Positions 1 through 64,000 of a stretch of 64,000 bases of DNA are shown one piece after another. A program made the position numbers and the translations under genes. Position 1 is the stretch's first letter. Every line of letters starts with the position of its first letter. The DNA comes from Corythucha ciliata (lineage: Eukaryota > Arthropoda > Insecta > Hemiptera > Tingidae): contig CM075938.1 of NCBI GenBank assembly GCA_038030265.1, positions 3,945,009 to 4,009,008 on the forward strand, in the 5' to 3' direction. Below the pieces are notes generated by a model. The model saw only the letters and a program-made list of their open reading frames with translations, did not search any database and was not told the origin of the DNA.

Positions 1-603
1 CCCAAATATTAGCTAATTTTGAAGGTGTATTCCACCTGGTTTTTTGTTGCATTTCTTGTAGATATTCTAGTCGCCATCTTTTCCAAAATTGTTGCATTGT
101 GTTCTTGATGAATCGCCATTTCGAGGTCAGAGTAGACCGATCGTAAAAATTTGGCTCGGTCGGCAAATTGGTCAACGGACGTTGAACCAAAAAATTGGGC
201 TGGAGTTAAGACCGACAAATCTTTTGGAGAATTCGACATTACAGTCATAGGGCGAGGGTTAAGAACAGCTTCTACTCGAACCGAAATAGTTTGAAAGGTT
301 TCCATTGTTGGAATTTGATTCTTTAGTACCAGCTTAAGTAAACGCTTCATCGATTTGACGGCAGCTTCCCAAAGACCTCCGAAATGAGGTGCGTACGGAG
401 GTATGAAGTGCCATTCGGTCAAATTTTTGGCGGCTTTCATCGAGCAAGCATTTTGATGTTCCGAACTAAGTAGAAGATGTCGTAATTTCTTAATTTCATT
501 CGCGGCTCCAAGAAAATTTCGACCATTGTCACTCCAAACAGCTGACGGATAGCCTCTTCTTGAGACAAAACGTTCGTAGGCGATTAAAAACTTGTCTGTT
601 GAC
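1..603 (-). pseudogene. BEL/Pao integrase, C-terminal half, split by hAT insertion
   Basis: C-terminal half of the integrase region of a BEL/Pao LTR retrotransposon, which would join element cDNA to host DNA. Seen on the minus strand: the second catalytic Asp in SDNGRNFLGA, the PPYAPHFGGLWEAAVKSMKR block carrying the catalytic Glu, the NPRPM motif and the start of the DUF5641-like tail (VLTPAQF). The frame runs off the left edge. It is broken at 596-603 by the hAT element and resumes on the other side of that element at 3931. Without the insertion the two halves join inside the conserved integrase core stretch ending VSDLST. Because the coding sequence is split and the other half is frameshifted, this copy is dead. 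Family assignment is firm; the rest of the element lies outside the window. Confidence 0.9.
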
Positions 604-3600
604 CAGTGGCGGCTCGTATATAAGGGGCACTTTGGGCAGTGCCCCGCCAAAAATCCAGTCGCCAACTATTTAAAATATTTCATCATTTTATACTAATTTT
701 TTGTCATCAGAATTATAATTTGGTACCGAGCTCTTTTTAAATGAGTTTAAAACCCCCTCGAGGATCTTCAAGGTCTATTTTCGCGAATGAAATGAACTGT
801 CGAAGGGAAATTTCACCCTTCCGGGGCACTTTCGCCTTATTTTAAAAAGTGCCCCGTTAAAGAGAAGAAAACGCGCGAACTGCTCATGAAAAGAGGAATT
901 TGATTGGCTCTCGCTGACGTTTTTTCAATGATTCGGGACGGAGCCCCGAAGTGGTGGGAGAGCTTTTCAATGATGAATAGGCTTTTTCGGCCGGCTGCCG
1001 CGCCACCACCCAGCATACAAAAGGGAAAAAGGGATTTGCTTTGTACGGTTATAGCCGGCTCTTTTTCAGTTATTGAGTGATGAGCAAAGTCAACGCGGAC
1101 GCGGCCAGTTACTATAATTCTATAAGTAATAATTGTAGTGCGAAGTGGACGCCGTTTTACGTAAGTGGGTGCTCTTCCACTCTGAATAAGTTTAAGCTGT
1201 TGTCAGTTTGTTAAAAACGTTATCCCGCCAGGTATGTTAAAATCTTTAGTTGCGTGATAAACTCAATAAAATGTTTGATGAGCCGTAAGTTCAAGGACCT
1301 GATTTACGAAGAAAAACTAGATGTCAAAAAACTAGGCCCTCCCAAACCGGAGTTGAACATTGTGCAACGCGTGGCGAAAAATGCGAAATCTAGCTGCAAT
1401 CGCAAATTTAACAAGCAGTGGTAAATTAAAGACTTGGTTGGCGGGTTGCCCGGAAAAAAATGCTTTGTTTTGTTTTGTATGCGTTTTGTATGGTGGCGAT
1501 GAAGCGTGGACTTCGAAAGGAGTCACCGACATCAAACGTTTGAGTGAAAGGACCAAATGCCATGAGATGTCAAAAACTCATGTGGACAATGCCACAGAAT
1601 ATGCACTTTTGGGTCAAGTAAATATAGCCCTGCAATTAGATTCAGCCACCTAAACGTCAAACGCCATAACGAAAGTGTCGACCGCAATAGATACGTTTTG
1701 TCGTTAATAATAGATTGCATAAAATTTTGCGGTGTTTTTGAACTTGCCTTGCGGGGTCACGACGAAACTGTTGGGTCATCGCACAAGGGAGTATTTCTTG
1801 GTTTAGTCGATTTCGCTGCTGAGTTAGACTCTGCATTGAAAGTTCATCTGGAAAAAGCCTCTGTGTTTAAAGGCACTTCCAAAACAATCCAAAATGAACT
1901 TTTAGACGTTTTTACAGAACAGGTGCATGAAGAAATGAGTTGTGCTCCTTTCATTTCAATTCAGGCTGATGATTGCTCGTCCAAATTTCAGCTAGTCACA
2001 ATATTTCGCTACGTTTTGACCGACGGCTCTGTAGTCGAAAGATTTTACCGGTTTTGTCGTCCCACCTCATGCTCAGCAGAGGGAATCTTTGAAACCTTAT
2101 CCAGTCAGTTAGAAAGGAAAAAATGAAAAACTTGTTGCCCAGACATACGACGGGGCATCGGTAACGAGAGGGAAAAATAGAGGGGTAAATTCACTCATTA
2201 AAGCCAAATATCTCAACGAACGTTATCTTCACTGCTACTCCCACCAACTTAACCTGACTATGATTGAAGCCACTTCATCCATTACCGAAGTTCGAATATT
2301 TTTTGCCAATTTGTCGGGGATTTCTTCCTTTTTCAGCCGCTCACCCCTAAGAATGTCAGTCCTTGATAATGCCATCCAGCGTCGTAGGATCCCGAGGCCA
2401 TCCCAAACAAGATGGAATTTTAATGCCAGGCTTGTGCAATCAGTGCACGAATATCGCGATGCACTTATCGAAACGTTCGAGGAAATTTGTGAGAGTGGAA
2501 ATTTTAACTCTATAACCATTAGGGAATCCAGTGGCTTGCTGGCATTCCTCGAAGACGATAGCTTCAATTTCTGGCTTGAGCATTTCAACAAAATTATGCC
2601 ACACGTTGACATACTTTTCGCTCAAATTCAAAAACGTGACACTGACCCAGTCCAAATTCGAAATAATATCGACCATTTCAAACATGAGGTTCAGAAAGTC
2701 GGGGAAAATATTCAGGAACCCCCACCGACTTCCACGAACAAACGTAAAAGAAAATATGATACCCCTTCGAACAAACTTAGTTCAGCGTTAGAAGTTTGCG
2801 ATTTAATTTTGAATCAAGTACAAGATCGCTTTGATTTTACTGGCCATTTGCAAGCATCCAAATTGTTTTATACAGATCTTTTCTTAAATTATTCGAAGCA
2901 GTTTCCTCGATTGAAGTCGGAATTAATAATAATCTATTGTCGATCCGATTTCGTAGCTGCGAATGGAGCTCTCGCTCTATTGAAATTGTTTTTGCACAAC
3001 AATTTAAATGAAGTTTATTCAGAAACAGTAAAACTGCTTCAAGTACTTGTCACTACTCCAATGACCACCGCGGAATCAGAAAGGGCCTTTTCTACTTCAA
3101 AAAGGATCAAGACGTTTTTAAGGTCCACGATTTCACAAAAACGGCTAAATGCTCTTGCTGTTTTATCCATAGAGAGGGATTTCATTAAAAATATCCCTGA
3201 TTTCAACTCGAAAGTCATGGACAAATTCGCTCAACTGAAGAATAGAACAATGGATTTTGTTTACAAATAATTTATTAGTTTGGTTTTGACTTAGTTTTTA
3301 ATTAATTCGTTCTTGGAATTCGTATTTATCGTTATTTGTATTCGTTCTTTCTGTTTATTTGATATTTTTTTTAAATAATTACAACTTGTTTGAATACGTT
3401 CGTATATTTTATATTTTCAACGTTTTTTGGGGCTCTTCTACATTACCTACCCAGGTGGATGGTTGGTTGGCTGGGTAGGGGGGACTTCATTGCACCCATC
3501 TCCTCGTAGTAAGTTCTGGTTCCTGGTTTCCTCAAGTAATATCCGCTAATGCATGATTGTGTATCAATTAAAATTGAAGTAATATTGTTGGTGCTGTGTG

Positions 3601-3930
3601 GCGTTAACTCTTTAACGAGCTGGTGAGAGGCTGGACAATCCTTCTCAATTATTTTCTTGGCTATTCACTGTACAGTAGCAGCAGCATGGTCAGCTGTTAC
3701 CTGAATTTCGCTATTTTCACATTACCAGTTTGATGACCAGTACGGCCCCCCACTTCTCCAGCGGTATTGTTTAATGCCCCATCATTCATTCATTGTGGGG
3801 AATATGCAGATCTGTAACTTTCATCAAACGGTCAAAAGGCGCCCTGATCTAAGGGATATCCCTAAAGGAAGCTTGCTAAGAAGTGCTGTAGAAGTGCCCC
3901 GCCAATATTTTGGACCACGAGCCGCCACTG
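604..3930 (+). mobile_element. Complete hAT DNA transposon (ZMYM1-like transposase family)
   Basis: A 3,327-bp element. The left end at 604-616 reads CAGTGGCGGCTCG and the right end at 3918-3930 reads CGAGCCGCCACTG, a perfect 13-bp inverted pair. The flanking 8 bp are identical, CTGTTGAC at 596-603 and again at 3931-3938, the target duplication size of hAT elements. Just inside both ends lies a shared word, GGGGCACTT and its complement, probably a subterminal transposase-binding repeat. The interior carries a damaged transposase gene with the TTF-type zinc finger and hAT dimerisation domain. It sits inside a BEL/Pao integrase, so it is younger than that element. Confidence 0.96.
1278..3270 (+). 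pseudogene. hAT transposase, ZMYM1-like with TTF-type zinc finger, frameshifted
   Basis: Transposase that would cut and reinsert the surrounding hAT element. From the N-terminus: a start region with LGPPKPELN, a TTF-type zinc finger (WLAGC then ALFCFVC, followed by the HEMSKTH histidines, about 1420-1600), the DUF4371-like RNase H core (FISIQADDCSS near 1960, AQTYDGASV near 2137, HCYSHQLNL near 2232) and the C-terminal dimerisation block (SERAFSTSKRIKTFLRSTIS near 3075). The gene is spread over three frames: shifts fall near 1415, near 1646 and near 2120, each joining segments of one family protein. No intron signs were noticed. The TIRs and target duplication are still perfect, so the copy is fairly recent although its gene is broken. 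Confidence 0.9.
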
Positions 3931-4290
3931 CTGTTGACAAGTCCGAAACGACTTCAATGTGGACTGCTTTCGTAGAAAAACACAAGAACACAGCTAGGTA
4001 AACGTCTATAATCTTGGAGCCACGCTTCCCAGTGTTCGAGACTTTGAAAGGCCCAGCAAAGTTTGACACCGACAATGTGAAAAGGATAAGTACCGCTAAC
4101 CCGTTCTTTGGGCAAATCAGCCATAGGAGGCTCGTACGGTCGAGGCTTCACTGAAAAACATCGAACACACTCAACTGACGCCGTACGGTATTTCGTCCAT
4201 TGACGATCCAATACTGCGTTCTGATGTAAGCGTACGTAGCCTGAGGACCTACATGTAAACATGATGTGTGAGCTCTTGTCTCAAGTAGTG
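3931..4290 (-). pseudogene. BEL/Pao integrase, N-terminal half (zinc finger and first core strand)
   Basis: Partner of the fragment at 1-603. The minus strand gives the integrase zinc-binding region (CVRC near 4165), the MADLPKERV block, the FAGPFKV motif and the strand KAVHIEVVSDLS, which stops at the hAT target site. A single-base frameshift separates the PFHIVGV block from FAGPF. At the position where family members carry the first catalytic Asp (usually VDFAGP or VDYAGP) the reading is Asn, as in the second BEL/Pao copy at 45.66 kb. The upstream end is lost near 4290, where a GAGACCGAGAC-rich repeat begins. Confidence 0.85.
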
Positions 4291-4395
4291 ATGCACCGAG
4301 ACCGAGAAAAAGTCTCGGTCTCGTCGAAATCGAGACCGAGACTAAGTCTCATTTTCTCGATACTTAGTCTCGGTCTCGGTGTGATCCAAAAAGCT
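4287..4395. repeat. Short inverted and tandem repeat of GAGACCGAGAC
   Basis: The words GAGACCGAGA and TCTCGGTCTC alternate in both orientations at least five times within about 100 bp, starting with GTGATGCACCGAGACCGAG. It resembles the subterminal part of a non-autonomous DNA transposon, like the GACCAAGACC words inside the hAT-type element at 22.0 kb. No partner end was found. Confidence 0.5.
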
Positions 4396-4447
4396 CGATG
4401 CATATAGTGCTGGTATAGATATTTTTACACAACAAATGAACCCAATC

Positions 4448-4486
4448 CAGTGGCGGATCTAGGTTTTTGTCTTGGGAGGGGTTAGC
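4448..4486 (+). mobile_element. Possible hAT-type terminus CAGTGGCGGATC
   Basis: CAGTGGCGGATCTAGG followed by a TTTGTCTTGGGAGGGG run looks like the left end of a large non-autonomous hAT-like element and resembles the left end of the 10.9-kb element at 43114 (CAGTGGCGTAGGTAGG, then a G-rich run). A matching right end with the flanking octamer ACCCAATC was not found. It could be the left end of the paralogous element that holds the degenerate repeat at 4.9-5.8 and 11.7-13.0 kb. Confidence 0.35.
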
Positions 4487-4640
4487 CAGGGGTTGGCAAA
4501 ATACTTTGAAAATGTATTTTAAATACAAAGCCCAAAATACTTTCAAAAAAGTATTTTAAATACTGAAATACAAATACTTTTTGAATTGTATTTTGAATAA
4601 AATACAAATACAATTTAAAATACTTTTCAAAAATTCGATT
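4487..4640. mobile_element. MITE end of the CAGGGGTTGGCAAAATAC family
   Basis: Starts CAGGGGTTGGCAAAATACTT and continues as alternating AAAATACTTT and GTATTTTAAATAC words. The same sequence type is found at 13254-13478, which ends CTTGCCCACCCCTG, the inverted counterpart of this start. The octamers flanking the two ends do not match, so these are best read as two copies rather than the ends of one insertion. Confidence 0.6.
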
Positions 4641-4900
4641 TCGATGGCCGATAGTGCGAAAAACACGAAAAATAAATAATTCAAAAATATCTGGTCCTTC
4701 AATAGGCAAGTTGACATAATGTAGCAGCGCAAAATGGCGCTGCGCCGCGATGCGCAAAAAAAAAAGTAGACAAGTTGTCACCAAGTATTTAGTACCGAAC
4801 CGGCGAGCACTGGTGGATCGTGAGCTGAAAAGGAGGTGAGGTCACTGGTGGACCTCTATATCGGGGCCCGGGGCGGAAATCTTCAAGAGGCCCCTAAAAG
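4641..4900. other. No gene seen
   Basis: Mixed-composition sequence without coding potential. It includes GGTGGACCTCTATATCGGGGCCC near 4845, which could be a mutated DNA-transposon end, but nothing pairs with it. Confidence 0.4.
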
Positions 4901-5755
4901 TCTCTAAATATAAACAAAACCTCTATTGGTAACCTCTAAGGCCTTTTCCTAATTTTAGCCATGGCTATTTCCAAAATCTATCCGCTAAACAGCGCTTATG
5001 CCAAGTTTAAACTGCGAATTTCTCCATTTTAGCCGCGCATGAGTGCTTTTTGTCAACTTTAACAGCAAATTAGCGCTTTTCGCCGCAAATTAGCAACTGA
5101 TTAGCGGGGTAATCCCCCCCCACCATAGAGCCACAAATATGCGCTTTTCCCCAACTTTAGCAGCAAAGTAGATTTTGTATCCTGTGAATCAGCGATGTTT
5201 CTTACACTTTCCTCGAGTTGGCGTTTTCCACAATTTTAGCTACAAATTAGCGATTCTTTCTAGCGGTTTACTCAGTATGAGCTGAAAATTACTCAATATT
5301 AGCCGTAAAATTCTCGAAATGTTTACCACAAATTAGCATTTTTTGTTCACCGCAACCATACACTGCGGAATAGCGATTTCTTCTAAGTTTTAGCCGTGAA
5401 TTTGCGAGTTTTTCACTCATAGCCATAAATTAGCGCTTTTTCTCAATTTTAGCCTCAAAGTCTCCCGAGGAAACCGCGAATTAACGTATTTCCAATTTTT
5501 GACGCAAATTTAAATTTGTCCCAATTTTAGCCGTAGATTAGCGTTTTTTCGTAATTTTTGCAGTGCAGTAGCTATTTCTAGCCCGTGTATTAGCGAATTT
5601 TGTTCATTTCGCACTGCAAATCGGCAATCCTTCCATTTTTGACAGTGAATTAGCACTTTTTGTTTCAATTTATTCTAAAAATTAACTTTTCTCTTTATTC
5701 TAGCCAGAATAATTACTGATTTTCCCTATATTAGCTGCAAATTGAGGCCTTCTTC
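4901..5755. repeat. Degenerate short-unit repeat S1 (AATTTTAGCCGCGAATTAGCG type), left segment
   Basis: A series of units of roughly 30-45 bp, each with a T-rich run ending CAATTTTAGCC, then GC or GTGAATT, then AGCG. Units differ from one another by substitutions and small indels. The order of distinctive units matches the copy at 43.3-43.6 and 47.4-48.7 kb, for example AACTTTAGCAGCAAAGTA followed by GCGATGTTTCTTA. It therefore behaves as a fixed interior sequence rather than a freely expanding satellite. The Gypsy element interrupts it at about 5756. Confidence 0.8.
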
Positions 5756-6418
5756 TTCTTCCACCGGCGGCAAGTGACCCCGTCTCAAGTGGAGTTGCCG
5801 CGGGACGCCCGTTTCTACGCTGTGAATCAGGCAAGGATAACGATTCTGAATGTTTCTTGTTATGAATTAATGTATTTGTTGGGTCACAATATTGTACGAG
5901 GGGGAGTCTTACGTCTAAACCACCGGTGGGCTAATCTCTAAGTCGTACGTACTATTTATACGGTCGTGGTTCGCTCTACAGGCCTCCGGTTGCTGGCGAC
6001 GGGACGGAAGAAAAGCAGTCGACCAGGATGCGTCCGTCGACGACGTGGCAGGCGAGCAACAGAGGAAGAGGGGACAAAAAAAGTCTACGGGACATATCTT
6101 ATTAGGTATTATACAAAAGACGGTGTTATACCGTTACAAATTGGTGTCTAAATTATTTACCTTACGACTTTTTATGCTTTATGTCACCGTCTCTCGACAA
6201 GCTCGAAGTCGCTACGGCTCTAATCTACGGCTCTACACAACCTGTCTCGACATGTCCCTTCAGCAAACCTACTATCTACCAATATTTGTCGTTTTGCACA
6301 CGTCATCGGACCCGGTTCTGTTATATTTTAAGTTTTGTAATATTAACGTTACTACGGTTACTCTTTATATAATTTTTTAATATATTATTATTATCCAAAT
6401 AGGATTTGGTTGATCACA
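5756..6418 (-). repeat. Single 3' LTR of the JAMM-Gypsy element
   Basis: Lies directly downstream of the pol stop codon and polypurine tract. On the minus strand it would begin TGTGATCAACC at 6418, right after the purine-rich AAGGGGAAGGG. It is about 660 bp long and has no S1 repeat character. The inner boundary is supported by the polypurine tract and the TG start; the outer boundary near 5756 rests on comparison with S1 at 47.77 kb and is approximate. No second copy exists at the other end. Confidence 0.6.
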
Positions 6419-6420
6419 AT

Positions 6421-6436
6421 TACCCTTCCCCTTAAT
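6421..6436 (-). promoter_or_regulatory. Polypurine tract (plus-strand DNA primer site)
   Basis: On the minus strand this reads TTAAGGGGAAGGGTA and abuts the predicted LTR start at 6418. A purine run immediately before the 3' LTR is the primer site for second-strand synthesis in LTR retrotransposons. Confidence 0.65.
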
Positions 6437-6452
6437 TAAAAACACACATAAA

Positions 6453-6456
<4 letters not shown>

Positions 6457-6504
<48 letters not shown>
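6457..6504. repeat. 48-bp T homopolymer directly after the pol stop codon
   Basis: An uninterrupted run of T (A on the coding strand) directly continues the TAA stop of pol. It lies between pol and the polypurine tract, which is not where a poly(A) tail would normally be inserted. Its exact length is likely to be uncertain in the assembly. Confidence 0.9.
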
Positions 6505-6511
<7 letters not shown>

Positions 6512-9500
6512 TGAAAAATACGGTTTTATGGAGGACGTGTGATAAATGGAGTGACGGGACGAGTTTGGTAGTGAAATTACGTACGTGCTCTTGCCTATTC
6601 TTTTTGTAATTTTGCCAGGTCCTTGAAAGATGGGCATCAATTTCGCGCTTCGCTTGTGCAGTTTTGAGCTATTGGGGTGGTATCGTACCAAGACCTGCTC
6701 ACCAATCCTATAACTGTGCACACGTTTTCGCTCGTTGGTGGTTTTGAGAGCTTCTTTTTTTTCGCGTTGCAGTTCCACTAGGTAACGGTCCAATTCCTCT
6801 CGAGAAAGTTTAACGTTGGTGTCGTCACAGGCCATAAGTTTTGACCAAGGCTGCTTAGGCGGAGACCCGTACCACGCTTCGTGGGGCGTGCACCTTATGG
6901 CTGAGTGGTAGGTCGTATTCATTGTGAATTCGATCCGATTCAACATCTCGCACCACTTGGATTGTTTAGCGGCCACTGTCACACGCAAGTACGTAACTAG
7001 GTCCCGGTGGACTCTTTCAGCCATGTTGGCATTCGGCCGTTTCAATGGTACCAGGACATGATCCAAGACGTCCTCTTCGACGAATTTTTTCCACGTACGG
7101 GAAGTGAAACATGACCCGTGGTCGGTCAGGATACGATTGGGTTTTCCATGAAGTTTAAAATAAGTCCGCAATTTACTGATAGTTTCCCGAGATGATGTGG
7201 TTTTGACGGGTACGAGTCGAACGAATCGCGTAAGTGAATCGATGATAGTAAGTACGAAACGCATGCCAAATCGGGCAGTTGGCAATGGCCCAAAGTGGTC
7301 AATGGAGAGTAGGTCGAGCTTGCTCTTTGGCAGGATGGCCCCAGAATAATGTTGGAGATTCAGGTTTCCAAATTTACTTAGTTGGCACGTACGGCAGGCC
7401 CGGATAACTCTTTTTATTTTACTTTTGAATTTTTTTGTGACGAACGTTTGCCGCAGGAAGTGATGACATTTCTGCACTCCTGAATGGAGGAGTTCAGTGT
7501 GGGCAAAAAGAATGACGTGATGACAAAGTTCATCCGGCAGATAAATAACATCCCGGTCCTGACACTTCTGGTATACAACACCTCGATGTTCGTTAAAGAT
7601 TTCTGGTCGCTTCTCACGAAAGCGTTGCAACGTTTCGTCACGACTTTGAGCGGCAGGGAGTTTTTTAAGCAGTGAGGTTTGGAAATAAGTGTTCGTTGTT
7701 GTCTCAGCGGCCATAATTTTCAACTCACGATTTTGCGTTTCCGTATTAAACGAAATGGGAGGGTATCGGCTCAGCACGTCAGCGATTTCGTTCGATGAAC
7801 CCTTAATGTATTCGAACGTAAGATTCAGGTTTTGGAGGTAAAGGAACCACCTATTGAGGCGTGGTGAGGGGTACATTACCATGGACATGAATGTTATCGC
7901 TTGATGATCAGTACGAACGATCGTGTGGTGGCCACCTACATATGAAAAGAACTTTTTGCAACAGTTGACGATCGCCAAGATTTCCTTCTCTGTGACGGTG
8001 TAATTCATTTGGGTGGCCGTAAGGCTGCTACTCGTAAAAGCCAGAGGTCTCTTGTTATCGTGATCATCAAGCTGGTAGAGCATACCCGCCGTCGCGTAGC
8101 CGCTTGCATCAGTCTCCATGTAAAATGGACGGTCGTAGTCCGGATAGGCGAGTTCCACGTTGCGAGCCATGATGTCTTTTATCGTTAGGAAGGATGCCTC
8201 GGTTTCTGGCGTCCACTCCCAAGGTTGTTTTTTTCGCGTTAATTTGTAGAGTGGCGCAGCAATGGCTGATAGATTCGGGACGAAGCGTGCATAAAAGTTA
8301 GTGAGGCCCAGAAAGGATTGGAGGGATTTGACGTTTACTGGTCTTGGAAATTCTCTGATTGCCTGGACTTTGAAGGGGTCTTTCAGAATTCCTCTGGTAG
8401 TTAATAAGAATCCCAATACGGGAAGCTGGTCTCGGAAAAAGTTACATTTTCTCAAGTTGAGTGTAATTCCGTTTCGCCGACACATTTCGAAAACCGTTGT
8501 GATGTGCGTCAAATGTTCGTTCGCTGAACGCGAGTATATAACGATGTCGTCTACGTACGATTTGACGTTACGTGTCACCGCAGGTGGGATTAGTGGGCGC
8601 AGGGCTTTTTCAAGCGCAGCGGTTGATGTCTTCAAGCCGAATGGGACCCTCTTGTACTCGTAAACGAGGCCATTGAACCGGAACGCTGTGTATTGTCGGC
8701 TGTCCGGGTGCAGGTACACTTGGTGAAACGACGAGTTGAGATCAACCGTAGAAATGTGGGTGACATTTGCAGCGTCCTTTACTATGTTATCAAATGAGAG
8801 TGGGACGTCTCTTTCGGGAAGGATTCGTGAGTTCAACTTGCGAGCATCAATTAGGGGTCTTAAAGAGCCATCTTTTTTCTTAACAATGAGCAGGGGGTTA
8901 AGGTAAGGGCTGCGGGAGGGTTGAATTATGTCGTTGTCTAGTAGTTTCCTTATTTCTTTGGTGATCTCATGCTCGTCGGCAGCCATGATGGAATACTGAA
9001 AAGCTGCAAAGGGAGTCTGATCGTTAAGGACAATCTTATGCTGGTACCCTCGTATTAGGCCGGGAGACGGACTAAAAATGTCTTTGTATCGGAACAGTAG
9101 ATTCTTGAACTCACGCAAGACGGCGGTCGTGGTGGGTGGTGCGCTATTCACGGCTTGATCAACTATTGCCTCAAAAGGGGCGTCGCGGATGTCTCCATCG
9201 TCCCGTAACTTGAGTGAAGTGGTTGAGACAACTATATTTTCCGAATTTTCCGTTCCGGGAAGGAAGTCGAGTTGTATAGGTTGAGATTCAACGTTTATAG
9301 TTACTCTCCGGTCCTTGAAATTTATTAGGCAGTCCCACTCCTGAAGCCTGTCGACGCCGAAAATCACATCCTGGCTGAGGCGCGGAATAACCAAGAATGA
9401 ACATTTCGTTTCTACATTTTTGATGACTACGGAAGCGAAAATTTGAAATCTTATGTGGTAGGACTTCTTTGAAATTGCCGTCTTCACAGTGGCTCCCCGT

Positions 9501-10393
9501 ACCGGCAAGATTTCGTAATTTCTTTTTCCTTTCAAGTTGACGTCGAAAAAATCCTGGCTTATGGCTGTCACTTGAGAACCTGAGTCAACTAGAGCAAAGG
9601 CTTTGATTCCGTTTATTGCACAAGAGAGTAACGGGCACTGGGGAGTGGGTTGTTGGTCCCTATCGACAAGGTCGGCGTCGTCAATTGAAACGTCACCATC
9701 TTCGAAAATGTGGGCCAGGCACGCGTTGGTAGCGGGATATTGTATAGGAGATACGGTCTTTGTTCCGGTAGTCCTTTGGTCAACTACCTCAAGTTTTAGG
9801 TCAGGGTGAAAAATGGCATGACGAGCGACTTTGAACAGGGGTTTTTGTGTTTCGTGCTGGTGGAATCCCGACAGGGGGCAAGCCCGAACGTCGGACAGTC
9901 CGTCGCTAGTTAATGTGTAGACGGCTCCTTGACCATATTTTGGTGAATACACGACTGCAATAGCTTCTGGGAGGAGTGATTGAATGACGAACGTCGTGTG
10001 CAGGTCAATGCTAGAAAGAAAACACTCCTGGGTAGGGTGCGTGTGAACCCATCCAAGTACCGAAAGACCAGAATGTTCAAGGTAACGAGCAAGTCTACTT
10101 TCATCCAGGGCCTCACATGTATTAGAAGTTCCCTTTTGAGGAGGAAAAAATAGTGACGTCACGTGGAATGAGTCAGCATCTGCTTTGCGACCTAAAATGA
10201 ACGCACATGTCTCTACATTTTCAGAGGTTGCAAGGGAGGACCGCTCCAGGAATATTTTACCGAAGTCACGAGGAATGAATATCGTGTGTAAGCCGTGTCG
10301 TTTGTTTGAGAGGCGGGTGATTAATGAGGGGAGAGTTGAAGTGGCCTCTACTTTCTCAGTTAGTGGTGCTCTTCCCTCGGCAAGTAGTTTTTT
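6503..10393 (-). CDS. pol: Pol polyprotein: JAMM deubiquitinase - protease - RT - RNase H - integrase
   Basis: Uninterrupted frame of about 1,300 codons, entered by -1 frameshift from gag at 10387-10393; it has no useful ATG of its own. Order: AMSH-type JAMM domain (about 10297-9785); aspartic protease with ALVDSGSQVT (about 9587); reverse transcriptase with YVDD at 8543-8557; RNase H starting METDASG (about 8120); integrase zinc finger (HTELLHSG, CRTCQ, about 7505-7385); integrase core with SIDHFGPL, ILTDHGS and NMAERVHRD supplying D, D and E; then a C-terminal GPGKITKR region of GPY/F type. All active-site residues seen are canonical. The intact frame of about 3.9 kb implies recent function, although gag is damaged and the 5' LTR is missing. 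Gypsy assignment is firm; the JAMM domain is the unusual addition. Confidence 0.93.
9785..10297 (-). other. AMSH/STAMBP-like JAMM deubiquitinase domain within Pol
   Basis: Domain similar to the catalytic part of AMSH (STAM-binding protein), a zinc metalloprotease that cleaves lysine-63-linked ubiquitin chains at endosomes. Seen: IPRDF start; catalytic Glu in NVETCAFILG (codon 10211-10213); JAMM core WVHTHPTQECFLSSIDLHT, fitting H-x-H-x7-S-x2-D (His 10043-10045 and 10037-10039, Ser 10013-10015, Asp 10004-10006); and the second, structural zinc set typical of AMSH enzymes, a His just after the core (9998-10000), Cys (9878-9880) and the HxH of GFHQH (9854-9862). The LPE and SPK blocks between them also match the family. 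The MIT and STAM-binding parts of host AMSH are absent, so only the catalytic domain was captured. Activity and linkage specificity are inferred from these residues. Confidence 0.9.
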
Positions 10394-11624
10394 GAAACAT
10401 TAGGGGACGGCGAGCGATCGTTATAGCGTCGATTATTCGTGTTGTCAGATTCGGGTTGCGTTTCTGTCGTAATCTCCGCGATTTGAGGAGACCGCTGGAA
10501 GCTGTTTCTTTGTCGATCGAAGGAGTTTGTACTTTGGCGCCGATTACTGTCACGTGGTTGAGGCCGCCACTGGCTTTGTTGTACAGCATGGGATTTGTTC
10601 CGCGATTGGGGCGAATAGGTTTTTCGAAATTGGGGTACATCTGCGGAAAATCTTGACGTAGCTTGGTTTGTAGCGAAACTGTTTTCCACGACTTGGTCTG
10701 GATTCTTTTTTCCTTTTTGAGACATGACGCGTTCCAAGTATTCAAGGAACGTTCCAATTTTCGTGATCTCTGTTTGTTTTATGGGTCCATCGAAGTGTGT
10801 GGCGATCACTTGAACGAGTTCGTGTTCTGGAATCTCCAGATTAGCCTGCTGTACCCTCGAGACAATGTTGGAGACGTAGATTTGGGGGTTGTACAGCGAG
10901 CTTTCGGCGAAAGATCCCGAATATAAGAGCTTATTCAAATACATCTTATACTTGTTGCCCAGGAATGCTTAGGTGAATTTTGTACGGAATGATGCAAAGT
11001 CGGTGATTGGTTGGTTCATGAGAAACCAAATTCTTGCCTTCCCCTCCAAAAAGGGTTTCACCCGTATTGTAAAGGGGAGGGACGTCAGGTCCCAATGACG
11101 CGATACCACCTCTAATTGATTCAGAAAATCGTACGGGCAAGATCTTTCAAAATTCGAAAATTTAAGATCACCCTGTGCAGAGATTCCAGAGAGGTGATCA
11201 GTTAGAGCGGACGTCAAACTTATTAGTGAGGCGCCCTCAGGAGACGAGGCTTGGTGACGCACGCCGACCCGTTCACTAAGTTCTTCAAATTCAATTTTGT
11301 GTCGGCCCAAGTCCGAATTTAAATCTTTTAAGTTGTCAGCCATAAGTTCGCTAGATCCGCGAGCTCTTTCTTCCTCACCTGGTCACGTTTTTTGAAATGG
11401 TTGTCCAGCTCATCGCGCAGGATACCAAGCTCCGTCCTACACTCAGTTACTGTGGCAGGTGCCACCTCGTCCAACGCCTCTTGGAGTTTCGCTTGCGATT
11501 CGGCTAAAGCATCAACCTTGTTGATTATTGTATTTCGAGCTTTATTCTCGGACACGCGATAGTCCCGGAAAGATTTTACTAGGGAGGACAACTCTTTTTC
11601 CAGGGAAGACACTCGTTGAGCCAA
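10360..11624 (-). pseudogene. gag: Gag of the JAMM-Gypsy element, one stop and one frame change
   Basis: Structural protein region that would assemble particles and recruit the RNA. Three collinear segments: 11624-11328, a charged, coiled-coil-like N-terminal part; 11343-10969, capsid-like with FSNFERSCPYDFLNQLEVVSRHW typical of Gypsy Gag; and 10944-10360, with capsid C-terminal features (MYLNKLLYS, VSNIV) and an Arg/Ser/Gln-rich tail in place of a CCHC zinc knuckle. The second and third segments share a frame and are separated by a single TAA at 10969-10971, where a CAA codon would fit. The first segment is in a different frame and overlaps the second by 16 nt, so it may be a frameshift or a separate short ORF. 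The last segment ends inside pol, past the slippery site. Confidence 0.75.
10387..10393 (-). promoter_or_regulatory. -1 ribosomal frameshift slippery heptamer A_AAA_AAC
   Basis: On the coding strand the gag frame reads TCA AAA AAC TAC, giving A_AAA_AAC in the phase needed for simultaneous slippage. The -1 frame after it is the JAMM-pol frame, and gag terminates about 25 nt further on (TAA, complement of 10360-10362). The pol frame is closed by a TAA two codons upstream of the heptamer, so the overlap is short and frameshifting is the obvious route. A downstream stimulatory structure was not worked out. Confidence 0.85.
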
Positions 11625-11676
11625 ACTCGAAAATGAAGATGATTCATCATGGATTGTACTAATTGGCGGGTTCTTT

Positions 11677-12960
11677 TACATTTTGGCACCGCATTAGTAA
11701 TTTTTTTCAATTTTAATTATTTGCAGAATAGGGCTTCATCTCAGTTCTAGCCGTGAATCAGTGTTTTTTCTTTTACTTATAACCATGAATTTGCCGTTTA
11801 CCTCAATTTTAGCCACAAAGTTGTCGTCAGAAGGTGGAATTAGAAATTCCAACACACTTTATCCGCGATTATTTTCCTCAATTTTAGCCGTAAATTCGCG
11901 TTTTTTTCAACTTTAGCTGCTTTGAAGCGTTTCTAATCTGTGAATTTGCGAATTACCTTAATTTTTCAGCCACGAATTCGTGATTTCCTCAAATTTTAGC
12001 CGTGAATAACACTTTTTCCCAATTTGAGCTGAAAACGAGAGTTTTCAGCTATTTATGACAGGCTAATTAGAGTGAATTTTTCAATATTAGCTGGTTTTTT
12101 TTTTTACACTTCAGTCCCACGTTGGCATTTTTCCTTCAATTTTTGCTATGGATTAGCGTTTATTGTTTAGTTTTAGCCTCGAACAGAAGCTACGCATTTG
12201 CGTTTTGTCAATTTTTCAAGGTTTAGTGACTTCGCCCTCTCTTCGGTATACAAAATAACGGCCAACGAAAATTTTAAAAATCTTTTTTATAACGACAATG
12301 AAAAATTGGGAAAATACGAACTCTCGATCAAACTGACTTATGTTGTTTTTTTAACATAATATTTGTTATTTTTTATAATAAAAATTGAGGTTTGTTAGCC
12401 GTTGGCACGCTACAACTTTAACCAATTTTGGCCACGGGTTAGCGCTTTTAATCAATGTTAGCAGGGATTCTTTCGTTTGTATTGGCGAATTTTCTCCATT
12501 TTAGCCACGATATGGCGGTTTCCTCATTTTCAGCTGCAGTTTAGCCATTTTTTAGCAGCCAATTAGCACTTTTTTCGCAGTTTGAGTTGAAAATTAGTGT
12601 TTTTCTTAAAGTTGGCCCCGCTAATTAATATTTTTGTCTATTCTAGCCGCGTAGTTTTTTGTAGGTTTTAGCCCGCGTGAGCAAATTTTTCTACGAATTA
12701 GCGCTGTTTCTCAGTTTGAGCCTCGATTCTTTCAGAAGCTACACAGATTTTCGTTTTCTCAATTTCAGCCGCGAATTATTGATTTTTCTTCATTTCAGCT
12801 GTGAAATAGCGTTTTCTGATAATTTTGCAGCGAATTAGCACATTATATATTCTATTTTTTTTTTTATTAATAGGCGATTTTTCGCCATTTGAGTTGTGAA
12901 TTTGCCATTTTGGTCCAGTTTAAACTCGAATTAGCTATGTTTTTCACAATAATTGCCACG
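11677..12960. repeat. Degenerate repeat S1, right segment
   Basis: Continuation of the repeat interrupted by the Gypsy element. It begins CATTTTGGCACCGCATTAG, and a nearly parallel order of units occurs at 47.79 kb onward (accgcattag, then AGTTCTAGCC, then ACTTATAACC, then TTAGCCACAAAGTTG). No coding sequence. Confidence 0.8.
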
Positions 12961-13253
12961 AGTTTTGTTTACTTGTACAGCTTTGTGTACTTGTAGGCTA
13001 GGGCTCTGTATGATCCATGTTTGTGCCAAGTTTCCATCCGCTAGCATCATTTTTGCGGCAGTTGTGCTAACAAGGAATTCGGAACTTCCACCTCCCACCA
13101 TGACTACCCTTCCCTCTCCACTTTTTCGAAAAATGAGAACGTCAATCGAAGGCTGTTATTACACCGGGTTTTTGTGCCAAATATGGTGTCACTAAGTTAG
13201 GTTATACTGGTGAATGGTGGCGAAGAAGTGGAAACTAAAGAAAGTTGAAATTA

Positions 13254-13478
13254 AAAGTATTTGTATTTGTATTTGTATTTGTATTTTCGTTCAGTGTGAA
13301 ATACAAAATACTTTTAAAAAGGTATTTCAAATGCAAAGCCCAAAATACTTTCAAAAATGTATTTTAATAACAGAAATACAAATACTTTTCCAAAAGTATT
13401 TAAATACAATTACAAAATACGTATTTTGTATTTAAAATACAAAGTATTTTAAATACTCAAGTATCTTGCCCACCCCTG
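13254..13478. mobile_element. MITE end of the CAGGGGTGGGCAAG family
   Basis: Alternating GTATTTG, AAAATACTTT and TTAAATAC words ending CTTGCCCACCCCTG at 13478, the inverted counterpart of the terminus at 4487. It shares CAAAGCCCAAAATACTTTC with that copy. The left end is not resolved. Confidence 0.6.
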
Positions 13479-15114
13479 CTTTGTCACTCCGAATATAGGC
13501 GACCAGAATCGCGCTTATAGTCGTGTAGTTATATGCTTGATTGGTGGTTGGTGGGCGGGAGGGCAGGACATTGCCCTTCGAAGAAAATCCTTTTTTTACG
13601 GCCCTGGAAACCGTCGAATGCACGCATTCAAAGGAGCCGATTCAACATCTGATTTCACCAAGAATCCAACCTTTTCTGTTAACTGAAAAAATGAACATGG
13701 AGAGAGGCACAGTATCCATCTGTTTACATCCTCTGACGTTCCAAAAATGAACTCGAACAACATTTTCAATGAAGTTAAAAGTTATAGACAGGTTTGAAAT
13801 ATTGGGCTGATGTATTGGCATATAGTCGTTATATACGTATAGTGTGTTCATACATGTGGAAAAAGTGTCTTTTATGTTAAATTTTCCTGAAAGGACTTAC
13901 AACACGTATCCGGCATCAATGATAGACAGAGTTGAAGGTGAATGAAATAATATTTTCTCTCCAACTTTGAAATGAAAGCCCATATAGGCTCAAGGTACCG
14001 AGAGCTCAGAGCTTCCGCTACATGGTTTTTTCTTGCAATATACACGCGTAATAGGAAATTGGACTCAAATGATTCTTTATTGCGAATAATTCTCCGACTG
14101 TTTTGTCTTGTTTTGAGAAATTGATTGGGAAACATTGATTAATCAAATGAAAGCCTGATAGTTTCAAGCTAAATCCACATTCTTAATAGTTTCCATATGA
14201 AATGCGCAGATATGTATACGCATGAAAGCGTTCTCGGCTTCAATACTTACTCCAAGGAATGTCATTTTAAAATTAAAGCTACTACTTTATTATAGCGATG
14301 AAGGGGGCAAGGAAGGTCATGGTTAAGTCATTTTCCTCATTCCCTCACTAACTCTCTCGCCCTTGAACTTGACCTAAAATTCTCGACATTCCGTAAAATC
14401 CGCCCTTTGCGACCGTTAAGTGAAGCCGTGTCATAAGCAATACCATAGTAGAGGATTTTTAATGACACACGCCTTGAATAAGGGAAGGAAAGTGACTCAA
14501 AAAATTAGGAGGTACACTCCGCCCCCTCAGCATCATCGTCTGAGGTGGAATATTATAGGGTAAGTTAAAACACATCCCCCTCGGAGGGGGCGGGAAAAAA
14601 GCAAAAAGAGAAGAGGAACCAAATGTGTGGGTTACCCTCCCTCCCCCCCTCTATTTTAGGCGAGGCTTTTACACACGATCTTTGACATAATTACTTATGC
14701 GTTCCAGAAGGCGTCGGAGAGCAGGTTGTTTTCCAAAAAAGTGAAACATATGCCGGTAAGGCCGGAAATATTGAAGGCAACCTTGCACTCTTTATGTGAT
14801 ACCCAACTCAAAAAAGGTTCTTTTTAACAAGTAACCGGGTCTCCAAGCGTCTGTGTGGTACTCCCGGGCTTGTAATTTTTAATCCTGTGCCTTCATTTTC
14901 CTAGCTCGTTAATTATAAAAAAAATTAACAGGGGTGGGGTTTCTCTTCTTTCACCCCCCCCCCACCAAAGACCACATAATAGGAGTATAAGTGGCCTTAA
15001 AAAGTAATACTCATTTAGATTGGCCTACAATTACCGTCCCGGTGTAATGAATAAATCGTCGTGCAGTCCCGTAAAAAAAAGTGCGAAAAATAAGAAATTG
15101 TCGTAACGGGTTCT

Positions 15115-15151
<37 letters not shown>

Positions 15152-15539
15152 CCTCCCAAGATCAATTTGCGGCTTTCTAAATAAATTAAAGCCGTGGCGA
15201 GTCGCATATTAATTATGCCATTATCGGGCACGTGGAATTTGTTTTGAATTTTTGTTGACCAAATATAATTCATGAGGAATTTATATATTACCGCTTGATT
15301 GCGGAATAAATTGGTGCAAAAATCGAATTATTGTAGTAGAGGGGACGAGAAACAAACTGAATAAAATTCTAGATTTTTTTTTTTTTTTTTTTGTAACGGT
15401 TTAGTGACATGGATCAAACCGAGGCTTGTTGCACCTTTCTGTATAGATATTGTTTTAATCGTACGAAAGTTCTTTTGCCGTATTAGTTGAGAACGATCAA
15501 AACCATCCAGTTTTTCTCAAGAGTAGTTGCACAGAGTTT
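13479..15539. other. No gene recognised; possible single-copy DNA
   Basis: AT-rich sequence without recognisable protein motifs in the open frames, all of which are short. It includes a T homopolymer at about 15117-15150, another near 15373-15391, and C-rich and G-rich patches near 14570-14660 and 14930-14965. No tRNA or rRNA signature was noticed. Confidence 0.5.
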
Positions 15540-16545
15540 TTTTTCCCCCGATCTTACTCGTGAATGAGTACTGTTTTTAGCCTCGAATTGACGTTTTCCT
15601 TAATTTTAGCTGAAAGTGAGTGCCTTTTCTCAATTCTTACTCGAACTAGCCCATTTTCTTCATTTTAGCCGTTAAAAGGTCTCGAAAAAACGTGAAATAA
15701 CGCATTTTTGATATACTATTTCAATTACGGCCAGCACCGGGCATCGCCTAACTGCAAATTGGTGCGTTCCGTCAGTTTCAGCCGCAAAAAAAAAAAAAAA
15801 AAAAACACAGTTTTTCCTCAATTTAACATGCCGATGAATGCTATTTCTCAATTTCAGCCACGAGAGTTCCACCAATCAACAACAAACGGTGACAATGTCG
15901 CCAATTCGTTTTCCCTGAATTCTAGCCGCAAAATAGTGTTTTTTTCCCATTCTGCCTTGAGCAATTTTTTCTCCCTTCAAATTTTAGCAGTGAAAAGGTT
16001 CACATAATCCACGTGAGAGCGAATTTCATTAATTTTGACCCCTCAATTTCACGGGCTTACGAACAATTTTCCTTAATTTTAGCCGTGAATAAGCACTTTT
16101 TTTCAAAAATGTATGCGCTAAGTCACGCTCTTTCTCAATTTTACACGCAATGTTTACCGATGTTTGAGAAACCACGAACTGGCGCCTTCTCTCAATTTTG
16201 CCTGAGCGAATGAGCTCCATTTCTCAAGCCGTGAATTGGCGCTTTTCCTCAATTCCTGCCATGAGTGATTTTTCTCAATTCTTCATTGAACGAGCAATTT
16301 ATTTTGTCAATTTTAGCTGTGAAAATAGTTCCATACACCATGAATTAGCGCATTTTCTTAATTCCGCCCCGGACTTTGCATCGCGAAATCGCAAATTGGC
16401 GTGTTTTCTCAATTTCAACCGCGAATAACGAGATTTATTTCTCAAGTTTGACGTGAACCAGCGCTGTTTCTCAATTTTAGCCGTGAATGGATGTTTTTCC
16501 TCTGTCTTAGCCGCAAAATGTCCTTTTCTAGATAACCCCCCCTCC
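15540..16545. repeat. Degenerate repeat S1, third segment
   Basis: Same unit type as at 4.9 and 11.7 kb (CAATTTTAGCCGTGAAT, AGCGCTTTTTCTC and variants), about 1 kb. It ends at a C-rich stretch AACCCCCCCTCCAC near 16535, directly before the LINE fragment. Confidence 0.75.
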
Positions 16546-16593
16546 ACTATGAATGCCTAGCTGGCTGCCCACCCCTTGATCACAGGGTTGTAG

Positions 16594-17096
16594 ATGAAAC
16601 CTTGTAGTTCCTTTATCCGTCTGTATGATGTTCATGCGCGGCTCTGGGGAACGAGCAAGTCCTTCAGTTCCTCGTGCGCCAAAATCGGGGGGTCAAACGT
16701 GGGACAGTGGAAGGTACTGTCCAGGAGTGTGCCTCAAGGCACGCCGGCTTTGATGATGGCCCTGCTCATCGATGAAGAGTCGGCGAAGATCCTGGAAAGG
16801 AATAATGTTGTCCACAACAGGTTCGGCAAGGGGACCATGCGGCCTAAGGCTCGGAAGGGGGAAGGATCATCCTCCGGCCCCCGGAAGCAGCCGATGGAGG
16901 TGGATCAGGTAGCCGCTGCTGTGCGGGGTACCACCCCCTCACCAAGGCAGGAAGTGCTATCTGCGGGAACAACAGTTGGCGCCACGGCATCCGGGCAGTC
17001 AACGCAGGTAGCTCCCTCATACGCTAGGCCATCTACTAGCAAGGCGGGGGAGAGAGGTGATAGTGTCGGACCAGAGGGGGATGAAAAAGAGTCCTG
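16594..17096 (+). pseudogene. LINE ORF1 fragment (R1/LOA-like, DUF4780-type)
   Basis: C-terminal part of the ORF1 nucleic-acid-binding protein of an R1/LOA-like LINE. The stretch GQWKVLSRS, then MALLIDEESAKILERNN, parallels the complete ORF1 at 57.9-58.2 kb (GWQLISS, then LVLGIGKDTLKWLKDN). It is followed by a low-complexity Ser/Pro/Gly-rich tail ending at the stop near 17096. The N-terminal part is absent. It lies just upstream of the matching ORF2 and has the same arrangement as the 57-61 kb copy. Confidence 0.65.
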
Positions 17097-17204
17097 AAGG
17101 TGGCAGGTCGGGCACGGAAACCCCACCCTACTCCGAATGCTGAAGAAGCAATCGCGGAGTGGGGTACATAAGGGGAATAAGTGACCGCTACGGGGTTGCC
17201 CTTC

Positions 17205-19375
17205 CTCCAGGTGAATCTGCATCGTGCAGCAGCGGCATCGGCCGTCTTGAGCAGGGTGTTCACTGGGGGAAGCTATGACGTCGCCATGGTTCAGGAGCCA
17301 TGGGGCATGGGAGAGGCGGGTCAAGGGCCTTTCTGCGACAGCAGGTAAGCTGGTTTACTGTAGGGATGAGAAGCGGCCGCGAACTGCGCTGCTTCCAAGT
17401 CCCGCAGTGAAATTTTTAACTATGCCAGAATTTCTGTGCAGAGATTTGACAGCAGTCAACCTGGAAGCCAAGGACGAGGACCGGACCCCGAGGTGTGTGG
17501 TAGCTTCCGCGTACTTCCCAGGGGACGCTGAGGTGACGCCGCCGGAGGAGCTTCAGCGTTTGGTCCTGTACTGCAGCGCGAGGAACCTGCAGCTGATTGT
17601 GGGTTGTGATGCGAATGCTCACCATACCCTCTGGGGAAGTGCAGATGTCAACGCCAGGGGTGAGTCACTCTTTCAATTTTTGATGACGCATGACCTGGTG
17701 GTGTTAAATGAGGGCTCGATCCCTACTTTCGTGACAAGTGCGAGGAGTGAGGTCCTGGATGTTACTCTGACCAGCCAGTTTTTGGCCAATAGTGTCAGAG
17801 ATTGGAAAGTCATGTCAGAAACATCAATGTCTGACCATAGGCTGATTTCGTTTGAGGTCGAGTTTCCTAGGGTTAGAAGTACAGCGTACCGGAATCCAAA
17901 AACGCGGATTGGGAGGTCTTTAAGGGACATCTTGAACAGGAATTGTCTGAGATGGACCTTGACATTCAGTGCCAAGCCGACCTCGATGGGGCGGTGGAGG
18001 CAATCAATTCAGCGGTCCTCAGTGCGTATGAGGAAAGCTGTCCTGTTAAGGTGAAGAAGGGGAACAGGGAAGTCCCTTGGTGGAACAATGAGCTGGAGAT
18101 GCTCAGAAGAGAAACGAGGAGGCTTTACTATAGGGCCAGATCACGTGGGGAGAGGGAGGCTTATAGGCACTCCCTCACAGAGTATAACAAGGCCCTTAGG
18201 AAAGCAATGCGGGCCACGTGGAGGACCTTCTGTGAGGGGATGGAGAATGTGTCCGTTATGGGCAGACTGCAGTGGGTCCTGTCCAAAGAGAGCCCGGGCC
18301 AAATTGGTCTAATAAAAAAGGCAGATGGGGTGCGTACCGAGACCGCTAAAGAGACCCTGGAGATCCTTCTGCGTAGTCATTTCCCTGATTCTAGGGATGC
18401 AGGGGCCTCAGATGTTCAGAGCGAAGTGGTGGCTGACTGCCAGCCAGCAAATAATGCAATATGGAGCGCATCGGGGAAATTGTTTACGCCTGCGAAAATT
18501 AAATGGGCTATCGGCTCATTTAAACCCCATACAAACCCCCTGGGCCGGACGGGATATTCCCGGTCATGCTACAGCGTGGCCTGGAGGTCCTGGAGCCACG
18601 CCTCAGAAGGATATTTAGGGCGAGTTATGCATTATCAGATATACCGAAGGCATGGAGGGAGGTCAGGGTTGTGTTCATTCCTAAGTCGGGAGCAAACTCC
18701 TCGGCCCAGGCAAAGGCGTACTGAGACCCATAAGCCTCATGTCCTTCCTCCTTAAAACAATGGAAAAGGTAATTGGCCTGGATATCAAGGACGGTTGCCG
18801 TAAAATTAAACCAATTCAGGGGGGCAGCATGCCTATCAGGCGGGCAAGTCTCCTGAGACCGCCCTAAACGAACTGGTGGGTAAGGTTGAAAAATCTCTGG
18901 AGGCGAAAGAAACTGCGCTGGGCTGCTTCCTGGACATAGGTGGTGCTTTTGATAACACCGCCTGTGAATCTATGGAGGCTGCAGTAAGGAGCAGAGGTGT
19001 TGATCCATCTTCAGTGAAATGGATCAAGGGGATGCTGGAATGCCGCGTCGTGACTTCGGAGCTGGGAGGGGAGACTGTTTCCGTGTTGCCCTCAAGGTGG
19101 TGTCCCCAGGGGGGTGTGCTCTCTCCTTTGCTCTGGTTGCTCGTGGTGGATGAGCTTCTCGCTATCCTAAAGGAGCAGGGTTATGAGGTAGTTGGTTACG
19201 CGGATGACCTTGCGATTCTAGTTAGGGGCAAATTTGATGATACCATATCCAGTAGGATGCAGGGTGCCCTTAACATAGTGCAGCGATAGTGCAGCAGGCA
19301 TGGTCTCAGGGTTAACCCTGAGAAGACTACCCTTGTTGCGTTTACCAAGCGGTTTGGGCACGGCTTGCATTAGAT
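17205..19375 (+). pseudogene. LINE ORF2 fragment (endonuclease and partial RT), R1/LOA-like
   Basis: Endonuclease and reverse transcriptase of an R1/LOA-like LINE, decayed. Seen: VNLHRAAAASAVL and YDVAMVQEPWG (endonuclease start, about 17210-17300), SAYFPGD, GCDANAHHTLWGS, a LDVTLTS block and SDHRLISFEV (apurinic-type endonuclease motifs, to about 17860), PWWNNELEMLRRETRR linker, then RT motifs LDIGGAFDNT, CPQGGVLSPLLW and GYADDLAILV (about 18930-19220). Several frameshifts and stops separate these blocks. The sequence stops soon after LRVNPEKTTLVAFTKRFG near 19370, so the thumb, RNase H and 3' UTR are missing. The copy is broken at both ends. Confidence 0.85.
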
Positions 19376-21034
19376 ATTGGGTTATTGGGTGAAAACGAGC
19401 AATCAATGAGCTTCCTCCTACTCTTTCTTTCTTCAGGAAAATAATTAAGTTTCGTGAAATAACAATAATTAGAGACCAAGGCTTAAGAATTTCGAACTAT
19501 GGCTTCCATTGAGTAGGTGACAGGCAGGTCGTTAATGTTCATATACCTGGTGCGGGGAGAAGTTCACGTTTCGGTCACTCTATCACTCTCTCTCTCTCTC
19601 TCTCACCACCAATAACACTCGCACACATACTTCCCTTGTTACTTTCTAAGTGGTGCGATGATTTTTAGTGATGAGGAGGGGGGTATAGGAGGATGGTAAA
19701 ATGGAAGAGCATTCAGTATAGTCATCCTGAGTTTCAGAAATGTCCACTCATCCTTGATCCTTGGCAACCTTACAACAATTCCTTCTCGGTGAGTCCAAGG
19801 TGTGAAGGAGGCGAGTCCGCTCGTAGACAAAATGCAATAAAACGCAACTCATTCCTCTGTCTCAAGTCTTCCTCCGGTGTTTCCTAAAACCGAGCCTTGC
19901 TTATGCAATTCTTGAACTAACAACTTCTTTAATGCTCGTTCTACTAGATTCGTCCGAGCACGCTTTCGCGACATTCCAAGTCCTTTTCAAGTTCACGATT
20001 TATTAGGTCATGCAACTAAGAACTTCTTATAAAGAAAAAATATAAATGTTGCGCTAATCGATCGATTTATGTGCTCAACTTTATCATGTTATCCAATGTA
20101 GGTAGGTACATAAATAATCGAAGAAAAACAAAAATAAACTGATGTTAACCTAATTTTCAAAGCGATGATCTCAAACATTCTGTAAAAAGAAAGACGCTGA
20201 AAATTGATACGTGTAAAGTGTCTTTTTGGAGCACCGAGAGTTCCGCACGTGGCTCTATCCCCGCCCCCGTCCACCCAATCATCAGCAATAACCCTCTCAC
20301 TCACTCAAATCTGTCTCGGGTCTTTGCGAACGAACACGAAGACACACCAGTGTGTGCCCGTTGAAGGGTTCTATAAATACACATTGTTCTCCTCTTCCGA
20401 AGAGAGGGGCATGAGTACATCCAATGTTGTGGAGAGTTTTATGCGCATAGCGATTACAACTAAGGGGCGGTGCTGGGGTGTGGGGGTTTACTTGGCAGAC
20501 TTGAAGGGAATTAAAGGTTTGAAATGATATGGTATAAAGGATTGGGTTTGGGGCAGAGTGGAGAGGTAGAGCCCCCTAATAATAGAAAAGAAAGACGAGA
20601 AATACCCCCAAAGTTCAAAGAACTTTCATCAAAACACTCGTGCCCTACAACTCTTATTCTAGCAATAAAAGAAGGTTGGTGCATATAAAACTACGATAGA
20701 GGAGTAAGGGAAGGGGGGGAGATAAGTCGTAAATATTATAGTTTTTGATAGTATGCTCAAGGAGGGCATGTAACACTTACAAAAAACTTCTTTTGTTCCC
20801 TCTCACAGTCATGGTTCGCATATAGTCGTCCTAGTTCGTTAAATGTGATTTAAGAGATGTGCAAGTGCCGTTCGGTGAGGGAGGGGCTGGGTGAAAAACT
20901 GGAAATATCTTCCGACCATTAATTAGGTTTAAATTGCGAAGTTTGAGTTTTCACAACCCAGAGACGGCGTTGTCTAATTTGTGAAAAAATTGGACTAAGC
21001 GCGGTGTTCCTGAAGTTGTCAGTATACTTCAGTG
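19376..21034. other. No gene recognised
   Basis: Moderately AT-rich sequence with only short frames that match nothing I recognise. A CT dinucleotide run lies at about 19586-19605. The stretch 20204-20420 is less AT-rich than its surroundings and includes a TATAAATA word near 20375, but no coding exon was found to go with it. Confidence 0.45.
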
Positions 21035-21175
21035 TAGGGATGGAATCGGGCCGGGCCGGGCCGGGCTTCGACTCAAAATCGGCCCGGCCGACCGAGGCCA
21101 GACGTTTGCGGCCCGGCCCGAAGCCCTGCCCGAGTCTGGAACCTTCGGCCCGGGCCGGGCCAGCCCGAGTTTTTT
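21035..21175 (+). mobile_element. GC-rich hAT-like terminus (TAGGGATGG, then CGGGCC repeats)
   Basis: Begins TAGGGATGGAATCGGGCC and continues as GGGCC/GGCCC words. The inverted counterpart, ending GAGGCCATCCCTA, is at 24925-25033. Orientation and spacing fit one 4-kb element, but the flanking octamers (CTTCAGTG and CCTCGAAC) differ. Either the flanks have diverged or these are ends of two copies. Confidence 0.6.
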
Positions 21176-21579
21176 ACGCTTGCATAAATCTGCACTCCAA
21201 TGCAATGGCTAAAAAGCCCGCATTCCACCAATCACATGTACTTCGAGAGCGAGGAAAAAACACCAAATATATGAGGAAGAAGAATTTTTCACAAAAGCAC
21301 GCCTTTGCCTTGAATAAACGTTCGCTGTGTGGCTGTTGAGCTTTTTCGGTTCACACACTCTGGAGGACATTTCTCCCACAAGTCGACAACCTTCTAGCGC
21401 TAATCTGACGGGGGTTGGACTAGACTTACGGCTCCAAGGGTAGCACAATAAGCTACCTATAGGCTTCCTTGCTAAGGGGAAATTGCCCCCGCCCTCCAGA
21501 TGAGAGTGACCAGACGTAGACTTGAGCTTTTTTGTGAAAAGAGGTAATCTCTCCATGTTTAAAGAGTCTTTCTTTCTTA

Positions 21580-21625
21580 ATTTGTGACCGTGGTTTCGGT
21601 CGACTATACCATCTTCAGATAAGGT
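21580..21625 (-). ncRNA. Hammerhead ribozyme-like motif, left arm
   Basis: On the minus strand: CTGAAGA, then a stem II GGT...ACC, then CGAAA, then CCACGG with UC next, which fits CUGANGA - stem II - GAAA - short stem III - UH. Stem I pairing is weak in this copy. Short-stem-III hammerheads are known in Penelope-like elements. Activity is not claimed. Confidence 0.45.
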
Positions 21626-21770
21626 TCAGGGCGTAAAAACCACTCTCGCCATATGACTTTTACTAAAACGAGCCGTGATCACAGGCTACACATGAGCCTG
21701 TCGGATTAGCCTGTGATCACTGCTCGTTTTACTGAAAGTCGTGTGAAGAGGGTGGTTCTTACGCCCTAAA

Positions 21771-21821
21771 TATTGTCTGAAGATGGTCTAGCTCTAGTGG
21801 ACCGAAACGATGGCCACGAAT
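21771..21821 (+). ncRNA. Hammerhead ribozyme-like motif, right arm
   Basis: TTGT, CTGAAGA (21777-21783), stem II GGTC...GACC, GAAA (21804-21807), CGATGG, CC, ACGA. Stem I pairs TTGT with ACGA. The U before the cleavage site is replaced by C here, whereas the left arm keeps U. Both arms therefore look like mutated copies of one hammerhead. Confidence 0.5.
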
Positions 21822-22018
21822 TAATAAAGACACTTCAAGCGTGGAGAGATTAGCCTTTTTCACCGAAAAACTTGAGTCATCCAAACTGCACTATCTCACC
21901 TCGCATCAATACAATGAGACGATCAATGAGATTGAGAAACGATCGCCTCCAGGAAATTCCGCATTCGCGTATGATATTGCTTTCCTACATAAGTCGTCGA
22001 AAAAGCAAGAATTTTCAA

Positions 22019-23794
22019 TAGAGATGAGCAAAAATGGTCTTGGTCTTCTCGCGAGACTCTTGCAGCAAGACCAAGACCAAGACTCTCTAACGGCTGCAAG
22101 ACCAAGACTTGAAATGCAAGACCAAGACTTTCTACAAGACCTTACGAACGAGTCTTGCTCAAGACCAAGACTGTGTTGCAAGAGTCTTGCAAAAAGAAGT
22201 TCTGCTTTTAACAACCGAATTTTGTGAATTTTGCTCTTCCAAGAACACATTTTGCTGATATGGCTCCTTTAAAACCTAGTTTTGGCGATTTTTGCATAAT
22301 CAAAAACACATTTTCGTGGCTTTAGCTCTTTACTTGTTCTAGGAAGAAAAAGAAGGAATGAAGGGGGGGAGAAGGTTTTCGGTTGGTTCCAAAAAGAACG
22401 ACATTTTGTGATTTTGGATTTTTCTAACCCCAATTTCACCAGAAATTTTCAGTCTGCCATAACAAAAGTCTCAGAATTGGCACCTTCAAAATCCAATTTC
22501 ACAGATTCTTGCCATTTTGAACCCCGTAATTTCGCGAATTTACCTGTTATTAAATACCAAATTACGTAGTTTTAGCTCTTATTGAAATCAGTTTTTTACA
22601 GATTTGGCTCTTCAGAAAACTTATTTCGCTCCTTTCAAACCCCAAGTCCTGGATTTGGCTCAATTCAAACCCAAATATAAATGCCCCAATTTGTGTATAT
22701 TTAAACTCTTTCATAACGTAATTTCGTGAATTTGGCTTCTTCAAAAACTCACAGGTGTTTGCCATACTATAAAAACAAACGTGAGTTTGGCTCTTTCTGA
22801 AATCTGTTCCACGGGTTCGGCCATTTATAAAAACTAAATAGTCGAAAAACGAAAAAAACAAATTTCGTGGTTTTGGCGCTCAACCATATTTTCGCTCTTC
22901 CACAACCAAATGTCACCGATTTTGCCCCTTTGATACCAAACTTCACGGATTTTAGCCATTTAAATTTCCAGCCATTCTAATTTCGCGCATTTTCATTATT
23001 TAAAAAAAAAAAAAACAATTGTTGAGCCCTTTGTTCTTTCTGGAATCAGTTATACAGATTTCGCTGTTTTGAAAACCAAATGTTGCTCTTTCAAAAAAGA
23101 AATTCACGGATTCGGCTGGTTCAAATACCAAATTTCTCATTTCGGCCATCGGCTCTCATAAACGTCAGTTTCGTGGGTGTCCGCTCTTTCATAGTCAAAT
23201 TTTGCGAATTTGGCTCCTAAAAACTCCAGTTTTTGGAAGTTTTGCTATTTCAAAAGCCAAATTCACATCCGCGCGTTAAAACCCAATTTCTTGGATTTGG
23301 CACCTTGAAAACCAATTTCGGGGATTTACGCTTTATTAAAATCAGCTGTTCCTTACCAGATGGACAGGTTTGGTTCGTTCAAAAAAGTAATTCAGCTCAT
23401 TTGAAACCCAAATTTCGTTATTTTGGCCTTCTCAAACCACACATGGTTGCAGAAGGGTGGGGCAGGTTATATTTTTTTCAGTATACGGCGAGATATGAAG
23501 GAAAAATACGAAGAACATTCAAAAATATCGGAGGTGGGGATAAATGAATAAAACTGAAAAAAAGAAATGTTTCATTTCATAAGTCCCGAACTAGGTTGTT
23601 TTTGAGTTGTTTTTTTCGATATGCAATGCAATTGTTTTTTTCCAAAAGAACAACAAAAACAAAAAACGAAAGATAGACCACTCGAAGTAAATACGAAAAA
23701 AATTAAATCAACAAAGCAAGACCAGCAAGACCAAGACCAAGACTTGCTGTGAAAGAACAAGAGCAAGAGCAAGAGCTTGCTTTGCTCATTCCTG
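22019..23794. mobile_element. Non-autonomous hAT-type element, 1.8 kb, with 8-bp target duplication
   Basis: Left end TAGAGATGAGCAAAA at 22019; right end GCTTTGCTCATTCCTG at 23794; inner matches centre on ATGAGCAAA/TTTGCTCAT. Flanks are identical octamers ATTTTCAA at 22011-22018 and 23795-23802. Subterminal regions are rich in GACCAAGACC and its complement (22035-22190, 23715-23755). The interior has no transposase; it is a degenerate repeat with units of about 35-40 bp (AATTTCGTGAATTTGGCTC type, about 22220-23430). It must have been moved by a transposase from elsewhere. It sits inside the larger unit bounded by the GC-rich ends at 21035 and 25033. Confidence 0.88.
22220..23430. repeat. Degenerate repeat S4 (AATTTCGTGAATTTGGCTC type)
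   Basis: About 30 units of roughly 35-45 bp, each with a CCAAATTTC or CCAATTTC block followed by GNGGATTTGGCTC and a TTCAAAA run. It fills the 22019-23794 element. The general plan, a T/A-rich block plus a short GC-containing word, is shared with repeats S1, S2 and S3, but the words differ. Confidence 0.75.
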
Positions 23795-23802
23795 ATTTTC
23801 AA

Positions 23803-24924
23803 GATAAAAGTTTATGTGGGTTTTACAGTTATTTCAGGGGTGAAACATGAAAAAAGATCGTACGCACGTGCAGAATCTCCTGGAGATTTAAATGAGACCT
23901 TGATATCCAGGATTGGTGCAGAAATACGGAATAATTTTACAGAGCTTACAATTTTCCGATTTTCGTGGTGATAATTTACGTAATGCCGAGTAGGCGACGT
24001 ATGCTTCGAGGGGGTCCAGGAAACACATGTACAAGTCTCCCTTAACCGCGTACAGTTGAACAATTAACAGTGAACTTTGCGTCCTGTTCCTCCACAAAAA
24101 CTGACAGCACAAACGACAGACCAAAGCAGTGGCGATACGAACGATCCATGCGCTTGGGGATTGAGCGCTGGTTGTCGTATGCTCTGAGAAAACCCCTTGA
24201 CTGTGAGTTTGAAGCTTCAACAGACAAAAAAGCAAGAACGTAGCGGGAGCCCTCCCCCCGCCAATCATACCCCTACAAAGTAACGACATGCATGCGAAAT
24301 TTAATGTCCCCTCCCACAAATTTTTTTTTTGGATCCGCTACTGGGTAAACTGGAAAATTTCTCGTACCTTGGTTTCAAGGATTATACAAACTGGGGAAAT
24401 TCGCGTCTATTAACCCCACGAAACAGGTAATTTCATTTTTACGACGCCTGTTCGACCGAAAGATTACACTTGCCTCTTTAGTCTTCCTAAAATCTGGAAA
24501 ATTTTCCCTCATTATATGTATAATCCATGGAACTGGTCTTTTAATGATTTTTTTATGGCGAAAATGAGCATTTGCGAACTTGTGGCCTACCAAACTGGGC
24601 ATTTTAACAACGTCCTTCCTATCGCGAAACTCCCCGCGATACCGCGAAACTCCTCATTCTATCAAACTCCTCGTTTGACTACTAAAATGGAGGAAAAAAG
24701 CGAAGTAACAAATAAAACGAGGCGAGTATAAAATGTACATTGTTGTAGAATTACCCAAGAAAATTTAATATATTCATAATGGTATAGTAAGCGAAGGTAG
24801 GACAGAAAGAGGACGAGTTGACGTGAGGTAATGACCGACAAACGTGGGGGGGGGGGTTGCAAAATATTTCAAATGTCTATGTCGGACACTCGCTTTTGGC
24901 TGTTTTATATTTTTTCTAGTTTTT
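23803..24924. other. No gene seen; one unpaired DNA-transposon end
   Basis: Short frames only. GGATCCGCTACTG near 24330-24342 after a T-run looks like the right end of a CAGTAGCGGATCC-type hAT element, similar to the terminus at 4448, but no partner or duplicated octamer (GGTAAACT) was found. The rest is unannotated AT-rich sequence. Confidence 0.4.
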
Positions 24925-25033
24925 ATTTCGGGCCGAGTCGGGCTTCAGCTCTCAGCCCGGCCCGGCCCGAGAAATCTGCGGCCCGACCCGAGCCAGGAAC
25001 CCTCGGCCCGGCCCGAGCCTGAGGCCATCCCTA
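24925..25033 (-). mobile_element. GC-rich hAT-like right terminus
   Basis: CGGGCCGAGTCGGGC through GCCCGAGCCTGAGGCCATCCCTA, the inverted match to the end at 21035. A G homopolymer lies upstream near 24846-24856. See the entry at 21035 for the uncertain pairing. Confidence 0.6.
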
Positions 25034-25343
25034 CCTCGAACATAGTTTATCGTAAACATGATTCAACTCACTGCTTAGGATTGATAATGCTTAGGATAAA
25101 GTGATTGAACGGTGCTTTGAGTGATTGAGCACCACATGGTAAAAGGCAATTGGGCGCCAGCGTTTTGTACTTTGAACAGCTCTTGGATGAGCATCTCTAG
25201 GTATGTCGTTGTAGCGAAAGCCTCGGAGCGTGATGAGTGCGACAGTGTGATCCAAACTGAAAGTAAATGCAATTTTAAGAGCGACAGGGATGAATGAGAT
25301 TGGCAATTCGAGACATGTACACCGATTCCCAGCCTTTGCAGGG
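25034..25343. other. Flank of the LTR element; no gene seen
   Basis: Pre-insertion sequence that continues at 27930 once the LTR element is removed. No recognisable product in the short frames. Confidence 0.4.
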
Positions 25344-25469
25344 TGTAATGAAAAACGCGAGTTATAGACACCTTTAGAAAGGTTTTCTTTGACGAGAATT
25401 ATTGAGTTTGAAATGAAAAATAAAACACAAGAAATGAACATGTGAGAGGGGACAGGGATTAATACTACA
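25344..25469 (-). repeat. 3' LTR of the RT-less Gypsy element
   Basis: 126-bp LTR with TG...CA ends on the minus strand, next to the polypurine tract. Nearly identical to the copy at 27804-27929. Confidence 0.93.
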
Positions 25470-25599
25470 TTCTTCCCTCCTGGGTTTAGTCCAGAATGTA
25501 GTCAAGTAAGTAAGGGGTCGGACGTCTCTATGACGATAACTTGATTTCTGTCGACGTTTAGAGGGCTTTGAGAGGGAGCGTGATCAAGGGTTTGTCTTT

Positions 25600-25944
25600 C
25601 ATCCTGTACAGGATCTCTGTCTTCACAGCTCGATGGTTGGAGCATGGATGGTTCTTCAGCTTCCTCGAGTGGGTGTCCAAATGGAGCTAAGTGGCGAGAT
25701 GAAACGGTTGTCTCCCGTCCGTCAGCGAGTCTGACGTAGATTAGTCTGCGTTACCATCCAAAAGCGTAACTTCCTCGACTAACGGATCGAATTTCGATGT
25801 GCGATTATATTTTTTTAGGTACGCGGGACCGGGTTTCAGAAGCCATGTCGGTGTTGTAATTCCCTTTCCCGTACGACGAGGGTGCTTGAACCCCCCACAC
25901 ACAACTACGCTACACACAACAACTCTAACAACGCCCCTGTAAAT
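25600..25944 (-). pseudogene. Integrase C-terminal tail of the RT-less Gypsy element
   Basis: The minus strand reads LLKPGPAYLKKYNRTSKFDPLVE (quoted here in two pieces: LLKPGPAYLKKY and NRTSKFDPLVE), then VRLADGRETTVSSRHLAPFGHP. This is the C-terminal region after the integrase core of K02A2.6-like Gypsy elements. The zinc finger and catalytic core are absent. It is separated from the RNase H remnant by the MITE at 25945-26230; with the MITE removed the two remnants lie next to each other, so the integrase core was lost before or independently of the MITE insertion. Confidence 0.75.
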
Positions 25945-26230
25945 CAAGGTGAATAAACTTTCTATAGGGCCGCTTTCGGCCGTTAGTGTCCTTCACCTAC
26001 GTCACGAGCAGTCCCAACCGCCTTTGCGCTGGACCCAGTACATTATTAATTGTTATTGGGTTGTGATTTTTGAGAAATCATAAAAAACTTCAATTTCAAA
26101 ATTAACTTGCTCTGCTGCTCTAGGGTAAGCAATAGGGAGCAAAGGACTGCTGGTGACGTCAGTCTCCACCCCTCTCGTCCAAATGACAGGGGGAAATCTG
26201 CGGCACCTATAGTAAAGTTTAGTCACCTTG
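25945..26230. mobile_element. Mutator-like MITE with 9-bp target duplication
   Basis: 286 bp. Left end CAAGGTGAATAAACTTTC, then TATAGGGCCGC; right end, read inverted, CAAGGTGACTAAACTTTACTATAGG, quoted as CAAGGTGACTAAACTTTA and CTATAGGTGCCGC. The inverted ends match over about 30 bp with few differences. Flanks are the identical 9-mers CCTGTAAAT at 25936-25944 and 26231-26239. A 9-bp duplication with long inverted ends and no gene points to a Mutator-like (MULE) MITE. It lies inside the RT-less Gypsy element. Confidence 0.87.
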
Positions 26231-27406
26231 CCTGTAAATGATATTATATTGAAAACATGACAATTCGAGACGCCACCTCAATATCTTCTCATTCTTCACT
26301 TTACCCGAATGCGAGACATTGAACATGAATGATACAGACCGTTGATCAGTGACCAGTTTAAAGTGGCGTCCGATCAGGTAATGACGCCATTTGCGGACCG
26401 CTTCAACAATCGCTTGAGCCTCTTTTTCCACTGACGAGTGTTTCAATTCAGAACCGGATAAAATTCTGGAAAAAAAGGTGACTGGACGATCAGCTTGGGA
26501 CTAGGTCGCAGCCAAAGCATTTTCCGAGGCATCGGTTTCGACAACAAACGGCAAATCCGGATCGATGCACGTAACGACAGAATTTTCGATGTCCGATTTT
26601 AAATTTTCAAACGCCCGCAAGGAGAAAGAAGAACAAATGGTGAGAGCCTCTTTTGCACCTCCAAAAACTACCTGAAGAGAGGAGTCGGCCTTCAAGAGAT
26701 CGTGACCTATTATGAGATCAGGACAGAGATCGGGGAGAAGAGACAGCTTCACGTCTTCATAAGAGTACTTAAGAAGTGTTAAAGTGACTTTACATCGTCC
26801 AGTTATTCGCGACGTAACAGATGTGGAGGCCATTGACACCTTTCCTGACGACGGAAGAACACGAAGACTTAACTTGTGGGCAGTCTTCGTATTAAGAAAG
26901 CTCGAGTTACTTCCGGTGTCGACCAGAGCGAATACTGGGTGGCCATTGATCGTAGCCGCAACTGTGCTTTTGGTAAGGCTATCGGCTATCGAGCTGAGAA
27001 CTGCGGTCGAGTGCCGTGTGTTTGACTTTAAATTTTGCTTCGACGCTTGGTAGGACGATCTACAGACGGTAGCGAAATGCCCCTTTTTGAAACATTTTGT
27101 GCATTGAGCGTTTTTCTCTGGGCAGTTAGTTCGAGAATGTTTCTTTCTGCCGCAGTAGAAACATTTTTGATGAATAGCGGCGACTGTTTCTTGGGAGAAG
27201 CTCGAGGATACTGAAGATTCTCGACGAGAGCTTTTAGATTTCGATGGAGATGGCAAATCCGATCGAACAGCGTAAACTGTTGAAGTCGAGGGGAACGAGA
27301 GAGATTGCAGACGGGCCAGTTCAAGTGATCTAGCGTCCTTAGATGCTTCGTCTAATGTGAGAGAAGACTTTTCGAGAAGACGTTGGCGAATCTCCGGCGA
27401 GTACAA
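26219..27406 (-). pseudogene. Gag zinc knuckles - protease - RNase H fusion, RT deleted
   Basis: From the minus-strand start: end of capsid, two zinc knuckles (CFYCGRKKHSRTNC and CTKCFKKGHFATVC, about 27160-27060), aspartic protease (FALVDTGSNSSF, about 26930) and its C-terminal part (LIIGHDLL). The frame then passes directly, after SSFSLRAF, into the RNase H start (DPDLPFVVETDASENALAAT). The whole reverse transcriptase is absent although the frame is kept across the joint. A TAG stop at about 26502 (TTG to TAG would explain it) precedes the rest of RNase H (SVEKEAQAIVEAVRKWRHYL and LVTDQRS), which ends at the MITE. The element would need RT and integrase from a related copy. Confidence 0.85.
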
Positions 27407-27513
27407 TCCATTAATGAATGCGTCTCTGATGAAATCGTCCCGGTTTTGATCGGCGGTGACAGCCTTGAATTGACAATCTTTGCCCAGAACTGTTAATGCC
27501 CGAAGGTACTGAT

Positions 27514-27831
27514 CTATTGACTTACATAAATTTCGTTGACGGGCTTGTCGTAGATGCGCTTGAGCACTTCAACAGCCTCTTCAAACGTCGAGCAGTTAGT
27601 TATGAAGTTATCGACGTGATGAGAAACGAAGTTAATCAAGAGTTTTAGTTTCGTAGCGTCTGATGGCGGAGGCTCTGCGCATGCAAGGAAACTGTCGAAT
27701 GTTCGATACCAGTGACTCCATTCAGAAGCGGCCGTACTAGAATTTGGGTCAGCTTTGAACCGTTCAGGTTTCAAAGAGCTTTGCATATTATCGTCAAATA
27801 AATTGTAATGAAAAACGCGAGTTATAGACAC
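27514..27831 (-). pseudogene. Gag N-terminal region of the RT-less Gypsy element
   Basis: Capsid-like start (MQSSLKPERFKADP, then WSHWYRTFDSFLACAE, then KLKLLINFVSHHV). The open frame technically begins inside the 5' LTR at 27831, but the ATG beginning MQSS at about 27786 is the likelier start. It is in a different frame from the zinc-knuckle segment and ends near 27514, so a frameshift separates the two. Confidence 0.75.
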
Positions 27832-27929
27832 CTTTAGAAAGGATTTATTTGACGAGAATTAATGAGTTTGAAATGAAAAATAAAACACAAGAAATAAACA
27901 TGTGAGAGGGGACAGGGATTAATACTACA
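27804..27929 (-). repeat. 5' LTR of the RT-less Gypsy element
   Basis: 126-bp LTR; partner of 25344-25469, followed outward by the CAGGG duplication at 27930-27934. Confidence 0.93.
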
Positions 27930-27949
27930 CAGGGTCATAGGTTCCATGT

Positions 27950-29076
27950 ACACCGTGATTTTACGCCAAAGCCGATGCGTTACCACGAAACTAAAATTTT
28001 CACAGCACACATAGCGATTTTAAACCCAGGCTTTACCCCAAAATTGACGATTTCACCCTAAAACTGTGGGGTTAACCCAAACTGATGAAAAACAAACGAT
28101 CCTACCAGAACAGACTTTAAAACTCTGCACATCAAAAACTGCCGATTTTATACCCCTCAAGTCGCGATTGTTCTGATAAAACGTACGATTTCTCACCACA
28201 GACGAAGTGTTACCCCCCCACCCCACAACTGAAGATTTCGCTACAAAACTGGAAATTTTAACCTAAAACTTTTTTGTTTGATTAAAAAAATTAATATTTT
28301 ACACCCGAAACGACGATTTCCCCCCAAAACTGATATTTTGCTCTCTGTAAATAAAGTTTACTCCCCAAAACGGACGATTTTAAGCTGAAAAGGACGATTC
28401 AGCCTTGAAAACGGGCGGTTTCACCACAAAACTGACGAATTCATTCCAAATGTGACGATTTTATACCAAAACAGACGACTTCACGCCAAAGCTGACTTTT
28501 TGCCACATAACAGAAAACGTCACGACTCGGTTTTGCCGGGTCGGGAGGAGCGCCAGGGGCGGGGATCGTAGTGCAGTGGCACCTCCGCTCCAGGTGAGGA
28601 GGATCAGTTCAACGGCTCCGTACTCGGCTCAATTACCGGGCTGATGAGACCATATGACCGAGTAGCTCTAGAAGGTGAAGGTCTGAAGTCGAAACGGAGA
28701 CTGGACCGCACCCTCGGTGCAATTTTTCGTGATTTTTTGCTGGGTCTTGCCCTCAAAATCTTCATCGTTCATTATTTTTTTCACTACATAAACTGGCGAT
28801 TTTACCCCAGAAGCAAATTTTACGGATTAACCTCAAAAATGAATATTTTACCCCAGAAGTGGTGATTTTACCTCAAAACTGACGGTACTCAAAACCTGAA
28901 ATGTTCTTCTGAATTTGTCTCTAAAAAAATCCGGCAAATTTAACCCAAAACCAACTTTTTTAATCCCAAAACTTTCCTAAACTTACAAATTGTACCCTAA
29001 AACTAGCGGTTCCCCCAAAAAAGTTTAATTTACCTCAAAACTGGATATTTTACTTCTAAACTGACAATATCACAGC
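27950..29076. repeat. Degenerate repeat S2 (TTTTACCCCAAAACTGACGA type)
   Basis: Units of roughly 22-35 bp built from TTTTACC(C), CAAAACTG and ACGATT words, with a SINE-like insert at about 28527-28735. The same type returns at 41370-42060. No coding sequence. Confidence 0.75.
28527..28735 (+). mobile_element. Candidate tRNA-derived SINE or RNA-like insert
   Basis: A GC-richer block interrupting repeat S2. It contains GGGATCGTAGTGCAGTGGCA, which resembles a tRNA D-arm and A box, and GATCAGTTCAACGGCTCC, which resembles a T-arm and B box, about 35 bp further on. It ends near GTGCAATTTTTCGTGATTTTTT, compatible with a Pol III stop. Between them lies CTGATGA followed later by GTCGAAAC, weakly hammerhead-like. 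Family and boundaries are not established. Confidence 0.35.
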
Positions 29077-30540
29077 CAGTGGCGTGCCCAGGACTTTTTC
29101 TTCGGAGGGGTTTCCAAATTATAAAATTATATATGTGTGTAGATAACTTTATAATACATAAATAGAACTCAATAATTTAAAAAAATGAATACCTACCTAA
29201 ATAAAAAGGAGTACTTTCTTTCAAGATACGAGGACCAGTTTTTTTGGGTGCCGACAGCCACTTTGAAGACGCGAATCGTCTGAATCCTCAGTAGGGCGCG
29301 AAAGATCAGTTTGCCTAATTTTTGGACCGCGGATTTCTGATACGAGTATGCCATTTTTAGGGCTTAAATAACCACTTTTGCCATTTTGAGGGAAACTTAT
29401 CGTCAGTTTGGACATTTTCAGGGCACGAAGGTTCAGTTTGTACATTTTTGACGCGCGACAATGGTCGATTTTGCCATTTTCAGGACATGAATCATACGTT
29501 TAGGGCATTTCAAAGCGTGAATCGTCCGTTTAACCATTGATGGATCACTGTAGAGTTGGTTTTACTAATTTCATAGCCATAGTTAGGCCATGCTTACCGC
29601 GCAAACCGTCAGTATGGTCATTTTTAAGGCATGAATAGTCAGTGCGGTATTTTCAGTGCTCGAATCATCAGTTTTACCAGTCGAAATGGTCAGATTTGCT
29701 GTTTTTAGAGCGATAAATTTTCAGTTTTCCGGGCGCTAATGGTCAGTTGGGCCAATTTTAGGACAGGAATCGTCTGTTTAGGCTTTTTCAAGGCCCATTA
29801 GTTATGCTATATTTATGGCGCATAGAGTCGGTTTTGCCCATTCCATGGCTGAGATAGCCAGTTTGGTCAATTTTAGGGCGCACAGTCATTGGGTTAACAT
29901 TTATAGGGCGCGAAAATGATGTCAAACCAAGGCGGTAATGGTCAGTTATGGGACTTTTTGGTGCGCGCCCGGCCGATTTTACCATTTTCGGGGCGCGAAT
30001 CGTCAGTTTTGCTACGTTTAGCAGGATGCAATTAGTCCCTTCTAGCCAATTAGGCACGACTAATTATTTTGACCATTCATGGCGCGCAAACAGTCTATTT
30101 TGCAGCTTTCAGGACTGGACTAATCTATTAAGGCATTTCCAAGCCACCTAGAGTAATTTTGTGGCCATTTTAGAGCGGGAATCGCCAGTTTGGCTATTTG
30201 AAGGGCACGTGAAGTCATTTTGGCTATTTTATAGGGTAGTAAATGTCAATTTTTAGGGCGCAAACAGTAATAAATAGTTATTTTCAACGCACGAAGTTTT
30301 GCCATATTGGGCGCGATTATAGTCAGTTTAGAAGTTATAGATCAATCCATTTTTAGCCAGTCGAGCGAAGCACACAATTTCCCAAGCCGCTCCGTTGAGC
30401 AAATCCTGGATCCACGTCTGAGTACGATTATGCTATTTTTAGTTTTGCTTTTTTTAGGGCACGAATGGTAAATTTAGACATTTTGAAAGCCTGAAGGCTC
30501 AGTTTTGCTTTTCGTTTTTTCATTTTAAGGACGGGAATAT
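29077..30540. repeat. Degenerate repeat S3 (TTTTAGGGCGCGAATCGTCAG type) behind a hAT-like end
   Basis: Starts with CAGTGGCGTGCCCAGGAC at 29077, a hAT-like terminus followed by a GGAGGGG run, like the ends at 4448 and 43114. From about 29230 it becomes units of about 30-35 bp with GGGCGCGAAT, GTCAGTTT and GCCATTTT words. The same repeat in reverse orientation is at 40480-40830. No closing end with the octamer ATCACAGC was found. Confidence 0.65.
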
Positions 30541-31290
30541 TCTGTTGTTTTCGTCTTCTGTGTATTATACTACGTTATGAATTGTTCTATATGCAGCCAC
30601 TTCTATGAAATGTTGTTTTTCAGAAATATTGTCCATTGAAATTGGTGTTGAATGGTGGGACTTCATGAAATTGCGTTTTTAATGTGTCAGCGAGACCACA
30701 AAATCGCTTTTTTGAGCAAGAGAGATTCCGCCGTCCTCCCTTCCTTGCGAGCACCTCAACACATTTTGGCCGTTGGTTCGACTGGCCAGGCCATCGCCTT
30801 GTCAAAAATCACGAGACCAAATCACACCAAGGTCACATTTTTTGTGGATGATGGAGCCATCGTGGTTAGAGGGAAGGCATTGTCGACACTTTTTTTTTTT
30901 TTTTTCTTTTTTTTTTCTACCTATACACGTACTTACGTCAATGTGTGAAACGTTTTAGTTTTTTTTATTATTATTATTTATTTATTCATGTTTCTTGTAC
31001 AGCAATCCCATTTTTTTTATACGCTTTAATGACACTGGGTGCTGCGTTATACCATTTTAAGTGTATAGATGCTTAGTTACAGTTCTTTTTAACATCCTAA
31101 GTCCAGCCACAGAAGATGACTGTATAAGTCGAAACCGGTCTGGCAGTAAAGTTTTAATTTGCGACGAAGGAATTTTTGTTCCACCTTGGTGTTTTTTCTT
31201 TCTGTTGACACGCCGTCGCTCTTTCGGAGAAGAAATTTGAGTGACATTATGGTTTTATCAAGTGGACGCTCAATTCACTCTGGCAGGGAT
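30541..31290. other. Mixed remnant region
   Basis: Contains VTFFVDDGAIVVRGK near 30830-30875 (plus strand), which looks like a short piece of a LINE reverse transcriptase (compare GYADDLAILVRGK at 19.2 kb) but with no other motif nearby. This is followed by a T-run at 30891-30917 and the hammerhead-like tail at 31103. Remaining sequence is not recognised. Confidence 0.35.
31103..31146 (+). ncRNA. Hammerhead ribozyme-like motif, probable Penelope-like element tail
   Basis: GCCA, CAGAAGA, stem II GACT...AGTC, GAAA, CCGG, TC, TGGC. Stem I pairs GCCA with TGGC and stem II GACT with AGTC. CAGAAGA differs by one base from the CTGANGA core. The downstream AAAGTTTTAATTTGCGACG resembles the tail of the motif at 21.8 kb (GAATTAATAAAGACACTTC). 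Confidence 0.5.
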
Positions 31291-31304
31291 TACTCAAGAA
31301 TCAT

Positions 31305-31487
31305 TAAATATTCCTATCTCATGTCCCAACTCGATGAGAGATAATCAACGAAATAGAAGATCTCATTGCAACACCTCCTCCGCATGACCCATACACCACT
31401 CTTAAAAACGCTCTCATTGAACGTCTATCGGTGTCCGACTCTCAACGCATTCGCCAACTACTCTCCCAAGAGGAATTAGGAGGCCGG
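31305..31487 (+). pseudogene. Gypsy Gag fragment (upstream of the Harbinger insertion)
   Basis: YLMSQLDER, then after a frameshift IINEIEDLIATPPP, YTTLKNALIERLSVS and RIRQLLSQEELGGR. This is the capsid stretch found in Gypsy Gag proteins of this group. The sequence stops at the PIF/Harbinger TIR at 31491. Confidence 0.75.
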
Positions 31488-31490
31488 TAA

Positions 31491-32905
31491 AGGCGCGTCC
31501 ACACTATGCCGATCGGTTAGGATCGCCCTGGTCGGGTCGGCACGGTATCCCTCGCACGCCTGGTTCTGCACGCCGTCCACACTCAAGAGTAGTGAGTACG
31601 GGGCGATCGGCTTCAGTGCACCACCAATATCCCTCCAGTTCAGTGGGCTTTGCGTTTAGTGAAGTGTGGAATTAGTTTTCATTTATTTATTTATTCAGTT
31701 TTAAAGCAATGAGTGATAGCGAAGACATATTTGTAGCTGCGGCTGCTGTTTTGATTGGAATTGCTGCCCTCGCAGGTTTTGGGTTCGCCCCAGCATTAAA
31801 AATGGCAGAAAAAAATACAGCGCCACCAAGTTCATGAGCGATTTGCTACTTGACGAAGAAGATGCTCTCAATTATGAGTACCGAAACGACGTGGGGTTCA
31901 CAAATTTCTTCAGGATGAAGAGTTCGGACTTTGAAATTTTGTTAGGCATGGTGGGAGAAAAAATTGCGAAAAAAAGTACCCATCTCAGGCAGACTATTCC
32001 AGCAAGTGAACGTCTTGCGGTCACCCTGCGTTTTATAGCATCAGGAGATTCATACCATTCACTAATGTATATGATGAAGATATCTGTAATGTGTTATGCC
32101 CTCATTGCATCCCTTCAAGATTACGTCAAGGTAAATAAATCGTAATTATTGAAAACAAGCAACTTTTAATATTGTGTAGTATTGGTCTAAAACCACATGA
32201 ATGCCCCAAAAAACGGATAATTAAAATAGCAGGAGGTCTTTAATTTTCAGTGATGGGGGGGGGGGGTTCTTGAGTGTTTTTCTGTAGGAGAAGCAATGAA
32301 TCAATGAAACATTCAGAGAGAATAGATCCTGATGACTGCTCCAGCTGATCTGAATGAAAAGATCCACTTGCAACCGATGCCAGTGGCAGCGGGGACTGGG
32401 AATATGCAGAAGAGAATTCAGGTGACGGCGATTGGGGGTATGGAGGTGATGTACACTGAGGCGATGTACGTACCTGCGGCGTAGGCTTGTACTGAAACGC
32501 ATTGTCGTATGGTCGCTGGGGGTAGTATGTAAAACGAGAAGGTTCGCTGCATTGCTCATACGCCCCCATTTCCGCCTCAAATAGAGCTTGGTTGATGGCA
32601 TTTTGCACGAGAAATCTGGTACGTGGGGAATCAAGCCGGCGAAGTTTTATTGCGACTTGCTCGCCGAACAATGAAAACTCATCTTTATTGTCGACTTTTC
32701 TTGCTTGAATGGATTTCATAAGATTAACTGCTTCATTTACGATAGGTGCGCCAGCAGAAGATAAAATTACACGCTTAGGCGGGTGAGATTTGAGGTTTTT
32801 CGGAGATTTGAATTCTTTCCGTTTGGAAGCTTTCGTAGGGGTTTCATGGACTCCCGTCCATGAATCAATCAAGGACGGAGTCAATTCAAGGAAGGAGTCA
32901 ATGTG
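31491..32905. mobile_element. PIF/Harbinger transposon remnant, right end deleted
   Basis: Begins AGGCGCGTCCACACTATGCC at 31491 after TAA (31488-31490), fitting a PIF/Harbinger end and 3-bp target site. It carries the two genes typical of the superfamily: a transposase N-terminal part (plus strand) and a BESS-containing accessory protein (minus strand), facing each other. The right TIR is absent; at about 32905 the sequence returns to Gypsy gag, with about 50 Gag codons missing. A deletion therefore removed the right end together with host-element sequence. Confidence 0.78.
31709..32145 (+). pseudogene. PIF/Harbinger (HARBI1-like) transposase, N-terminal part
   Basis: Start ATG at 31709 (MSDSEDIF), a frameshift in an A-run near 31800, then FMSDLLLDEEDALN, the FFRMKSSDFEILLGMVG helix and IPASERLAVTLRFIASGDSY, which is the N-terminal helical region of HARBI1-like transposases. 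The DDE catalytic domain is missing: the frame ends at 32145 and no catalytic motif follows, so an intron plus deletion or simple loss removed it. Confidence 0.8.
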
Positions 32906-32938
32906 GATCCAACGACTTCCGCTCCCCGTCCAAGCCAT
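32240..32938 (-). pseudogene. BESS-domain accessory protein of PIF/Harbinger (C-terminal part)
   Basis: Minus-strand frame with a BESS-type motif (FSLFGEQVAIKLRRLDS, then NAINQALFEAEMG, about 32680-32560) and a Pro/Ser-rich tail. PIF/Harbinger elements encode a MADF/Myb-like DNA-binding partner next to the transposase; this matches its C-terminal half. The N-terminal MADF domain is missing, cut at the deletion near 32905, and the first residues of the open frame are read from Gypsy sequence. Confidence 0.7.
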
Positions 32939-33720
32939 TCTCCAAACTCAGGCAGACTTGCCGCTTGATCGTCTTTCAATAACAGCGGACAAAATAATGG
33001 AAATCCAACCGGCTTTTTATCCATCAGCCCCTTCGTTCCCCGTCCTCAACGCTGTATCGCACACTGACTCCAGTTTCGCAAAACAACTCGGTGAAATTCG
33101 TCAAGAACTGGCATAGCTCAAACTCCAAAGATGTGAACACTCTCGTTCCACGCGATCCCATTCTCGTCAACGACATTCGAGCCGTTCTCGAAATTCATCG
33201 CCAGCTCCATCACGCTCGTTGTTCTGGTATCATCAAAGCTGGGGTAAAAATGCCCTTAAGTGCTCCTCACCCTGTACATTCCTTGCAAAAAACGCCCTGG
33301 ACAGTCAGTAGTAGCGGCAATCGACTGCCCATCCTAAGGACGCCGCCTTTTTCTCGTCGACCACTTGACAAAACAGCAATTCCTTCTCGACCTAGGCTCC
33401 GACCTCTGCTGCTACCCTCGTCGCCTTCTCCCAAGACATCGTCCTCGCTCCGATTTCAAACTCCTCGGTCCTCGCCGCGAATAATTCCACCATCCGCACG
33501 TACGGTACTCTTCGTCTCAGACCAGGCTTCGGTCTTCGCCGTGACATTTCATGGAATTTTATTTTCGCCGACGTGGACACTCCGATCATCGGCTCAGATT
33601 TTCTTGCCCGCACTTCTCTCTGCTTCCTCATTGTCGCAACACTCGTCTGATCGACTCAGTAACCGGTCTCTCAACACCTTGTCTTCCATGATAAACATGT
33701 CAATCGAGCGTCATAACCCT
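32905..33720 (+). pseudogene. Gypsy Gag C-terminal part and protease
   Basis: WIQRLPLPVQAILQTQADLP, then LDRLSITADKIME (capsid C-terminal region), followed in shifted frames by protease signs (LLDLGSDLCCYPRR near 33390, later DTPIIGSDFLA near 33580). Several frameshifts. The usual DTG or DSG is read here as DLGSD, so the protease is either damaged or divergent. Confidence 0.7.
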
Positions 33721-33869
33721 CACTGATTCACTTCGTAGCAAGTCGCCTTTTCACGCTCGTCCTCGCCGAATTTCCTCAACTCACCCGACCGTCTGGAACT
33801 CAACGCGTCGTTCGACATTCTACCTTCAACTAAATCAACACGACGCCTGGTCCCCCTCTCTTCTCACGC

Positions 33870-35080
33870 CCCAGACGCCTTTCTCCTGAACAACTGAAAA
33901 CAGCCAAGTCAGAATTCGACCTCATGCTTCGCAAAGGTATTATCCGCCGCTCTGACAGCCCTGCAGCAAGCTGACGCCCTTGCGGTGATTATCGCGCCTT
34001 AAGCGCCCGAACAATCCCCGTGCGCCACATACATGATTTTAATCACCAGCTCCGTGGATGCTCCGTCTTCTCCTTTATCGATCTTGTCAAGGCGTATACT
34101 CAAAGCCCAGTCAATCCATCCGACATCCCAAATACCGCCATCACGACGCCTTTCGGACTTTTCGAATTCCCTTTCATGAGTTTTGGCCTCCGAAATGCTG
34201 GCCAGACGTTCCAACAATTCATCGATGAGGTCGTCGACGACCTCGACTTTTGTTTCCCCTACGTAGACGACATTTTAGTATACTCCACCAAAGCAGACAC
34301 TCATCTCGCTCATCTCCGCGCCGTATTCGACTGCCTAGCGAGCCACGGCCTCCTCGTCAACACCAACAAAAGTGTCTTCGGTGTCAACACGATAAATTTT
34401 CTCGGATACGAAGTATCAGCTAAAGGTATTCGTCCACCTCCTGAACGCGTCGAAGCTCTCTTAAACTTCGCCAAGTTACTAACAGCCGAAGGTCTCCGCC
34501 GTTTTCTCGGTATCATGAATTTTTACCGCAGCTTTCTTCCCTCAGCCGCACAATTTCAACCACCTCTCCATTCCGCTTTAACTGGTCTTCAAGGAAAAAA
34601 CAAAATAGCTTGGACCCCAACGTTGGAGGCAGCATTTCAATCGTGCAAAGATCACCTTGCACAGGCCACCCTTCTCACTCACCCTGACTCAACAGCTCCT
34701 CTCGCTCTTTTCACTGACGCATCACAAATTGCGGTAGGAGCATCTCTTCAACAAAGTGTAGCTGATCAACGGAAACCTCTAGCTTTCTTCTCTCAGAAAC
34801 TTACCCCTCGCCAGCGTTTTATAGAGAACTCCACGCTGTGTATGCTTCAATTCAACATTTTCGCCACATCCTCGAACCACGTCCATTTACAGTTTTCACT
34901 GACCTCAAGCCTCTGATTTACGCTTTCCGACAACACAGAGACAAACTTCCTCCTATTCAAATCAATCAGCTGTCATTCATTTCCCAATTTACAACCGAAA
35001 TCCAACACGTCAGTGGTTCCGCTAACGTTGTGGCCGACGCTCTATCTCGGATCAATTCAGTTAACACCGATCCTCTCACA
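33870..35080 (+). pseudogene. Gypsy reverse transcriptase and RNase H
   Basis: RT: EQLKTAKSEFDLMLRKGIIR (about 33890), a short deletion and a stop in place of the PKKDGS block, then [43 protein letters not shown] and [10 protein letters not shown] (about 34260), [12 protein letters not shown]. RNase [19 protein letters not shown] (about 34710), frameshift, [20 protein letters not shown] and SGSANVVADALSR (about 35030). The catalytic YVDD is kept but the gene is interrupted. Confidence 0.87.
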
Positions 35081-35099
35081 CCGATTGACCTCAACACTC

Positions 35100-36230
35100 T
35101 TATACAAGAGCAAGAAAAAGACGTTGAACTCCGTGATCTTGAGAAAATGGTCAATAACTCATCACTTCGTCTCAAGCGTGTCAAAATACCAGAATCGAAC
35201 GCAACTCTTGTTTGTGACACGTCAACCCCTAACCTTCGACCCCTCCCATTTCGTCCCCTTGTCACTCCGACGCCGTCTGTTCAACTCTCTTCACAACTTG
35301 AGCCACCCAGGCGTCAAGTCTACCACTCGCCTCGTCACCGAACGTTACGTTTGGCCCCGAACTCGTCAAAACTGTCGATCGTGGACGCAATCCTGCATTC
35401 CGTGTCAACGCGCCAAAATCTCTCGACACGTACGTTCTCCTACAGGTTTCTCCCCCCCCCCCACCACATACCGCACGCTTTGAACACATCCATGTCGACA
35501 TAATTGGCCCTCTACCTCATGCAGGCCCGTACCACTACTGCCTGACAGTTGTCGACAGATTCACAAGATGGCCTGAGGTATGGCCAGTGGAAGATGCAAC
35601 TGTCAACAAAGTCGCTGAAGGGCTTCTTAATTGCTGGTTTTCTCGCTTTGGCTCACCTCTTCGAATAACAACCTATCAAGGACGACAATTTGAATCCGAC
35701 CTTTTCCACTCACTCGGATCAGTTTTTGGTGCTCACCGTCTACGCTCAACTCCTTACCACCCAAGCTCTGACGGTTTAGTCGAGCGCTTCCACCGACACC
35801 TCAAGGCTGCCATCATGTGCCACCCTTCTATGTCATGGCTACAAGCACTTCCCCTCGGCCTCCGAAGCATAATTCGTGAAGATCACACAACTTCACCAGC
35901 AGAACTTGTTTACGGTCAACCCCTTCGACTTCCCAGTGAGCTGTTGCAACTCCGCACTCCTACCCATCCTGAAGATCCCTCGAATTTCGTCCTAAAACTA
36001 CGTCGGCAGATGGAGGATCTTTGTCCAGTCCCCGCGTCAAACCAATCGTCAAAAAAACCATTTATTTTTGTAGACCTCGATACCTGTTCTCATGCATTCC
36101 TCCGCGCTGACCATACTCGCCGTAGTCTGCAACCACCCTACATGGGACCGTATCCCATCGTGAAGAGAAGCTCAAAAATCTTCACCCTCCTCGTTAACAA
36201 CAGTAGCACGTAACCGTCAACATCGACCGA
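35100..36230 (+). pseudogene. Gypsy integrase with catalytic Asp to Tyr change
   Basis: Zinc-binding region in shifted frames (CIPCQRAK near 35400), HVDIIGPLP with the first Asp near 35500, YHYCLTVVDRFTRWPEVWPV, and HPSSDGLVERFHR with the Glu near 35780. The second catalytic Asp, normally TDQGRQFES, reads TYQGRQFES (about 35670; TAT where GAT is expected). Even apart from the frameshifts the integrase would be inactive. The C-terminal part ends YMGPYPIVKRSSKIFTL near 36185. Confidence 0.85.
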
Positions 36231-36378
36231 GTCAAACCTGCTTTTATTTCACCACCAGATCCGCACGTTGCAACCATTTTGCCTCATCGCTCTCTCAATC
36301 CCTCATATAACACAACATCACTACGTCAAGTGCGCTTCGCTTCCGAGAGACATCCAGTCTCCCCGTAGGGGGCTATTT

Positions 36379-36490
36379 GTGGCGTCGTATTTTTGTTTTC
36401 GTTACTTTTAGTCATATGAATAAATGAACAGTCTTTGGAGCGGACAGTTCTTGGATCCATTGTATTAACGGAACATCGAAACCCGTCACT
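36379..36490 (+). repeat. Probable 3' LTR of the plus-strand Gypsy element
   Basis: Starts TGTGGCGTCG after a purine tract and ends near CGTCA at about 36490, just before the LINE fragment. Includes AATAAATGAA at 36419. No 5' copy exists, so the boundaries are tentative. Confidence 0.45.
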
Positions 36491-36517
36491 GCTTACCCTC
36501 CCCAGAAACTCCAGTAC

Positions 36518-37560
36518 TCAGACCCCCTGAGCCCTGGTGAATTCTAGGTCGGTCAACCTGTCTCTCCCAAATACTGCAAACCTCGCTGCCGCAAACCCCA
36601 CACACTCTCTCACTAAGTGACCCGCTGTCTCCTCCTCCACCCCACACCTCTCACATGTTGGGTCCCCTATTAGTCCCATCATGTGCAAGTGTCTCTGAAC
36701 TGCAAAGTGCCCTGTAAATATTCCTACTATCTTTCTAGTTTGCTTTCGTCCTAACCCTACCAGCCACTTTGTCGTGTTGGCATCATACCTTTTAATACCC
36801 TCTTTCGCTTGTCTGCAGTGGTCTTCTGCTTCCCACCGTGCCTGGGCTTCCGCTTTCGCCCAACCCCGGATTTCACTGAGTCCTACTTCCCTTGCTACCC
36901 CCACCACTGGTTCTGGGCCGACATATTCTGTCATGGCCCCCGTGTCTCGGCCAGTTCGTCTGCCTTCTCAATCTCCGGGATGCCAGCATGACCTGGTATG
37001 ACCTATAATGTAACCGTGTTACCCTCCGTAAGCAGTGCCGATATACTAGCTCTACAGCCCCCCCCCCCACCGCCCCCGACTGGACCACCGGCCTGGAAAT
37101 GGCCCCGAGGGCGGCTCGTCTGTCCGAGTATATCGTTATTCGCTTATTTGTCACTCCTTTCCGTCCCAGTTCAATTGCACAGGCCTCTATGGCCGCAACC
37201 TCCGCCTGGAACACCGTCGCATATTTCCCCAACGTCAGGCTCTCTGCCACCCCCATTCCGGGGATGTATATACCCGAACCCACCTTCCCTTTCCCGGTTC
37301 CAATTTTTGAACCGTCCGTAAAACACTTGATCTCTTCTGCATCCCTCCAGTCCTCCCCCCCCCTTGCCCGGTCACCCGGAATAGTTTGACCGTGATTGTC
37401 TTTGCAAAGTCCCCATGTTTTACCATTTGATCCGATCTCATGCCCGTGGACGGTGCCACTCTGAGCATGATGTGTTCTCGTATCCCCCCCGTTCCCCAAC
37501 TTCCCTGACATGCAGTCCAATCTGCTTCCCATATTTTGACGCACCAAACCGTTATCAAAA
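36518..37560 (-). pseudogene. LINE 3' fragment: RNase H and C-terminal zinc knuckle (R1/LOA-like)
   Basis: The minus strand carries RNase H (IKCFTDGSKIGTGKGKVG, then VFQAEVAAIEACAIE, then ITIYSDRRAALGA), followed after frameshifts by WLVGLGRKQTRKIVG, FTGHFAVQRHLHMMG and the zinc motif CERCGVEEETAGHLVREC (about 36640), the usual C-terminus. It is a 5'-truncated copy of about 1 kb, adjacent to the Gypsy LTR. It shows how the related LINE at 57-61 kb should have continued beyond its breakpoint. Confidence 0.82.
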
Positions 37561-39575
37561 TGAATCAGTTCCGATTAAACAAAAATAGTGCTCGTGGTTG
37601 TGTCGTCAATCCATGCAGAAAAAAAGGTTCCATCCAACGACACGATGGAATCAATAATCTAATACATGGTTTCAAGAATAAGACACCTAGCGCAGAATTC
37701 AATGTTTTTAGCTAATAAAATTGGTTCAAAACGCATTCCCGCCCCCTTAGTACATTAACGTCGGCTAGAAGTTTTTAGAAATAATCACTCTTCGCTAGGA
37801 AACAGTAAAGATAATAATGGGACGTTTTTAAAAACGCAATATTGTAATATGTATAATAATAATGGGCAGTGATTTGTTTAGTGCCCACTCGTGTTTCTTC
37901 GGGTCGCTATAAGTGTGATTTAGGAGAATTAATAGGCAGATTTTCTCTCTCATACCTTTTTTTTTTTTTTTTTTCAAGTGCTAGAGCGAGGCGAGTGCCA
38001 CCCGGCGAAAATTAAACTGGTTTCATGGTTTCATTAAAAACAAAGGAACCAGTTTTTTGGGAAGTGCGTGAGACAAGATGAAGTGAGAGAAAAACCAGCT
38101 TCATAAAATTGTTAATTTTCTCTCTTTCTTAGCCATATTATAATGATAAACAAGGAAAGGACGTATAGAAATTTTCAATTGCCCGCAATTTAATAGGTGT
38201 TTCCCAAAGAACAGTTCACTGTGATTGGTTATGTTGTTTTAATGATTTTTAATGAGACAGTTTTCGTTTTGCGCCTTACGAATCAACCCAATTTTTTTTT
38301 TTGTACAATAGCTGCGTTTGGTCTCGTCAATTAATAAATAAAAAACCGTCCAAACAAGAAAGCGTTCTCTTCACCCTGAACTATAATCAATAAATCAGCA
38401 ATTAGATCCGGAACTCGTAATTAGAAGTGTGTTTATTAAAGAGAAAATTGGATTATCACGAATAGTAAACATAAAACAAGAACGTTCGATTCTCCTTGCC
38501 AATGACCGAACGACCAATTTTGAATATTAAAATCAAGAAGATTTAGTTGTATTTACGGCTTCATATACAGTGGGTACCATCAGCTTGTTTACCAGGAAAA
38601 GGTATTCCATCGGACGATCTTAATGAGTTTTATGAAAACCCTCCGCCTGCTAATTATATATGCTATCTTGTCTTCGGAGTATTTTAATACTTTCATTAGC
38701 CATTGATTACCCCCAAATACGACAGTCTTGGCAAAGAGAAAAATGACAGGAGTTGATTAGAGTGGAAAAGAAAGTTGTTTTCAACGGTTCCTCTTCAAAA
38801 AAACACAGTTTTCAAAAAAATGAGATCAAAAGAGCAATGTGAATAACACTTGAAACAAAACGAATGACCACGAAAGGGCGAATTTCACATGATGTTAAAA
38901 TTCCACCCGAGAAAACGGACACCGTTTCTATTTTCTCTCTCTTTAACGTGGCTATACCAAGTGTGTAATTGTTTATATGATTCGGTTTTCATTTTCCCTG
39001 AATACTTCCACCAACACCACCACTATGGGGCACAAAAGAAATCCTCACTCTCCTTCTACCCCGGCCCCTTGTAATTCAACGGCTTTGAAGTCGAATAGGG
39101 CGTGTCGAGTTTATTTGTGCGTGTTTTAAGTACGGTTTACTTAGCAATTGGATTTTACAAGTTCAGAGGCTTGGAATTAAAAGGGACGACCGCGGGTTTT
39201 TGAAAGAGGAATCGCCGTTCGGTTTCGGTGAACGGGTGCTAAAGATGAGAAGAGGGAAAGAGGGGCAGACTGTTACACACAAAGGGATTTAACTCATTCG
39301 TGTGTGGTGCCTAAATATAATACGAATGCCTCAGTTCCCTCTTCATCATCTATATCCATCAAATCATAATCGTACGGTTCTTTCTCTTGAACTATAATAA
39401 TTCTTCTTCTCATTTTGACCGAAGCTCTGTGAACCAAAACGTCAATGAGTGCAAATAATTTGCCACGCGGGATAGAAACTGAGAAGAGTGTTAGAGAGTG
39501 AAGATTTTACGGCGTGAAAAGACGCACTCATGAATATTGTCCATCGGACTGTGAATATTGCTTTGGAATTCTTTA
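37561..39575. other. No gene or repeat recognised; possible unique DNA
   Basis: AT-rich, without recognisable motifs, and free of the degenerate repeats around it. A T-run lies at about 37958-37974. The 61-codon frame at 38889 shows no family resemblance and is not called. If any host sequence is present in the window, this and 13.5-15.5 kb are the likeliest places. Confidence 0.45.
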
Positions 39576-42500
39576 CAGGGGCGGAGTTAGGCTAAAATGT
39601 TTCGGGAACCGGGTAACGGGCAAAACATGTTTCAAATTTTTAGCTGGTCGGTTTCTAGGCATTTGATTGCTCGTTACTTGGCAAGTACCGCATGTATGTA
39701 TCCAGCTTTAGGAAATATCTTGACGATCCACGTGATTCACAGCTAGTTCCCGTGAGAAATATCAGTGACATTGCAAGTTAGCAATGTTGCAAAGTTGCAG
39801 TTTGCCATAGCAGGCGACTACGGATCGCGTCATTCGCTGAAAAGGCTCATACGCCTTACCCCTAACAAAACTACATCTTAGTGGTAAATACGTGCAAAAT
39901 TGTATGTTTAAAAGAACGATTTCAACGAAATTCCAAGTTTCATGGTCAATTATTTTCAAAGGCCGCGGACCCTGAGGGCGCCCATACCCTGACAAATTGC
40001 AATAGAAAGAGAAAAATATTCGTAAGTTTGCCGCTTCGGGTCCTGATTTGAGAAAAAGCGCACAAGTTTCCTGGCTGAAACAGAAAATGTCGGTTCTTCG
40101 GGAGTTAATTTCAGCAAAATTGCAACCTCCTCGAAGCAATCGTTTAAGTAAAATGGCAAGTTTTTGGGGCCTTCTTCGTGGCGGTGAAATCAACAGGCTA
40201 GCCGGCCCTAACATAGAGCCCAGAGCTTGATGAAAACACAGTAAATTGGAAGTTCTAAGGTCAAATATCCGCGGCAATGCGACTATCGGTTCTTAATTCC
40301 TGCAAAGTGGCGTGTTTCGGGTCTTGAATTTAGAAAAACGTTATTCACGGCTAAGATCGAGAGAAATCACTCATTTCCTGCAGAAATTGAAGCAAAAACA
40401 CCAATATGTCATATCTGAATGCAACTTCACTGCTAAAAAAGAATAACGGCTATAGTTCGTGGAGGACGCGAATAGAGGAATAATAGCGTTAATTCGTGGT
40501 TCAGGTTGGGCGCTAATAAAATGGCTAAACTTACAATTTATCGGATCAAAAATGGCTAAACTGGCTATTCACGCCAAAACAATAGCAAACTGATACGCCC
40601 CGACCGGTGTAACGGATTATACCACACCCCAAGACTGACATAACTGGTCATTTGCGTCCACTGACTGGCTATTCACGCCATGAAAATGGTCAAACTGGCT
40701 ATTCACGCCCTCAATTTGACAAAACGAACTCTATTCACCAAGGAAGTGATTAAACTGTATAACTCGCGTATACAAAAAATGACCAGACTGAGCCTTTCGT
40801 GGCCTTTGGAAATAGACTCAAACTGCGCTGAACGCTGTTCGCGAACCCCGTCGCAGTCCTCAAAACATGGTCAAATAATGCAATAATGCAGGTGTGGGTC
40901 TTGCGGGGAAAACACCCGTCGAGGCCCGCGGCGTCAGTGCTCCTTTGACGTGGACGAAAATAAATGTTTTGCCTTTTGTTCTTGGTTTTGGTGGACTCAA
41001 AGCCGACAGCCTATCGAGAGGGACGAGGTGCGCGCGGTTCCTTCGGGAAAATGCGCGGCTGAAATTGTGAAAAAATGAGTTAATTCGCGGCATCTAGGGG
41101 CAATTTTATTCGTGGGTTGAAATTCAGGGGCGTAGCCAGCCTTTGATCCAGGGATGCAGGTGATGTCGGTTGTTCTAAAGAGAGGCAAATAAAGCTAACA
41201 TCTTCGTTGGGAAACTTTCGTTTTAGCCTCTATTCCTGTTTTTCTTTCCACAATTGGCAATTTTCTCCCCGGTACCTAAGCGACACTTTGTCGCTTAGGT
41301 CCAGGCTTGGCCTGGACTCAAATACTCGGGGTTTCATCAACGTCTTATTTCAGAGACGTAAAAATTTAACATTTTCTAACTCAAAACTGGCGTTTTTCTA
41401 CCCAAAACTGAAGGTTTTACTCTATGTTTTATTTAAAAACTGACGATTTTACGCCACAGCAGATGTTTTACCCCTAAACTAAAGATTTCAAAACCCAAGG
41501 CTTTACCCAAAGGCTTTAAATTGATTATTTCAATTTGGAACTGGCGGGTTTAACCCAAACGGATGAAAATCGAGTGATCTTACCATGATTTTATCCCTCA
41601 AGTGGCGATTTTACTCAAAAAACGTACGCTTTCTGGCCAAAGCTAACGTGTTCCCGGACGATTTCAAGCCAAAACTGAAGATTTCACTACAATGCTGGTG
41701 GTCTTACCGTGAAACTAATTTCGTCAGTTTTCCCTCAATCAGAAACTGTTACCCTGAAACTTGAGGTTTTGAATCAAAACCGGCAATTGTTCGGCGGCTT
41801 CTTGTTGTTCGGCAATTGAAGTTTTTACCTTGAAACTGTCAACTGAAACTGACTATATCACTGCAAAACTGGCGATTTCTCCTTAAAAACCTCGAATCTG
41901 GCGATTTTAGCTCAAAATGGCTATTTTGACCCGGGTTGACCACATTATATGGGTTCAAAGTTCCGTTTTTCCTTAAGCTGAGCTTATACCCTAATCATAA
42001 ATTTAACATTTTGCATAAAAAAAAACGCTTAATCCCTCAACAACGGTTAAATGGATATTGTCGACCCGGCCCTTAAGCATAAAAATGGCGATTTTAGCAC
42101 AGGGATTGAGATGTTAGTAGGCTCTAAAATTATGATTTTGTCCAAAACATTTCTGTTCAGAGAAGCAAATTCCAAAAATTTGGCTTTTTAGAGTTGTCAG
42201 ATCTGCTAAAACGGTATTTTAGGGCGCAGAAACCGCAAAATTGGTCGTTGAATTATGTCACCCTTGCAAAATTCGTTTTGTGAGCAACAAAATCCTCGAA
42301 ATTCATTGACGACGATTATCCAGAAGGATTTATGCTTTTAGAACGTATCAAGGGGTGGGCAGCTGCCCCAATAAATTTGCGCTTTCGAGTCTAGGGGAGG
42401 GCAGCTGCCTACCTCTGCCCCCCTCTGCCTGCGCCCATGGGTCAAATTGATTTTTTAAAAAACGACTGAGAAATTGAGAAAAGTGCCGACGCGTGCGACT

Positions 42501-43113
42501 TCTACAGTGTGCTAATTCCCGCGGTTTTTGTTGCGGTTCAATTACGCGGCTAAAATCGATGTGCTGTTTTCGGGGAAAGACGAAAGTATAAAGCATAAAG
42601 CGTTAATTTGTGGTTGGACACTGCGCTCGTTTGCGACTGAAATTGAGGAAATGCGGGAGGAAATTGATTAAGAACGATGATTTTTTCGGAAAATCCGTTA
42701 CGATTTACGGATTGCCCTCATCGAAAAAAACCTATACTCGCGGTTTCGTCCGATTTGGGTGTTTTTTCCTATAACCACCGAGGGGTGGCCACACCCTTGT
42801 GCGTGCCTCCTCCTAATGCAGCAACCATGCGCCAATAACTAACCAAAAACGGTGCCATAAAAATGAGAACCTCTCCAAACTCGTCTCGATTTTCGGATTC
42901 CCTGTGTTGAGCGAACCTCCACTCGTTGGGCTACGTACGGTGCCAGAGTGAGGTGAGCCAAAATTTTGAGTTGATGTGTCTTCCCATCAATTCAGTCTTC
43001 CCATCTGTGCAGATGACAGCTTCGTGTTTAGTGTCAAAAGCTCAATAACCGTTCTCGAATCAAAAAATAATGCGGTAATCACTGTAACAAGAACCCATTT
43101 CACGGGTTACGGC
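39576..43113. repeat. Non-coding mosaic of repeats S1 (reverse), S3 (reverse) and S2
   Basis: Starts with an end-like CAGGGGCGGAGTTAGG at 39576. It holds S1-type units in reverse orientation (for example CGCGGCTGAAATTGTGAAAAAATGAG near 41050 and similar units at 42455-42660), S3 in reverse at 40480-40830 (CTATTCACGCC words) and S2 at 41370-42060. Another end-like CAGGGGCGTAGCCAG lies at 41125, and CTGCCTGCGCCCATG near 42430 looks like an opposite end. No pair with a duplicated octamer could be found. No coding sequence. Confidence 0.6.
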
Positions 43114-43289
43114 CAGTGGCGTAGGTAGGAATTTGTCCTCGGGGGGGGGGGGGATCAGATTGAAATCTCGTTGCGGTGAGGGGAGGGAGTAATTTCACAT
43201 TTTAGCCATCATTCCACCCAGCCAGAACACTCTTGAATCTGGACATCTTGCTGGCCTCATCATAGCCTCAATCTCTCAGTTAAGGGCGA

Positions 43290-43600
43290 TTTTTGTACTC
43301 TACCCGCAAATTAGCGCTTTTCTTAATTTTGGCCGAGTGTATCGTTCTTCTCAATTTCAGCCGCAGCTTAGCGGTTTTGCCCCACCCCCTCCCATAAACA
43401 ACGAATTTGCGCGTTTTCTCAACTTTAGCAGCAAAGTATCGTTTTTATACAGTGAGCGATGTTTCTTAACTATCCACGAGTTTTGGCGTTTTCCTCAATT
43501 TTAGCAGCATATTACAGATTTTTTAAAATTTTTTACCAGGGGATTAGCACATTTCTCAGTTTGAGCTACTCCAATTCGTGGGGTCGGAAATTCCATACAC
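43290..43600. repeat. Degenerate repeat S1, left part in the 10.9-kb element
   Basis: Units matching those at 5.05-5.28 kb in the same order, for example CAACTTTAGCAGCAAAGTA, then GAGCGATGTTTCTTA. Interrupted at about 43600-43620 by the BEL/Pao remnant. Confidence 0.8.
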
Positions 43601-43619
43601 AACATCAAAAGAATTGTGA

Positions 43620-46600
43620 AGTTAAAATTTGGCCCAGCGGGGAAAACCAAACCGACGTATAAGATATGACGCCTATTGCGTCGACGTAATCACGGGAAAC
43701 CTTCCTTCCCTTTCACTAAAGGAAACCAACTGGGACCACATTCTTGATTTAGACTTGGCGGACCCGACTTTCGGTAAATCTCAACCCGTAGATGTATTGT
43801 TGGGAGCAGACATCTTGAATCAGCTGATTCGGCCGCGATACAGGAGTGGGTCTCCCGCTACCCCAATCGCCGTGCAAACAACCCTTGGTTGGATTTTATT
43901 CGGCCCAACAGGCAGAAAAAACGCCTCCCTCTGTGCATTGTCTACAGTTGAAGCAGATGTTCAGACCATCTTATGTCTCTCGTTGGATCAGATGGTTCAA
44001 TCGTTAGGCGTTAGAGAACGTCCCGGATAAGGTGAAATTTGTTTCTCCTGAAGATCAATACTGTGACGAACTTTTTGAGTCTACGCATCAGCGAGAGGAA
44101 AACGGTCGCTATTCGGTGCCTTTGTTGTTCAAAAGGGGTGAGCCGGAATTAAGAGAGTCCAAAAGTAGAGCGATACGTCGATTGGGTGCATTGGAACGCC
44201 GGTTTGACTCTGATTCAGCCTTCAAAAGCCTTTATAACACCGCTATGGAGCAGCATTTCAGCAGCAGCTTCAGGCAGACGGAGTCATGCGTCGAGTGCCC
44301 TCAGAAGAAGCAAGTTATTCGGGTTATTACCTTCCGCATCACGCAATGACAAAGTCCAATCCGTCGGAAGGTTTACGCATAGTTTTTGATGCATCCGCAC
44401 GCACAGATAATGGCCGCAGCCTTAACGACTGCCTCGCCCAACATTCGCGTTCCTAGATCGATTCAACGGCAAAAGGAAACCCCTACGTTTCGAATTCATG
44501 GTTTTGCTGATGCTTCCCTCAAGGCTTATGGATGCGTTGTTTACCTGGTGACTATAAGGCAAGACGCTGCAGAGTCTGCATCTACAATTTTGGTGGCAAA
44601 AACGAAACTCCCGCCCACAAAACGAAAAGTAACATTGCCTCGATTGGAGTTGCTGGCAGCTTGCCTTTTAGCCAGTGCTCTTAAATAGTGCCAATTTTAA
44701 GTCGCCACTTGTCGATTCTCGACGTAAATTGTTGGACTGACTCTTCGGTGGCTTTACAGTGGATTCGCTCGTCACCAGACCGCTGGAAAATGTTTGTAGC
44801 GAATAGAGTCGATTTCATTCAAGAAAATACAAAAAAGGAGTGGTGGAGACACGTCCCAACTCTGGACAACCCCGCTGATCTCGCCTCAATAGGGCTCTCG
44901 CCTCGACAACTCAGCGAACGCGGCGATTGGTTTAGAGGTCCGCGTTGGCTCACCGACCCTTCCGAGGACTGGCCTCAAAGTAATGTCAAGCTACTGGAAG
45001 ATTTAGATCAATCAGATTTGGAAGAGAAACCTCACGTTCCGAGTATTTCATCGGTGACTATAAATCGGTGGTATAAATCCTTTGAGCTCTCTCCTGGATC
45101 GAACGTCCTCACTCCTCAAGCTACAAAGGGTAACCGCGTACTGTTTCCGCGTGTGTACCCCAAAGTCGAAAAGATACTTCGGACCACTGCGTACACCTGA
45201 ATTGCAGAGGAGCCTATCATACTGGATCAAATATACTCAAAAGACGGAGTTTCAAGATGTAATGACTCTTCTGAATAGCGGGAATCAGTTACCAAAAGCA
45301 TTAGCCAGGCTGTCTCCTTTCATTGACGACGCTGGGATCATTCGGGTGGGTGGACGGCTAAAAGCATCAGGGCTGAACAGCGACGAGAAACACCCTATCC
45401 TATCCTACTGCCCAGGAAGGCAGTGCTCTCAAAAATGATAGTCAATTTTTACCACAAAGAATTCGAACATTTGACAATTAATTCCTTGTACTCGGTCTTG
45501 TCAAGTAAATTTTGGATAATTTCAGCCCGTCAATTAATCCGTTCGGAAATATTCAGATGTATCACTTGTTTCAGAAATCGGCCACCGGCCAACAACCCAC
45601 TTATGGGAGACCTACCAGAGGTTAGAGTCAATCAAATCAGACCTTTTTCCTCAGTTGGCATTAATTTCGCGGGGCCAATGACAATTAAATCATCAAAATT
45701 AAGGAAGGCGCCCCAACAAAAGGCCTACATCTCAGTTTTCGTCTGCATGGCAACACGTGCTGTTCACCTTGAAGCCGTGTCAGACCTATCGACCGATGCA
45801 TTCCTCGCGGCCTTGAATCGTTTTGTCTATAGAAGGGGTCTACCATCCGACATTTATTCTGACAACGGTAGGAACTTTGTTCGGAGCCGACAGGGAGCTT
45901 AAAAAATTCGTGTCAGTGACACTTCCTTCGGATGCGGTAGCTTCCATCGCCTCCACTCGTGGGATCAGATGGCACTTCTCCCCTCCACAGGCTCCACATT
46001 TTGGAGGATTATGGGAGGCAGCCGTTAAATCTATGAAGACGTCGATGAAAAAAATCACTGGGAGCCAAATACTCACATTCGAAGAATTAACCACTTTGTT
46101 GGTCAGGATCGAAGGATGCATGAACTCTAGACCAATTACGCCGCTAAACAGCGACCCAAACGACTTCTCCGTGCTCACTCCGGCACATTTCTTAATTTTT
46201 GAACCAATCCTGTCTTTGCCGGAGAAAGACGCTCAGCAGACCATTAATATCGGTAATCTGAAGCGTTGGAAGCTCTTATTACAAATGCAACAAAGGTTTT
46301 GGTACCGTTGGCACCATGAATATCTCCACACGTTACAGAATCGACCTAAATGGATAAAAAAAAAACGGTGCCCCTTTCCGTCGGAGCGATGGTTATAGTG
46401 CGGGAAGATGACACACCACCTCTGTCATGGAAGATCGGCTGAATTTCTGAGATTTTTACCGGCACCGACGGGCAAGTAAGAGTAGGCAATGTTAAGATCG
46501 CAACAACGGAGAATGGCCGTGTAGTAATTAAAGAGTATAAGAGACCAGCAGTCAAGCTCGTCCCCCTACCAACTCAGCAATAATTGCTGAAGCTACGGAA
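43620..46600 (+). pseudogene. BEL/Pao polyprotein remnant, RT core deleted
   Basis: Plus strand. Protease end (VDVLLGADILNQLI, then TTLGWILFGPTG, about 43790-43910), the post-protease block (ESKSRAIRRLGALERRF near 44160), the first RT block (GLRIVFDASARTDNGRSLND near 44370), then an abrupt passage to the post-RT region (FRIHGFADASLKAYGCVVYL near 44490; LPRLELLAACLLA). Next come the RNase H-like WTDSSVALQWIRSS (about 44735), VGGRLKASGL, integrase zinc region (CITCFRNRPP near 45570), INFAGP, ATRAVHLEAVSDLST, SDNGRNF, a one-base frameshift, HFGGLWEAAVKSMK and the DUF5641-like tail. The RT catalytic core is missing by internal deletion. The integrase again has Asn at the first catalytic position. 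Confidence 0.88.
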
Positions 46601-46619
46601 GCTTCAGCGTGGGGCGGGA

Positions 46620-47310
46620 TGTTGAAAAAAGACCGCGTGATCGCAACGGTGATATCGTTTTGTTTTAGAAATTTAGTTTTGTCTTCTTGTCGAATTTAGT
46701 TTCTTTTGTATTTTAAGAGTTATTTTTAATTTAATAATATTTTTTTGTGAATCATAATATAACAACGCAATTTATAAGGAACAATTTTCAAGAAAGTTAA
46801 GAAAGATTTTTTTTGGAATCACGTGCTAAGTCGAGCTAGGGAGGTGAACCGATGTAACCAAAAAAAAAAAGGAAAGGTTTTTTACTGCTCCATGCTGTTT
46901 ACTAGTAAGAGCGGCCTTTTTTTTACCATAAAGTGCTATAAAGTCTATAAAGTGTCCTAAAGTGTCGATTTTAAATAGAGCAAAACGCCTGTTTCGCAAA
47001 ACCATTCGTGCCCACGTCCGGTGGCCTTTTGCCGGAGTTCGTACCGAGGTTCTGGCTAAGATTGAGATTGAGCGACCGACCGTCGACTGACCGTGCCGCA
47101 TCGTGGTTTCTCGAGGTAAGCCTCCCCTGAAGCTCGCACCCGTTTTGAATATAATTTGCAATAAACCATAAATAACGACCGTAAATCCTATAAATAGGAG
47201 CTTGAAGATTGTGACGACCTACCGTCCATTCAATTAAAACGAGTGCGGCAGTGCTGAATTTCAGTACCTTATCATGGATATGACTAATAAATTGAGTTTC
47301 ATTACTTAAA
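46620..47310 (+). repeat. 3' LTR of the BEL/Pao remnant
   Basis: Follows the purine-rich GTGGGGCGGGA and begins TGTTGAAAAAAGACC at 46620. It continues to about 47310, where S1 repeat resumes. It contains TATAAATAGG (near 47190) and AATAAA words, as expected in an LTR. No 5' LTR is present: the remnant begins directly in protease sequence at about 43620. The right boundary is approximate. Confidence 0.65.
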
Positions 47311-47389
47311 GTCTTTTTTTTAAATTGTCATAAAAAACTACTAAAATAAACAGGATTTTTTGCTTCACCATACGCAATACATGAGCAAT

Positions 47390-48680
47390 TTTTCTCAGTT
47401 TACTCGCGAATTAACGGTTTCTTCGCCTATTGCCATGATTTGGCGTTTTTTTTTTCAATTTCAGCCTGAAAAGTTGCCTTCAGAATCCGCAAATTGACGG
47501 AATTTTTCTCAATTTCAACCACGAGTTAGCGCTTTTTTTAAATCATAGCGGCGACGCGTCGTAGCGTTTCAAACCTATGAATTAGCGAATTTTCTCAATT
47601 TCAGTCACAAATTGGCGTTTGGCGCAATTTTAGCTTTAAATTGGCAATTTTTTTTCCATTTTTAGCTGCAAATTAGCAATTTTCTCAATTTTTAGGCTTA
47701 AAATTAACCTTTTTCCTAATTTTGACCAGGCTGATTATTTTATTTTCTAAATATTACCCGCAAATGAGGGGATTTATCACATTTTAGCACCGCATTAGCA
47801 ATTGTATATTACTTTTAGGTATAGCTTATTGCTTCTTCTCAGTTCTAGCCCGTGAATCAGCGTTGTTTTTACTTATAACCGTGCGTGAATTTGCGGTTTT
47901 TCTGAATTTTAGCCACAAAGTTGCCTACAGATTAAGGCGCGTATTTAAATTGAAAATTTCACCACACTTCCTTCCACCACACCATTATTCCTTCTTTTCA
48001 GTTATAGCCATGAATTAGCTTATTTTTTTAACATTTTACTATAGAAATGAATGAATTAGCCATTTTTCTGAATTTTAGCCACAAAAATGCCTATAGAAGG
48101 TGCGAATTTAAATTATAAATGTACTTTTTTTCTTTTTTTCAAACCTAAAAATTTACATCTATCCATCCATTTCTGTCAAAAAATCATCATTTTTAAATTA
48201 TAAAGTTCACGTCACTTAATTCGATAATTAGTGATGTTTCTCAATTGTAGCAGCGAATTTTCGCTTTTTCTAAATTTTAGCAGCGTGGTAGCGTTCCCAA
48301 CCCGTGCATTACCCACCGAGTTTTGACAATGTTTGCAAAGAATTGGCGTTTGGCTCAATTTAAGCTGAAAATTGGCAATTTTTAACAAAATTAGCACTTT
48401 TTCCCAATTTAAACCGAAAATTAACGTTTTTCTTAATTTTAGCTGCGCTAATTGGTGATTTTTTTCAATTCTAGCCGCGAATTAGTGATTTTTGTCCAAT
48501 TTTAACCTGAAAGCGTCTTTTATTTGTCAATATTATAGCGTGTTTTCTCAACTTTAACCGCGGGGTTTACCCAAGTACAACACTTTTGCGTTGGTTTCCG
48601 CAATTCATTGTAGAATGGCCTCCTTATACCGCGAATCATCGCTTTTTAGCAGCTATAGTCACGAATATTACCGATTTTTG
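47390..48680. repeat. Degenerate repeat S1, right part in the 10.9-kb element
   Basis: S1 units in the same order as at 5.38-5.75 and 11.68-12 kb. At 47.77 kb it has the uninterrupted form of the site where the JAMM-Gypsy element inserted in the other copy (GCAAATGAGG, then CATTTTAGCACCGC). Confidence 0.8.
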
Positions 48681-48708
48681 TCTCATAGAGTGTGCCGCAG
48701 GACACTGA

Positions 48709-50659
48709 ATGTGCCGCAGGACATTACAGGGGCACTCGAAGAAAACTAATTCCACAGAGGAATTCAAGTATGAAAACAATTGTGCTCATAAAAAAATATT
48801 CTCCGAACAAGAGGAAAGAGATTTGGTGGATTATCTGTTGCTTTGTAGCAAATTGCTCCATGGATTGACTCTAAAAACGTTCGCGAAATTCGTCCACGAC
48901 TTTGCTAGCCGAAATGGCAAATCAATCCCTGCAAGTTGGAATCTTTGTGGAGCAGCAGGGCCGCGTTGGATCCGTGATTTCCTGAAACGTCACAATCGCT
49001 TGGCTTTACGTAAGCCTCAGCCAACCAGCTTTGGAAGAGCTGCTTGTTTTAACCAACCAGTGGTGGATTCGTTTTTTTCGAACTTGAGTGCTCTCTTTGA
49101 TAAATATGAGTTCCAACCAGGGGACATCTACAATGTAGATGAAACAGGCCTTTCTACCGTACAAGCACCTCCCAAAATAATCGCCGAGAAAGGAGCCCGA
49201 AACGTTGGGGCCATATCATCCGCCGAAAGAGGAACCAATGTCACCTTAATAGCGACAGTCAACGCGTTGGGCAACACCATTCCCCCACTGGTTGTGTTCC
49301 CAAGGGTCAGGTTCCAGGATTCCATGCTGATTGGAGCTCCACCAGGCGCTATCGGAGTTGCTAATCCATCTGGATGGTCTAATTCAAGCATTTTCATGGA
49401 ATATATGAGACATTTGGTCAGGAATAGTCGCCCGTCAAAGGAGAAACCCATCCTATTGTTGATGGACAACCACGAGAGTCACCTTTCCGTTGAAGCCATA
49501 AATTTCGCCAAAGAGAATGGGGTGGTGATGTTTACTTCCCCCCCCCCCCACACGACTCATAAACTCCAACCACTGGATCGTGGGGTCTTTGGCCCCTTCA
49601 AAAAACACTACAATCACCAGATAACGTTGTGGCTACAAAACAATCCAGGGAAACCGATAACCATTCACCACATTTCGTCAATTCTTGGTGCGTCCTTCCA
49701 TCTTGGTTTCACTCCTGGGAACATCCAGGGTGGCTTTCGCGGCTCAGGGATCTACCCTATCAATCCTTACGTGTTTACTGAGGCTGACTTTTTACCATCC
49801 AACCCCACTGATCGTCCTGCTCCTCAACCCGCATGCCCAGCCGATTTGTCAGTGGTTCCAGGGCCGTCCGGCTGTCAGCAAACCAATCATTCGAATTCAC
49901 AAAGCATGCCAGGCTCTTCTGACTGAGTGAGTCCAAAAGAAGTTCGCTCATTACCGAAGGCCCAGGCCCGTGACCCAAAAAAAGGAGGACGCCGTCTTGG
50001 TAGGTCGCGAATCCTAACAGACACCCCAGAAAAAATGGAAATTGAAGCAGAAGCCTCAGCAAGGAAATCATCTCAACCCAAGCCAAAGCGACGTGAGCTC
50101 TTCAAGGCGCCAACTGTCTCTACTGCCAAGAAATCGAAGACACAGAAGAAACCCTCACAATATTCGTCCGAAGAAGATGAGACAGGTAACAGCAGCTCTT
50201 GATCAATAATTATTTATCATCTTAGTCTCGTCTCAAACCCAGAGTTCCACAAACTTTCTCAATTTTTTTTTTTTTTTTTACCTTTCCGATTTTTCAGATT
50301 TGGAACTCGACTCTACTTCTGAAAGCGAGCCCGACTTCGATCAAGTGGCAGCTGAAGCTATCACAGAATCCTGGGATGAAGAATGCCCCAACAACAACTT
50401 GGGAAAGTGGGTCCTGGTGAAATTTTCGTGTCCTAATGGCAACAAGTTTTATGTGGGACAAGTGTTGGTCTTGTACGATAACTCACAAGCTACTGTGAAA
50501 TTCGCTAGGAAAAGAGGGTCCATATTTGTCTGGCCCACAGTAGAGGACGTGTCTCAAGTTCGAATAAGTGATTTTGAAAAGGTGCTCCCACCACCCAACA
50601 TTAGAAGAAGGGGCGAAATAACATTTGATCTATCATTTAAAGGACTTAACATAATGTAG
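48709..50659 (+). pseudogene. pogo-type (Tigger-like) transposase with one intron and one stop
   Basis: DDE transposase of the pogo group, which inserts at TA. Exon 1 from 48709: CENP-B-like helix-turn-helix region (RRTLQGHSKKTN, KKIFSEQEERDLVDYL, AGPRWIRDFLKRHNRLALRK) and the DDE domain with NVDETG (about 49132), LLMDNHESH (about 49460) and PLDRGVFGPFK (about 49573) supplying three Asp. A TGA at 49924-49926 interrupts the frame, which continues in phase with a basic Lys/Arg-rich segment to 50185. A 112-bp GT-AG intron (50186-50297) then joins to SESEPDFDQ and a conserved C-terminal domain (WVLVKFSCPNGNKFYVGQVL) ending at 50659. Apart from the single stop the gene looks complete, so it is young. 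An extra upstream exon cannot be excluded. Confidence 0.88.
50186..50297 (+). other. Spliceosomal intron in the pogo transposase gene
   Basis: GACAG|GTAACAG donor and TTTTTCAG|ATTTGG acceptor, with a long pyrimidine tract before the acceptor. Removing it restores the frame across the acidic SEEDE...ESEPD stretch. Supports a metazoan-type genome. Confidence 0.8.
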
Positions 50660-51130
50660 ACTTCAATTTATTGATCTCGTATTCATAGGGCTCGAGCTGA
50701 TGTTACAATTTTATTTCTGGAGTTCAACTTATTTACTTGACAACTCGAGTGATGCGGAACTAGTTGAGTTACCAACCTAGTCTCACCATGCCCTAATTTT
50801 TACCACTTTTCTAAGTCATTTTAACTGATTTTTATTCTATTTTTCTAAAATTTAACCAAAATATTTTTCAAATTAAAACTAACTTAGGTATAAGCAACTT
50901 GTAAGTCTGAAAAATGTTGCACTTTATTTTGTTCAAAAGAAAAAACATCTAAAAACATGTTGAGGTTTATCTTTACCCATTGGTTATTGAGAAATCTACA
51001 TTAATTTCCTGGGGCACTGAAGGTGGCTCCAGGTACATCCACTGGTGGCTCCAGGTACAACCATGTTTGTACCTTGAGCTGGTTTGGAAGGGTTTGGCAA
51101 ATTCACTGTTATAAATAGAGAAGTGTAAAT
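50660..51130. other. Spacer between pogo and piggyBac genes
   Basis: AT-rich sequence with no gene. A 15-bp word GGTGGCTCCAGGTAC occurs twice at about 51023-51058. Transposon ends for pogo and piggyBac probably lie here but could not be fixed. Confidence 0.45.
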
Positions 51131-52333
51131 TTTGAAATTTTAGCAAGTGGATATTGTGGATGAAGAGTGTCATGAACGAACTAGACCAAAATGGGTGAAA
51201 TTAGATCAAAATTACGTTCAGGACAAAAACCTTAAAGTGGCTCAAGGTACAGCACCTTACCCTACTGTTGAAAGAATGCCAGGACGTATTTATTTAGCAT
51301 TTATTTTATCATTCATAGGTATCACAGCCTCACAAAACTGTGAGTCCTTACAGAAGGACGTTAGGAGAATACGCTGCAATTGCATCAGAATGTGTTTTGA
51401 TATGTTTACGCACTCTTGTTGTTTTTTATTCTTGTATGGCTCGTTATGATAACGTTGTGTGAATATTTTGTAGGCGCCGGCTCACTCTCAATGAGCTAGT
51501 CGATTTTTTGGAAACAGTCGATGAAAATGAAATCCCAGCCGCCGGAATAGATGTGGCAATGATGCCTCCATCAAATGCAACGGAGGATGTTACTGACGAC
51601 GATTCCGGTGGTGAGAAAGATCCCGTGGTTGACAATTTGCCAGCGAGTCAATTAACAAGTGAGGCCGAAGTCAGCGGTTCCGTATTAGTTTCGCTGATCG
51701 GTCAACACGTCAATGATTCATGCCGAGATGAACCATCCTCTCCTGCACCCCCTCCAAAAAAGAAACTCAAAGCCGCAACAAAAAAAAGTCGAAAGCTTGA
51801 TCAACTAGTGGCGTTCAATTGGTTCAACACTGAACTGCCGACTAGCAACGTGGAGTGGCCGCTCAAATTATCATGTGGAGAAGAGCTAAAAACTCCTTTG
51901 GAATTTTTTAAAAATTTTTTTGACCTAGCGGTTATGAAGCTTATCCTAACTTATACGAATCAATATGCGGCCAAAAAAAATCGTATGGGTGACTGTTCTG
52001 AAGAAGAGATGATGGCGTTTCTTGGAGTTCTTCCTCTAAGTGGCTATGTATGCTACCCAAGGAGAGCTATGTACTGGCAGAAAACTCCGGATAGTCAAAA
52101 TGCGCTAGTCTCCAGCGCCATATCAAGAGATCGATTCGATTTCATCATGGCAAATTTACATGTATGTGATAACGACAAACTAGATAAGTCCGACAGATTT
52201 GCCAAAATCCGGCCATTACTTTCCATGTTGAACGAACGATTTCAAGACCACCTACCCCACGAGAGAAATCATTCAGTGGACGAGTCAATGGTTCCGTATT
52301 TTGGAAAGCACGGGTGCAAGCAATTTATCCGAG

Positions 52334-52538
52334 GTATATAGCCACGTTAATTATTTTCACCCAATCATGGGCGTAGTTGAGTCAGCAGCTTTCAATATAT
52401 TTTTTTAGCTACTTTCATTGCAAAAATTTGTTTCCAGTCACGTGTTCCATGACCCAGTACCGAAACTTCTGGCTCCACTATGCTCATCGTATAACGCATG
52501 TTCAATCATACATGTGGATAATGTATCTTACATTGCAG
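52334..52538 (+). other. Intron 1 of the piggyBac transposase gene
   Basis: Donor GAG|GTATATA, acceptor ACATTGCAG|GC, 205 bp. Joins within a glycine codon and restores the family motif FIRGKPIRYGYKFW. Confidence 0.85.
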
Positions 52539-52898
52539 GCAAACCTATACGTTACGGCTACAAATTTTGGAGTGGCTGCACCAGTGGAGGATACGTTGCA
52601 TGGCTCGAGCCGTACCAGGGTGCGGGAACTCTTTCAAAAAATTACGAAGAAATGGGTATGGGATATGGCGTGATCATGTCCTACGCGGATCGCCTAGAGC
52701 CGGGGCTACCATACCGATTATTTTTCGATAACTTATTCACGAGTAAAGATCTCTTAACTGATCTTCATCGTCGCGGGATCCTTGCCACAGGAACTGTCAG
52801 GCAGAACCGCTTAGGGAAAGATGTCCCACTTTGCCCGGTGGAAGAAATGAAAAAGAAACCTAGAGGGTCGTTCGAAGTAATTTCGGACACGATGAAAT

Positions 52899-52968
52899 GT
52901 ATGTACATTGATAGTAGCCAGTTTCTTTTCTAATGAAGTTAAAAACTAACTTTTGAAAATGCAAATAG
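52899..52968 (+). other. Intron 2 of the piggyBac transposase gene
   Basis: Donor AAAT|GTATGT, acceptor GCAAATAG|GTCTC, 70 bp. Joins DTMK to a Cys codon and LSIVQWNDNN, the usual sequence after that point in this family. Confidence 0.8.
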
Positions 52969-53560
52969 GTCTCTCAATCGTTCAATGGAACGACAACAAT
53001 ATAGTGACGGTCGCCACCAATTTCGACACGGTGAGTCCCCTGCATCCCGTCAAGAGGTTTTCAAGGGAAGAAAAAAGAAGAAAAACAATTCATCAGCCTC
53101 GACTCATTCATGAATATAATCAATTCATGGGCGGCGTCGATCGAGCAGATCAGAATATTTCGTTATACCGAGTCTCGATCAGAGGGAAAAAGTGGTATTT
53201 CCCTCTGCTAGCTAAATCTAGTTGACGTGGCGGAACAAAATGCATGGCAGCTCCACAGGCGGGAAGGAGGCAAATTGGACCATCTGGCATTTCGACGTCG
53301 GCTTGCCACCAATATGCTCGAAACTTATGGATCTTCTAAGCCAAATCGAGGACGTCAATCAAAAGACGTGAAAATGGACTCTAGGTACGATAGGCTAGAC
53401 CATTTGGTAGCAAGCCTTCCTCTTGATGAAAAAAACAAAAAGAAACAGTTGCGTTGCCGGTTATGCTCGAAAAGAACCACCACGCAATTGTGTGAAATGC
53501 AACTTCCCTCTGCATGTGGACTGCTTTTTGCTTTATCACAAGAAATAGATTCATAAGGAT

Positions 53561-54037
53561 GTGAATTTCTAATTTTACATTCAAAATGTTTTCCTTCATT
53601 TTATGTTTTTGGTATATTTTATAGGTAGGACTCTCGTTTTGTGTGTAAAAATAAAGTTATTGGTGAAGAAAAATGGAGCTCCACTGGTGACTGACTGTTC
53701 CCCTATTCTCCTAACGTCCTTCCTGAAGGACTCCAAATATTGGCTTATCAAAAGGAATAATTTGACAAACTATTTTTTATTTTAGCTCCTAGTGGTCTTC
53801 TTAATTGACTAATTCATGAATTCCCAATTTCGCGACTAAAAAAAAATTCAGGAGTAACTGGGTTAAGTCCAGAAATCTGCTAAACCTTACTTCAACGTGA
53901 AACGCTCATTTCTGGGGAGATTTTATGGGGCTCTTCGTTATGGTACTAGTGCTCCTTCGTTCGTATACTTGTAGCACTGGGGGGGGGGATCTATTCCCCC
54001 ATACCCCCTCCCCCGTACCTGCGCCCCTGGTTACGGC
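53561..54037. other. Right flank of the piggyBac gene and end of the 10.9-kb element
   Basis: No gene. A G-run near 53981-53990 and CCCCATACCCCCTCCCCCGT before the terminus ACCTGCGCCCCTG at 54029, followed by the GTTACGGC octamer at 54030-54037. Confidence 0.6.
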
Positions 54038-56300
54038 GGAAGGTGTCGTCATTCCTCAATCGAGCTTAGAACGAATGACTTATTCCCTTGTTATTAGTTA
54101 GTACAAATTATCATTTTTGAAAAAGCGGGGCCGTGCTCGTTGTCTTTAGGAGGGAAACCAAGCTGCAGAGTGGTCTGATTAACCAGTATAGTTGAAGGTA
54201 ACGTAGGCTTTAAAGAAGTATAAAGAAAGTGTAAAATAATGGTCACAAAAATTGAAAAACGCAGTCTTACAGAGAAGAGGAATGTTGTTTTCACCTGCCC
54301 ACTATTTATGGTATTAATTCCTGTTGGTCATAAAATCTCAAGTTTAAGAAATGAAAAAACGCAATTATTGTTTTTTAATTCTAACCGATTGTGAGCAAGC
54401 CAAGCAATTACATTTTAAAGGAAAGATTGGTTTAAAAAGCTTTACATTCAATTAAGAATTCATTTCGAGCCTGCCAGCCGAGGAGCTCATTGGTTAAAGG
54501 ATCGCAAAGTCCTCCGTCTCGCTCTTTTCGATCTTTCACGAAAAGGTGTTTCAATCCACCCACGCGTCTCAAAATCTCTTCAGCGGAGCAAGCCCTGTAA
54601 TTATTGTATTGATAAGCTTGAATGATTTTTTCTTCGAGTGGCCGAGGTGAAGAGACCTTTTTTTTTTTTCAGAACTAAAACCTTATAATTATATTTATAG
54701 TGGAATCTAACGGCTTCCCAGCGCCAAATTAATTATCTATAATAAATAATTTATTATTTGAGCCGAATTTTCAAGTTGGATGGAGCTTTCATCACGTGAG
54801 GACAATAGTTTTTTAAACAGTTCCTCGAATACTACTGGTTTTAAAATTGTCTTTCGAACGCTTATAAATTGCAATTTACTTTTATTTCAAGTAGAAATAA
54901 GAAGTGTGAGAGTATGATACAGAATAACACGTTTGGACCGTTACTCAATGCATGAATAACTTGAATGAGTCAAAAAACAATTTTAAGTGCAGTGATTTCA
55001 AAGAAAAAGTGAATCACCGAGGACTATTGGAGAAGTTTTTTTTTTTTTTATGCAACACACCGCTCCATGTGCATGACCAAGTTTGTTACTGAGAATAATG
55101 CAACGAGGAAAAAAGGACCTGTGGCCGGTATTGAATTCCAAGAAATTATCTCTTTACTTCCTCACGTCAGGGCGCTATATAACGACGAAGTGAGTCATCG
55201 CCGCAATGAGAAACGGTGAAGTGACTGGTTCGCGCTCGCGACTCTTTTTATTTGCCATTGTTTCAATGAAGCGTCGTGCCTTTCACCGAGGCGTGTTCCG
55301 TCTAGTTTCTATGCATTACAATCGTAGCTATAAGGGTATACGACAGGAAAACGAAACGAAAAAAAGTTATAAATCCTTTATTATATAAAAAAAAAACGCA
55401 CAAAACTTTGGAGGAGAGGCGGACTAAAGTGCTAAAACGATTAAAATAGCGGAGGTTTCCCCTCCCAACCGTGGAATAAGTTACAAGGTGATTATTATTG
55501 AAAAAGTATTTATTCCCCGAATTTTGCGCTGTAGGCCCAAACTACATTTCACCTCTAAAAAGTAGCCCCCGGTGTGCGCGCCTATGTAGTTAAGCAACTC
55601 TTCACAACTGGTTTCCTCGTGGAATGCTGTTCCCCACTGTAAATTCTCTTTACATTCATATGCATGTAGCAGCTATTTCGGCGTTGCCCAATCTCCTTCG
55701 AAAAAAAAAAAAAAATCCCGAGGCGGGTCTTTAGCTCGAGCCTTCTTCTATGGATGAAGTGGGAGCGAAAAAAAAAAAAAAAAATTAAAAAAAAAAAAGT
55801 TTTAGTTCGTGTGGGTTTCGATGATGCTCTTAATAGTTACTCGAATCTTTTAATGCCCTGCTTTGTCACCTGTAGGGCCTCATTTCCTCGTTCGTATTCC
55901 CGAAATCAACGGGTTTAAAAAAAAAAAAAATCTCTGTTAAACCAGCCTTAGAGCAGTAACTTGTGTATGCAAATTACATTGCGGCAATCGATTGAAGTTT
56001 TATGATAAGTATAAGAATGGACATCTCTTTGGTTCCTCGAAAAAAAAAAAAAAACTTTTATCTTTACGCTCGGTTGATCCACCCATTTCAGATAAAATTG
56101 CGCTGTTAATAATTGTACGGTTTTATCAATTTATTCATTTTACATCCTTCGCGTGAATCAACGTATTCAAATACATCGAGGCTATTCTGCAGGACTAGTA
56201 AACAAATATTGTTCAAATCACCTCAATAATATTTGAGGTTATTGGTCAAATAAGTGAAAAACGTCCAGTTTCGTGGACAAATGTGCGTGAAATATCCATA
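54038..56300. other. No gene recognised; many A-runs
   Basis: AT-rich flank of the 10.9-kb element and the natural continuation of the sequence before 43106. A-runs at about 55701-55714, 55770-55797, 55917-55930 and 56040-56054. Short frames show no family. A tRNA-like patch is noted separately at 54475. Confidence 0.45.
54475..54570 (+). repeat. tRNA-like patch, possible SINE head
   Basis: GAGGAGCTCATTGGTTAAAGG resembles a tRNA D-arm and A box, and GGTGTTTCAATCCACCC about 60 bp later resembles a T-arm and B box. No full cloverleaf could be folded by eye and the ends are unknown, so this is a weak call. Confidence 0.25.
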
Positions 56301-56700
56301 GTTTTTTTTTTTTTTTTTTTGTGGCATTAGCCCGAAAGCCATAGCCAGAGGGTTGTTTAAGAGTGTTACCTACACAGTGTGGTTAATTGAAATTAAAAAT
56401 TTGTGTATATTTCGGAAAACAGTTGGATTTTTTGACCCTAGAATAGTTAGGTAGTTAAATGGATTGGGTAGAGCACAGACCAACTGGTCGAACAAAACCC
56501 GCCTCTCTCTGTCATACAGAATACAGTGAATAATGATATGTTCCAGGTCCCCCAACGTACCACATGTATCACACTGGTCACTTGAATGAACACCGATTTT
56601 CTTAAAATACTCAGGACATAGTCCGTGGTTTGCTCTTAGGCGACAGATATTTGTGCACATATTTTTTGGATATGTTCTGTTTGTGGAACCACGGGCGCTC
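56300..56700 (-). pseudogene. Minus-strand LINE, C-terminal zinc region and poly(A) end
   Basis: Minus strand: YPKNMCTNICRLRANHGLCPEYF (quoted as YPKNMCTNICRLRANHG and LCPEYF) and the zinc motif CDTCGTLGDLEHIIIHC, the C-terminal knuckle after RNase H in Jockey/I-like LINEs. A T-run at 56301-56321 is the poly(A) tail on the minus strand. The upstream part of the same element is found beyond the inserted R1/LOA-like LINE, at about 61570-62290. Confidence 0.82.
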
Positions 56701-57080
56701 ATTCCCCTATCGGGCGCGTCCCTCGGGTGGCGGATGAGGGATCCCTCAGCGTGGACGGTGCGAGCCGCCCAGGCTGAGGGGTGGTCCGGAATTAAATACG
56801 GACCCGTGGACCAATCAAGGGTAAGGAGGCGTCCTGAGACCGGGACGAAAGATGGTGTGGCCTACCAGAACCTCTCCAGCTATTCGAGCGTTCCTAGTCC
56901 TGAAATCGCTCGTATTAACCTTTCCCCCTTCCTTTTCATTCCCTCAAGGCTACGGTGTGCGGTCCGTGCCTAAGGCCTGCGTGGCGCAGAGGGTAAAGTG
57001 CGCCTTAAACGGACTCCCAGGGTACCGGCCGACCCCCTGGTGTATTTAGGCTTACCACGGCATGCGGGGCTCTGCCGGCG

Positions 57081-58241
57081 GTGGACCACACTTTCCCTAG
57101 CTGCTCGTGGGATCGTTTATGGACCCTTGTTTACGAAAACATTCAACAACGACTGAGGGGGGGGGCCGGGAGAACCCCCCCTCAGAAGGAACCCCCAAGG
57201 GCGCGGAAGTGCCCACGGGGGGGTATGGCTGCACTGTCCGTGGAGACGACCGTCAGGGACGTTGAAATGGGCAGTCCAAAGGGGGGCAGTCCCTCGGGAC
57301 AAACCCCTCGGGCGGAGCTTCCTCGGTTGAGGCTCTCCGGAGCTCAAAGGAGGAAGCTGGCGAGGGAAAGGGCAGCCGCGGAAGGCATACCCGGAACCCC
57401 TCGGGATAAGTTCGGCTCGGCGGGGGCAGGTGCTGGGGGACACGCGGTGGGTGCTGGGACGTCTACGGATGTCCGGCAAGGCCACAGTGATGTGCACCCA
57501 AAACCTGGATTGAGTGGGGAAACACCGCGCAAGCGAGGTAGGACCCCTCAATCTACGCCCTCAACGGGCGAACAGAAGAGGGTTCTAAAGAGGCCCAAGG
57601 AAGGGCAGGGAACCCGATCTAAGACACCCGCAGCTGGCGGGAATAAGGACTTTAGGGAGGCTCTTACCTCAACCAAGATGGCCATCGTCCCTGGGGAGTA
57701 CCCTAGGGTCAGGCTGTCGGATGAGGAGGGCAGGAAGGTGCTTGGGGAGGTCCTGAAGGGCGTTTTTAAATGCCCTAAGGGGGAGGGCCCCAAGTTCTCA
57801 AATAGCTACGCCAGCGGTGGGGTGGTATATGTGACGTGCGCTGATGGCGAGGCGAAAGCCTGGCTGGAAGCCCACGTCAAAGAAATGAAACCCTGGGACG
57901 GGGCTAACCTGTGAGTTGGACCTACCCGGCAAGTGGTTCAGGTCACCAAGGCGGTCGTGTGGGTGCCCACAGACCTCATTGAAGAATCTGACCCAAGGAA
58001 ACTCATCCCTCTTTTCGAGACCCAAAATAAAGGGCTCTCGACTGAGGGATGGCAATTGATCTCGAGTGCGGCGGACCCCAAGGGAGTGACGCTGGTACTC
58101 GGGATCGGCAAGGACACTCTGAAGTGGCTGAAGGATAACGGGCAACCGTACTTCGCATTCCAGAGAGTCAACTTCAAGGTGGCGGGGAGTGCCTCCTCTT
58201 CTGATGCTGCGGGTCATTCAGGTGAACCTGCAGCACAGTAG
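57081..58241 (+). pseudogene. R1/LOA-like LINE ORF1, one in-frame stop
   Basis: ORF1 protein, expected to bind the element RNA. N-terminal two thirds are low-complexity and basic (Pro, Gly, Arg, Lys). From about 57660 a conserved domain of DUF4780 type begins: MAIVPGEYPRVRLSDEEGRK, then VPTDLIEES, LFETQNKGLSTEGWQLIS, LVLGIGKDTLKWLKDN. A TGA at 57912-57914 after DGANL interrupts the frame, which continues in phase; a Trp codon there fits the family. The 3' end overlaps ORF2 by about 50 nt. The true start is uncertain because the 5' region is open far upstream. Confidence 0.75.
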
Positions 58242-61200
58242 GGTGGCATCCGCCACCCTCTGTCGGCTGCTTGCAGCAGGCAGCTACGACGTTGCCCTCA
58301 TTCAGGAACCTTGGATCTCAAGGGGAAGAGTGGCGGGACTGAGCGGCATTGGAGGTGAGTTAATTTATTCTAGATTTGTCGATACTCCACGTGCATGCAT
58401 CTACGTTAGAGGCGGATTGAGAGCATTGACGGTTAACGAGTTCTGTTTCAGGGACATGGTAGCTGTCAGGCTGACCTACCAGGAGGGGCCCACGAGGGAG
58501 CAGCTTGTTGCGACCTCGGCGTACTTCCCTGGAGACAGCGATCAGGGCCCGCCACCGAGAGAGGTGATCAACCTGGTCGACGCCTGCAGGCGCAATGGCG
58601 AACAACTGCTTATCGGTGTGGATGCCAACGCCCATCACTTGGCATGGGGCAGCACCAACACAAACTCCAGAGGTGAGTCCTTATTTGAGTACCTGGCAAC
58701 TAGTGATTTATCCGTGTTGAACAGGGGCAATAAGCCCACCTTTGTAACATCAAGTAGGAGGGAGGTCCTCGACCTCACCCTCTCTACTTCCTTACTGGCC
58801 GGTAGGGTCAGGAACAGGAGTGTGTCCGAGGCTCCATCGTTCTCGGACCACAGGTATGTCATCATGGAAATCCGGGGGGTGGAGAGGATACAAGAGACAT
58901 ACTACAACCCTCGTAAGACGGACTGGGGTGGTTTCGCAGAGGAAATGAATGGTAGGCTTAGTTTTGGGGGTGAGCTGGACCTACGAGATGGTGACGATAT
59001 TGAGGGGGCAGCACAGGAGTTGCAGGAGGTGCTGGTAACCTCGTATCAAGCAAATACTCCCCTGAGCTCGCGCTCATCGACCAGGAAGGTTCCCTGGTGG
59101 AATGAGCAGCTCGAGGGGTTGAGAAAAGCATCGCGGAGGCTATTTAATCGGGCAGTCCGCGACGGGCAGTGAGAGGCCTATAGGGCCAAGCTGGCGGAGT
59201 ATCGGCGGGGGCTGAGGAGTTCGAAAAGGGCGTCCTGGAGGGGATTCTGTGAGGAGGCTGAAAATACCTCCTCGGTGGCTCGCCTTCAGCGCCTTCTCTC
59301 CAAGGACCCGCTGAATCCCGTTGGCACACTGATGAAAGTGGACGGTAGTTACACTACGACGGCGTCGGAAACGTTGACGACCCTGATGGGGGTGCACTTT
59401 CCGGGGGCCGTGGGGGTTGTATCGTCCATTCCACCCGTGGAGCCCTCGCGAAGGAGGGCGACAAGGGTGGACTGGCATGTGGCTAGGGAGGTGGTCACAT
59501 TGGGAAGGGTACAATGGGCCATTGGCTCGTTTTCTCCCTTCAAAGCTCCTGGACCGGACGGCATAATCCCCAAACACCTGCAGGAGGGGGGGCCAGAGGT
59601 TGCCAGACGACTGTGCTGCATCTTCAGGGCTTGCCTGGCAATGGGCAGAATCCCTGAGGTGTGGCGGAAAGCACGGGTTGTGTTTATTCCTAAGCCGGGG
59701 CGTCCGTCATATGCACTGGCTAAGGCGTACCGACCCATATGTCTAACGTCTTTCGTTTTGATGACGTTGGAAAAACTGGTGGATAGGCATATCTGGGAAA
59801 GCTGCCTCCCTTCGAGGCCACTACACCCAGGTCAATTTGCCTACCAGCAGGGAAAGTCCTTCGAAACGGCACTACACCAGCTGGTTACTAGGCTGGAGGA
59901 TACTCTAGAGCACAAGGAACTAGCGGTGGGAATCTTCCTGAACATAGAGGGTGCCTTTGACAATACCTCTATATCCTCGGTTATTGAAGCTGCAGGACGG
60001 CATGGCATCTGCGACACCATTAGTAGGTGGTTGAGGGTGCTGCTTGAAAGCAGAACAGTTACCGCCACGCTCCTTGGGGAATCCCTGGAGGTGGCTGTAA
60101 AGAAGGGATGCCCACAGGGGGGGGGGGTTTGTCACCCCGAATGTGGGGCATGGTGGCCAATTCCTTATTGGTGCGGCTGGCTGATAATGGGTTTTATGTC
60201 CAGGGATACGCGGACGACATTGTCGTCGTCATTAGAGGGCGACATGTCGGGGTGGTGTCGGACTTGACTCAGTCAGCATTGAATATAGTGAAGGACTGGT
60301 GTGGGAAGGAAGGGCTGAATGTAAACCCTGACAAGACCAACCTAGTGGCCTTCACTAGAAAGAGGAATTTGGGGGACTTTAAAGAACCCCTGTTCTACGA
60401 TACCAGGCTATCTCTTCGGAGGGAAGTGAAGTATCTGGGGGTAACCCTGGACTCCACGCTCACCTGGAACAAGCACCTGGGCAGGGTTGCCGACAGGGGC
60501 AAAATGCTGCTTATGAGGACGAAAAGTGCCTGCGGCAAAACGTGGGGACTGAGGCCGCAAATGGTCTTATGGCTATATACGGCGATAGTCAGACCCGCAC
60601 TGACATACTGCTCAGTGGTCTGGTGGCACAAAGCGGAACAAGTGGGAGCCAGAAATACCCTCACTAGTGTTCAGAGACTGGCGTGCCTAATGGTCACTGG
60701 GGCTATGCACTCCACTCCTACTGCAACGATGGAGGTACTGACGGAACTCCCTCCCGTAGACATCTTCATCAAGGGGGCGGCGGCAATGTCGGCCCTAAGG
60801 CATAAATGGGGTGGTTTATGGAGGGGTGGGGGCCTTAATTCTAGGAGGACCCACACTGGGATCCTGGACACGGTTCGGGACCCAGTGCTGGGCATGATGC
60901 CGGGCATCATGCCCAAAACCCTCGGTGAACGCTGTCCCTTCTCCGTCCGCCTTGGGTACGGTGAGGGGCAGGCAGTGAAAAGAAATCACAAGGAGCGATT
61001 GTGGTTTACAGACGGCTCTAAAACGAATAACGGGACTGGTGCGGGGGTTTACGGGGTGGAACCCGAATGGAGGCTGTCTACGCCTCTGGGGGTATACACC
61101 TCGGTATTCCAAGCCGAAGTCTACGCAATCAAGGCCTGTGCTGCTGAGAATTTACGTAGGGACGTGCAAAATGCCCATATACGTATCCTCACGGATAGCC

Positions 61201-61558
61201 AGGCTGCCATTAAGGCACTAACGGCTCCGATAGTGAGCTCCGGGCTTGTATGGGACTGCCGCCAAAGCCTTAGTCTGCTGGCCCAGGATAGCAAGGTAAG
61301 CCTTGAATGGGTACCGGGACACAAGGGTATCTACGGGAACGAGCAGGCGGACTCCTTGGCCAAGGAGGGCTCGAATGGAGACTTCACTGGCCCGGAGCCG
61401 GCGCTCGGCGTCCCGCCATCGACCTTCAGGATGGCGATAGCTAAGTGGGTTAATGCCCAGGCGGCTATTCGCTGGCAGAGACTGGAGGGACATCAGCAGA
61501 GTAAGCGCATGGTCGAAGGACCGTGCAGGAGGCTTACGAGCAAACTGCTCCTTGAGCT
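58189..61558 (+). pseudogene. R1/LOA-like LINE ORF2: endonuclease, RT, RNase H
   Basis: Endonuclease: IQVNLQHSRVASATL, ALIQEPW, SAYFPGD, GVDANAHHLAWGS, SDHRYVIMEI (58210-58870). Linker with PWWNEQLEGLRKASRR. RT: GPDGIIPKHL (about 59555), AYRPICLTSF, LNIEGAFDNT, CPQGG, GYADDIVVVIRG (about 60205), VNPDKTNLVAF, KYLGVTLDSTLTW. RNase H: LWFTDGSKTNNGTGAGVYG (about 61000), VFQAEVYAIKACA, ILTDSQAAIKAL, LEWVPGHKGIYGNEQADSLA. Defects: TGA at about 59170 where Arg CGA fits, and a frameshift in an 11-G run at 60117-60127. Otherwise domain motifs are intact. The RNase H domain places it nearer LOA- or I-like than classical R1 elements. Confidence 0.9.
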
Positions 61559-61569
61559 TTTCGCTCAAG
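61551..61569. repeat. Perfect 7-bp inverted repeat at the LINE-LINE junction
   Basis: CTTGAGC, TTTTC, GCTCAAG, exactly where the plus-strand LINE frame loses homology and the minus-strand LINE begins. It might reflect template switching or foldback during insertion. Confidence 0.6.
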
Positions 61570-62300
61570 CGATAAATCTGATACCATGACTCACGCAATA
61601 TTGATCTACTGAAATTGAACAATTCTGAGAAATTGAGTGTAATGTTTAGCTTGTCTCCATAAAAACACGCCTCTTTCGCCAGGTGATCCGCTGTCTCGTT
61701 TCCGATAATACCAGAGTGGCTTGGCACCCAGACTAGTATCACTCGTTTTTTTTTTTGGTTTTTCAGTTGGCATAAAGTTTTCAGCACTTGAACCATAGTT
61801 ATTGTTCGTTTCGCATACCCAGGGGGATTCGATAAGAAAGAGAGGACGCTCCTGTTATCGGTGATGATAGTACCGCCATCATTTCACACGTAAAACTCGA
61901 TGTATGTTTGGGAAGTCTGAACAAGCTACGCTTTTCGTTCGTTCTGTCGTAAAAGGAGCAACCCGCTCTACTTTCTGATTTGGAGCCGTCAGTAAAAATG
62001 TGTATAGCATTAGGAAATTGGAGAAGCTCTGTTTCCATCAACCTACTCAGGGCCACTGAGGGCAGGTCTTTTTCTAGATATTTCCGAGTAGTGAGATTAT
62101 TATGCCTGAAAAGCGTTTTGTGTTCTTCCTCTGCCAAGGTAAACAATGAAATGGGATATTCTGACGTGTGAATCTCATTCAATACTGGATGTAATCTGAG
62201 AAAACTGCGTGTAAGCATAGGAGATGACTTTTTCTGCCAAAATCTGGAAGTCAGATTCAAAGTATTCAAATGGCAGACTTTACTAGCCAAGTCAGAGAAT
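61570..62300 (-). pseudogene. Minus-strand LINE, RNase H region
   Basis: Minus strand from right to left: FWQKKSSPMLTRSFL, IHIFTDGSKSESRAGCSFY (RNase H start, about 61990), SSFTCEMMAVLSS, a frameshift near 61800, then VILVWVPSHSGIIGNETADH and SILRESWYQIYR up to the break near 61570. Its continuation is at 56700-56300. Upstream RT and endonuclease are absent: the Gypsy element begins at about 62305. It could be a 5'-truncated LINE or have been cut by the Gypsy insertion. Confidence 0.8.
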
Positions 62301-62304
62301 GTTG

Positions 62305-64000
62305 TGTCCCGGATGATAAAAATACCATTACACTGTAGAGAACTTATATATGTATTTCCAAACTAGACTACATGATTCATCTCAAAAAGAAAACACAAAG
62401 GGAACTCTCAACTTACATGATTGATAATGAATAGATAGTTAGACAGGGAGAGAATGAAGAGGTATTAAGGGGGGGGGAGGAGAGGAGCGCTAAAATCAAA
62501 GAAGCAGGTCTACGGGTAGCTAGCGCTGCTAACACTACAAACTCTCCCACGCGTAATCGCTGAGATACCCTGGAGGGCGACGTTGGCGTTGAGGTCGCCC
62601 CTCGACCAAAACTCCATTTTGGTCGGCCAAGCCACCAACTGGGGGCTGTTCTTGATGGTGTGGTGGCTGATTCGGAATGCCATCATTAACGCAGGCGTCG
62701 GGCCACTGGTTTCCCATAGGAATTGCTATTGGTAGCAGAGGGGTACGTGGGCCTTGCCTTTCGGGGGCGGCCACAGAGTGTCGATCTTCTTCAAAGGAAA
62801 CCTTCTTCTTCGACGGCGTTTTCTACAGTGGTGGTTGCGTTGGTGTGACTAGCGTACTTCACATTTGATCGATGTGCCTCTTTAGCGTAAGGCCAGTGTC
62901 GAGGCGTACGATGTAATGGAGACGACCAACTCGCTCCTTTATTACGCCGAACTTCCATGTTGGTTTTTTGTTATGGTACCAGCTCACCTGAACGCGTTCT
63001 CCCACGCGGAGTTATCGGTGTCCAGGTAACGAATGGGCCGTTTGGGGGAGGCTCGAGTGTGTCCCGGGGACATGATGGCGAGGCGCGTTCGAAGGTTTCG
63101 GCCGAGGTAAAGTTCGGCAGGCGTCTTCCCACAGGCAAGTGGCGTGGCGCGGTATCGGAAGAGGATTTCTCGTACCATGTCTCGGAGAGGCAGATGGGTG
63201 TGCGAATGTGACATTCGAAGTAGTTTTTTTTGGTTTTGTTTGCACGGAACGCTCCGCTAAGCCGTTAGTGGCGGGGTGTCCGGGAGCCGTGAATTTTTGC
63301 TCTATGCCACGATATCCGCAGTAGTTTTGGAATACTGAGCTTTTAAAGATTGTTGCGTTATCCGTGACGAGGACTCGGGGATAGCCATGAAAACTGAATA
63401 TGTCTTCCAGCTGGTTCATGGTCAGTTCCGATGTAGGAACGGATTCTGAAACTTTTACCTCGAGCCACTTTGACTTGGCATCCACGAGTATTAGGAAGTG
63501 GTGTCCGAGGAATTCACCCGCGTAGTCAACGTGAATGCGCTCAAAATTGTCCATTGGGTCGTCCCAAGAGTGACTCGGTACTTTAAGGGACTCTTTTGAG
63601 CTAATGCACAAGCTTCGCATGATTTTGCAAGTTTTTCGATGTCACGGTCGATGGTTGCCCAGTAGCAGTATCGGCGAGCCAATTGTTTCATTTTAACGAT
63701 ACCCACATGGGTGTGGTGGAGTTCGTCTAAGACGGTGGAACGTAAACGAGCCGGAATAATGACACGATAGCCTTTGAAAAGAATATCGTTGTTCACACTT
63801 AACTCCGGATCCATCCGCTTTCCAGTACGCAGATCCTTAATTAATTTGGCTAGCTCTGGATCCCTCGCAGTTGCGGTGGCGATCAAGTCACTCGAGAGAG
63901 AGACGGTAGAAATTTGGTTTAGAGTTTGGTCCTGCATGTCTGTGACTTCTTTGCTCAAGGCTTCACTGATGCCACGGGAAGGCGAATTATGAGCTGGTAG
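62305..64000 (-). mobile_element. Gypsy LTR element (K02A2.6-like), 3' half, continues past the window
   Basis: Minus strand. Probable 3' LTR at about 62305-62535, then integrase to the right edge. The LTR start on the minus strand is probably TGTTAGCAGCGC near 62532; its outer end near 62305 adjoins LINE sequence. A G-run at 62470-62479 lies in the LTR. The LTR ends are tentative. Confidence 0.7.
62535..63958 (-). pseudogene. Gypsy integrase (K02A2.6-like), frameshifted
   Basis: Minus strand. Integrase zinc finger: LDELHHTHVGIVKMKQLARR, then YCYWATIDRDIEKL and CEACALAQ (63760-63610). Core: HVDYAGEFLGHHFLILVDAKS (first Asp, about 63530), FHGYPRVLVTDNATIF (second Asp, about 63370), FTAPGHPATNGLAERSVQ (Glu, about 63260). 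Frameshifts near 63590 and 63215, then MVREILFRYRATPLACGKTP and LGRNLRTRL (62984-63214), and a C-terminal tail ending PPGYLSDYAWESL at 62535. All three catalytic residues are kept. The frame at the zinc finger is open to about 63958 and the RT lies beyond the window. Confidence 0.85.

What the first reader, a model, noticed from the sequence alone, without database searches (positions are those of the whole stretch)
9785..10393. Gypsy retrotransposon with a built-in AMSH-type JAMM deubiquitinase
Seen: the pol frame starts with about 170 residues that match the catalytic domain of AMSH/STAMBP, including the catalytic Glu (NVETC), the full H-x-H-x7-S-x2-D metal motif and the extra His, Cys and HxH that form the second zinc site of AMSH-type, K63-specific enzymes. 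It continues without a stop into protease, RT, RNase H and integrase. Known: AMSH removes K63-linked ubiquitin at ESCRT-0; OTU-type proteases have been reported in some retroelements, but I do not know of a described JAMM domain in Gypsy Pol. Inferred: the element captured a host AMSH catalytic exon and may use it to strip ubiquitin from Gag/Pol, influence ESCRT-dependent traffic or counter a ubiquitin-based restriction.
Basis: partly seen in the sequence, partly recalled or inferred. Interest (0 to 1): 0.95.

Follow-up and report, generated by a model that had tools for sequence, protein, structure and literature searches.

The report
Gypsy retrotransposons carrying a deubiquitinase
A group of "copy-and-paste" jumping genes in this animal genome has an AMSH-type ubiquitin-removing enzyme domain built into its replication protein and has kept its active site across many families, which suggests that the elements use it to escape ubiquitin-based control by the cell.

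Summary
Confirmed and extended. On the minus strand, the pol frame of a Ty3/Gypsy element (10399-6503, 1298 codons, no stop) begins with an AMSH/STAMBP-type JAMM domain with all catalytic and both sets of zinc ligands. It is not a one-off chimera: the domain has 48 matches in the same 400.9-Mb genome and lies upstream of the protease in 12 divergent element families. In 9 of these an A-AAA-AAC gag-pol slippery site was found just before it. LTR pairs are 99.2-100% identical (7 copies) with perfect 4-bp target-site duplications (8 of 8). Of full-length related RTs, 26 of 29 at 50% identity or more have JAMM upstream; 0 of 29 at 41-46%. RT trees fit one gain, weakly supported within this genome. 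Ligands are intact in 29 of 34 loci with full data; between families pN is below pS. My searches found no other JAMM-Pol fusion. Most likely it is an active isopeptidase in Gag-Pol that deubiquitinates the element's own particle proteins; activity, substrate, donor and species are untested.

The parts
9785..10294 (-). AMSH-type JAMM (JAB/MPN+) metalloisopeptidase domain, Pol residues 36-205
   Evidence: Pfam JAB, PDB phmmer E 2.8e-34 to STAMBP, AlphaFold2/Foldseek match to AMSH-LP
6503..10399 (-). pol frame, 1298 codons without a stop: JAMM-protease-RT-RNase H-integrase-SH3
   Evidence: the ORF listing and Pfam
10387..10393 (-). A AAA AAC heptamer in the gag/pol overlap: candidate -1 ribosomal frameshift site that puts JAMM first in Pol
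   Evidence: same heptamer at the gag-pol junction of 19 loci in 9 families (45 loci scanned, many too short to hold the junction)
9287..9646 (-). retroviral-type aspartyl protease (residues 252-371)
   Evidence: Pfam RVP_2, gag-asp_proteas and others, E 8e-6 to 5e-3
8408..8884 (-). reverse transcriptase RVT_1 (residues 506-664)
   Evidence: Pfam E 3e-27
7829..8215 (-). RNase H (residues 729-857)
   Evidence: Pfam RT_RNaseH / RT_RNaseH_2
6518..7537 (-). integrase: H2C2 zinc finger, rve core, SH3_Tf2-1-like tail (residues 955-1294)
   Evidence: Pfam
10360..11675 (-). gag remnant, broken in this copy (in-frame stop and change of frame) and without its 5' end
   Evidence: open frames 10360-10968, 10969-11382, 11328-11675; similarity to gag frames of other families from about 11394 on
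5743..6418 (-). 3' LTR, 676 bp, TG...CA
   Evidence: same length and ends as the LTR pair of the copy in L009; window copy 99.27% identical to L009 over 5577 aligned columns
6457..6504 (-). run of 48 A that begins in the pol stop codon, followed by a purine tract before the LTR

Best explanation
A clade of envelope-less Ty3/Gypsy LTR retrotransposons gained the catalytic domain of an AMSH/STAMBP deubiquitinase, most simply once, between the gag-pol frameshift site and the protease, and has kept its active site. The enzyme would be made only in the Gag-Pol fusion (Gag-JAMM-PR-RT-RH-IN), and so in proportion to the polymerase and inside the virus-like particle. AMSH-type JAMM domains are active without partners. 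Proposed mechanism: at the assembly site and in the particle it removes ubiquitin, by analogy K63-linked chains, from Gag and Gag-Pol in cis, and so protects the replication complex from ubiquitin-dependent degradation or sequestration. Shown here: the domain, its position, its recurrence in 12 families, LTR/TSD structure of recent insertions, retention of ligands, and pN below pS between families. Inferred: frameshifting itself, catalytic activity (about 0.8), K63 preference (about 0.65), action on the element's own proteins rather than on host signalling (about 0.5).
For: Domain identity and complete active site. Same architecture in divergent families; JAB also found by Pfam in five other families tested. 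Same slippery heptamer at the gag-pol junction in 19 loci of 9 families. LTR pairs 99.2-100% identical in 7 copies, 4-bp TSDs in 8 of 8 tested. RT survey: JAMM upstream in 26 of 29 full-length RTs at 50% identity or more, 0 of 29 at 41-46% (partial RT matches left out). In three JAMM-less sister loci the gag-pol junction leads in about 27-38 residues into protease. RT tree: 12 JAMM families one clade, 100/100, against 54 relatives from the protein collection; with five JAMM-less lineages of the same genome added, one change suffices. 66 of 66 family pairs have pN<pS in JAMM (means 0.42 and 0.77; RT 0.30 and 0.83). The 9 catalytic/zinc/Ser columns are all among the 22 invariant columns of ten families (chance 3e-9). 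PMC9313428 (passages): AMSH and AMSH-LP cleave K63 chains without partners. PMC10076021 (passages): Gag-Pol, not Gag, of the Gypsy-derived PEG10 accumulates when UBQLN2 is lost. PMC8123002 (passages): a tymovirus DUB stabilises its own polymerase.
Against: No activity, substrate or expression data. JAMM evolves faster than RT (mean family identity 0.42 against 0.56). pS is saturated between families and the pairs are not independent, so no dN/dS is measured. Within families few changes exist and several pairs do not favour synonymous change (L019 against its relatives: JAMM 9-11 nonsynonymous to 1-2 synonymous; w 0.85 to 0.98 for L023-L025, L025-L027, L028-L035), as expected of decaying copies but no proof of constraint. 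Five of 34 loci have lost a ligand, among them L018, whose two LTRs are identical, and L017, the only copy of its family; the L029 family also lacks the Phe next to the second zinc site. Two related lineages in the genome, L054 and L055, have no recognisable JAMM, and the JAMM families (the relic L053 counted with them) hold together against them with only 60/57 support. The JAMM tree leaves L030/L031 outside the main element clade (one clade not rejected, p-AU 0.608), and the place of L017 differs between JAMM and RT trees. Predicted stems after the slippery site beat shuffles clearly (z -1.9 or lower) in only 4 of 9 families. The PEG10 paper itself says it is unknown whether ubiquitination is needed for that degradation.
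Confidence: 0.55

Rival explanations
1. The domain is an active deubiquitinase but works in trans on host proteins: it damps K63-ubiquitin-dependent immune or stress signalling, or DNA-repair signalling during integration, and does not chiefly protect the element's own proteins.
For: The table in PMC8123002 lists many viral DUBs acting on host signalling proteins (passages). OTU and Ulp1 domains of transposases were proposed to act on repair factors (PMC2836005, passages). The domain lies before the protease and may be cut free (inferred).
Against: It is expected only at the level of a frameshift product and packaged in the particle (slippery site in 19 loci; frameshifting not tested), which favours local action. 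No other targeting domain was found in Pol.
Confidence: 0.22
2. The domain guides trafficking or release of particles through the ESCRT/endosomal route, as AMSH does for receptors.
For: AMSH is an ESCRT-associated enzyme (PMC9313428, passages).
Against: The captured part has no USP8_dimer region (no PF08969 hit in Pol or the gag frames). There is little room for an envelope gene (94-206 bp between pol stop and 3' LTR in 5 of 7 copies measured, 634-636 bp in the other two), so no budding stage is evident.
Confidence: 0.1
3. The domain is kept only as a ubiquitin- or protein-binding module without catalysis.
For: Five of 34 loci lost a ligand; MPN- members without the JAMM motif exist elsewhere (PMC9313428, passages; that they are inactive is recalled).
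Against: Glu63 is kept in all 34 complete loci and a full set of ligands is found in 11 of 12 families, which binding alone would not require.
Confidence: 0.08
4. Accidental chimera: a host pseudogene or exon stuck to one Gypsy copy, or an assembly artefact.
For: None found beyond the broken gag and missing 5' end of the window copy.
Against: 48 matches on several chromosomes, 12 families, LTRs and TSDs, conserved junction.
Confidence: 0.01

Closest known systems
AMSH / STAMBP and AMSH-LP (STAMBPL1), JAMM deubiquitinases
   Same: Catalytic domain: JAMM motif, second zinc site, fold (TM 0.93 to 2znv); 38% and 44% identity to the two named animal AMSH proteins found (Brachionus, Ornithodoros).
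   Different: No N-terminal USP8_dimer region; the domain sits inside a Gag-Pol polyprotein.
Ty3/Gypsy (Metaviridae) LTR retrotransposons; nearest relatives found are P0036-P0050 (unnamed, 31-36% identity over 87-99% of Pol 206-900)
   Same: PR-RT-RH-IN order; LTRs and 4-bp TSDs in the copies here.
   Different: Those relatives are 1013-1145 residues long and none has a JAB annotation; P0041 and P0046 (and P0049 below Pfam's cut-off) have a G-patch at this slot.
Orchid Gypsy elements with an AlkB m6A demethylase (PMC9289625; outline/abstract, section 12 and passages read)
   Same: A Gypsy lineage that gained and fixed a host-type enzyme; activity was shown in vitro there.
   Different: Different enzyme, an additional open reading frame, plants, 25-kb elements.
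OTU/Ulp1 proteases in Ginger1 and Mutator DNA transposons and OTU in Helitrons (PMC2836005, PMC6431247; passages read)
   Same: Mobile elements with ubiquitin/SUMO-type proteases fused to their enzymes.
   Different: Cysteine proteases in DNA transposons; not JAMM metalloenzymes, not in LTR Gag-Pol.
Viral deubiquitinases such as the tymovirus PRO/DUB (PMC8123002; passages read)
   Same: A replicating element brings a DUB that protects its polymerase.
   Different: Not a JAMM enzyme, RNA virus. That 2021 review states that no retrovirus-encoded DUB had been reported.
Bdelloid rotifer LTR elements with DEDDy, GDSL and other ORFs (PMC5408684; passages read)
   Same: Accessory enzymes acquired by LTR elements.
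   Different: A separate ORF3; the words ubiquitin, JAB, OTU and AMSH were not found in that text.

Membership tests
AMSH-type JAMM deubiquitinase (catalytic domain) | JAMM motif E...HxHx7SxxD | tested here: met
   E63, H119, H121, S129, D132
AMSH-type JAMM deubiquitinase (catalytic domain) | Second zinc site (His, Cys, His, His), special to AMSH-type enzymes (ligand set recalled) | tested here: met
   H134, C174, H180, H182; coordination itself not modelled
AMSH-type JAMM deubiquitinase (catalytic domain) | Sequence and fold closer to AMSH than to RPN11, CSN5 or other JAMM | tested here: met
   E about 1e-34 against 1e-10 and 1e-6; Foldseek ranks 1-24 all AMSH/AMSH-LP/Sst2
AMSH-type JAMM deubiquitinase (catalytic domain) | Cleaves K63-linked ubiquitin | not testable with these tools
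   needs an enzyme assay
AMSH/STAMBP orthologue (full protein) | N-terminal USP8_dimer/MIT region | tested here: not met
   no PF08969 in Pol or the gag frames; the pol frame starts just upstream of the catalytic domain
Ty3/Gypsy LTR retrotransposon | Pol order PR-RT-RNase H-IN | tested here: met
   all domains with JAMM detected in 13 of 20 fetched loci
Ty3/Gypsy LTR retrotransposon | LTR pair TG..CA and short TSD | tested here: met
   in 8 of 8 tested sister copies; the window copy keeps only the 3' LTR
Ty3/Gypsy LTR retrotransposon | RT groups with Gypsy RTs | tested here: met
   relatives include proteins named Ty3-G Gag-Pol and K02A2.6-like; no Copia, BEL or retroviral RT was put in the tree
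-1 frameshifted Gag-Pol | X XXY YYZ slippery heptamer in the gag/pol overlap | tested here: met
   A AAA AAC in 19 loci of 9 families (45 loci scanned); the other 3 families gave no row
-1 frameshifted Gag-Pol | Stable downstream RNA structure | tested here: inconclusive
   9 families folded: z from -3.26 to +0.37, 4 of 9 at -1.9 or lower
Errantivirus / enveloped retrovirus | env gene after pol | tested here: not met
   94-636 bp between pol stop and 3' LTR in the 7 copies measured

The most novel reading that the evidence does not exclude
An LTR-retrotransposon clade that carries its own JAMM deubiquitinase inside Gag-Pol as a particle-borne counter-defence against ubiquitin-based restriction. 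It would be, as far as my searches go, the first deubiquitinase encoded by an LTR retroelement and the first JAMM enzyme fused to a reverse transcriptase, probably still mobile and radiated into a dozen families in one genome.
Probability: 0.5. Interest if true: 0.92.

Novelty: new variant of a known kind. Interest (0 to 1): 0.86.

Why it matters
Ubiquitin-linked factors are reported to limit Gag-Pol of a Gypsy-derived gene (PEG10 by UBQLN2) and Ty3 transposition (an SCF subunit, mechanism unknown) (PMC10076021, passages), but my literature searches listed no LTR element that brings its own deubiquitinase. If active, the domain shows that ubiquitination is a real selective barrier to animal retrotransposons. 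It marks where in the life cycle that barrier acts (Gag-Pol, particle) and gives 12 divergent versions of a small AMSH-type enzyme for structure-function work. It makes the question of whether the ubiquitin system restricts transposition directly testable: does E63A change Gag-Pol ubiquitination and stability?

Tried and rejected
Single-copy chimera: rejected. Processed retrocopy, suggested by the A-run at the pol stop: set aside because the L009 copy has the same purine tract followed by an LTR, with a paired 5' LTR and TSD; whether L009 has the A-run was not checked. Host AMSH gene: tick STAMBP gave 46 matches in the genome, all in its catalytic part and all at places I fetched. In L048 and L051 I saw only JAMM similarity (to element families), in L036 gag only by eye; the others have at least a stretch of protease, RT, other pol or gag alongside. 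USP8_dimer gave 0, but its 14 control genomes were silent too, so absence is not shown. JAB family in the own genome: asked 7 times, never answered.

Fusions elsewhere: 3 hits in proteins of 714-2271 aa, none with a retroelement domain listed; 32 in 231-735 aa, 31 of them with PF01398 and none with a retroelement domain listed; 0 of 120 listed Pol relatives (252 found) list PF01398; viral contigs: 5 and 41 pattern matches, none confirmed; viral structure library: remote matches, mostly phage JAB proteins, TMq 0.47 or less in the 50 rows shown. The motif searches of protein C-termini failed and are not used. L059, upstream of a partial RT match, showed no JAMM, protease or gag hit. Host species not identified.

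Literature: ten searches ran. Eight bear on a JAMM/AMSH or other DUB domain in retrotransposons; the rows they listed (at most 20 per search, of up to 445 papers; none) named no such case. Searches were on Ty3/ubiquitin and viral DUBs. Only open-licence PMC text is covered; only listings were seen except for the papers named as read.

Rows dropped: P0003, P0034, P0035 from the JAMM tree; 8 loci with incomplete data from the ligand count; partial and under-41% RT matches (58 of 150 scored rows used; 4893 candidates).

Full report
What is there. The finding lies on the minus strand. The frame 10399-6503 is open for 1298 codons and encodes, in order, a JAMM/JAB domain, aspartyl protease, reverse transcriptase, RNase H, and integrase with an SH3-like tail. 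The JAMM domain matches AMSH/STAMBP far better than other JAMM enzymes (E 2.8e-34 against about 1e-10 for RPN11). It has the catalytic Glu and the ligands of both zinc sites, and its predicted fold is that of AMSH (TM 0.93, rmsd 1.5 A to 2znv). Only the catalytic part of AMSH is present; no USP8_dimer region was found in Pol or the gag frames.

The window copy. Its 3' LTR is 6418-5743 (676 bp). Its gag is broken and its 5' part is missing; degenerate satellite-like repeats flank it on both sides. It is 99.27% identical over 5577 columns to a complete copy elsewhere in the genome (L009: 8064 bp, LTRs 99.85% identical, TSD GAGC). Three copies of this family have an open 1298-codon pol with an identical JAMM protein.

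Recurrence. The genome that holds the window (400.9 Mb, 57 contigs, unnamed) has 48 matches to the JAMM query; five of these are second pieces of a split domain, so about 43 places. I fetched 20 loci at 8-10 kb. JAMM is next to protease in 19 of 20; RT lies on the same strand in 18 of 20 (in L011 in part, in L028 only some 4 kb further); all five Pol domains were detected in 13 of 20, some in pieces. Loci fetched in short pieces mostly show the same; a few are short fragments. I counted 12 families with pairwise JAMM identity 0.32-0.56 and RT identity 0.48-0.82. One family has open gag (569-570 codons) and pol (1348 codons) frames in five copies.

Mobility. LTR pairs are 99.2-100% identical in 7 copies measured. 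Perfect 4-bp target-site duplications flank 8 of 8 tested copies; L012's LTR pair lies at the edge of the fetched stretch and was not tested, and the other fetched loci showed no LTR pair. The pol stop lies 94-636 bp before the 3' LTR in the 7 copies, so there is no room for a usual env.

Position. In 19 loci of 9 families, of 45 loci scanned (many too short to hold it), the heptamer A AAA AAC ends gag and starts pol by a -1 shift, upstream of JAMM. In three JAMM-less sister loci (L056-L058) gag and pol meet in the same way in the translations, and protease similarity starts about 27-38 residues later (the heptamer was not scanned there). Hairpins are predicted downstream, but only 4 of 9 beat shuffles clearly.

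One gain. One search scored 150 of 4893 candidate RTs. I used the 58 that cover at least 222 residues at 41% identity or more. Of 29 with at least 50% identity to the window RT, 26 have JAMM within 2.5 kb upstream; of 29 with 41-46%, none has. Partial RT matches were left out. Of the three exceptions, L053 keeps the C-terminal end of a JAMM next to other sequence, while L054 and L055 have gag followed by protease with no recognisable JAMM. RT tree: the 12 JAMM families form one clade (100/100) against 54 relatives from the protein collection. With five JAMM-less lineages of the same genome added, one change still suffices, but the JAMM rows (with the relic L053) hold together with only 60/57. 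JAMM tree: 10 of 12 element domains are one clade (99/96) among 32 other proteins; L030/L031 are unplaced; one clade for all 12 is not rejected (p-AU 0.608, log-likelihood 2.5 higher when held together). Three sister pairs agree between the trees (L020-L023, L029-L041, L030-L031); the place of L017 does not.

Selection. All nine catalytic/zinc/Ser positions are intact in 29 of 34 loci with complete data; 8 loci with gaps were set aside, near-copies count singly, and some domains are split between frames. Glu63 is kept in all 34. The five changed loci are L017, L018, L025, L043, L047. Between families pN is below pS in 66 of 66 pairs (JAMM mean 0.42 and 0.77; RT 0.30 and 0.83); the pairs are not independent and pS is saturated. 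Within families the counts are too small to test, and some favour nonsynonymous change. The nine positions all fall among the 22 invariant columns of ten families (3e-9).

Elsewhere. No JAMM-Pol fusion appeared among proteins of fitting length, in the Pfam annotations of the 120 listed Pol relatives, in viral contigs or in the 50 rows shown from the viral structure library. How well these collections cover animal transposon proteins is unknown, so absence there is weak evidence.

Mechanism. AMSH and AMSH-LP are active without partners (PMC9313428, passages), which makes the domain portable. As the first domain after a frameshift it would be built into Gag-Pol and packaged. The parsimonious role is to keep ubiquitin off Gag and Gag-Pol. 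Gag-Pol, not Gag, of the Gypsy-derived PEG10 accumulates when UBQLN2 is lost, though whether ubiquitination is needed there is unknown (PMC10076021, passages). A tymovirus uses a DUB to save its polymerase, and the same review says that no retrovirus-encoded DUB had been reported (PMC8123002, passages). Action on host signalling is the main rival. An ESCRT-docked role is less likely because the N-terminal part of AMSH was not taken.

Relation to the known. It meets the Ty3/Gypsy features tested, and its domain meets the AMSH-type sequence features tested; it is not an AMSH orthologue. Gypsy elements with other accessory domains exist (AlkB in orchids, PMC9289625; G-patch in relatives), and DNA transposons with OTU or Ulp1 proteases exist (PMC2836005). 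I therefore call it a new variant of a known kind.

Limits. Species unknown; arthropod is inferred from R1-like LINE translations in the window (recalled knowledge). Donor unknown. No experiment.

Noticed in passing
genome G000, loci L009-L051: All 46 matches of tick STAMBP in the genome fall at places that look like JAMM retrotransposons or their fragments (L048 and L051 by JAMM similarity alone, L036 by eye); no separate host AMSH gene was seen. An exon-wise search can miss a gene with short exons, so loss is not shown.
   Followed up: partly
L018 (G000:C1:2885700-2895600): A full-length copy with two identical LTRs and a TSD has lost a catalytic zinc ligand, so it was mobilised by a parent with a working enzyme, hit just after insertion, or did not need it.
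   Followed up: partly
proteins P0041, P0046, P0049, P0064: Related Gypsy Pol proteins carry a G-patch in the slot where JAMM sits here (P0049 only below Pfam's cut-off), and a dUTPase is annotated on one RT relative (P0064): the start of Pol may be a slot for accessory domains.
   Followed up: partly
protein P0035 (359 aa, ENA): A fragment of an AMSH-like JAMM domain (JAB E 0.0014, below cut-off) followed by K/E/R-rich repeats; possibly another mobile-element or host fusion.
   Followed up: no
L009, L013, L014, L016, L018, L023, L027, just after the 5' LTR: TGGTGGCCCA follows the 5' LTR in three families, a likely shared tRNA primer-binding site; the tRNA was not identified.
   Followed up: no
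window 5364-5737, 11722-12839, about 47.4-48.5 kb: Degenerate satellite-like repeats (about 66-77% alike for the longer matches) flank the element and recur in the window.
   Followed up: no
window 9-665(-), 1566-3270(+), 16594-18755(+), 33975-36213(+), 45327-46398(+), 48709-49926(+), 51463-52341(+), 57009-61589(+): By eye from translations: BEL-like, hAT-like, R1-like LINE, second Gypsy, BEL-like, pogo-like, piggyBac-like and another R1-like LINE; the window looks transposon-dense.
   Followed up: no
window 6457-6504 and 15116-15151: Long pure A/T runs (48 and 36), one beginning in the pol stop codon.
   Followed up: no
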